Below are positions 1 to 37,040 of a stretch of DNA of 37,040 bases, piece after piece. A model generated the notes under the pieces. The model did not search any database. It had not been told where the DNA came from and saw nothing but the letters and a program-made list of their open reading frames with translations. Made by a program: the position numbers and the translations under genes. Source of the DNA: Halieaceae bacterium MED-G27 (lineage in GTDB: Bacteria; Pseudomonadota; Gammaproteobacteria; Pseudomonadales; Halieaceae); the NCBI GenBank assembly GCA_002456975.1, contig NTKA01000019.1:1-37040 (forward strand), given 5' to 3'. Each line of letters starts with the position of its first letter. The first letter of the stretch is position 1.

Positions 1-752
1 GACAGGTCAGCATTAGGGGTAGGTCCAACAAATACGTGATCTAGCCGCACCGCGCCATCGTGAGCAAGATTAAACTGGTAGAAGGGCACTAGCATCGCCT
101 TGCCCTCTCGAAACCCAATTGGGTGGCTCTGAGGAGAGGCGTATGGTTGCGAAACAATGCGCCACTCTTGCTCCTCTGCAAAAGCCGGATGCTTAAATAG
201 AGCACAAATACCGAGTAAGTCGCCTTCGAGTTGATCGAATGAAGTACTCAAGCACGTGCTACTTGCACAAATCGCCAGCACTCTGTCGATAATGGTTTCG
301 ATTATCTTTGACTGCTTTTTTGGGTCATAAAGGCACTGACCCAAAGAAAAGTGTTGTTCTGTCGCGAGCGCCTTGATGGCGCCCGGATTAAACCCAAGGC
401 TCATTCCTTTTCCATGACTCGCGTAGCCGCGCCACTGGCTCAAAAGGTTGCCGTTTGCGCGGAATGAGGCAGAGAACAGCATGGGCCCTTTATTGATCTG
501 ATCACGCAACCAAGTTGAGAAAAATAATAGCGCCTCGTCGTGCTGTGAGTGCTCCGACGTTCTCGACGCAATAGCGGCCTGAAGTAGGGTAAATGCGTAT
601 TTCAGTTCGGTGGAATCATTCATATATCGCACGTCTGAAGCCCGGAGGGTGCGCGATTCAATAATCCCCATTAAACCTTGCAATGACGTGTAGTGATACA
701 GCGTGTTCGATGGCTCAGCTGCGAAGAGCTCTGCCCGCAATTGATCGATCAT
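1..752 (-). CDS. DUF2971 family protein, 3' end outside window
   Basis: The minus-strand frame opens at an ATG at 752-750 and stays open to the window edge (250 complete codons), so the C-terminus is missing. The N-terminal pattern LYHYTS..GLMGIIES followed by LRASDVRYMNDSTELKYA is the characteristic opening of DUF2971, a cytoplasmic family of unknown function often found in accessory and defence-associated regions. Further in, LLSQWRGYASHGKGMSLGF and EEQEWRIV also fit the family. No signal peptide or membrane segment is seen, and no strong Shine-Dalgarno precedes the ATG. It lies upstream of a broken TonB receptor on the same strand but 140 bp away, so a shared transcript is not implied. The family call is from recognition of the motifs; the biochemical role is not known. 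Confidence 0.8.
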   Translation of the reverse strand, partial: MIDQLRAELFAAEPSNTLYHYTSLQGLMGIIESRTLRASDVRYMNDSTELKYAFTLLQAAIASRTSEHSQHDEALLFFSTWLRDQINKGPMLFSASFRANGNLLSQWRGYASHGKGMSLGFNPGAIKALATEQHFSLGQCLYDPKKQSKIIETIIDRVLAICASSTCLSTSFDQLEGDLLGICALFKHPAFAEEQEWRIVSQPYASPQSHPIGFREGKAMLVPFYQFNLAHDGAVRLDHVFVGPTPNADL

Positions 753-892
753 TTTTGTGTTCTATGCAAAGCCGGTGTCAGGGTTTCTCGATATGAATTA
801 CAACAAAGGTAGAAGAGTTTTGTGACGGTTTTTACATTGAGCGAAGCACCGGGCTTTGGTGCCTATGAATCGGCTGGGTCAAGAGAATCATC

Positions 893-2907
893 TCAAAAAG
901 ATCGCTCAACTGTGAGTCTAAGACTCCTTGGCTCAAGAGGGTGGAAGTGAATGTCGGATACTCCCTCGGGCTGCTCCCCCGATAATCGCGACTCATAGTA
1001 GTAGGCGATATCAATATCGTCGCTGTCGAGTAAGTTGAGTACCTCAAGCTTTATTCCGGTTTGTCCTAGCTCGAGTGTTGCAGCAGCGTTAGCTAGAAGC
1101 GATTTACCACTCTGTATCGTTCTGTCTTCAAGCAGCGGTGCCCCGCCCAGATAGCGAATCCTGATGCTCGTGGTAAGTTTGTCATTCCATCTCGAGTTAA
1201 TACCTGCAGCCAGAGTGGTCTCAATAGACCCAGGGATAGCATTGAACCTTGGGAGCGCGTTCAAGTATTTGCCCCGCGTTTTGGTGTAGGCAACGTCAAA
1301 CTGAAATTTTGGTCCAGCGTTGATGAAAATTGTTGTCTCGAGGCCGCGCCGAACAGATCCATCGTTGGCTTCAGTGGATCCCGCGTCACCGACGAAAACT
1401 AACTCTGAATCGAGCTCAATATCAAAGGCAGTTGCGGTGAACTTGAGTGCATCGCCATGTTCATAGCGAATTCCAATTTCGCGTCCGGTTGATGGGACGA
1501 GTAAAGGGACTGACTGAGCACTCTCGTCTGTATTTGGGTCGACAGAAATCACAGCACCGCGAGCGTCGTTGGAATGCATGCCTCGTCCAACGTTGGCATA
1601 GAATTCTAATGTCTCAGAGAGGCGATACGCGATGTTTAGTTTAGGGCTGATTTGCCTGTCAGACGCTTTGCCACTGTTCGCTATTTGATTGGCGGTGATA
1701 TCAGCTTCGAAGTCATCGACTCTCATACCGATATTTGCACGCAAGTGATCATTTACTTTCCAGTCCGCATCAATAAATCCGGCGATCGATGTTTGATCGA
1801 CAGCGTCATCCCTGATTGAACGAACGCGGAGTCGCGATGAGGTGCTGTTAAGTTCCAACCTTGAAATATTGTCGTACTGAAATTCGAGGCCAGCAGACAT
1901 CGAGAGATGGCCGCTCATATCATAGCGCTTCTCAAATCTGCCCCCCAGAGGGTTCGTTCATCCACCTGCTCAAACTCATCACCAACATCGGGATTTTCTA
2001 GGAAGTAGGTGAAATTACTAAACAACTGAAACTGGGATGAAACGGCATAGAGACGCCCGTCTGTCGTATTGTCAGACATCGACGCGTTCAGACTGTAACG
2101 ACGACTATTACTACCCAGGTCGGGGTCGATGAAGCCCGAGGATGATATTCGATTCTGCGCCACTGCTCTTTGAGGGATTTGATCCGTGGCTCGCCAACTC
2201 GAGTCATAGTAGTCTAATTCAAGTCTGCTCTGTGTCTCTTCAATCGGTAAGGTCCAGCCAAAGTGCCCCTTGTTTTGGCGGAGGTTTTCATCGAGCGCCC
2301 ACGGGCCTGCGTAGCGCGTGCTGTCCGCGGCCACCGTGTACCGGTCGTTACTCGCTGCGATCAGTGATCGGCGATAACCAAAGCTACCGGCACTCACTTT
2401 TAAAAGTGGGGCAGTCATATTAGCTCCGTAATCAAAACGAACGCTTCCTGCTGACGAAAAGTCGCCATCTCGGGCCAAATAGGGACCTTTCTGATAGCGG
2501 ATAGTTGTCACCAGTTCAGGAATAATGGGATTGAGATCAAGATAACCTTGCCCATGACCATGGGTCCTCATGTTCAGAGGTATGCCATTGAGTTGCGCGG
2601 AAAAGTCCGTTCCGTGGTCCAGATTGAAACCGCGTAAGAAATACTGATTGGCCTTACCGGTCCCTGAGTGCTGGGTCGCTGTCATACCAGGCACGGCTTC
2701 CACAAGCTCTCCAACTCTTAGGAGTGGCGGTGGGTCAATATCATCCAAGCCTACGAAACCTTGTGAGGCGCTGGTGGCAATACCGATTTGGTCGGTACTT
2801 CGACCATAAACCAGCACTTCCTCCATCGGTTCAGCTGCATGACTGCTCTGTGCTAACAGCAGCAGTGACGTGCGTAGTGTGAACAGAGTTCCTGTAGCGA
2901 TGCGCAC
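893..2907 (-). pseudogene. TonB-dependent receptor, split by a 1-nt frameshift
   Basis: This is an outer-membrane TonB-dependent receptor in two frames. The first part (GTG start at 2907) has a signal peptide ending SSHA, a TonB-box-like EEVLVYGRS, and a plug domain with VGELVEAVPGMTATQHSGTG, YFLRGFNLDHGTDF and HGHGQGYLDLNPIIPELV. The second part is the beta-barrel, ending in the terminal Phe typical of outer-membrane proteins (LRLTVERSF). The join lies at the six-C run 1941-1946 (GGGGGG in the coding strand). One extra G would give LWGGRFEKRYDMSG and a continuous frame of exactly 671 residues. As written, the first frame ends after LRSAMI and no full-length protein is made. A short homopolymer allows a sequencing error, true decay, or slippage-based phase variation. 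The substrate is not evident. Confidence 0.85.
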
Positions 2908-3096
2908 AACAAATCATTCCAATGCGAGGGCCTCGAGAGGCCTCAAGATACATCTGCAAGGCTCCCAATTGAACTATTTTCATGTGCGCAAGTGACCGAT
3001 GGAGACTGGTGAATAAAAACCTGTTGTTGGGCTTTTTTTACCTGGCTTGGTGCACCACAAACCCGTTTCTCATCCAAACGAACCTCCTCCAAAACC
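2908..3096. other. Intergenic region upstream of the split receptor
   Basis: Between the receptor start and the lipoprotein gene there is about 380 bp without a convincing gene. The left part should hold the receptor promoter; I could not pick a clear -35/-10 pair or a cobalamin or other riboswitch motif. The right part holds two terminators, annotated separately. Confidence 0.4.
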
Positions 3097-3123
3097 AAAA
3101 AACCCACCTAGAGGCGGGTTTTT
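3097..3123 (-). terminator. Rho-independent terminator (distal)
   Basis: Read on the minus strand, AAAAACCCGCC - TCTA - GGTGGGTTTTTT forms a stem with one G-U pair, a tetraloop and a run of six T. On the plus strand the same position is an A-C mismatch, so the minus orientation is favoured. It sits behind the first terminator of the lipoprotein gene as a back-up, also shielding the receptor gene. Confidence 0.7.
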
Positions 3124-3243
3124 GGTGTTGGTAAGACTAGGCGGATCGTCTTCAATCGTCATTACTCTGGCGGACAAGACGCTCCTGTCGTCCCCTTCTT
3201 CAACTGGCCTCGCCATTCTGAGAGTGTATTAAACCTCCAAACA

Positions 3244-3269
3244 TAAAAAAGCCCGCTTTGAGCGGGCTT
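3244..3269 (-). terminator. Rho-independent terminator of the lipoprotein gene
   Basis: A perfect 9-bp stem (AAGCCCGCT / AGCGGGCTT) with a 3-nt loop is followed on the minus strand by a run of six T. It starts 18 nt after the stop codon of the gene ending at 3287. Confidence 0.85.
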
Positions 3270-3286
3270 GGGGCTAACGACTCTAC

Positions 3287-5749
3287 TTAAAGTACGGTAA
3301 CGCTGTATACACTCAGGGTACCTGATACCTCATTAGATACTAAGAGATACATTTCACCGTCTTGAGTGATGAACTTGATATCCTCCGGACCTAACGGACC
3401 CGCCATATTGGCTTCGACAGCGGTATTGTCTGCGTCGAAATCGCGCGGATTTACATACTGCACGAACTCGGCGCTTTGAGGATTCGTGATGTTGTACACC
3501 ATTACACCGCCGACTCTTTCTAGCGCAATAAAGGCAAACGTGTTGTCGTTAATGACTGCTATCTCAACAGCTTCAGGCTCAGGACCCTTGGCATCGGAGC
3601 GAGAGTCACCATCGTTTTCATCATTACTTGCGTTAAACGATGAACCTAACTGCTGAGCTGTAATGACTTCGAAATCGCTGCCACTGTCGAAAACAGGTCT
3701 CCCTGTATCCATATTCCAAATCGTGAACGATCGAGCGCCATAGGAGTAGAGATTCTCATATACACAGCCATCGACAGCATTATCGTTACTGTCAATGGGT
3801 TGGCCCGTGACAGGAAGCGATGAACAGGATTCCGGATCAACCAGTCCTAAATCGGTCATGACAAGAAGTCTGCCGAGATTTTCGTCATCCTGAAATCCAG
3901 TGCCGAGCTTTTCGTTGAGTTCGTCAGTGAACTGTGTCGCCACGAGATCTTTTATCCGAATCTCATCTATATAGTCACCGGAGTCTGACTCGTACTCTCT
4001 GCCATCTCCCTCATTAGCTGTAACAAGGTAAGTGGTGCCATTGACTTCGTAGGCATCGAATCCGTCGGGCTGATAGGTGCCAAATACTGACCAATTTCTA
4101 ATATTGACTCGATCATCTCTATCGCTTGCATCAATTTCGTTACCGGGAAGACTGTAGTCCTTGAAGCCTAGGCCATATACGTCGGTCACTTCCGCTGTGG
4201 CCAAATCAATAATGGCGACTGCATTGTTCTCCTGTAGCGTCGCATAGGCAGTCCCGCCGTCGGCTGAGAAGGCGACAAATTCAGGCTCCAGGTCCTGTGC
4301 CACGGTAATTGCAGTGAAGCTTGCGACAGCTGGCACTTCATAGGTTTGTCCCGTATTGATAGTGCCATTTGTATTGGCCGCGGCTACCCAGCTAAAGTCA
4401 CCGAAACCATCGCCCGTGCCGGTCAGCTGAACAGACTGCCCCACCGGGTTTGATGAAGACTGCACAACATCCATCTCTGTTGAGGTAACGCCGGCACAAA
4501 TGCCGGTGGCGTTGCTGATTACTCCCTCATAGCTTAACAGGAGGTCGCAGGTGTCATCGGTCTGAGAGGTGACATCTACTCCAGGGCCCAACAGTGCGAC
4601 TCCGTCTGGCGAACCATTCTGGATACCGTTCGCCGGGCGATTGACAACATAAAGATCTAACCCGCCCGAGGTAGTTTTATTCAGGGCGTCGAGAGTGTTG
4701 CCTGCATAAGGCGCGCCGCCGTTCCCGTTTATCAGCTGAAATCGATAACCGGTAGTATCAAAACCAGCCGGCGCAGCAAACTCTACAAACTCGCCCGAGT
4801 CTGCCCCATCGTTGTCGTAATGAATTTCATTAATCCAGGGTGTTGATGGAGCCGGCGCCTCAGGTTGAGCAGCCGTTGCCTTGGGCGAGATGCGGACGGG
4901 GCCCGTCAATGTTTTCGTACCGCCGTCATTGAACGCCGTAAAGTCGGCAGTGGCTACTGTAGGCGACTGAAAGCCACCAGAAACGTTGATGACAGTGATG
5001 CTTCCCTCGGGATCATTTGAATAGTCATCGCTGGGTTCGCCTTCATTCGCCACAACCGCGTAATTGCCGTCAGGGCTGAATCCGACTTTGTCAGGAAGAG
5101 CCCCCGCTTTGACCGCAGATACAAAACTGGGGCTACCGCCAGCAACAGAATAAAATGCTACGTACCCATCATCTTGTTTGGGGTCCGCCTCGATCGCCAC
5201 GGCCATATGATCGCCATACACGTCAACGCTGTTGACTCCGCCCAACTGTAAAGGCGCGTTGCTGGTGACATTCGCCGTCACATCTGCAGCGACATCGACG
5301 CTGGCCGTCACGGTTGGTGACGTAGGATCTGCCATCCCGACCACGTCAACCTGTTTTAGGTTTGAGTTTACTAAATATGCTGTTTGTGACGCCGCATGGT
5401 AGGCAACAATTTCAGCTGCAGATTCGTCAAAGTTCTCGGGTAAAGCCGCGGTGCTACCCACTAGCTTAAGTGATATCGCGGTATTGGCATCCGAGCCATC
5501 CGAGCCATCCGAGCCATCCGAGCCATCCGCGCCATCCGCGCCATCCGCGCCGTCCGCGCCATCCGCGCCGTCCGAGCCATCTGCGCCGTCCGCGCCGTCC
5601 GCGCCGGCCGGTCCTGCTGCACCATTCGCGCCGGCTGGTCCTACTGCACCATCAGCGCCGTCAGCACCATCATCACATGCAGTGAGCACTAACCCGAGTG
5701 ACAAGACAAGAACGGTGCTTCTTAAATTCGTTAAGAGACTTTCCATCAT
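3287..5749 (-). CDS. Collagen-stalked choice-of-anchor I lipoprotein with inserted LTD domain
   Basis: The 820-residue protein begins with a lipoprotein signal and lipobox LTAC (Cys25). Asp26-Asp27 follow; Asp at +2 favours inner-membrane retention in E. coli, so its location is uncertain. Residues 28-87 are 20 uninterrupted Gly-X-Y triplets, a collagen-like stalk. The rest matches choice-of-anchor I proteins, a beta-propeller family related to phytase-like esterases: GYVAFYSVAGG, FSPDGNYAVVANEGEPS, VAQDLEPEFVAFSADG, TLQENNAVAIIDLA, YQPDGFDAYEVNG, ANEGDGREY. Between about residues 285 and 460 the propeller is interrupted by a lamin-tail-like domain (PWINEIHYDNDGADSGEFVE ... IQNGSPDGVALLG ... 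TINTGQTY). The same domain type occurs twice in the divergent nuclease next door. Start: GAGG lies 7 nt upstream of the ATG. Activity is inferred only; a phosphoester-scavenging role would fit. Confidence 0.85.
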   Translation of the reverse strand: MMESLLTNLRSTVLVLSLGLVLTACDDGADGADGAVGPAGANGAAGPAGADGADGADGSDGADGADGADGADGADGSDGSDGSDGSDANTAISLKLVGSTAALPENFDESAAEIVAYHAASQTAYLVNSNLKQVDVVGMADPTSPTVTASVDVAADVTANVTSNAPLQLGGVNSVDVYGDHMAVAIEADPKQDDGYVAFYSVAGGSPSFVSAVKAGALPDKVGFSPDGNYAVVANEGEPSDDYSNDPEGSITVINVSGGFQSPTVATADFTAFNDGGTKTLTGPVRISPKATAAQPEAPAPSTPWINEIHYDNDGADSGEFVEFAAPAGFDTTGYRFQLINGNGGAPYAGNTLDALNKTTSGGLDLYVVNRPANGIQNGSPDGVALLGPGVDVTSQTDDTCDLLLSYEGVISNATGICAGVTSTEMDVVQSSSNPVGQSVQLTGTGDGFGDFSWVAAANTNGTINTGQTYEVPAVASFTAITVAQDLEPEFVAFSADGGTAYATLQENNAVAIIDLATAEVTDVYGLGFKDYSLPGNEIDASDRDDRVNIRNWSVFGTYQPDGFDAYEVNGTTYLVTANEGDGREYESDSGDYIDEIRIKDLVATQFTDELNEKLGTGFQDDENLGRLLVMTDLGLVDPESCSSLPVTGQPIDSNDNAVDGCVYENLYSYGARSFTIWNMDTGRPVFDSGSDFEVITAQQLGSSFNASNDENDGDSRSDAKGPEPEAVEIAVINDNTFAFIALERVGGVMVYNITNPQSAEFVQYVNPRDFDADNTAVEANMAGPLGPEDIKFITQDGEMYLLVSNEVSGTLSVYSVTVL
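5489..5668 (-). repeat. 9-bp tandem repeat encoding Gly-X-Y stalk
   Basis: Imperfect 9-bp units (plus strand GCCATCCGA / GCCATCCGC / GCCGTCCGC) encode 20 Gly-X-Y triplets, mostly Gly-Ala-Asp and Gly-Ser-Asp. The Gly-Ser-Asp units at the left end are identical copies, which suggests recent expansion. Unit number is likely to vary between strains. Confidence 0.9.
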
Positions 5750-5836
5750 TTTTAAACCTCACGTTGGTGAATTAACAACCGCAGTACAGAGATTGTGCTT
5801 TTAACATGAAGTGGGGATTAAGGAAATAAGAACTAT

Positions 5837-5854
5837 GTGTTACGATCTTGTGAA
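5837..5854 (+). promoter_or_regulatory. Possible Pho-box-like direct repeat in divergent promoter region
   Basis: GTGTTAC-GATC-TTGTGAA has the Pho-box geometry of two 7-mers with 4-bp spacing, and each half keeps TGT..A of the CTGTCAT consensus (8 of 14 matches). It lies in the 217-bp region between the lipoprotein and nuclease genes. The match is weak and could be chance. Confidence 0.2.
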
Positions 5855-5966
5855 TTTATTTTGACAAGCACGCTTGCGCAGTGGTGCGTCAGGTATTCCT
5901 CTGCAATGATCTCGCCGTCGAGTCAAAGGCGTAACGCCTATTTGTGAATACATAAGGCTAAATTAG

Positions 5967-8405
5967 ATGGTAGATAAGCAGTTAATACCTTTACTTTTTG
6001 TGATTTTGGGTTCTGGCGGGGATGGCAGCGACGGTACCAGCCTCCCTGTCGAGCCGGAGCCGATTAACCCGCCGGTCTCAAACGCGCCCCCGACTTTCGC
6101 GGCGTCCGAGTACACATTCGAGGTCCAAGAAGGGGCAATACGTGTGGGATCTGTCGCAGCCTCGGATCCTGATGGCGATCAGGTGCGGTATGAATTGTCT
6201 GGGTCTGACTCGAGCAGATTCTCGGTCAACAGTACAGGGTATCTCTCGTTCCTTGAATCACCGGATTTTGAAGCTCCGACAGACTCGGACTCTGATAATA
6301 AATACGATCTAATTGTTGCCGCCAGTGATACCAGCCTTACTACCGAAGTCACTGTCACGATCATGGTTACCAACGATACATCAGATGATCCGGTGTCAAA
6401 CTCACCGCCTGTTTTCGATGAAGGTCCTATTGTGTTTGAAGTCACTGAGGCAGGATCAACAACGGTTGGCTTGTTGACCGCAACTGACGCCGACGGAGAT
6501 GCATTAGTGTTCTCTTTGTCTGGCGCTGACTCAGAGAATTTCGATATTTCCGGAAGGACTATAAGTTTTCTAGAGGCTCCAGACTTCGAGGCGCCGCTTG
6601 ATGTAGACGAAAATAACATCTACCTATTTGAGGCAAGCGTTAGTGATGGTGTAGACACGGCAGTAGCGAATGTCGAGGTTACAGTGCTAAACGACCCCTC
6701 CGATGATGAGACGGGCGAAACGCCCGGTGGTGGCTCTAGTCCCACTCTTTGGATCAATGAATTCCACTACGACAACATAGGCACCGATAGCAATGAATTC
6801 ATTGAGGTTATGGGAGAAGCGGGTACCGACTTGACAGGTTATTTACTCGCGCTTTATTCGGGAGGACAAAGCGGCTACTACGGTGCCATTCGCTTACGTG
6901 GCGTTATCCCGAATCAGGATGGGACCGGGTTCGGCACTATTGCATTTGACGCAGAAGGTTTGCAAAACGGAGCGCCAGATGGATTTGGGCTCGTGTCCCC
7001 TGATAACGAATGCTTGGAATTTATAGCTTACGAAGGAGACATGACCGCAGAAGGTGGTGGGCCATGCAATAATGTCTCAGCGCAGGATATCGGGGTTTTT
7101 GAACGAAACGTGTCAGCTGATTACTCACTACAGCGTACGGGCTCTGGCCGTCAAGCTGAGGATTTTGTTTGGGTAGGGCCGCGCCTGAGTTCACGCGGTG
7201 AGATTAATGAAGATCAAACAATAGGTGAACCCGGTGACTCGGAGGAACCATCTAACATCGGGTCGCTCTTTGGCTACACCGTAGCGATTGGTCAAGTTGT
7301 TACCCCCGATTACGATCGTCCTGCAACCTGGGATGACAGCGATAATGACTGCATCAGCGATCGGCATGAGATTCTGATAGCTCAACATGACTCAGGTAAT
7401 GGTGATTACGATCTAGTCATGTCTTCCAGCGGTTGCAGCGTAATCTCGGGCAGGTGGATCGATCCTTATGATGGTATTGCTTACTACTCTGCGTCCGATG
7501 TTGAGATTGATCACGTGGTTGCCCTTTATGAATCTTGGATCTCCGGCCTTGGAAACTTGACTGAATCTGAGCAGAGAATATTTGCAAACACTGGACGTAC
7601 CGTTACTGGAACGAAACCTGAGACTTCTCATCAGTTTCTTGCAGTAGGTAATGCATCGAATAGCTCCAAAGGTAGTTTGGATCCAGCCCAGTGGATGCCA
7701 AACGAGTCGAGCTATCACTGCACCTACTTAAAAAAGTGGGTCTTGGTCAAAGCACAGAATGACTTACTTTTCGATCAAGCAGAGTTCGACTACATCGCCT
7801 CAAGGGAAAATGAGTGCGACGATACACTTCTGCCTGAACTACCAGAGAATGAAGAGCAACTGGATCCGGGAACAAGTCTTCCGGATGGTCCACTCGGTGC
7901 GTCTGTTTGGATAAATGAGTTTCATTACGACAATGACGGTATCGATCAAGGCGAATTTGTTGAAGTTGCGGGCCCTGCCGGTACTGACCTCACCGGATGG
8001 TCGTTGGTACTCTTTAACGGGTTCAATGACTCCGCGTATAACACTATCGCTTTAACGGGCAACCTCACTGATTCGGGTTCTAATTTCGGGTTTCGAGTAA
8101 TAGATTTTCCTACAAATGGCATCCAGAACGGGGCGCCTGACGGGATGGCTTTGATCGACAATAACGGAGTATGTGTTGAGCTGCTTAGCTACGAAGGAAG
8201 GCTATCGCCCAATTCTGGTCCATGCAGTGAGTTTTTGGCGGTCGACATTGGGGTTGCAGAAATTACTACTACGAGCGATGGAAGCACGGTGGTTGGCAGT
8301 TCGCTTCAAAGAGTCGGCACGGGCTCAGTTGGACCGGATTTTGAGTGGTCTGGTCCCTTGCCCAACACAAAGGGATTCACAAACACAGGACAGGTGCTGG
8401 AATAG
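5967..8405 (+). CDS. Secreted HNH (DUF1524-type) nuclease with cadherin-like and LTD domains
   Basis: The 812-residue protein has, in order: a short hydrophobic N-terminus; two cadherin-like repeats (about 39-135 and 145-243, with VAASDPDGDQVRYELSG and TATDADGDALVFSLSG); a lamin-tail-like domain starting near Trp262; an HNH endonuclease domain (about 445-620); and a second LTD from Trp648 to the end. The nuclease region has the DUF1524/GmrSD-C pattern: DNDCISDRHEIL, GRWIDPYDG, VEIDHVVALYESW (Asp515-His516), an N..NSSKG motif (Asn562, Asn565, Lys568), then CTYLKKWVLVKAQN. It is inferred to cut extracellular DNA, with LTD modules as accessory domains as in other secreted nucleases. The N-terminus FVILGSGGDGSDG looks like a lipobox whose Cys has become Ser. 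It is divergent from the choice-of-anchor I gene. Confidence 0.85.
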   Translation: MVDKQLIPLLFVILGSGGDGSDGTSLPVEPEPINPPVSNAPPTFAASEYTFEVQEGAIRVGSVAASDPDGDQVRYELSGSDSSRFSVNSTGYLSFLESPDFEAPTDSDSDNKYDLIVAASDTSLTTEVTVTIMVTNDTSDDPVSNSPPVFDEGPIVFEVTEAGSTTVGLLTATDADGDALVFSLSGADSENFDISGRTISFLEAPDFEAPLDVDENNIYLFEASVSDGVDTAVANVEVTVLNDPSDDETGETPGGGSSPTLWINEFHYDNIGTDSNEFIEVMGEAGTDLTGYLLALYSGGQSGYYGAIRLRGVIPNQDGTGFGTIAFDAEGLQNGAPDGFGLVSPDNECLEFIAYEGDMTAEGGGPCNNVSAQDIGVFERNVSADYSLQRTGSGRQAEDFVWVGPRLSSRGEINEDQTIGEPGDSEEPSNIGSLFGYTVAIGQVVTPDYDRPATWDDSDNDCISDRHEILIAQHDSGNGDYDLVMSSSGCSVISGRWIDPYDGIAYYSASDVEIDHVVALYESWISGLGNLTESEQRIFANTGRTVTGTKPETSHQFLAVGNASNSSKGSLDPAQWMPNESSYHCTYLKKWVLVKAQNDLLFDQAEFDYIASRENECDDTLLPELPENEEQLDPGTSLPDGPLGASVWINEFHYDNDGIDQGEFVEVAGPAGTDLTGWSLVLFNGFNDSAYNTIALTGNLTDSGSNFGFRVIDFPTNGIQNGAPDGMALIDNNGVCVELLSYEGRLSPNSGPCSEFLAVDIGVAEITTTSDGSTVVGSSLQRVGTGSVGPDFEWSGPLPNTKGFTNTGQVLE

Positions 8406-8879
8406 CTGGTTCAGTTCAAATGGCATCAGATCGAGTTCGCAGGCTCTCAATTCCCAGTAAAGCACCCCACCTATGGGAAGTTGAACGCATCTGTGCTGAC
8501 CGGAATTGGCTTCAAAGGACAGGATTTTGATCACTCTGAGATTGTTGATCCCGAATACGACATTGTCACCCATGTTCTTCTTGCTCATGGCCGCAAGCGT
8601 TGTGAAATAATCTCTTACGTAAACGGGGATGCCTGGGAGAATCAGGTAGAAGGCAAGGACGGATTGCGTAACTTGATTTTGCTAGCTACCTATTCCCCGG
8701 ATGCCTTGCATGATCCTACGTTGGCTAGAGATATACTAGAAATTGCTACTGATTTGGCTGGCGAGCAGAACCTGAAGAACGAAGTCTTACTAGATCGACT
8801 CGACGGTCTACGAGATAAGATTGTTTCAGCGGAAGCGATTAGCAAGAGCAATTCTGCTGATTCTCGCCGATGCAAATGA
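8406..8879 (+). pseudogene. Unrecognised open frame directly after the nuclease stop, without a proper start
   Basis: The frame of the nuclease gene stays open for 157 codons after its TAG (8403-8405), ending at TGA 8877. The only start candidates are CTG 8406 and TTG 8481, neither with a clear ribosome site. The translation is protein-like (GFKGQDFDHSEIVDPEYD, LLAHGRKRCEIISYVNGD, DLAGEQNLKNEVLLDRLDG), and I do not recognise a family. The LTD domain upstream ends naturally at TNTGQVLE, so a fusion broken by the TAG is less likely than a 5'-truncated separate gene or a TTG-started gene from 8481. The last codons (RRCK, stop) fall in a repeat shared with the right end of the window. Confidence 0.4.
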
Positions 8880-8909
8880 GCTTCCCAACTGATCTGCCGA
8901 CATCGCTGG
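8864..8909 (+). repeat. 46-bp dispersed repeat, copy A
   Basis: It matches 36993-37038 at 41 of 46 positions, with core AACTGATCTGCCGACAT. In both copies the repeat overlaps the end of an open frame finishing RRC(K/E)-TGA. Confidence 0.75.
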
Positions 8910-9210
8910 CTCTGTATACCCAAACACTAGTCTGTCGGGCCATTAGCATCTGCTGACGTTGGCGAAGTTGATGTTGACTTTGACGTTAAATTTGCTCTTC
9001 TAGAGCATAGCGTGGCCGTAACACGTTGCTAATTCTATCGGCCAAATCTTGTTCAATTCTTGGCTAATTTGTCTCGTTTATCAGATTTGTCACTAAAGTC
9101 GGGTCTGTCTTGTCCATCTTGGTGGAATTCGCACAGTTACGTCACAAACGCTAGTGATAACTGGCGTCATTGCTCTATGTTTAAAGAGTAAGGCTAATCT
9201 CGTTGAGGCG
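8910..9210. other. Intergenic region without a recognisable gene
   Basis: About 300 bp between the fragment above and the 3' end of the cNMP-binding gene. Reading both strands I see only short frames with many stops and a weak TGGCC...GGCCA inverted repeat near 9013-9044. No terminator with a T-run was found. Confidence 0.4.
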
Positions 9211-10041
9211 CTACTTTTTTGCGAAACGGGCGCTTACATCGCTTTTAGTGATTGCTGCGGTTAACCCCCTCAAAACCCCCACGATACCCACGTTTTGTCG
9301 ACGAATAGCAGTCAGCGCCACAGTCGTATCAATCACCCACGCAGTGACAGATAATTTCCCTTCACAAAAGCTAAACTCCGTATCCAAAGGAGTCCCTGCT
9401 AAGCACTCTGCCAGACCAATTACCGCACCCTCCCCGAGCTCGAAACTTATACCTTTCCTGCGCGCCATCAGCCCCTTTTCCGCTACGACTAACGCTCTCT
9501 CTGATGCGATGTGATTCCGTATATCTAAGGTGCTACGCAAAGCGACCGATGGGTAGCTTCCATTGCGCAGAAATATCTCCAATAAATCCGACCTACAATT
9601 TGAGTCAGGGAGATGGCGGCCTGAATCGGCTAGTTTATCGCTGTCTTTTGCGGCGACTTCCGCAGAATTGCTCTGTTGCAACTGCATAGCTAAACCCGAA
9701 AAAATACTTTTTATGGATGGCAAGCCCCTGTCAAGCTCCTCTTGCATCCATTTCATTGATATTTCGAGACATTTGGTAATGGTAGTGGCCTTGGCAGAGG
9801 CTAGCCGACGGCCTGTACCCAAAAGTGCTAGCTCACCAAAAGAGCTGCCGGGAGAAAGCTTGGCCAAGATTTGGCGCCCGTTGTTTACCGATATTTCAAT
9901 TTCTCCTTCTTGGATAATGTAAAAATTATCCGCGGGGTCATTCTCTTCGAACAAGTATCGCTCGCAGGGAATCGAGACTTGCATCAACTTAGGATTTTGT
10001 TCCCAAGGGGATCGGCTGATCTCAAATATATTTTCCTCCAT
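9211..10041 (-). CDS. Cyclic-nucleotide-binding domain protein
   Basis: A cytoplasmic protein of 276 residues from the ATG at 10041, which has GGAG 6 nt upstream; a TTG at 10053 would add four residues but lacks that site. Residues about 20-120 form a cNMP-binding domain: FEENDPADNFYIIQEGEIEI, then the phosphate-binding cassette FGELALLGTGRRLASAKA with the conserved Glu and Arg of the CRP/PKA-R fold. A second, degenerate cNMP-like domain follows (ELGEGAVIGLAECLAGTP), without the ligand Arg. No helix-turn-helix is visible, so it is probably a signalling adaptor rather than a CRP-type transcription factor. It starts right at the end of the broken HD gene on the same strand, and two adenylate cyclases lie in this window, so cAMP is the likely ligand (inference). 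Confidence 0.8.
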   Translation of the reverse strand: MEENIFEISRSPWEQNPKLMQVSIPCERYLFEENDPADNFYIIQEGEIEISVNNGRQILAKLSPGSSFGELALLGTGRRLASAKATTITKCLEISMKWMQEELDRGLPSIKSIFSGLAMQLQQSNSAEVAAKDSDKLADSGRHLPDSNCRSDLLEIFLRNGSYPSVALRSTLDIRNHIASERALVVAEKGLMARRKGISFELGEGAVIGLAECLAGTPLDTEFSFCEGKLSVTAWVIDTTVALTAIRRQNVGIVGVLRGLTAAITKSDVSARFAKK

Positions 10042-10043
10042 AT

Positions 10044-10712
10044 TTAACTCCAATATGACCCCGCCTTTGAAAGGAACGTTCTAAGTTCCTCGTGGTTTTT
10101 CTTTTTTTGAACTCCACAGAGTTCACTGCCAACATCACTCTGCCAATCATGGCGCTCCATTAGCTTGGCCGTGATAGGGGTGAAATCCGCAAATTCGATG
10201 TCAAGCGCTGCAGACACGGCCCTAGTCTACGACCAAAAGACTTTTCTTCCAAGGTTAGATAAATCGGCGTCTAGTAAGAAAGGAGAAAGCCTAGTGCTAC
10301 TTACCTGCGCAGGTCCCTCCGCAATAAGTTTTGTATCTATTATCCTTTGCACTACTGTTTCAATTTCTTCCGCATTGTAGTGCTTAGAAAGCTTCATGAC
10401 GGTCTCTGTCATCTTGGCTCCAATTTACTCGTTGTCATTTCGATGGGTCATAAAACCTGCGTCATGACCCAGGGCAGCCAACGTAATAAGGCTGATGTCT
10501 CGATCATTAAGCCCGGCTTCATTCGCTAACTTTAATGACTCATTTATTACATCAATAGTATGAAAGTAGGAGTGATACCCTAACGTTGCATCTAAATTGT
10601 GTTTTAAGCGGGCATTTAACTCTGTCGCTGGCTGTGGCAGCAGACTTAGAGCTTTAGCTACTTGTTTTGGTACAACCGTTGGATAGGGGCCATCCCTAGA
10701 AAACTCCCTCAT
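10044..10712 (-). pseudogene. HD-domain phosphohydrolase frame with two nonsense codons
   Basis: One continuous 222-codon frame is interrupted in phase by TAA at codon 96 (10427-10425) and TAG at codon 162 (10229-10227). The translation carries HD-superfamily motifs: GYHSYFHTIDVI (metal His), ALGHDAGF (the HD pair), then after the TAA IGAKMTETVMKLSKHYNAEE, and LLDADLSNLGR (downstream metal Asp) before the TAG. Family members normally read N-E-x-I-G at the first stop, so sense codons probably mutated there. The final TAA sits just before the ATG of the cNMP-binding gene, with GGAG inside the last codons, so the two were translationally coupled. HD proteins of this type are often phosphodiesterases or nucleotide phosphohydrolases; substrate unknown. 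Confidence 0.75.
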
Positions 10713-11126
10713 ATTTTCATCCGCAATTCTATCATCGCACTCTAATTTGTATTAATTCAAAAAGCACTCTGCTGCTGCATTACCAAATCACCCGCACAAG
10801 CAAGGTGCCTGCCTGCAGTAAATTAATTTCTTCCATTGGACTCTGAAAGCGAAAATAGAGGCGCGTGTAATGAGTTAATGACGCCGATAGCATTTTGGGC
10901 TTTTAAAAAAGTCTAAGCTCTATAAAGAGATAGGAGATATAGGATGTTCGTTTCGGCTACCATCGATTACTTGATGTGCTTGGTCTCTACACTCTAAACA
11001 AGTAGTTTTTCTTGCAGGTACTTACCCTGGAAAATTATGAGTGCGGTTTTCTTGCATTGACAGATTAGTGTATTCAATTTGAGATACAGGCCTCCATCCC
11101 CAAGTTGATTCCTATGGCGAATTAGT
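10713..11126. other. Divergent intergenic region between HD and bestrophin genes
   Basis: About 410 bp holding the promoters for both directions. A 17-codon frame at 10943-10996 (MFVSATIDYLMC...) follows AGGAGATATAGG, which resembles the ribosome site of the gene at 20645 (AGGAGATATAGAA); it may be a leader peptide or the remnant of a gene. No terminator seen. Confidence 0.35.
11057..11085 (+). promoter_or_regulatory. Candidate sigma-70 promoter for the bestrophin gene
   Basis: A perfect TTGACA at 11057-11062 is followed after 17 nt by TGAGAT, a poor -10 match (3 of 6). It lies 42 nt before the ATG. Supported only by the -35 box and its position. Confidence 0.3.
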
Positions 11127-12062
11127 ATGATAGTGCGACGACATCTTAGGCTTGATAAAACTCTAAAGTTTTCATGGAAAAATATTCTGTTTAGTAGCAT
11201 ATGCGGCGGTATAGCCTGCATTGGGCACTATTATTTAGATACAAACTCTATTTTCATTCCTCCAGCTGTTGTGGCGATTCTGGGTACTGCTTTAGCCGTG
11301 CTATTGGGCTTCCGAAACTCAGCCGGCTACGAACGATGGTGGGAAGCCAGAGAGATCTGGGGAGGTATTGCGAGTGAGAGCAGGACCTTTACCCGCCAAG
11401 CCATGACTATTGTTGATCCGAAGAACTATTCTGACGAACTCTGGGAAGTTGCCGCCTCAGCAGTAAAGCAACAGCTGGCTTGGGTGAATGCGATGAGACT
11501 TCAGTTAAGGGGTATTACCGATACCGGCATATGGATCGAGGACGTGGGCCAGCATCTGCCTGAATCTGACTTTGAAATGTTGCTCAGCAAAGAGAACAGA
11601 GTAACTCATATAGGTATGATCAACGGTAATACAATCAAAGAGCTACAAGCCCACGATAGTATGGACATTTTCAGTTATATCCAAATGGATGACACCATCA
11701 CGCGACTTACCGATTTACAAGGCAGGGCAGAAAAAATAAAGAATACACCTTTACCTAGACCCTATGACTACTACACTTTGGCGTTCTTGGGCTTGTTTAC
11801 ATTGCTTTTTCCGTTTGCCTTCATCGAGGATTTCACCGCGGTCGGAGTGCCCTGGGGTATTGCACCCGTTACGGTTGTGGTTAGCTGGTTTTTTTATCAG
11901 CTCTACGCTTTTGGCTACGCCCTCTCTAATCCTTTTGAACACTTTGAGACAGATGTTCCTCTCGATGCGATTTGTCGGGAAATCGAAATTGATTTAAAGG
12001 AGGTTATTTCCGAAGACAGTATTCCAGCTAAATTGCAGGCCGTTGACGGAGTTTTGACCTAA
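11127..12062 (+). CDS. Bestrophin-like (UPF0187/YneE family) channel protein
   Basis: The 311-residue inner-membrane protein carries the bestrophin signature GFRNSAGYERWWEAREIWGG near residues 61-80. It has N-terminal membrane segments (about 18-35 and 44-62) and a C-terminal hydrophobic pair (about 211-235 and 240-262) followed by NPFEHFETDVPLDAICREIE, also a family hallmark. Bacterial bestrophin homologues form pentameric ion channels; ion selectivity cannot be read here. Length agrees with the family. It is followed after 50 bp by the CHASE2 cyclase on the same strand, so co-transcription is plausible, although there is no overlap and no clear functional link. Confidence 0.85.
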   Translation: MIVRRHLRLDKTLKFSWKNILFSSICGGIACIGHYYLDTNSIFIPPAVVAILGTALAVLLGFRNSAGYERWWEAREIWGGIASESRTFTRQAMTIVDPKNYSDELWEVAASAVKQQLAWVNAMRLQLRGITDTGIWIEDVGQHLPESDFEMLLSKENRVTHIGMINGNTIKELQAHDSMDIFSYIQMDDTITRLTDLQGRAEKIKNTPLPRPYDYYTLAFLGLFTLLFPFAFIEDFTAVGVPWGIAPVTVVVSWFFYQLYAFGYALSNPFEHFETDVPLDAICREIEIDLKEVISEDSIPAKLQAVDGVLT

Positions 12063-12112
12063 ATAATGATCGAATTTGCCGGTAGGAAATTCCTATATTG
12101 TGAACTGCTCGA

Positions 12113-14098
12113 ATGATGGCCTCCGTAAAGAGTTTGACATACCTACTTACTGGCCGTCGCGGATCATTCGCCTTGGCAGTTGTAATTTTCCTACTCTCGA
12201 TTTTCGTTATGAGATCCCCTTTGGATCGATTTTCTATTGATCTCCTACACCTCTTCACACCTCCATTTTCGGAGGGTGATGATGTCGTGGTGATAGCTAT
12301 TGATGAGGCAACACTGCAGGCTGTCGAAGATCCTTGGCCTTGGCCTCGACAATACTATGGCGCAATGCTTAATCGCTTAAATGAGCTGGGGGTAACAGCG
12401 GTCGGATTTGATATCCAGTTTGTCGATGAGATGAGCCACGAGGGTGACACCTATTTTGCAAACGCTATTGCCCACTCAAAGAGGGTTGTCCTTGGAAGTG
12501 ATATGGTTGAGAGATCAACTGAATACTTCACGGGCGTGATAGTCATGGAGCCCATATCACAATTAACAGAAGCTGGCGCTATCTCTGGGTCGGTCGGTTT
12601 GGATCCTGACATTGATGGAATTGTCAGGGAGCCCCCTGATTATAGTCCAAGTTTTTTTGGCCAGTTGGCTGGAAGTAGAGCGGTCCTAACGCAAAGGAAT
12701 AAGGACTTTATAAAATATCGCCCACTGGGCTCTTCATTAAAAAAGATTAGTGCTTTACAGCTGCTTATAGAGGGCGGCGTTCGCTCTGAAGACCTGACTG
12801 GTAAATTCGCAGTCATAGGGTGGGATACCAAGGCTGTAGTAGATGCAAATAATGGTCAGGTTGACAGGTTTAGAACCCCTTTGAGTCGATTTGGAGGTGG
12901 AACACTTGCCGGTGTGGAGGTTCACGCAACCTTGCTTCGAAATGCGTTGAGAAACGATTGGGTTAGTTCACTACCACCTGTAGCTAATATGGCGTTATGG
13001 CTTCTGGCAATCTCTATATCTTTTCTGGTGATAAGTGTCAGTTCGATATCGCGGGTAGCTCTGTACTTTTTTCTTTTACAGCTCGGGAGCTTTGGCCTGA
13101 GTTTGGGGCTTTGGTCAAAGGGGTTGTTTTTCAACGCTCTTGTTATTACCCCGGTATTAATGGGTATGGTCGCATATGCAGTGGTTAATGACCTCTTTAC
13201 GGTCGGACGGCAAAAGCGCGAGCTCAGAAAGGCCTTCGATCAGTACTTGTCACCGGACATGATTGAGAAGCTCGTAGAGGACCCCGAGAAACTAAAAATG
13301 GGGGGGGAGTCTCGAGAGATGACGATAATGTTCTGCGATATTCGTGGCTTCACCTCAATTTCCGAACGATTTAAAAATGAGCCGGACAAGCTGGCTGACA
13401 TCATAAATCGATTATTGACGGCACTGACCAGGGAAATATTGGATACCGGTGGAACAGTGGATAAGTATATGGGTGATTGCATAATGGCCTTTTGGAATGC
13501 TCCGTTGGAACAGCACGATCATGCATCCAGAGCCGCAAGGACTGCTCTCAACATGATGGGTGCATTGGAGCGGTCAAATGAGGCTTTAATTGCTGAAGGC
13601 TTAATTACCGCGCCTTTGAGGGTCGGTATCGGTCTGGGCACTGGCTATGTCGTCGTCGGAAACATGGGTTCTACTCAGCGATTTGACTACACGGTGCTTG
13701 GTGACACTGTGAACACGGCGTCTCGCTTGGAAGGGCTGACCAAGCAACTGGGCGCAAGCATATTGTTAGCCCAGCCAACGATCGACAAGTTGACGTCAGA
13801 TTTACTTTCCCACTCAATAGAGCTCGATTTGGTTCGCCTCAAAGGGCAGCAGTCGGCTGTTTGTGTCCACGGACTTTTTAACACTCCCATAAGCAAAGAG
13901 GAGCGCGCCCGAATAGCCAAATTCCTGAAGTCATACAGGAGTGGCAAGTTTCTTCAAGCCAGAGCGACGCTTGAGGAGATTCGAGACGCAGCTCCGCGCT
14001 TCAGTCCGTATGCAGACGCTCTTAGTTCGAGGCTAGGAACGCAAATAACATTACCTCAACATCAGTGGACCGGTGTTTTTGATTTGAGTACAAAATAA
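12113..14098 (+). CDS. CHASE2-domain class III adenylate cyclase
   Basis: The 661-residue membrane protein has one N-terminal membrane segment (about 17-35), an extracytoplasmic CHASE2 sensor (about 40-275, with VVVIAIDEATLQ, WPWPRQYYGAMLNRLNELG, AVGFDIQF), three membrane segments (about 286-360) and a C-terminal cyclase domain. Catalytic residues are intact: metal Asp409 (FCDIRGFTS) and Asp455 (DKYMGD), purine-specifying Lys451 and Thr527 (FDYTVLGD), Asn534 and Arg538 (TVNTASRLE). The Lys/Thr pair is typical of class IIIb adenylate cyclases, so ATP is the likely substrate. A C-terminal helical tail (about 585-661) looks TPR-like. It converges with the FecR/TPR/barrel gene only 16 bp away; CHASE2 cyclases and FecR-domain genes are, to my knowledge, frequent neighbours, so an envelope cue may drive cAMP synthesis. 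Confidence 0.9.
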   Translation: MMASVKSLTYLLTGRRGSFALAVVIFLLSIFVMRSPLDRFSIDLLHLFTPPFSEGDDVVVIAIDEATLQAVEDPWPWPRQYYGAMLNRLNELGVTAVGFDIQFVDEMSHEGDTYFANAIAHSKRVVLGSDMVERSTEYFTGVIVMEPISQLTEAGAISGSVGLDPDIDGIVREPPDYSPSFFGQLAGSRAVLTQRNKDFIKYRPLGSSLKKISALQLLIEGGVRSEDLTGKFAVIGWDTKAVVDANNGQVDRFRTPLSRFGGGTLAGVEVHATLLRNALRNDWVSSLPPVANMALWLLAISISFLVISVSSISRVALYFFLLQLGSFGLSLGLWSKGLFFNALVITPVLMGMVAYAVVNDLFTVGRQKRELRKAFDQYLSPDMIEKLVEDPEKLKMGGESREMTIMFCDIRGFTSISERFKNEPDKLADIINRLLTALTREILDTGGTVDKYMGDCIMAFWNAPLEQHDHASRAARTALNMMGALERSNEALIAEGLITAPLRVGIGLGTGYVVVGNMGSTQRFDYTVLGDTVNTASRLEGLTKQLGASILLAQPTIDKLTSDLLSHSIELDLVRLKGQQSAVCVHGLFNTPISKEERARIAKFLKSYRSGKFLQARATLEEIRDAAPRFSPYADALSSRLGTQITLPQHQWTGVFDLSTK

Positions 14099-14114
14099 GC
14101 GTGGCCCAGAGGCG

Positions 14115-17100
14115 TCATAGGTAGCCTTGCAGGCCAATTGAAAAAAATGAGCTACCTCTTTTTGATGACTGCGCATTGAGGTTTATGTCCAATCTACTGC
14201 CGAAACGGCGTTGTAACTGTACGAAAAATGTTATGTCTGATTCATTGTTATCATACCGATAGTCGATTAACCGTGTTGAGAGCATACCCCGTTTAATTGG
14301 GATCGAAATGCCGAGATGGGTAGCCATTTTGGGCACTGACGTATCCATCGTTGGTGCATCTTTACCCGAGAGGGACCAACCAGTAACCCCTCCAGACGTT
14401 GAGAATCCGCCCACTAGGGACTTTTCAACAGTCAAGCTCGAACTGCTGAGCGATAGTTGTTCGAAGCCTCTATCTGGGTAGAGTAGCTGATAATGTAAAG
14501 GGCTTCGGTAGCGATCCAGTGCAACTCTCCTGATTTGTCGCGCTGATTGTTGTTCAGCAAAATAATCAATGAAGATAGGGTTATTCTGCAAATCAGCGCT
14601 GGTATGTTCTGCGGTTACAGAAAAGTACTGTGAAAGTTTGTGCGCTGCTCGAACCGAAATTTGTTCGGTGATGCCGTCAGGATGCAGCCAATCGTATAAT
14701 GGAGTAATTCCCGCAATTCTCGTGGGGCTGACGCTCGCGTCCACTAGTGGCCTTCTGTCTCGGACAGCCGCTAGCTGAAGTGATGTTAGGCCGTTGCCAG
14801 ATGCCCAATAGAGGCCAGCACCGCCTAGGCTTTCAGTTTTTTTTACGCTACCGGAGAGAGCGTTGATGTTATCTATTGAATAAACGTCCGGAAATGGACC
14901 CCCGTACTCGGTAATCAAGTTATCATTGAAAGCTCGATGGGTGCTAACCAACTTTGCGAACAGGTCTATCTCAACGCCAAGCCTTGCAGTCCACATACCT
15001 CGTAAAGAAAAAAATTGATCAGACTGCTCCAGTTGCTCAACCAGATCGTCGCGAAGAATTGGATCACCAAAGTCTAAATCCTCATAGCAGTGCAACTGTT
15101 CTTTATGGAAGAATCCGATTTGGCTGATGTTCTTGATTGCGTGATAACCACCATCAACCAGAAGAGACTCGTTATCGCTGAGCTCAATTACTGAACTGAA
15201 CTCAACACTGTCTCCGTCTGCTCGTCTGTCTACTTCGTCACTACAGTTGGCAGTGAAATCTGGGGAAATCCCAAAAAACGGATTTGCTGGTTCCTCGGCT
15301 GGCGCTCTTGAGATTAAGTCACTTGCTTGCGCTGCTGCGTAAATAATCGTTGTTACGTCATCTGAAGTATTTGTATAGCTCACGCTTAAACGATTTTCGT
15401 CAAGATCTGTTGTTTGAGTGCTTACGTCAGCTCTAAAGGGTGAGACCGTTGCATAGAGGCTTATGTCATGACCGTATTTGGGCCTCCAACCCACTGCAGC
15501 GATGACCGTGCGGTCAGAGTATGTGATATTTCGCCGATCAGGATCAGAGATCTCTTGGTCAAAGCTTCCACCCTCCAGTAACCAAGATATTTCTCCAAGG
15601 TAAGAGTGTTGATATCCGTTTAAACCAGTGCTTGAGTAGCGCCCAATAGTTTCGTCTACCCGCGAATATTCGGCGCTGACAACTCCTCGTATGCCATTTC
15701 GTGATACGCCGTCTGGGAAATCTCTTCTGACGCCCAAGATTTGCGAGTCTAGAGACAAACCGCGCATCAATTGACTCGTGGAATAGAAATCACTATGCGA
15801 TACGGAGGCCTCGTAGACATGACTCGCTGGATCCCGAGCCTTGAATTGATGTTGAGAGGCGGTTATCGCTAATTGGGGGAGACCAATCTCATAATAGCGT
15901 CGCCCGACATTGAGACCGCCGGTTTGATCAGTAGCAAACTCAGTGGCACTGCGTTCGACGACTCTTTTTCGAACCGCTTTTTCTGCCTCCAGCTGACTGT
16001 TATTAAAATCAAACTCTGCGGCAAATAGCTTGGCCGCAAGTAGATTGGGAATAGGATCCAATGGATCCAGGCGTTCCGCATCGGCAAATCTTCTGATCGC
16101 GAGCTGGGTCTCCCTTCGATGCAGATGGCCTATGCCTTGATAAAGTTGCGCTCTTGAAAAATTCGTATCGATTGCAGTTGCTTCCAAAGCCGCTAATAAC
16201 GCATCGTCCGTAGCATTAAGTTTTAGTTTCAGAAGGCTATCCGCAAGAGCTAGATCTGCGGTAGTTTGATGGGGCGACGTTTTGTGAGAACTGATTGCAG
16301 ACCGTGCCTTTTGTACTTGTCCCGTCATTACATAATAGCGGGAGACCAAAGAAATATACTCCTGACTCGGCTCGGCTATGTCACTTGCAGCGTTCAGATA
16401 TTTATGAGCTCTGTTGAATTTCCCTCTGAGCAGTTCCACATTGGCTGATGCTAAGTAAATATCAACTAGTGACGGGGCTTCTCTTATACCAACGTTCAGT
16501 AAGTCGCGGGCCTTTGCCAGTTCTCCCACAGCAGTTTCTATTGATCCAAGCAAGAGCCAGTAGTAACCCTCGTTGACAATTTCATCCCCAGCTTCAAAAA
16601 GGATTCTTTTGGCATCTTTAAAGCGTCCCTGCGTCAGCAGATGCTTTGCGGCAACCCAATGCCTAGCTTTCGCGTCCGATTGCTCAATTAGCTTCTTGGC
16701 ACGTGTCTCATCCCCGAGGCCAATTGCGATTTCGGCCTGAAATAGTTCAAACCATGCTATCCAGTCCGCCGTTGTGACTGGAAACATTCGTTCTTTATTT
16801 CGATCTGTCCATTTAGTGATGATTTGACGGAGCTTGGTGCTAAAAATGGAACTGGCAAAATTTGTGTTGTCAGATTCGTAAGTGCGAATTAATTCTCTCG
16901 CCCAGTCGGGAGCATCCCCTCTTGGTAGGTATGCCAGTGGCTGAGCCTTGTAATGGTATATAAACTGTCTCGCCTCGTTAGAGCTGATTACCGAGCTTAT
17001 GGTTAGGTTTCCGGTGACGGCATCTACGCTCGCCACCTGCCCGGTTTCGATCAGAGCGGTTTTCTTTGTTGTTTTGATTTCGACAGTTCCTGCCAGCACG

Positions 17101-17552
17101 GCGAGGGATCCTATTCCGCTCTCATCCACTTGCGCAATCCATTCAGTTCCTCGTACTGCTGCGGTTGCTCCCGGAATCCTTATTTTTAGATCTACCTCAA
17201 CTCGATTTGTGCGTGACCATACCTTACCGCTCGAGATATTGAGTGCGATAGTGTTATTTTGCTTGAGATCGGTAGGGCCGATTAGCTTGATCTTTGTGTT
17301 AGGACCGATCTTAGTTTGAGTGGAGTCTGGAAGAAGCAATGTTGCCATCCCGATCCTGTCCGTTTTTAGCCAGTCCTGTGGTTCTAGGATTGTTGCTGCA
17401 GCGGTCTTACTCCAGCTCTGCCCGTCTTGGGACTCACTAACGTTACCCTCAACTGAAATTACTTCGAAATTGCCGACAGCTTTGGCTTCTGTGGCTGATG
17501 GTTCCCAAAGGAATAGTGCGAGTGCAAATAAGCTGATAAGTTGACGACGCAT
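14115..17552 (-). CDS. FecR-domain / TPR / outer-membrane beta-barrel protein
   Basis: The 1145-residue protein has a signal peptide (about 1-23), then a FecR domain (about 30-190: GMATLLLPDSTQTKIGPNTK, ISSGKVWSRT, IPGATAAVRGTEW, LAVLAGTVEI). A TPR region follows (about 280-560, with paired-helix repeats such as YWLLLGSIETAVGELAKARD). The remainder (about 580-1145) is rich in alternating hydrophobic/aromatic strands and ends FFSIGLQGYL, consistent with an outer-membrane barrel. The FecR domain would face the periplasm. The ATG at 17552 lies 6 nt after the stop of the Cys-rich gene, so they share an operon. FecR-type domains usually relay envelope signals; the convergent CHASE2 cyclase is a plausible partner. 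The barrel assignment is by composition and C-terminus only. Confidence 0.8.
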   Translation of the reverse strand: MRRQLISLFALALFLWEPSATEAKAVGNFEVISVEGNVSESQDGQSWSKTAAATILEPQDWLKTDRIGMATLLLPDSTQTKIGPNTKIKLIGPTDLKQNNTIALNISSGKVWSRTNRVEVDLKIRIPGATAAVRGTEWIAQVDESGIGSLAVLAGTVEIKTTKKTALIETGQVASVDAVTGNLTISSVISSNEARQFIYHYKAQPLAYLPRGDAPDWARELIRTYESDNTNFASSIFSTKLRQIITKWTDRNKERMFPVTTADWIAWFELFQAEIAIGLGDETRAKKLIEQSDAKARHWVAAKHLLTQGRFKDAKRILFEAGDEIVNEGYYWLLLGSIETAVGELAKARDLLNVGIREAPSLVDIYLASANVELLRGKFNRAHKYLNAASDIAEPSQEYISLVSRYYVMTGQVQKARSAISSHKTSPHQTTADLALADSLLKLKLNATDDALLAALEATAIDTNFSRAQLYQGIGHLHRRETQLAIRRFADAERLDPLDPIPNLLAAKLFAAEFDFNNSQLEAEKAVRKRVVERSATEFATDQTGGLNVGRRYYEIGLPQLAITASQHQFKARDPASHVYEASVSHSDFYSTSQLMRGLSLDSQILGVRRDFPDGVSRNGIRGVVSAEYSRVDETIGRYSSTGLNGYQHSYLGEISWLLEGGSFDQEISDPDRRNITYSDRTVIAAVGWRPKYGHDISLYATVSPFRADVSTQTTDLDENRLSVSYTNTSDDVTTIIYAAAQASDLISRAPAEEPANPFFGISPDFTANCSDEVDRRADGDSVEFSSVIELSDNESLLVDGGYHAIKNISQIGFFHKEQLHCYEDLDFGDPILRDDLVEQLEQSDQFFSLRGMWTARLGVEIDLFAKLVSTHRAFNDNLITEYGGPFPDVYSIDNINALSGSVKKTESLGGAGLYWASGNGLTSLQLAAVRDRRPLVDASVSPTRIAGITPLYDWLHPDGITEQISVRAAHKLSQYFSVTAEHTSADLQNNPIFIDYFAEQQSARQIRRVALDRYRSPLHYQLLYPDRGFEQLSLSSSSLTVEKSLVGGFSTSGGVTGWSLSGKDAPTMDTSVPKMATHLGISIPIKRGMLSTRLIDYRYDNNESDITFFVQLQRRFGSRLDINLNAQSSKRGSSFFSIGLQGYL

Positions 17553-17558
17553 TACAAC

Positions 17559-18011
17559 TTATTTTTTCCCCGTAAAGATTGCACATGAGCCTTTTGCACT
17601 ATTGGCTTTCGCGCCCCCGCTTAAAAGCGCTTTTTCAAAACTTAGTGTCGCCTGCTTACAGCGATTATTGGAACGTAAACGACCACAAGACTGGTCAATT
17701 TTCTTCCTTAGCGAGGAGTTTTTGGCCTCTTTTCCCAAGCACTCGCTAACGCACGCTTTTTGAGGTCCGCCGCTTTGTGTCGCGCAACTTTTTCTGCAAG
17801 TCAGTGCAGTGTTTACAGAGCTGGCAACTTTTTGGACACACCCCTGATAACTGGAACACTCGCCTCTAAACGTTCGGTATGCTTTGACTAGCCTGGCATT
17901 CTTTGTGGCACTTATGTCTGCAGCGCACAATCTACTATCGGCGACGGATAGCATCGGGGTTGTGAGGAGTAACACGGCTAGTAAATAAACAGCTTGATTT
18001 TTGAAATACAC
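17559..18011 (-). CDS. Secreted cysteine-rich protein of unknown function
   Basis: A 150-residue protein starting at GTG 18011, with GGAG 6 nt upstream. The signal peptide runs to about residue 25 (LLTTPMLSVADS). The mature part has ten Cys (LC, EC, GC, TC, SC, AC, EC, SC, RC, SC), an even number suiting five periplasmic disulfides, and many Lys/Arg. I recognise no family. Its stop is 6 nt from the FecR/TPR/barrel start, so the two are almost certainly co-expressed, and a role as partner or chaperone of that envelope protein is an inference. Confidence 0.7.
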   Translation of the reverse strand: MYFKNQAVYLLAVLLLTTPMLSVADSRLCAADISATKNARLVKAYRTFRGECSSYQGCVQKVASSVNTALTCRKSCATQSGGPQKACVSECLGKEAKNSSLRKKIDQSCGRLRSNNRCKQATLSFEKALLSGGAKANSAKGSCAIFTGKK

Positions 18012-18103
18012 TTTTCTCTCCTGCAGGTCGCGGTTAATTCCTTAACCGTAGTAAGTATCGGTGGGGTTTCCTCAGACTTAATTAGATTTTGTAGCATCTC
18101 CCA

Positions 18104-18625
18104 TTACTTTCTCTTCATGTACTCTTGTTCGAGAACCATCAAACTTTCTGCAACGCTGTATCTTGACCAGTTGTGGAGCTCCCTGCGAAGAAATGCGATT
18201 TCAGCGGTGGTACACCTCCTTGCATTTTCCCTAACCCAGTGCAGAGCTAGCTTAGACTTGTCATAACCATCCACATTCGTAAGTAAAGCTCTCAATTTTT
18301 GTGCATCGCAACCACCTTGAGTCTCGTTCCGCATGCTTTGTGTGGGGTTACTTGTAAGCTTGACTAACTCGTCCTCAAGTAAGGCTATTCGCTTTTTCAA
18401 CCGAATATTTTCGGTTCTCAATTTGGCAATTTCTGAGTTCAGGGAGCCTGGCGTTCCCTCAAGTTCGTAATGCGCAAATCCTTCCGAAGGGTGCAAAATA
18501 ACGATCACAAGCGCTGTAAAAATTGCATAGCAAAGGCTTCGGGATGCTGATACCGCGAATCTAAGCGGGGAGACATTTATCGCATTTTGGCTGTAGGTCG
18601 TCGATAAGGAATTCATATGTACCAT
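18104..18625 (-). CDS. Membrane-anchored coiled-coil protein of unknown function
   Basis: About 173 residues from ATG 18625 (a TTG one codon earlier and an ATG at 18616 are alternatives; no site decides). A hydrophobic segment (about 28-47, SLCYAIFTALVIVILH) is followed by a short coiled coil (about 60-90, SEIAKLRTENIRLKKRIALL) and a basic C-terminal region with three Cys. It looks like a periplasm-facing anchored protein. It is the first gene of the minus-strand run leading into the Cys-rich and FecR/TPR/barrel genes (92-bp gap to the next) and is divergent from the gene at 18701. No family recognised. Confidence 0.6.
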   Translation of the reverse strand: MVHMNSLSTTYSQNAINVSPLRFAVSASRSLCYAIFTALVIVILHPSEGFAHYELEGTPGSLNSEIAKLRTENIRLKKRIALLEDELVKLTSNPTQSMRNETQGGCDAQKLRALLTNVDGYDKSKLALHWVRENARRCTTAEIAFLRRELHNWSRYSVAESLMVLEQEYMKRK

Positions 18626-18700
18626 CAAGTTTGTTCGATTGAATCGAGATTAACCACTGATTGCCTTGGTTTCTGAGTGCTTTAGGTGTAGCGTTTCCGT

Positions 18701-19078
18701 ATGCGCATATTTTATTTCGTTCTGTTAACGCTTACCGCGAGCGCTGCTTTGGGCGACGTCTTTGTCGGTCACCCCTCTGTCACGGCCAAGTTAGCAATTA
18801 AAAACTTGGAATCCAAACAGTTGATTGATGACTCGGAGCGAGAAGAGATATGTTTTGACCTGTTCTCAGAGAATAAATGGCTGATGGAATATCGAGGTAT
18901 TTTGTATCGTCGCGATCGATATCCCGGTTACGTTGCTGAGCCAGAATCTGAGCTCACTAGCCCCCAAACCATCTCACTACAGCGCGCGCAAAACTATGAT
19001 TGCTTCGCTCTTTTATCGAACCAGTCCAATTCAGGGGTATCCAAGACAGTTCGGAACGCAATCATAGTTATAGAATAG
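18701..19078 (+). CDS. Small secreted protein of unknown function
   Basis: A 125-residue protein with a clear signal peptide (MRIFYFVLLTLTASAALGD, cleavage near residue 18) and a mature part with two Cys (EICFDLF and YDCFAL), which could pair in the periplasm. No family is recognised. It is divergent from the coiled-coil gene with a 75-bp gap. The ribosome site is weak, but the signal peptide at the first ATG supports this start. Confidence 0.6.
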   Translation: MRIFYFVLLTLTASAALGDVFVGHPSVTAKLAIKNLESKQLIDDSEREEICFDLFSENKWLMEYRGILYRRDRYPGYVAEPESELTSPQTISLQRAQNYDCFALLSNQSNSGVSKTVRNAIIVIE

Positions 19079-19282
19079 TATGATTCATTGCGGTGGTACT
19101 ATATTTAGCTTTTGCTTGCTGCTTTAAAGTCGTTATTGAAATCTCAAGCGTCATTGCGTTGATTCTTTCTGCGAACGTTTTTGATCGTGAAAATGCCTGC
19201 CTTATTGTATGCACGGCTTGTTGTGGAGTTTAAGAATCCGGAGACCCATTTGTCGCCGCTTGTCACTGCCTTCACGGTTTCG

Positions 19283-19945
19283 TTAAAGCGGCTTCAACTG
19301 GGGCGGTTTCCATGTTCGGTCAATCATCGCTTTCTCGGGGCCGTATACTCTCAATGTGACTCGAGTGAAAGACTCGCCCGCCGGCAAGCAATTGCCAACC
19401 ATTCCCTCAGGCGGTTCGCCACCAATCAAAATCCGCAGGCTGCCATCGTCTTCGTAAATCAAATCCTCTGAGTTACCGCTGATGGCATAGCGGTCATAGT
19501 CATTGAGCATCAGGTTGGCGTACTGGTCGTAAACCGTGAGTGACCAGAAGTAATTTGCTGGCGGAGCTTGTCCCAACGGAAAGTGGAGTTCGTAAGTGTG
19601 CTCGTTGGTAATGCTGTTACCGTTCTGATCTTTAGCCCTTGCCATATACATGGCTTCTTCTGCATCGTTGGCGACGATGCCCCGCATCGACTGAGTGGCT
19701 CCGCGGATATAAAAATTGCCATGAAACCCGGAGCGCCCAAAGCCCACTGGTGGCATACCCAAACCAATCACCTTGTTCTCTTAAGAGGTGGCATGGGCGC
19801 GCATGATCATGATGCCATCGAACACCGCCCTGGCTAAGCCGGCTTGCTCATTGTCCTCAGCCTGGGATACATCCTGATTCGGCCCAATCTTTCAAATAGC
19901 GCTGATCACGCTCCGGTACACCCTGATTTGTACGAAGTTCGCACG
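19283..19945 (-). pseudogene. DUF1254/DUF1214 protein remnant
   Basis: The final 162 codons encode a DUF1214 C-terminal domain: GFHGNFYIRGA, PPANYFWSLTVYDQYANLML, RYAISG, DDGSLRILIGGEPPEG, NCLPAGESFTRVTLRVYGPE, and a natural end TWKPPQLKPL. In phase upstream lies a TAA (19783-19781), preceded by protein-like sequence EDNEQAGLARAVFDGIMIMR. Still further upstream the homology-like text switches frame (NQGVPERDQRYLKDWAESG) near 19865. The N-terminal DUF1254 domain is absent. The gene is therefore truncated, frameshifted and carries a nonsense codon. Intact members are envelope-associated proteins of unknown activity. Confidence 0.75.
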
Positions 19946-20232
19946 AGTAGGCTCTGCTCACGGCAACCTACGGATAGCTAGAAGTCGGTGATGTGGCGAT
20001 CTAGTGTTTCTGCGTTAAGAGGCAGCGCGTAAAGGGGAGACAGCTCAACCGCCCCCTACCTTCAAGGTGACGCTACATCACTAGATCTTTAAACGGCTTG
20101 GCTCCGGAGGACAGATCGATCACTTGGCCTTATCAGGCTAAGTGTGTCCGCAAAAAATGTACTGGTAGATCTTCCTCCAACTCTCACCAGAGGACAGAGC
20201 TGGGAAATCAAAATTTTATCAAGGGACAACAG
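19946..20232. other. Intergenic region with a long-range inverted repeat
   Basis: No convincing gene. ATCTAGTG near 20000 and CACTAGAT near 20080 are inverted copies about 75 bp apart; significance is unclear. The plus-strand frame open before 20233 lacks the character of the gene that follows. Confidence 0.3.
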
Positions 20233-20511
20233 ATGGGTGCTCACGGTGGCTTTCGTAAAGGAGCAGGAAGGCCAGTAGGTTCCACAAATAAATCCTCTCC
20301 TGAACTGTCTCAGCGCCTATCAGAGCTTGCCAAGACTTACACCGAAGAGGCACTCCAAACACTCGTGGATGTCGCCAGAAACGGTCGCACAGATGCGGCT
20401 AGAGTCTCTGCCGCTAACGCCCTGCTCGACCGAGCTTATGGAAAGCCCGCGGTTAAAGAAGAAATAAAGACGGTGGACTTACCGCCTGTGGTTATTCAAC
20501 TGACTCAATAG
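20233..20511 (+). CDS. Phage terminase small-subunit-like protein, complete copy
   Basis: A 92-residue protein from ATG 20233, with AAGGGA 6 nt upstream; a longer frame to 20098 exists but its extra residues look non-coding. It opens MGAHGGFRKGAGRPVGSTNK, the basic G-x-x-K-G-x-GRP-x-GS pattern at the start of many phage packaging/terminase-associated small proteins. A helical repeat-like part follows (EEALQTLVDVARNGRTDAAR, AANALLDRAYGKPA). No other phage gene lies next to it, so it is an orphan, perhaps from a prophage remnant or satellite. Two more incomplete copies occur at 22019-22124 and 36423-36631. Confidence 0.7.
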   Translation: MGAHGGFRKGAGRPVGSTNKSSPELSQRLSELAKTYTEEALQTLVDVARNGRTDAARVSAANALLDRAYGKPAVKEEIKTVDLPPVVIQLTQ

Positions 20512-20644
20512 CGCCTCCCCTCGACCACGGCGAAATCTTCATAAATCTGCAACTCAACCAGAACTCTGCCGTGATAGCGTCAAAATACGACTCCAAAAAT
20601 CGGAACTTGGAGGGCGTCAACTAAAGAGCATAGGAGATATAGAA

Positions 20645-21040
20645 ATGAAAAAATTAATGGGAAGTTTATTTGGTTTAATGCTTTTACTCAGCAACACCGC
20701 GGTTGCTCAGACCCCCGTTGAGTTCTATGGGTGCAAACTCGATGAGGGCAAATCTATGTCTGATGTCATGGAGTATGTTGAGAAATGGAACGAGGTAATG
20801 AATGGAATTGGCGCAGATCAGCACCAAGCTTGGATAATGCGTCCTCAGTTCAGTAGTGATATGAATTCGTGGGACTTTATGTGGGTCGGTGCGTGGAGCG
20901 ACTACGACGTTATGGGGAAAGATTTGAAAAATTATCTTGCTTCCAATGACGCGCCCGAAGTAGATGCGACTTGGCCAGCAGACTGCGAAATGCACACTTT
21001 ATGGGCGTCGCAACAGATACGCGGACCGTCTCAGCAATAA
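20645..21040 (+). CDS. Small secreted protein of unknown function
   Basis: A 131-residue protein with a signal peptide (MKKLMGSLFGLMLLLSNTAVA) cleaved before QTPVEFYG. A good ribosome site, AGGAG, lies 8 nt upstream. The mature part (SMSDVMEYVEKWNEVMNG, WDFMWVGAWSDYDVMGKDLK) has the size and pattern of a dimeric alpha/beta-barrel domain, as in the ABM-type gene at 22241, but I cannot name the family. Two Cys (GCKL and DCEM) may form a disulfide. It is followed by a hairpin terminator at 21057. Confidence 0.65.
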   Translation: MKKLMGSLFGLMLLLSNTAVAQTPVEFYGCKLDEGKSMSDVMEYVEKWNEVMNGIGADQHQAWIMRPQFSSDMNSWDFMWVGAWSDYDVMGKDLKNYLASNDAPEVDATWPADCEMHTLWASQQIRGPSQQ

Positions 21041-21056
21041 GGTTAGTTATTCGCAT

Positions 21057-21080
21057 GGGCGCGCAAGCGCCCTTCTCCCT
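21057..21080 (+). terminator. Likely Rho-independent terminator
   Basis: GGGCGC-GCAA-GCGCCC forms a perfect 6-bp GC stem with a GNRA tetraloop, followed by TTCTCCCT. The T-run is weak, but it lies 17 nt after the stop of the secreted-protein gene. Confidence 0.55.
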
Positions 21081-21128
21081 CGCAGATGAACACATATTTT
21101 ACGCCACAAATACTTAAAGGAATTTGAC

Positions 21129-21467
21129 ATAGAAAATCTTTCCCCCATCGCAGAGGCCATACGACATTACAAGCTCAATGCAAGCGGTGGTTATGACGAG
21201 TGGTCAAAAGTGCCACGGGCGCCTGATTACAAAATGCATGTGCCTTCCATGGACTTCAATGTGGAAGGTCACGACGAGGTGCGGGAAGTCATTTTCGGTT
21301 GGCTGACAGATATTGGCGCCCAGCAAGAGCTAGTCAATATCGTTGAGTTCGGCGGCTCAGTAACTTGTTACCTGCACATCACAGATAAAGAAGGTGCTGT
21401 CCTAGACATTGTCGAGGTCTTTCAAATAGACAACCAAGGCAGGGTTAGTGAAATTTGGGCGCTTTGA
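21129..21467 (+). pseudogene. NTF2/SnoaL-like protein whose start codon appears to be ATA
   Basis: The protein-like frame runs through IENLSPIAEAIRHYKLNASG, GYDEWSKVPRAPDYKMHVPS, VEGHDEVREVIFGWL, VTCYLHITDKEGAVLDIVEV and FQIDNQGRVSEIWAL, a SnoaL/NTF2-like fold of 112 residues. A strong ribosome site (AAAGGA, 21116-21121) sits 7 nt before an ATA codon at 21129, exactly where an ATG is expected. The first usable codon, GTG 21210, would remove the N-terminal helix (27 residues) and has no ribosome site. The start has probably mutated from ATG to ATA, unless ATA is used at low efficiency. Confidence 0.55.
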
Positions 21468-21580
21468 GTGCATAAAGCCCCCTTTACAGATGGTGAAGAT
21501 CGCGGGGGCAGAAGGCCAGACTTGGCGACAAGGAAACCCAAGCGCCCAGTGAGAATGAACAGCTGGCCTTGGGCTGGCTG

Positions 21581-21922
21581 TTATGGCTTGGGAAGTATTT
21601 CCAACGCTGTCTTGTCGTCGACTACGGGACTAATCGTCGAGTCACATACTTCCGTCCATGGGTTTACGTGCCTAATGGCAAGCGTAGGGTCGTCAGTCTC
21701 GATTAAGACTATGCCTTTACCCGACGTGAGGTCATGATATCTCGCGAGTTTAGTGGAACCCTCAGGGAATTGAGCGTTGAGTTCTTCCAGTGTCATAGAA
21801 GCAAACTGCTTGTATGCCGCGGCATCACATTTGAAATCAACTAGGTAAACAGACTTATGTCCATCTGCCACCGCAAAACCACAGAACATGAGCGTAGTTG
21901 CCAGTGCAAAAATCCTTTTCAC
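21581..21922 (-). CDS. DUF3303-like secreted protein
   Basis: A 113-residue protein starting at GTG 21922, with AAGGAG 6 nt upstream. The signal peptide ends AVADG. The mature part (LVDFKCDAAAYKQFASMTLE, RYHDLTSGKGIVLIETDDP, VNPWTEVCDSTISPVVDD) resembles DUF3303, a small ferredoxin-like/dimeric-barrel family of unknown function. It is convergent with the NTF2-like frame and isolated from other minus-strand genes. Confidence 0.65.
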   Translation of the reverse strand: MKRIFALATTLMFCGFAVADGHKSVYLVDFKCDAAAYKQFASMTLEELNAQFPEGSTKLARYHDLTSGKGIVLIETDDPTLAIRHVNPWTEVCDSTISPVVDDKTALEILPKP

Positions 21923-22018
21923 TTGAATCTCCTTGGGTTTATAAAGTCAGCCTCAATATAGGAAAAACTCCGCGAAACACAACTTTTTTTATTTTCAGGT
22001 GACGAAGTGCGCATAGAC

Positions 22019-22124
22019 GAACGCCCTACTCGACCGAGCCTATGGCAAGCCTGCGATGAGAGAAGAAAAAGAGATTGTGGACCTACCGCCAGTGGTTATT
22101 CAGCTGACAGGGCCAAGCGAATGA
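22019..22124 (+). pseudogene. Terminase small-subunit-like gene, 3' fragment (copy 2)
   Basis: Only the last 34 codons remain (NALLDRAYGKPAMREEKEIV, DLPPVVIQLTGPSE). The 3' part, from GAAGAAAAAGAG through CAG, is identical to copy 3 at 36423-36631 rather than to the intact copy at 20233. There is no start codon of its own, so this is a remnant. Confidence 0.8.
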
Positions 22125-22240
22125 ACCTCTCTTCAGCTTATCAGCCAGCGCGCCCATTCAATTTTGCCATTTTTCGTGACTATTACTTGACGGGCTAATA
22201 CTCTCAACTAACGACAATCATAAATCTTAGGGAGTGCCAA

Positions 22241-22546
22241 ATGACAGAGCTAGTCGTTTTAAATTTCAAAGCCGCCGAAGGCAAGTTTGACGCCTTGGCG
22301 GACATGTTCAGAGCTGTCTTAGGTGATACGCGGGCTTACGACGGATGCATAAAGGTAGACGTCTATGAGGACAGAGGTAGCTCTACTATCACTCTGGTCG
22401 AAGAGTGGGAAACACTCGCGCACCAGCAAAAGTATCTAGGGTGGAGAATTGAAACAGGTATTCAAGAAGCCACCAAAGATATCTTAGAAGGTGGTTTCGA
22501 TAATGGAGTCACTGTCCATACATGGGGCAATAAAAAAGACTACTGA
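22241..22546 (+). CDS. ABM-domain (antibiotic biosynthesis monooxygenase-like) protein
   Basis: A 101-residue cytoplasmic protein with the ABM/quinol-monooxygenase-like dimeric alpha/beta-barrel pattern: TELVVLNFKAAEGKFDALAD, TRAYDGCIKVDVYED, STITLVEEWETLAHQQKYLG. The ribosome site GGGAG lies 7 nt upstream of ATG. Members range from monooxygenases to heme-handling and stress proteins; which applies here cannot be told. It is 36 bp upstream of the secreted-protein gene at 22583 and probably co-transcribed. Confidence 0.75.
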   Translation: MTELVVLNFKAAEGKFDALADMFRAVLGDTRAYDGCIKVDVYEDRGSSTITLVEEWETLAHQQKYLGWRIETGIQEATKDILEGGFDNGVTVHTWGNKKDY

Positions 22547-22582
22547 AACCACACCAAAGACATACCTGAACGGAGAAGTAAA

Positions 22583-22975
22583 ATGAGATTTGTTATCAGC
22601 TTATTAATGATATCCCTAACAACACTTGCGCACGCTGGTCATCACGAAAAAGGCGAAATTAGCAAAGCGGCAAAAAGCGGGCAGTTAATGGTTATCTACC
22701 ACTGGCCTTGTGAAAACCTTGAATTGGGCTTGAAAATCTTGAACGAAATGATCACCTACGAGAGCGGTGCGTCGCCCTATCCTTACTCAGCTGTCTCTGC
22801 TGTCCACGAGGACGGGGCTTTAGCTTCGATTGATGTTCACAGCTCCGCGGCATCTTTTGAAAAAGCGGCCGAATGGCAAAATAAAGATTCTGAGTGGCAA
22901 AGACTCTTCATGGGCATGGCCGATGCTTGCGGATCCGCAGACGACTTAACTGCAAAGATTTTAAACGTAAGATAA
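22583..22975 (+). CDS. Small secreted protein of unknown function
   Basis: A 130-residue protein with a signal peptide (MRFVISLLMISLTTLAHAGH) and ribosome site GGAGA upstream. The mature part has two Cys (HWPCENLE and DACGSA) and a pattern suggesting a small alpha/beta barrel (LMVIYHWPCENLELGLKILN, SIDVHSSAASFEKAAEW). It resembles, in size and organisation, the secreted gene at 20645, and lies in an apparent operon behind the ABM gene. No family is named with confidence. Confidence 0.65.
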   Translation: MRFVISLLMISLTTLAHAGHHEKGEISKAAKSGQLMVIYHWPCENLELGLKILNEMITYESGASPYPYSAVSAVHEDGALASIDVHSSAASFEKAAEWQNKDSEWQRLFMGMADACGSADDLTAKILNVR

Positions 22976-23061
22976 GGGTACTGGCGCTTGTAGACTCCGT
23001 TTTCAGGTGCCAGCGATTCATCGAATAGAGATGACAAAAGGATAGGGGGACAACCATGTAA

Positions 23062-23166
23062 CGGCTAGGGATTGCCGATCTCAAACTTTTGGAGGGCGAG
23101 ACCCAAAACCTAAGCCATTCTGTCGTTACTACCCTTAGGAAACACCGCAACCTACTGCGGCAGTGA
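23062..23166 (+). pseudogene. Fragment of an unrecognised protein gene, paralogous to 36155-36361
   Basis: The frame reads RLGIADLKLLEGETQNLSHS and continues VVTTLRKHRN to TGA 23164, with a TAA just before it and no start. It aligns at protein level with QLGITDLHILES*THNLSHD at the right end, and the DNA differences are largely at third codon positions. It is therefore a decayed protein-coding paralogue rather than a DNA element. The original function is unknown. Confidence 0.5.
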
Positions 23167-23398
23167 CAAGAGTCATGTTTCCCCGGGGGGGTAAAGTGTG
23201 AGGGGTAGAAGTAGCTTCGAGGTAGCGAGCGCTCGGTATATTTTTGGTCTCAATCTGAGTTTGTTATGCTTGTAAACAACTGAATTAATAAAGATTTATT
23301 TGTTATGTATGTCGCCCCTTCAGTACTAGACAACGTCGTCCAGCTACAACGTTAATAACGACGAATTAAGGTGGCGACCCCTCTACCTGGGTCCTAAT
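23167..23398. other. Intergenic region
   Basis: Contains a C4G7 run near 23182 and AT-rich sequence from 23275 that may contain a promoter. I see no gene. Confidence 0.3.
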
Positions 23399-23545
23399 AT
23401 GACAGTTATGAAAGAGCGAATAGGTAATTTGGTTGCATGGGTTGGTTTGATTTGTCTGTTTCTCGCGTAGCTCGTTGTTTTTTATTTCCCAATTGAGCCA
23501 GAGGTTACAAATATTGGAAATAATTTAGAAAGGATCTATACCTAA
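23399..23545 (+). pseudogene. Small membrane protein frame interrupted by TAG
   Basis: A 48-codon frame (ATG 23399, or ATG 23408) reads KERIGNLVAWVGLICLFLA, then TAG (23468-23470), then LVVFYFPIEPEVTNIGNN and LERIYT to TAA. The ERIGN-L-AW-G opening with one hydrophobic segment resembles small membrane proteins I have seen in related marine bacteria. Both sides of the stop look coding and in phase, so a Tyr or Leu codon probably became TAG. No function known. Confidence 0.45.
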
Positions 23546-23653
23546 ATAGTGCTTAATTTGTATCGAATTTAGAAACTTATATGTTTTTAGCCCAAATAAA
23601 TTATCGCGCGCGTGGTAGCGGTTTTGCCAGCGCTTAACGTGGAAGGTGCATCT

Positions 23654-26600
23654 ATGAAAAGTACGAGGTTAACAAAGCTTTCAAGAATGGGTTGTAGCTT
23701 GTTCGCTAGCTCGATTCTTTCAATATTTTTCGCGAGTTCGAGCGCTCATGCCCAAGAGTCATCGGCAGTGGATGCTTCATCACCAATGTCCCAAGATTTA
23801 GTGTTGAGTGACCCCACCATTTCAGACGACCCTTTGATCGAGGAGGTCTTCATAACAGGTTCTTTGTTACCAAAAGGCAACTACGAAAGTAATGCCCCGA
23901 TAACCACTATAAACGCTGAGCAGTTTGAAGTTTCCAATGCTATTAACATTGAACAACTACTAAACACGCTACCCCAAATTTTAACAGGCGACGATCGAAC
24001 CAGCACCTTTGGTTTTGGGTGGGCGACTGCTGATTTACGAGGTTTGGGTACTAATCGCACCCTGACGTTGTTAGATGGTAATCGATTAGTACCAACTTTT
24101 GCCGACGGGGGTACAGTAGACCTAAATCTAGTCCCATCGGGAATAATAGAGAGAGTGGAAATTCTCACAGGAGGAGCCTCGACCACCTATGGGTCTGATG
24201 CAATGGCCGGCGTGGTCAATATCATCACAAAAGAGGGGTTTACTGGGTTTGAGATTACCACTGCTGCTGAGATGACCGAACAATACGAAGATGCCAACCT
24301 AAGCAATCTGGGAATTACGTTTGGGACTGAGTTCGGCAATGGTAACGGTCACTGGATGATTCACGCGGACGTGACAGACCGGAGTGAAGTTAGATTTACG
24401 GACAGGGCATTTTCAGAGGCGTGGAACGAGACGCTTTTTGATGAAAATGGCGTCGCGATAGGACTTGCTCCTTACAGACATCCAGTGTCTTCAAATGGCG
24501 CGCTTTTTGGCCCGGTGTCGGGGGCTTTAGCTAACTTCACGGCTGATGGTACCTTAGTGCCTTATGACCGAGAAGAATACGGCTTTATAACGACTGAACA
24601 TTTCGATTTGCAGGTGCCTCAAAACCGTAAAGTCATTTTTTCCAAGCTTCGTTGGGACGCAGAAAATTTTTCTGCTTTTGCACAACTGCATGCCGCGGAT
24701 GTGTCGTCAACACGTCCAATGCCGCCCGTTCCTTTTGCCGAAATTACTCCGCTGACGCTGCAGGGTAATCCATTTTTATCCCAGGCAGCTCAGCAGACGC
24801 TTCTCAGCACTCCGGACGTTTTCTTTTTTGGTCCGGTGGCAGGGATTGACTTGGATGGAGACGGGATCACAAATGTGATGCCATTGGTGGTTGCAAAATG
24901 GCTAGAAGGGCTCGGGGAGACCCGATGGGAAGTCGAAAATGAGATGCTGCAACTGAATTTGGGCTTTGATTGGAGTATCAACGATAGTTGGGGGTTGCAA
25001 GGCAACTTTAACCGCGGAGATATTGTTTATGACTCTCTAATTACGCCTGCCGTGGATACTGTGAGACTAATGCAGGCGGTAGTACCAAATCCGTTTGACC
25101 CCACAGGGCAGACTTGCCTGGATCCAAGTAATGGATGTGTTCCATATAATATCTTTGGGTTCGATCAAGCGTCGGATGCTGCGAAAGACTTTGTAACGAC
25201 AGATATTTTCCGAAAAAATGAGTCTGAGCTGACGGTTGCTAATATGGTTTTGTCAGGAAACACGGGCGAATTTTTCAATATGCCGGCGGGAGCACTTGGC
25301 GTCGCGTTTGGTATCGAATATTTAGAGCGAGTCAGTTCATACGATACGGATCCTCGCGTGGCAGCTGGAGATATAAGCTTGTATTCGTGGGATGACGCCG
25401 CGCCGCTAGACGAGGTAACAATCGACAGGAGCTCTATTTTTTTTGAAATGGCAATTCCAGTGGTTGATGGTATCCCAGGTATTTCATTTCTGGAGCTTGA
25501 ACTCGCGGGACGGTATACCGAGCACAGTACCATCGGTTCCACTACTGCATACAAGGCTGCTATGTCATGGTTCCCTATCGATGACATTCAAGTTCGAGCC
25601 GGGTTAAGTAAGTCAACAAGGGCTCCCAGTATTGAGGAAATGTTTGGCGATTTCGGACAAGAGGAGCTGAATCTTATTAGCGATGCAGACCCGTGTTCGG
25701 AGACTCCAATTTTATACAATCAATTTGGGATTGGCGGTGGAAACTATCTGGTGGGTACTCCGGAGGATTGCATTGCCACAGGGGTGCCAGAGTCAGCGCT
25801 GTATTCTCCTGAAATCAATATTCAAAACAGCGGTGGTATCCCCGTATATTTGGGGGGTAGTCCTGACCTTGACGAAGAAACAGCGGAGACGTTAACACTA
25901 GGCGTCGTTTGGACTCCGTATGACTTAGAAGGCTTTTCAGCAAGCATAGACTTTTTTTCCATCGAAGTGAGTGACTACATTGATAGTCTGCCTGGCGGAG
26001 CTAATACGCTTTATTTTTGCTACAACAGGGAACTCGATGCCCCTGAATTTCAGAACATACGACCGGCCTACTGTGCAGGTTTGAATCGTGATGATAGTGG
26101 CGCGCTCGTCTCGATTAATGCAGGTTTGCGCAATCTCGCGTTGCACCGAGTTGAAGGCGCAGATTTTTCAATATCACAGCGTTTGGAAGTTGGAGGCGGT
26201 ATTGTTGACTTGAATTATGTAGCGAGCTACATGGATGATAAGTTGTATGCGGTGGATGGAACCTCCGCCGAGATTAATTGTGTGGGTCGATACAATATGC
26301 CGATTGGGGGCAATGCTTGCTCTCGACCCGTCACAAAATTAAAGCATCGCGCTACGGCATCATGGATGAAAGGTAACTTGACCGCTCAGCTGACCTGGCG
26401 ACATTTGTCGAAGGTAAGTAATGCAAGGACGGACCGATCCTATTACGTCGATTCCATAGATGCTTTTAATTATTTCGCGCTTTCTGGTAATTACGCGTTC
26501 GACAATGGACTCATTGCAACAGTTGGCGTAAGAAACTTATTTGACAAAGCCCCACCAATCTTGGATAGGAGCAGTGCATGGGAAGCCAATACTTTTCCAA

Positions 26601-26665
26601 ACATGTATGACGTTTTCGGGCGGTCTATCTTCGCTCGCTTAAATTACAAATTCGGTTCGATTTGA
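23654..26665 (+). CDS. TonB-dependent outer-membrane receptor
   Basis: A 1003-residue receptor from ATG 23654, with GGAAGG 7 nt upstream; the longer GTG start at 23612 lacks such a site. The signal peptide ends SSSAHA. A TonB-box-like segment (IEEVFITGSLL) precedes the plug (about 65-195: APITTINAEQFEVSNAINIE, ADLRGLGTNRTLTLLDGNRL, GASTTYGSDAMAGVVNIITK). The rest is a 22-strand-type barrel with late motifs LSKSTRAPSIEEMFG and TVGVRNLFDKAPPILDRSS. Paired Cys in extracellular-loop-like parts (TCLDPSNGCVP, DPCSETP) may form disulfides. There is no STN signalling domain. It belongs to the family often annotated as carbohydrate or peptide receptors; substrate unknown. It leads a run with the TonB-CTD protein (52 bp) and a cyclase. 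Confidence 0.92.
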   Translation: MKSTRLTKLSRMGCSLFASSILSIFFASSSAHAQESSAVDASSPMSQDLVLSDPTISDDPLIEEVFITGSLLPKGNYESNAPITTINAEQFEVSNAINIEQLLNTLPQILTGDDRTSTFGFGWATADLRGLGTNRTLTLLDGNRLVPTFADGGTVDLNLVPSGIIERVEILTGGASTTYGSDAMAGVVNIITKEGFTGFEITTAAEMTEQYEDANLSNLGITFGTEFGNGNGHWMIHADVTDRSEVRFTDRAFSEAWNETLFDENGVAIGLAPYRHPVSSNGALFGPVSGALANFTADGTLVPYDREEYGFITTEHFDLQVPQNRKVIFSKLRWDAENFSAFAQLHAADVSSTRPMPPVPFAEITPLTLQGNPFLSQAAQQTLLSTPDVFFFGPVAGIDLDGDGITNVMPLVVAKWLEGLGETRWEVENEMLQLNLGFDWSINDSWGLQGNFNRGDIVYDSLITPAVDTVRLMQAVVPNPFDPTGQTCLDPSNGCVPYNIFGFDQASDAAKDFVTTDIFRKNESELTVANMVLSGNTGEFFNMPAGALGVAFGIEYLERVSSYDTDPRVAAGDISLYSWDDAAPLDEVTIDRSSIFFEMAIPVVDGIPGISFLELELAGRYTEHSTIGSTTAYKAAMSWFPIDDIQVRAGLSKSTRAPSIEEMFGDFGQEELNLISDADPCSETPILYNQFGIGGGNYLVGTPEDCIATGVPESALYSPEINIQNSGGIPVYLGGSPDLDEETAETLTLGVVWTPYDLEGFSASIDFFSIEVSDYIDSLPGGANTLYFCYNRELDAPEFQNIRPAYCAGLNRDDSGALVSINAGLRNLALHRVEGADFSISQRLEVGGGIVDLNYVASYMDDKLYAVDGTSAEINCVGRYNMPIGGNACSRPVTKLKHRATASWMKGNLTAQLTWRHLSKVSNARTDRSYYVDSIDAFNYFALSGNYAFDNGLIATVGVRNLFDKAPPILDRSSAWEANTFPNMYDVFGRSIFARLNYKFGSI

Positions 26666-26717
26666 GACGAGTGCAATCTCCAATCAAGGCATACGCTGTG
26701 GAGCTGAGGGGATAGCC

Positions 26718-27131
26718 ATGTTTCTATCTTACGCCAAAAAAGTCAGTCTCAGTGCCACAATGGTAGTGTGTCTCATCAGTAGTCAGGCTACTGCGCAGCA
26801 GGTGTTAGCTGTCAACGTTGGTCTGGCTGATGTTGGTGGTGCCAAGGAGAGGGTAAAGTGCGAACTTATTGGCAGCGGCCCGCTGAGGTACCCACCCAAA
26901 GCAAAGCGATACAAATATGTGGGACAGGTTATTGTCAAATTCGGGGTCGGCGCGGATGGAGGCGTTATAGATCCCTTCATTGTTGCAGCTGAGCCTCCGG
27001 GTGTCTTCGAGCGAGCTGCGCTGACTCACGTTAAGAGCTACAAATATAACCCCCCCCTGCACAATGGACAGCCAGTGGAGGTAGATGAGGTTGCGGTCAA
27101 ATTAGTTTTTGATCCGAAACGAAGGAGGTAG
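26718..27131 (+). CDS. Short periplasmic TonB C-terminal-domain protein
   Basis: A 137-residue protein with a cleavable-looking signal peptide (about 1-26, VVCLISSQATAQQ) and, from about residue 60, a TonB C-terminal domain: RYPPKAKRYKYVGQVIVKFG, GADGGVIDPFIVAAEPPGVF, ERAALTHVKSYKYNPPLHNG, PVEVDEVAVKL. The usual uncleaved membrane anchor and Pro-rich periplasmic spanner are missing, so it cannot by itself couple to ExbB/ExbD in the normal way. It would be a free periplasmic domain that could bind the TonB box of the receptor upstream. AGGGGA lies 6 nt before ATG. It is 6 nt from the cyclase gene, whose ribosome site lies in its last codons, so the two are translationally close. Confidence 0.8.
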   Translation: MFLSYAKKVSLSATMVVCLISSQATAQQVLAVNVGLADVGGAKERVKCELIGSGPLRYPPKAKRYKYVGQVIVKFGVGADGGVIDPFIVAAEPPGVFERAALTHVKSYKYNPPLHNGQPVEVDEVAVKLVFDPKRRR

Positions 27132-27137
27132 TTAATT

Positions 27138-29231
27138 ATGTCTATCAAACTTCGAATCATTATTCTGTCACTCGTGGGTAATTTTGCAATCGCGGCGATT
27201 TTCCTCTTTCTTGCACAGTACCAATCTTCTCAAAAAGACCAGGCCGCTATCGAGTCCAGCGCAAATGTTTACGGGCAAGCATGGAGAACAGTGCTGAATG
27301 ACTCGTTTAATAACTCTGTCGGTTTTTATCATCCGCAGTCTGGTGATCCCGAGAAGATAACGATTTGGACTTATAATCCTGCTGGTCAGGAGGCCACTTT
27401 GAGTGGTTTATTCGCAGAGAACCGCGATGTTCAAGATTTGCGAGAATTTATCGATACTTATTTCGATGAGGCATTTGCTTGGGGTGAGCTGAGTTTTGTA
27501 ATGGCCTTTGACCGTGAGGGCCTCCCGCTCCATTGCGCCACGGCGTATGAGGATCTGGGAGTTGACCCTTGTGCGGAAGAGGCAACTGCTGATTTCGTGT
27601 CAAAAAGTACAGGGCGATTGTTAAAAGGACCCAATGATGAATTCAATTTGGGGGCAAAAAGAGCAATTTCGGAAATATCAGATTCTACTGGAGCCGCAAC
27701 AGCTGCGTTCTACCAGACTTTGCTTGTCGATGTAAAAGCGGATCAAAAGCTGCTCGGTCACGTTTTGCTGGGTAAAAATATCGCAGACGCACTCGAAATT
27801 TTCGAGTATGAATTTTTAGTTAAGGCTTTGGTAGGAACAGTAGACCAAACCATTGAACTCAATGATTACTATCCCGCTGAAGATTACGCAGAGCTGGGTG
27901 AGACCGAATCTTTGGTCAAAGAAGTCGCATCATTCGTAAGAACCAATGAACCGGAGTTGATTCAAACGGGTTTCTGGGGCCAGTTGAATAAGGATTTGGG
28001 TGTGTCATATGTGTCTATTCCGTTGAGCGACTACAACAAAATAGAGGATGCACGGTTTACGATTATCTCAAATCAAAAAGATTCTATCGCCGCTATTGTT
28101 GAGGCAGACAATTACGCGTTTGCGGTATTGAGTATTGTTTATATTTTAATCGTTAGCGCAATCATTATTTTAACTACGTATTCTTTCGGTGGGATTTCAA
28201 AGGCGATAGAGGTTCTGAGAGCGCTGACTGAGGGCGACTTGACTGTTGAAATGCCTAAGCGATTTTTTCAGTCTTCGAAAGATGAAGTTGGGCAACTGAC
28301 ACAGTCTCTCGAGACATACCGGGGTCATCTGACGGAGATGGAAGCAATAAGGTTCCAACAAACAGAAAAAAGAAAACATCGAGACTCTGTAATTCTCGAC
28401 AAAATGTCATCTCTGTCTCGGCAGTTGCAGGGCGATGCGAAACGTCTTTTAGAAGACGATATTTCTCGTATGAAGACGCTTGCTGAAACTGAGGATTTTG
28501 AAAAAGCTGAAGAGGCATCTGCGGAAATGATGGGTATCGCTATTTCTAGAATGTCAGACGAGGTAGTGGCGCTGATTGAGGCGAGGACTGGAGAAATTAA
28601 AACAGCTTTGGATCGGAATGAGGAGCTATTACTCAATATTCTTCCCAAGGATATCGCCGCGCGGAAACTAGCTAAAGAGAAGGTAATAGCGGACTCTCAT
28701 GAGTCGTGTAGCGTGCTTTTTGGGGACATAGTTGGATTTACCGAGCTTTCAAAAGACTTAGGACCCGAGCGTTTAGTAGAATTTTTGGACGGTGTTTTTA
28801 CCCGATTTGATGATTTCAGTGATGAGTTGGGATTGGAGAAAATAAAAACGATCGGCGACAACTACATGGTTGCTTGCGGAGTTCCAAATCACGATCCGGA
28901 TCATCCATTTAAGATAGCGGAAATGGGCCAAAAGATGGTGAGACACATTCTCGACCTCGAACCAATCAAAGGGCATGTGCCGGCTATGCGGATCGGTATT
29001 CACTCAGGCCCATTAGTTGCTGGTGTAATTGGAAAGCGGAAGTTCATTTATGATCTTTGGGGTGACGCTGTGAACACAGCGGCTCGGATGGAGTCACATG
29101 GCGTACCCAATATGATCCATTTAACTAAAGACACTGCTGATATGATAAAAAATCGGTACGACTTAACTTCGCGCGGGCCCATCGAAGTGAAAGGTAAAGG
29201 AGTAATGGAAACCTTTTTAATGGGAGTATAG
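27138..29231 (+). CDS. Transmembrane HAMP-class III adenylate cyclase
   Basis: The 697-residue protein has a membrane segment (about 6-27), a periplasmic sensor of about 300 residues of unrecognised type, a second membrane segment (about 328-352), a HAMP domain (about 353-405), a long helical linker and a cyclase domain (about 520-695). Catalytic residues are intact: Asp530 (LFGDIVGFTEL), Asp574 with Lys570 (EKIKTIGDNYM), Asp639 (IYDLWGDAVN), Asn646 and Arg650 (NTAARME). The Lys/Asp purine pair matches class IIIa adenylate cyclases, so the product is probably cAMP. AAGGAGGT precedes ATG by 8 nt. Its position directly after a TonB receptor and a free TonB domain suggests that receptor activity is sensed in the periplasm and converted to cAMP (inference). 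Confidence 0.9.
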   Translation: MSIKLRIIILSLVGNFAIAAIFLFLAQYQSSQKDQAAIESSANVYGQAWRTVLNDSFNNSVGFYHPQSGDPEKITIWTYNPAGQEATLSGLFAENRDVQDLREFIDTYFDEAFAWGELSFVMAFDREGLPLHCATAYEDLGVDPCAEEATADFVSKSTGRLLKGPNDEFNLGAKRAISEISDSTGAATAAFYQTLLVDVKADQKLLGHVLLGKNIADALEIFEYEFLVKALVGTVDQTIELNDYYPAEDYAELGETESLVKEVASFVRTNEPELIQTGFWGQLNKDLGVSYVSIPLSDYNKIEDARFTIISNQKDSIAAIVEADNYAFAVLSIVYILIVSAIIILTTYSFGGISKAIEVLRALTEGDLTVEMPKRFFQSSKDEVGQLTQSLETYRGHLTEMEAIRFQQTEKRKHRDSVILDKMSSLSRQLQGDAKRLLEDDISRMKTLAETEDFEKAEEASAEMMGIAISRMSDEVVALIEARTGEIKTALDRNEELLLNILPKDIAARKLAKEKVIADSHESCSVLFGDIVGFTELSKDLGPERLVEFLDGVFTRFDDFSDELGLEKIKTIGDNYMVACGVPNHDPDHPFKIAEMGQKMVRHILDLEPIKGHVPAMRIGIHSGPLVAGVIGKRKFIYDLWGDAVNTAARMESHGVPNMIHLTKDTADMIKNRYDLTSRGPIEVKGKGVMETFLMGV

Positions 29232-29419
29232 TTTGCTAGTTGTCTTTAATAAGCATTTGAGCTTCGTTCAGCACTTTCCCTAATGTACGGACTGGGCGTT
29301 CTTAGAGATGTCTGATGTTCGTTGAAGTGAGTATCAGCAGATAAGCTCTCCGGGCTGGTACATTTTTGTTTAATCGGTAAACATCCACTGTTTATTCCAG
29401 ATCAAAGCTGTGTCTGTAG
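29232..29419. other. Intergenic region after the cyclase operon
   Basis: No gene and no clear Rho-independent terminator for the operon were found here. Confidence 0.3.
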
Positions 29420-29614
29420 CCGATCAAAGATTGTGTCAGCTTCGGTAGATGTAAAGCATGCTCATGCACCAGCCATGCTTTTAGCCACGATCATGCGGCC
29501 GATCTATCAGAGGGTAAGGCTTACGTCGTTTGTAAACGGTGTGGTGATCGTCAGTACAGAGGAGACGTGACCTCTTTCAAATTGCCGTCTTATGTGTCTG
29601 GGCAGAACCAATAG
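29420..29614 (+). pseudogene. Remnant encoding a Cys/His-rich, zinc-ribbon-like peptide
   Basis: An open frame without any start codon reads CVSFGRCKACSCTSHAFSHD, then HAADLSEGKAYVVCKRCGDR, QYRGDV and a stop at 29612. The CKRCG knuckle and following basic residues look like one half of a small zinc ribbon of the kind found in short phage proteins (DUF1660-like, tentative). The upstream Cys cluster may be in the wrong frame, so a frameshift within the remnant is possible. Confidence 0.35.
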
Positions 29615-29993
29615 TGATAATAGACAGCGTTGACGACTCCCGGGGGGGGTAATAACGCACCAAGTGTGTGGATCAGTAGGTCCATTAATGCCCCCGACTT
29701 AGTTCCCACGAACGGTATAGTATCGGTATCGATTCGTGTTAAATTATCATCTTAATTATTGATTTTACTGAGGATTCTTTCTGATGCTTGTCCCGCCTTC
29801 TCCATGAATACGTATACGGTAGTGGGTATAGTCATCGCATGGGGTATATGTAGCAAAGACGCTCTCTTCGCTGCTAGGTGAGTCTCAGTGAATACTGAAA
29901 TACTAGAGCCCTCTGAAGTGGTGTGGTAACTATGAGAGGAAGTGCCACACACCACAGACCAAACGTCATTTCATTTAAGCAATTACTCGCAAA
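29615..29993. other. Intergenic region without a supported gene
   Basis: Short frames exist on both strands (minus 29955-29752, plus 29758-29880), but neither has a ribosome site or a recognisable motif. A CCCGGGGGGG run lies near 29639-29648. Confidence 0.35.
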
Positions 29994-30026
29994 TAAAAAC
30001 GCGCCATCCTCAATATTGAAGGCGCG
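29994..30026 (-). terminator. Rho-independent terminator of the large secreted-protein gene
   Basis: On the minus strand CGCGCC ... GGCGCG forms the stem base with an AT-rich apex (TTCAATATTGA), followed by TTTTTATTT. It begins 10 nt after the stop codon at 30036. Confidence 0.8.
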
Positions 30027-30035
30027 ATTCAGTCG

Positions 30036-33000
30036 CTATTGTGGTGCAAATGCCGAACTATGCTCTTGACCGACACCTTCAAAGCCAGGTTCGCTGGGCC
30101 AAACATCTAATTTATACCGTCCGTCCTCAGTGAAATAAATTGATTGGTAGTCCGGATCGTAGTCATCGGGCAAACCATCACCATCATGGTCATATATAAA
30201 TACAGGGAACCATAGGTCATGAGTAGGCTCACCGTATCTCGTAAACGCGGACCAATCGCCGCTCGCAGCAAGCCCGCCGGCATGGAACATACTGCTGTCG
30301 CCGTTATAAAAATAGGCATCATGACCATTCACCTGAAGCTGACCTGAGGTCGAGCGAGACACGTCGACATTAACCCCATCGTGGAATGTGATGGAGTTAT
30401 TCGCGGCAAAATCAACGGGTAACCAGGTCGACCCTATGCCAACAGGTTCTCCATCGCCTGCAAAGGTGTATAGCGTCTGGTAGCGAGAATTTGGCGTGCC
30501 GTCGTTTCGCGCCTGTAAAAGGGACACATTGAACGAGGGGTTAAAAGCCTCTGTGAATTCATCCGCAGAACCAAAAAACAAGCGATAGTCGTCGGGAGTC
30601 TCGATTTGTCGCATCCACGCATCAGCGTCCGCAAATAACTCCCTGTGAGTCTTACCATAAGTTTGATGCAGAGCGACCCGATAGTCACCGGACGACGCGA
30701 TTCGCCGATAGTACTCAGAATATAACTTTTCGAGACCAAACTGATGAATCAAATAATTAGCGAAGTCGCCCTCAAAACTCTGATCGCCGTCCGCAAACTT
30801 TTGCGCGTAATCAATTGATAGGTCGGGCCAACCCTCGCGAATTCTATTCTCAATTTGCTGACGAGTTGATTGAACATCTTGCCCACCATCGTAGGCTGAC
30901 TCATCTAGCACATTATCTATATAGTAGAGTTCCAGCATTGTAGAAGTGCCATGCATTATCGGATTATTTACCCAATCCGGTCGGGGCGTTGCAAATCGCT
31001 TGGGCCCACTGCTACTGGATGCTAGGAAGTGGTGAGCCTCCCAATTATGCGTGAACTCATGCAACCAATTCATGAGCTCGCCCTCCCTGAACGAATTTGA
31101 AAAGCAACAGTCCCCATTTCGATTATACGCGGGCTGACTGAGGTCAATCGTGGACCCCTCGGTCATGAGGTCCTCTGGAGAATCGTCGTTTTGTCCCCAG
31201 CCCGGGTCATTGACCTTGAGCGGAGCCATAAAAGTATGTCGTTCACCAGTTTCATCACAAATATGTATTGGGACTATGCCGTCGTTAGTTAAGCTTGACT
31301 CGTTCATCCCATAATATCCGCCGCCTTGCCCAGCAAAAGCAAAGTTCCGCTGAAATTCATCTTTCCAGCATGCCTTGGTATCAAGATGTCCACGCTGAAA
31401 TGCCAATTCGGTAAGAACTTGACTTGCTTGGGGGTAATCATAATGGTGAGCAAAATTGGAGGCTCGAGGGCTACCCATCAGATCGACGAATCCACCCAGA
31501 GCGTAGTCAAGATAGTCCAAGAAATCAGAGCGAAGATACGGTGAAGCAAACACGTAGCTGGACTCTCCATCATGAGCGAGTAACTGCTCGTTGATTTCTG
31601 ATACCTTGAATAATTTCAGACGATCATCGTTGCGCGGCGGTTTGGACCAACCAGCATCCTGAAGACCCTTAATTCGTGTGCTTCTCGGCTTCGGGATCTC
31701 TAATACCGCAAGCTCAGTCTTATCATCAGGCCTCACCGACTCAGGTTCAGTCCATAAAAATCGTTGATAGTGGTTTGGCATATCACCCGTATCTAGATAG
31801 CCGGAGGCTGGGAACACGTACCAACTATCGAAATCCGAGCCTATCGCACCTGAACCCGAGCGTTCATGTGATTGTTCCACCGAGAGACTGGCTGTGCTTG
31901 TCCCAGGACTTTCTTCCTGGCACGCACCCTCAACAGGCGGACCCAATGGCTCACCAAATGCCACAACCTCTAAACAGGTATCGCCGGACGTCAGGGCGAT
32001 AGAGCCGCGTGTCGGAAATGGAGCAAACTCTTCTGAACCATGCGAAGTTTCGGGCGCCCACAAACCCAGCGAAAAGAGATGGTAACCATTCCAACTTCGG
32101 CTGAGTGATAGATCCTCATTATCACAATTAAGATGCCACAGACCCTCGTCAACGACCGGGAGGCCATCCTGATCAAATAACGTTATCCGCGTTTGGGAAT
32201 TGCACTGAAAGTAGATCGACACCGATAACTCGACTATGAGCTCATTCCTGCCATCAGCCCACTCAGGTGCGGTGAGCTTAAGTGCGTTAATCCAAGGCTC
32301 GGTTCCAATCGGAATGTTTACCAACGCGTCGACAGGATCCGTATCAAGCGCATCGGTGATGCCATCGCCGTCATCATCTTGATCAAAAAGATTGTTAACG
32401 CCGTCACCATCAAAGTCCGCGACGTTGTATGTTTCTTGATCAAAAATCAGCGGATCTCGCGGCGCTGGGTCATCCGCATCGACGATACCATCATTGTCAT
32501 CGTCGCTGTCGGCATTATCTCCAATACCGTCGCTATCCGTGTCTACCGTCTCCAGTGGGTCCAAAGGATCGAAATCTAATGAATCTGCAACACCATCGCC
32601 ATCATCATCATTATCAGATCCGTTACCAATCCAGTCATTGTCAGTATCTAGTGATTCATTAGGATCAAGGGGAAGTGCGTCGTTTAGATCGTCGACACCA
32701 TCACCGTCTGTATCAAATATTTGATTAGTTATGACTTGCCCGGGTTTTGTAAAATTTTCATCTTCAGGCCAAACATCTAACTTATACCGTCCGTCCTCAG
32801 TGAAATAAATTGATTGGTAGTCCGGATCGTAGTCATCGGGCAAACCATCACCATCATGGTCATATATAAATACAGGGAACCATAGGTCATGAGTACGCTC
32901 ACCTCGCCGAGTAAAACCTGACCAGTCATCATCTGCCGCCAAGCCACCCGCGTGGAACACGCTTGTATCTCCAGTGAAGAAATACGCATCGTGACCATTA

Positions 33001-35354
33001 ATTTGCAGCTGTCCGGTCGCCGAGCGAGTTACTTCCGCCACCACATTCTCAGAAAACTGCACCGACTCCGCAGTGTCAAAAGCAACTGGCACCCATGTCG
33101 CGCCAACACCAACCAACTCGCCTTCACCAACGTAGGTGTAGACTGTTTGATACCGATTGTTTGGTGTGGAAGAGTTTCTAACCTGTAAAAGTGAAACATT
33201 AAAAGATTGGTTTAGATTAGCTTTAAACTCTTCAGCCGATCCGAACAACAAGCGAAGGTCTTCGTGGGTGCGAACCGTGGAAGCCCAGCGGGCTGCGTCC
33301 TGTAGCAATGCGTCTAGAGGCTTTCCGTAGGTTTGGTGTAAGGCAACACGATAATCCCCTGAGCTCGCGGTTCTCCTGTAGTACTCAGAGTATAGTTTTT
33401 CCAAGCCGTATCGTTTTATGAGATAGGCAGCCCAAACCTGCTCGACTCCCTGGTTGCCATTCCTGAATTCAGCAAGATAATCAACATCTGTAAATCCTTC
33501 ATGCAGTATTTCTCGCTCATCATTCTTTTTAAGTGACCATAATTTTTCCGTGCCATCGTAATCATGGTCGTGAATTAAGTACTCGCGCACATATAACTCA
33601 AAAGGAACGGAGGGCCCATGGACAACTGCCGGATTACTACCCCAACCCCTGACCGGGTGCGAGAAACGCTTGGGACCAAACTCAGAACCAACGATGGTAT
33701 GAAACGCCTCCCAATTGTGGGACCACTCATGCATATGACCGCCCATTAGTTCATCACGAAATTTCCCTGGTCGAGTCCCTCCGTACTTGGGTTCAGATTG
33801 CGCGCCAAGATCTATCGCTGAACCAACGGTCAAAATATCATCAGGCCAATCATAGCCATTACCATAGCTAGCATCGAAATTGAGTCTCGGATGAGTAAAG
33901 ACACGTTGTGCCTCTCCAGAGGAGTCTCGATAACATGAAATCAGCTTGTCATTGAGATAACTCTCCTCAGCCATACCGGCATAGCCGCCACCGCTCCCAA
34001 CGCTAAAAAATTCAGGGCCACCATTTTCCTCCCAGCAGGATTTGGCGTCATAATTTCCACGCTGAAAAGCAAGCTCATTCAGAATCTCGCTTGAGTAACT
34101 AAAGTGGTGCATATAATTTTCAGCCCGCACGCTACCCATAAATCCGGTGTAGGTACCCAGCATAAAGTCAAGAAAGTCGAGAAAGTCTGGTCTTATCTTG
34201 TCTGACGCGAAGACATAATCAGATTCACCATTATCCTCAAGATGCTCATCCAAAATTTCCGAGACCTGAAAAACCTCAAGCCGTTTCCCATTTTTGGGAG
34301 GATAAGTCCATCCAGAATCTTGAAGAGCTTTTACAACTGAGTTCCGAGGACGAGGTATCTCTAGGACCCCAAACTCTGTAGTGCTTGATACCGGCAACGA
34401 TTCGGGTGCTGACCAAGCCAGTTTCTGGTAATTGTTAACATAGGGAGTCCAGCCAGAGCTTATTGATCCGTTTCGATCATCGGTATACCAGCCTAAAAAG
34501 TCAGTGCCCTCAATCCCGATTCCGGACCTAGCTAAAGACGCAGTCCCAGTCATATCTAATCCTTCGGGAACATCAGCGTGAGTCGCAGATGAACAGTCAG
34601 TGTCGACGGGAACAAGGCCGGATCCAAAGCTAACTACATCTATACACTCTCCGTTAACCTCTAAATAGACCCCTTGCACGTCGTCTAGATTGAAGTCGTG
34701 AGGAAAAAATTGAGCGCTTACAAAATCATAGTTGTTCACTAACCAAACGTTATCGCAACCAATTTCGCCACGGTAAAAGCCAACGGCATCGCCCAGAACA
34801 AGGCCGGATTCACCAGTAAAAAGGTGCTTAATAGTGCTTCCGTTGGAATCATATGGGCGCACTGAAATTAAGCTACAGTCAGTTGTACTTACTTTGGCAA
34901 CTTCGACCTCAATCCTATCTAATTGCTGGGAGTCATCATGAGTCATCACCTTAATCTCATTTAGCCAAGGCTTGACGTTACGCGCAGAATTAACGGTCGC
35001 AAGAATTGGATCGGCATCCAGCAGATCGGAGACGCCATCACCATCGTCATCGACATCAAAAAGATTGATGATGCCATCTCCGTCAATATCGGCGACATTG
35101 TAAGTTTCGTCGTCGTATATCGAAGGATCGAGTGGGGCTGGGTCTTGTGCATTGGAAACACCGTCACCATCAAGATCATTTTCGTTAACTTCAGTCTCCT
35201 CTTCGCCCGCACCGACGATTATTAACATAACTGCCTGAAGCGTAGAATCGGACAGCTTTCGTTCAGTTGTAGTCGCATGGCTTGATTGCACCAGTGCCAC
35301 AGCGACACCAGCCAGCATAGCCAGCCCAACTCTCCAATCACGTAATGCCCTCAT
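30036..35354 (-). CDS. Secreted 1772-residue protein with two HExxH modules and calcium-binding repeats
   Basis: After a signal peptide (about 1-27, ending SSHA) comes a thrombospondin-type-3-like calcium-binding stretch (about 58-125, repeated DxDGDG-x-x-D). Module 1 (about 131-905), a second calcium-binding linker (about 905-1015) and module 2 (about 1020-1760) follow. Each module has an LTD-like start (PWLNEIK, PWINALK), a zincin motif (HEWSH at 542-546, HEFTH at 1432-1436) in H-E-x-x-H-NWEA context, and a conserved downstream E-L-Y that may supply the third zinc ligand. Both also carry LEKLYSEYYRR.ASSGDYRV, and each ends in DHDGDGLPDDYDPDYQS. It is probably a calcium-stabilised extracellular metalloprotease; family not named. 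GGAGGAGGT precedes ATG. Transcription seems monocistronic, with its own terminator. Confidence 0.8.
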   Translation of the reverse strand: MRALRDWRVGLAMLAGVAVALVQSSHATTTERKLSDSTLQAVMLIIVGAGEEETEVNENDLDGDGVSNAQDPAPLDPSIYDDETYNVADIDGDGIINLFDVDDDGDGVSDLLDADPILATVNSARNVKPWLNEIKVMTHDDSQQLDRIEVEVAKVSTTDCSLISVRPYDSNGSTIKHLFTGESGLVLGDAVGFYRGEIGCDNVWLVNNYDFVSAQFFPHDFNLDDVQGVYLEVNGECIDVVSFGSGLVPVDTDCSSATHADVPEGLDMTGTASLARSGIGIEGTDFLGWYTDDRNGSISSGWTPYVNNYQKLAWSAPESLPVSSTTEFGVLEIPRPRNSVVKALQDSGWTYPPKNGKRLEVFQVSEILDEHLEDNGESDYVFASDKIRPDFLDFLDFMLGTYTGFMGSVRAENYMHHFSYSSEILNELAFQRGNYDAKSCWEENGGPEFFSVGSGGGYAGMAEESYLNDKLISCYRDSSGEAQRVFTHPRLNFDASYGNGYDWPDDILTVGSAIDLGAQSEPKYGGTRPGKFRDELMGGHMHEWSHNWEAFHTIVGSEFGPKRFSHPVRGWGSNPAVVHGPSVPFELYVREYLIHDHDYDGTEKLWSLKKNDEREILHEGFTDVDYLAEFRNGNQGVEQVWAAYLIKRYGLEKLYSEYYRRTASSGDYRVALHQTYGKPLDALLQDAARWASTVRTHEDLRLLFGSAEEFKANLNQSFNVSLLQVRNSSTPNNRYQTVYTYVGEGELVGVGATWVPVAFDTAESVQFSENVVAEVTRSATGQLQINGHDAYFFTGDTSVFHAGGLAADDDWSGFTRRGERTHDLWFPVFIYDHDGDGLPDDYDPDYQSIYFTEDGRYKLDVWPEDENFTKPGQVITNQIFDTDGDGVDDLNDALPLDPNESLDTDNDWIGNGSDNDDDGDGVADSLDFDPLDPLETVDTDSDGIGDNADSDDDNDGIVDADDPAPRDPLIFDQETYNVADFDGDGVNNLFDQDDDGDGITDALDTDPVDALVNIPIGTEPWINALKLTAPEWADGRNELIVELSVSIYFQCNSQTRITLFDQDGLPVVDEGLWHLNCDNEDLSLSRSWNGYHLFSLGLWAPETSHGSEEFAPFPTRGSIALTSGDTCLEVVAFGEPLGPPVEGACQEESPGTSTASLSVEQSHERSGSGAIGSDFDSWYVFPASGYLDTGDMPNHYQRFLWTEPESVRPDDKTELAVLEIPKPRSTRIKGLQDAGWSKPPRNDDRLKLFKVSEINEQLLAHDGESSYVFASPYLRSDFLDYLDYALGGFVDLMGSPRASNFAHHYDYPQASQVLTELAFQRGHLDTKACWKDEFQRNFAFAGQGGGYYGMNESSLTNDGIVPIHICDETGERHTFMAPLKVNDPGWGQNDDSPEDLMTEGSTIDLSQPAYNRNGDCCFSNSFREGELMNWLHEFTHNWEAHHFLASSSSGPKRFATPRPDWVNNPIMHGTSTMLELYYIDNVLDESAYDGGQDVQSTRQQIENRIREGWPDLSIDYAQKFADGDQSFEGDFANYLIHQFGLEKLYSEYYRRIASSGDYRVALHQTYGKTHRELFADADAWMRQIETPDDYRLFFGSADEFTEAFNPSFNVSLLQARNDGTPNSRYQTLYTFAGDGEPVGIGSTWLPVDFAANNSITFHDGVNVDVSRSTSGQLQVNGHDAYFYNGDSSMFHAGGLAASGDWSAFTRYGEPTHDLWFPVFIYDHDGDGLPDDYDPDYQSIYFTEDGRYKLDVWPSEPGFEGVGQEHSSAFAPQ
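30097..30233 (-). repeat. Intragenic direct repeat, copy 1 (module 2 end)
   Basis: About 137 bp matching 32767-32903 with only two substitutions seen (T/C at 30111, G/C at 30226). It encodes the calcium-binding end of module 2. Confidence 0.9.
32767..32903 (-). repeat. Intragenic direct repeat, copy 2 (module 1 end)
   Basis: This is the partner of 30097-30233, offset by 2670 bp. Flanking module sequence is far more diverged at DNA level, so this tract has been homogenised by recent gene conversion or is under strong nucleotide constraint. Confidence 0.9.
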
Positions 35355-35879
35355 ACCTCCTCCGTTGCCAGTCGCCGTTATCCCCGGTCATTGATAACAC
35401 AAGTTCCAACTGCTATTAAACCATCGTGGTTTCGACAAATAATGTCAGGGAATCATTAATCATAGAGATTGAATCAATTGTGATAATTGGGCGCTGCCCT
35501 TTTTTGTTAAGATAAGCGGCGTGGGCAGAACAAATTGTATTAGCGTTTACTCTAACCGTAGGTTTCAAATTACTTTTATCCATAATCAACCGAACTCAAA
35601 TGACAGTAGTAACTCCCCTATTTGCCAAGACCTACATTTTTCAAATTAGCTTCTGATGTGTCCGGTGGGTAACTAGGCACAATTTAAGTGCTTTTTGTGT
35701 TCCTTATGCACCTGTTTAAGGCGCTCGTTAACCACAATTTCAAGTCTCGACCGCAATAAGCCAACCAACTCCCGTTGGCACTGTTTTTGCTCCAATAGCG
35801 GCAATCACTGATGTACTTCCTTTGAACCTTTCTAAACCGCCACGGCGACATCCACTTACGATCGAGGAATGTGAGCAAA
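35355..35879. other. Intergenic region between divergent genes
   Basis: About 525 bp. The promoter of the large secreted-protein gene should lie on the left. CAATT-GTGAT-AATTG at 35475-35489 is a small inverted repeat that could be an operator. A minus-strand frame at 35938-35684 lacks support. No other feature seen. Confidence 0.35.
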
Positions 35880-36239
35880 ATGAATGATATTGAGAGACTA
35901 GAAACGAAATTCAGCGAAGCATTGGCTTCCCGTAACAAGGCACAACTAAATGAGATTCATACCAAAGCGATAGGTCTGATTTCAGGGCGCGAAGCGCCGC
36001 CCGTAATCTCGGGGAGTAAAAAAGCTTATCAACAACTCATCCATTCATACGTTTGCCATGTCGCTTCTAACGATTCAAGACTGCCCTACCTTCTTTGGTG
36101 GCGAGCTTATTACGGTGATCAAAAGTCACCCAAAAAACCAAGGCACTCTGTTGAGCGGAGTCGTTTACACCTGAGGGAAATGAAAAAGCACTCTCAGCTG
36201 ACTTCGCGGCTATGCGACAAATACCGAGTAAAAACGTAA
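35880..36239 (+). CDS. Unrecognised protein, probably frameshifted near its 3' end
   Basis: From ATG 35880 (GAGGA 11 nt upstream; a GTG at 35871 is too close to it) the frame encodes 119 residues, beginning MNDIERLETKFSEALASRNK. Residues to about 95 look natural (GLISGREAPPVISGSKKAYQ, LPYLLWWRAYYGDQ). The last 25 or so are basic and odd. Meanwhile another frame over the same DNA (36155-36289) becomes protein-like and continues past the stop. One indel near 36140-36160 would join them into a longer gene. No family recognised. Confidence 0.45.
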   Translation: MNDIERLETKFSEALASRNKAQLNEIHTKAIGLISGREAPPVISGSKKAYQQLIHSYVCHVASNDSRLPYLLWWRAYYGDQKSPKKPRHSVERSRLHLREMKKHSQLTSRLCDKYRVKT

Positions 36240-36361
36240 ACCAACGTGAGCAACTAGGGATAACTGATCTACACATTTTGGAGAGTTAGACCCACAACTT
36301 AAGTCATGACCTTGTCACCGCTGTGGTCGATGAATTTCTATTACGGACTCGGCCAAAATAA
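36155..36361 (+). pseudogene. Shifted-frame continuation of the gene above, with TAG in place of GAG
   Basis: The frame reads AESFTPEGNEKALSADFAAM, RQIPSKNVNQREQ, QLGITDLHILES, then TAG (36287-36289), then THNLSHDLVTAVVDEFLL to TAA 36359. The paralogous fragment at 23062-23166 has LEGETQNLSHS, with GAG (Glu) at the position of the TAG. The broken copy thus carries at least one nonsense codon and, probably, an upstream frameshift. Confidence 0.5.
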
Positions 36362-36422
36362 AACTTTGGATAGCCATTTTTATAAATAAATACAATAGGT
36401 TACAGAACACCCCACCCGCAGC

Positions 36423-36631
36423 CTCAGCGCCTCTCAGAGCTTGCCAAGACTTACACCGAAGAGGCACTCCAAACACTCGTGGATGTCGCCAGAAACGGTC
36501 GCACAGATGCGGCTAGAGTCTCTGCCGCTAACGCCCTGCTCGACCGAGCTTACGGCAAGCCTGCTGTGAAAGAAGAAAAAGAGATTGTGGACCTACCGCC
36601 AGTGGTTATTCAGTTAACTAACGACCACTGA
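36423..36631 (+). pseudogene. Terminase small-subunit-like gene, 5'-truncated (copy 3)
   Basis: The frame is open from upstream but has no start codon after the preceding stop at 36383. From CTCAGCGCCT it matches the intact copy (20309 onward) almost base for base through the ALLDRAY codons. Then its end (GAAGAAAAAGAG ... GTTATTCAG) is identical to copy 2. It ends at TGA 36629. The N-terminal GRP-x-GS motif is missing, so this is a remnant. Confidence 0.85.
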
Positions 36632-36692
36632 AGGGCAACGCATTTATCCTTCGGTTTTATATCGATACTTAATATGCAACGCGACTCAAGCA

Positions 36693-36709
36693 GTACCTTC
36701 GAAAGGTAC
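36693..36709. repeat. Short inverted repeat
   Basis: GTACCTT-CGA-AAGGTAC has 7-bp perfect arms, about 110 bp from the tRNA fragment. Function unknown. Confidence 0.4.
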
Positions 36710-36818
36710 CGCTCAGAGAGTGGCACTACCTAGATAGGGTAGAGGTAACTCGCCACGACACGCGACGACTCAGCGAAAAAGAAAAATAAATTCCAGTGAA
36801 AGCAGAGGCTTAGAAATT

Positions 36819-36865
36819 TGGTAGGACCAGCCAGATTCGAACTGGCGACCTCTACCATGTCAAGG
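36819..36865 (-). tRNA. 3' half of tRNA-Val(GAC), partial; likely attachment-site remnant
   Basis: On the minus strand CCTTGACATGG (anticodon loop with GAC) is followed by a variable loop AGAGGTC, a perfect T arm GCCAG-TTCGAAT-CTGGC, the acceptor 3' strand TGGTCCT, A73 and an encoded CCA. The 5' half (acceptor and D arm) is absent: the bases upstream of the anticodon loop do not pair beyond CC/GG. Such anticodon-to-CCA pieces are the usual core of tyrosine-integrase att sites. Confidence 0.8.
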
Positions 36866-36909
36866 CTTACACAACTCGTCAGAACACGTTAGAACATCGC
36901 GCAGACTAG

Positions 36910-37009
36910 CATCGAACGCTGCTCTATAGCCTTAATCGTTACCACTCATGCTTGATACTTATGGCGCAATATCTTGGTCAGATCGAGCCCAATCGCCGTT
37001 GCGAATGAG
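36910..37009 (+). pseudogene. C-terminal gene fragment ending RRCE
   Basis: A short open frame (LLYSLNRYHSCLILMAQYLG, QIEPNRRCE, TGA) precedes and overlaps the 46-bp repeat, as the frame ending RRCK does at 8879. There is no convincing start. It may be a decayed gene end carried with the repeat. Confidence 0.3.
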
Positions 37010-37038
37010 CTTACTAACTGATCTGCCGACATCTCTGG
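36993..37038 (+). repeat. 46-bp dispersed repeat, copy B
   Basis: It matches 8864-8909 at 41 of 46 positions and may continue past the window edge. Confidence 0.75.
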
Positions 37039-37040
37039 TT

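Follow-up and report, generated by a model that had tools for sequence, protein, structure and literature searches.

Genes and domains at the locus

The window, a stretch of 37,040 nucleotides from the Halieaceae bacterium MED-G27, contains three consecutive genes on the plus strand, the strand of all operon features given below. They encode a TonB-dependent receptor (23654..26665, 1003 aa) with Plug and barrel matches in Pfam, a short, probably exported TonB_C protein (26718..27131, 137 aa) and a predicted membrane class III adenylate cyclase (27138..29231, 697 aa), named from its domain match and alignments. The ORF positions bear out the layout given in the first-pass annotation, with gaps of 52 bp between the receptor and TonB_C genes and of 6 bp between the TonB_C and cyclase genes. 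The receptor start was set at the ATG at 23654, the longest frame opening at the GTG at 23612. A promoter scan returned 2 sites versus 9.9 in shuffles, neither of them upstream of the operon, and 4 terminator-like sites were counted versus 6.5 in shuffles. A cyclic-nucleotide-binding protein without recognised DNA-binding domain is encoded 17 kb from the operon on the minus strand (9211..10053) and is a possible effector of it. Its relatives sit closer to several of the related modules described below, several of which have cyclic-nucleotide-binding and HD genes nearby.

Residues 1-99 of the receptor matched no Pfam family at E values up to 1, and an STN signalling domain was not found. Comparison of the receptor profile with the sequences of solved structures gave no match at E 1e-20 and hence no hint of a substrate. 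The TonB box and the segment following it (23837..23878) read IEEVFITGSLLPKG.

TonB_C is the sole Pfam domain matched in the middle protein (26883..27110, aa 56-131, PF03544, E 4.9e-14). By a rule-based reading, its N-terminus resembles a signal peptide, probably cleaved after residue 26 (26718..26795, aa 1-26) and ending SQATA/QQ. The highest hydropathy over 19 residues is 1.46, with no segment at the usual transmembrane level, and only 31 residues with one proline precede the YP motif. Similar features are found in the relatives: the signal-peptide rule, which covered 27 of 31 proteins (the remaining 4 were judged by eye), placed a small-x-small site in 27 of 27, at an implausible position in two (L041 and L042), and these 27 listed proteins have 0-4 prolines in the 22-42 residues before the YP motif. 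Neither a proline-rich spanner nor an N-terminal anchor for ExbB/ExbD was thus found, and the middle gene product is probably an exported TonB_C domain lacking both. The AlphaFold2 model of the TonB_C protein has an extra N-terminal hairpin. The fold of a relative, L068, resembles that of TonB in complex with BtuB, FoxA and FhuA (2gsk, 6i97, 2grx), with TM-scores of 0.81-0.87 by target length.

The third protein carries a putative periplasmic dCache sensor (27219..28112, aa 28-325), located between two transmembrane helices and containing the conserved C133 and C145. Its AlphaFold2 model reached a pLDDT of 82.5 and a pTM of 0.78, and the top Foldseek matches were dCache-type ligand-binding domains (E 2e-6), at modest TM-scores (0.39/0.45 for the first match). 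The Pfam dCache cut-off of 25.7 bits was not reached, dCache_3 scoring 14.8 bits with the sensor alone and 13.0 with the whole protein, and the sensor profile had no match among sequences of solved structures up to E 1. The catalytic domain (28689..29222, aa 518-695) matches Guanylate_cyc PF00211 at E 1e-53. Adenylate cyclases type 5 and 9 align with it through both metal aspartates, through K and D, which we take to select adenine, and through N and R, presumably of the active site. Among bacterial catalytic domains with solved structures, the nearest are 4p2f/4p2x/7yzi, of mycobacterial Cya, which is not known to have a dCache sensor or a TonB_C partner.

Most of what the first-pass annotation had said of these two proteins is upheld. 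The middle one does look like a TonB_C domain with a signal peptide and no anchor or proline-rich spanner, judging from Pfam, the rule-based N-terminus and hydropathy. The possibility that it was instead membrane-anchored and coupled to ExbBD also fits poorly, the protein looking exported and unanchored and the own genome having a TonB with ExbB/ExbD genes elsewhere than in the operon. The last gene does appear to combine a periplasmic sensor with an intact cyclase, in view of the dCache model and the alignment of catalytic residues. The HAMP domain proposed to link sensing to output is reduced to a HAMP-like linker (28206..28334, aa 357-399), with a weak match of 19.2 bits against a Pfam cut-off of 25.

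The TonB_C-sensor pair and its outputs

Twenty-eight sensor loci (21 + 5 + 2) were found with the cyclase or sensor profile, TonB not being used in the search. A short TonB_C gene lies directly upstream of the sensor in 23 of the 28 (one could not be assessed). In the reverse search with a TonB_C profile, 17 of 32 named loci were close matches and in all 17 the sensor gene comes next, seven of them being already in the former set. The hybrid-kinase form gave a similar picture, with the TonB_C gene in 22 of the 23 loci examined (of 41 matches) and the remaining one at a contig edge. For 31 paired loci, the TonB_C tree and the sensor tree recover the same large groups. The correlation between TonB_C and sensor distances is 0.843, a value reached in none of 2000 permutations, relatedness being left in the test. 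Moreover, three genomes carry two modules, and in them each TonB_C is similar to the partner of its own sensor type and not to the second TonB_C of that genome.

The TonB_C partner is not always needed, since two sensor genomes (G353 and G293) have no short TonB_C at E 1e-5 and two others (G093 and G090) have two sensors for a single TonB_C. Separately, a short TonB_C-like frame of 153 aa was seen without a sensor at L093. When TonB_C and sensor were folded as one read-through fusion with AlphaFold2, the pTM was 0.51 and no confident docking was obtained. On comparative sequence grounds, the TonB_C and dCache genes are a co-inherited pair, which implies neither contact nor direction, and TonB_C is very probably a dedicated partner of the dCache sensor.

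Three outputs occur with TonB_C and dCache: the class III cyclase of the window, a SiaA-type phosphatase and a hybrid histidine kinase. These outputs swap along the sensor tree (six further sensors were placed in addition), and the comparison shows that outputs behind the sensor are exchangeable. SiaB/SiaC go with the SiaA-type output, as does a soluble class III cyclase. Pfam SpoIIE was matched in the 4 sensor proteins scanned, and BLAST found a SpoIIE-like part in 28 of 28 SiaA-type loci, all of which also have a SiaB-like gene. SiaC PF09345 and PF19788, which we take to be SiaB, were found in the two SiaA-type loci scanned. The soluble cyclase lies at most about 2.5 kb away in 26 of the 28, the other two ending with the contig.

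The system looks narrow in distribution. Within the order the sensor profile matched 6 of 293 genomes and within the class 3 of 369; the narrower sensor profile A4 matched 1 of 398 genomes in the phylum. Each count includes the own genome. The bacteria with the TonB_C and sensor pair are apparently marine.

Receptors linked to the module

The receptor of the window belongs to a single clade (100/100 support) whose members lie beside all 8 loci of cyclase type and beside 4 of SiaA type, the gene order taking three forms. This subfamily was detected at 1000 bits or above in 6 of 140 genomes of the family, five with the whole cyclase of this type and one (G007) with a 161-residue piece of it. The 1000-bit line was set after viewing the match list, in which the next match had 789 bits, and is supported by the receptor tree. 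The L044 receptor was placed in the first receptor tree only and is absent from the second; the partial own receptor L117 was omitted from both, neither tree includes the cut receptor of L072 or the split one at 893-2907, and the K189A receptor, which has two open frames, is represented by its second piece.

Outside this set the linkage fades. The linked subfamily is within reach in 2 of 16 second-clade SiaA-type loci (G093 and G090), both of which share a cluster with a cyclase module, the one to which this receptor belongs. It is absent within 5.6-8.2 kb on either side of the first-clade loci G006, G007 and G008, the linked receptor of G007 being on another contig. Among the neighbours listed for 12 larger hybrid-kinase loci there is no receptor; at one of them, L104, a receptor lies some 5 kb beyond the kinase gene. 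Receptors beside the second-clade SiaA-type loci G061, G065, G080 and G086 were not counted as linked, because the three placed in a tree (L044, L046 and L050) belong to another receptor family, of which an unlinked receptor from the own genome is also a member.

Following TGS, the segment is L[LV]P[KR]G in 12 module-linked receptors, those with the N-terminus at hand, as well as in that of G007, and RI[AK] in five unlinked sister receptors. This clade-specific segment beside the TonB box amounts to one inherited change.

Fifteen receptor plug matches were counted in the own genome of 2.02 Mb. The operon is nevertheless not a chance assembly, since the linked receptors are one subfamily recurring beside the module in relatives; chance neighbourhood was ruled out, the pair and the receptor recurring in rearranged orders. 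The adjacency suggested by the first-pass annotation is accordingly conserved in relatives, with the receptor in one clade. As for the functional link that it had proposed among the three genes, TonB_C and sensor are strongly tied, and the receptor is strongly tied to them in one module clade only; the membrane cyclase holds as the output in the window, but is only one of three joined to the pair. In the window's clade, the sequence comparison shows that one receptor subfamily mostly travels with the TonB_C/dCache pair, and the receptor there quite likely acts in the same pathway.

Related systems and possible signalling routes

NsrA of Sinorhizobium meliloti is reported to be an outer-membrane barrel that works upstream of membrane adenylate cyclases, and NsrA with CyaD1/CyaD2/CyaK resembles the window in joining such a barrel to a membrane adenylate cyclase. 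In the available text of PMC5498481, CyaD1 bears a CHASE2 sensor and no TonB domain protein is mentioned for S. meliloti, unlike in the window. FecR - CHASE2 adenylate cyclase - TPR clusters (PMC9239204) likewise place an envelope protein with a TonB-receptor-signalling domain next to a membrane cyclase, whereas the window operon uses TonB_C and dCache. A pair similar to FecR - CHASE2 cyclase is present in the window itself, at 12113-17552. In systems of the FecA/FecR/FecI type and FoxA/FoxR (PMC11637429), a TonB-dependent receptor is coupled to a signalling protein of the inner membrane that extends into the periplasm. The same kind of link is seen in the operon, but with no STN domain found in the receptor, no FecR-like anti-sigma or ECF sigma factor, a free TonB_C domain and a cyclase as output. 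The sister loci share a SiaA-like PP2C membrane sensor, SiaB and SiaC with SiaABCD of Pseudomonas aeruginosa (PMC7647112, PMC8457831 and PMC12834913). They differ from it in that most have a short TonB_C gene before the sensor and that a soluble class III cyclase lies near the expected place of SiaD, a diguanylate cyclase; the window has sensor and class III cyclase joined in a single protein.

The operon may be an outer-membrane-to-cAMP sensing chain, the core of which would be a two-protein periplasmic front end made of the exported, unanchored TonB_C and the dCache sensor of the membrane adenylate cyclase. Free TonB_C would dock on the dCache domain. In the receptor-bearing clade, ligand would expose the TonB box of the receptor and TonB_C would bind it; receptor occupancy would shift the amount of TonB_C on the sensor, and cyclase activity would change. 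This whole relay, from receptor occupancy through soluble TonB_C and dCache to cyclase activity, is plausible and is proposed tentatively; the N-terminal hairpin of the TonB_C model could cover the TonB-box site, which counts against it.

A different course of events, possible if rather doubtful, is that the receptor imports its substrate through anchored TonB and the dCache domain senses this substrate in the periplasm, TonB_C being a permanent periplasmic subunit or ligand presenter of that domain which never touches the receptor. Such a scheme would suit the TonB with ExbB/ExbD encoded elsewhere, the TonB_C-sensor pairs without linked receptor and the ligand-bound chemoreceptor dCache domains among the Foldseek neighbours of the sensor, but it leaves unexplained why a TonB domain is the sensor's partner and why a clade-specific segment adjoins the TonB box. 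It is unlikely that free TonB_C fills TonB boxes and dampens the import that the normal TonB drives, the cyclase being only indirectly tied to uptake: the lack of an anchor and the L068 match to receptor-bound TonB domains agree with such a role, but the TonB_C gene follows the sensor and not receptors in three output classes, and its tree matches that of the sensor in large groups. An ordinary short energy transducer with uncleaved N-terminus, working with ExbB/ExbD in a transport operon beside an unrelated cyclase, would account for the conserved YP motif and for the hydrophobic N-terminus of many relatives, but is highly improbable, as the 31 residues before this motif are too short for the span needed across the periplasm, the ExbB/ExbD genes adjoin a different TonB, and the pair with the sensor is kept where no receptor is linked.

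The best reading is that of a periplasmic TonB_C adaptor for dCache receptors. Its extension to a general adaptor, distinct from FecA/FecR, is conceivable and is offered with more reserve: freestanding TonB_C would read the TonB boxes of loaded receptors and hand on to dCache receptors, which would pass the signal to cAMP, to the SiaABC switch or to a kinase next to c-di-GMP enzymes. A literature search, in which few subscription journals were covered, found no description of a TonB_C-dCache pair or of a TonB-receptor/cyclase operon.

Most of what is known about how cells are informed of receptor use concerns iron receptors that carry an STN domain. TonB-dependent receptors are numerous in bacteria of this kind, as the plug matches of this 2-Mb genome illustrate, and the arrangement points to an undescribed way of reporting binding at the outer surface to the cell. 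If this is true, short proteins annotated as 'energy transducer TonB' would need another reading, and the reporting of receptor use would have a new explanation in a TonB-domain adaptor placed on interchangeable second-messenger outputs.

The three-gene operon

The layout described in the first-pass annotation was borne out. A TonB-dependent receptor (23654-26665, Pfam Plug and barrel), a short TonB protein (26718-27131, Pfam TonB_C) and a membrane cyclase (27138-29231, Pfam Guanylate_cyc) follow one another on the plus strand, separated by 52 and 6 bp. The 2.02 Mb genome, of which the window is contig 11, is incomplete; its nearest named relatives in a TonB_C profile search are Halieaceae, K189A and Luminiphilus genomes, which we take, from their names, to be marine. 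The cyclase domain can be aligned to both halves of mammalian adenylate cyclases and retains the catalytic positions. The HAMP domain expected from the first reading gives only a weak Pfam score (19.2 bits, cut-off 25). The AlphaFold2 model of the sensor, built with 18 sequences as input, has a pLDDT of 82.5 and a pTM of 0.78. Foldseek matches it to dCache-type ligand-binding domains (E 2e-6 at best, modest TM-scores), and Pfam dCache_3 scores under its cut-off. Sensor residues C133 and C145 are invariant in two overlapping sets of 21 and 18 rows.

The short TonB protein begins with a stretch ending in a cleavage-like site, from which 31 residues, including one proline, lead to the TonB domain's YP motif; transmembrane hydropathy is reached nowhere with a 19-residue window. 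Contig 3 of the same genome encodes ExbB-like and ExbD-like proteins and a 205-residue TonB_C protein with a hydrophobic N-terminal stretch, which looks from its sequence like a normal-type TonB. The predicted TonB fold of one relative (locus L068) resembles the TonB domains in BtuB-, FoxA- and FhuA-bound structures, but for an extra hairpin at the N-terminus. A single cysteine at residue 48 (window numbering) is conserved in 17/17 short TonB proteins of the window's clade of modules (first clade), the other clade being without it at that position. A periplasmic cysteine without a partner is unusual.

Conserved pairing of the short TonB_C protein and the sensor

First-round queries were the cyclase and the sensor only, TonB_C being left out. 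Three successive searches yielded 28 sensor loci (21 + 5 + 2), 23 of which have a short TonB_C gene directly upstream; one of the other five, in genome G333, begins at a contig end. Genomes G093 and G090 each have a second sensor in the cluster that holds the first one with its TonB_C; in G353 and G293 no short TonB_C was found genome-wide at E 1e-5. The reverse search with a TonB_C profile gave close matches at 17 of 32 named loci (7 already in the first 21-locus set), with the sensor next in all 17. It was not seen at the remaining 15, which include a short 153-aa frame (L093) and two loci where gene calling gave no TonB_C either. The TonB_C-sensor association is real, and the arrangement noticed in the window is conserved in relatives.

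The sensor and TonB_C trees of 31 paired loci contain identical big groups; support is weak at several of the TonB_C tree's inner forks, and the position of the kinase pair at midpoint root differs between the two trees. Distances correlate at 0.843, a value attained by 0 of 2000 permutations, with relatedness still included in this test. In the two-module genomes G000, G092 and G086, same-genome TonB_C pairs differ by 0.73-0.75, and those of the same module type across two genomes by 0.12-0.54. Cyclase-type loci form a single, weakly supported group on the TonB_C tree. On the sensor tree, the cyclase-bearing sensors fall into more than one group, so outputs have been exchanged between sensors.

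Three outputs and neighbouring genes

The same sensor leads into one of three outputs. In 8 distinct loci it is followed by a class III cyclase; in 28 the output is a SpoIIE/PP2C phosphatase, giving a SiaA-like protein whose gene has SiaB-like and SiaC-like neighbours; and in 2, initially, it is a hybrid histidine kinase. Kinase-form matches occur in 30/40 and 11/21 genomes of two families of small genomes. Among 23 of these 41 matches examined, the TonB_C gene lies upstream in 22, and the remaining one stops at a contig edge. A convergent four-gene block is common to 12/12 larger kinase loci, from two families of very small genomes. At one such locus (L164, 3754-7140), the block, which converges on the hybrid-kinase module, contains by Pfam a receiver, a receiver-GGDEF and an EAL gene. 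At 26/28 SiaA-type loci, a soluble class III cyclase is encoded no more than about 2.5 kb from the sensor gene, the other two ending at contig edges; this cyclase is possibly a SiaC-controlled adenylate cyclase replacing the diguanylate cyclase SiaD. The window genome's own second module (L036, 6149-7153) provides an example of such a SiaA/SiaB/SiaC-like arrangement.

Cyclic-nucleotide-binding and HD-domain-like genes, candidate cAMP readers, occur near modules of G086, G093, G090 and G101 and, in G000 and G092, near the second module; G069 and G071 have HD-like genes alone. In the window, a cyclic-nucleotide-binding gene and an HD-like 95-residue piece lie about 17 kb from the operon. Neither gene type is present at the remaining loci of the neighbourhood table, and no DNA-binding domain was recognised in the cyclic-nucleotide-binding proteins near modules. 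The one beside the window genome's second module (L036, 11307-12050) is broken into two open frames.

The window also encodes another class III cyclase, which carries a CHASE2 sensor (12113-14098, plus strand) and is convergent with a FecR-domain/TPR protein (14118-17552, minus strand). This pair (12113-17552) resembles the FecR-CHASE2-cyclase clusters already described (PMC9239204). A 1772-residue protein (30036-35354, minus strand) has an internal duplication and DGDG-type repeats by eye, and matches no Pfam family at E 0.001.

The linked receptor and the proposed relay

One receptor subfamily adjoins 8/8 cyclase loci, six times upstream on the same strand (split over two open frames in K189A) and twice convergent downstream. 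At four SiaA-type loci it is found on the opposite strand, ~4.6 kb upstream of the sensor gene. Over the 18 first-clade loci (17 tree loci and L072), the receptor is linked in 12, the sequence ends before the expected place in 3, and 3 are unlinked. These are G006, G007 and G008, where it is absent near the module, G007 carrying it on a different contig. The 13 module-linked rows and the G007 row form one group (100/100 support), distinct from unlinked sisters and from the remaining receptors of the window genome. Matches of at least 1000 bits were found in 6/140 family genomes, the runner-up scoring 789 bits; five have a whole cyclase and G007 a 161-residue cyclase piece on a small contig. 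The segment following the TonB box core is TGSL[LV]P[KR]G in linked receptors and TGSRI[AK] in five unlinked sisters, a contrast that is only suggestive because it amounts to a single inherited change. Another TonB-dependent receptor of the window (893-2907, minus strand) consists of two overlapping open frames and looks frameshifted.

The first-pass annotation was right about the three genes and their conserved association. It had further proposed that the soluble TonB domain could report receptor occupancy to the cyclase's sensor, and several results count against such a relay. In the second clade (16 SiaA-type loci), the linked receptor subfamily was observed at G093 and G090 alone, as part of the cyclase module in the same cluster. 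It was not seen in G353 and G293, nor among the neighbours listed for the kinase loci. The fused TonB_C-sensor model (pTM 0.51) did not give confident docking. An outer-membrane barrel, NsrA (cited in PMC9239204), has reportedly been proposed already to act ahead of receptor cyclases. The most probable reading is that the short TonB_C protein is a periplasmic adaptor for dCache receptors, to which a dedicated outer-membrane receptor is added in the window's clade.
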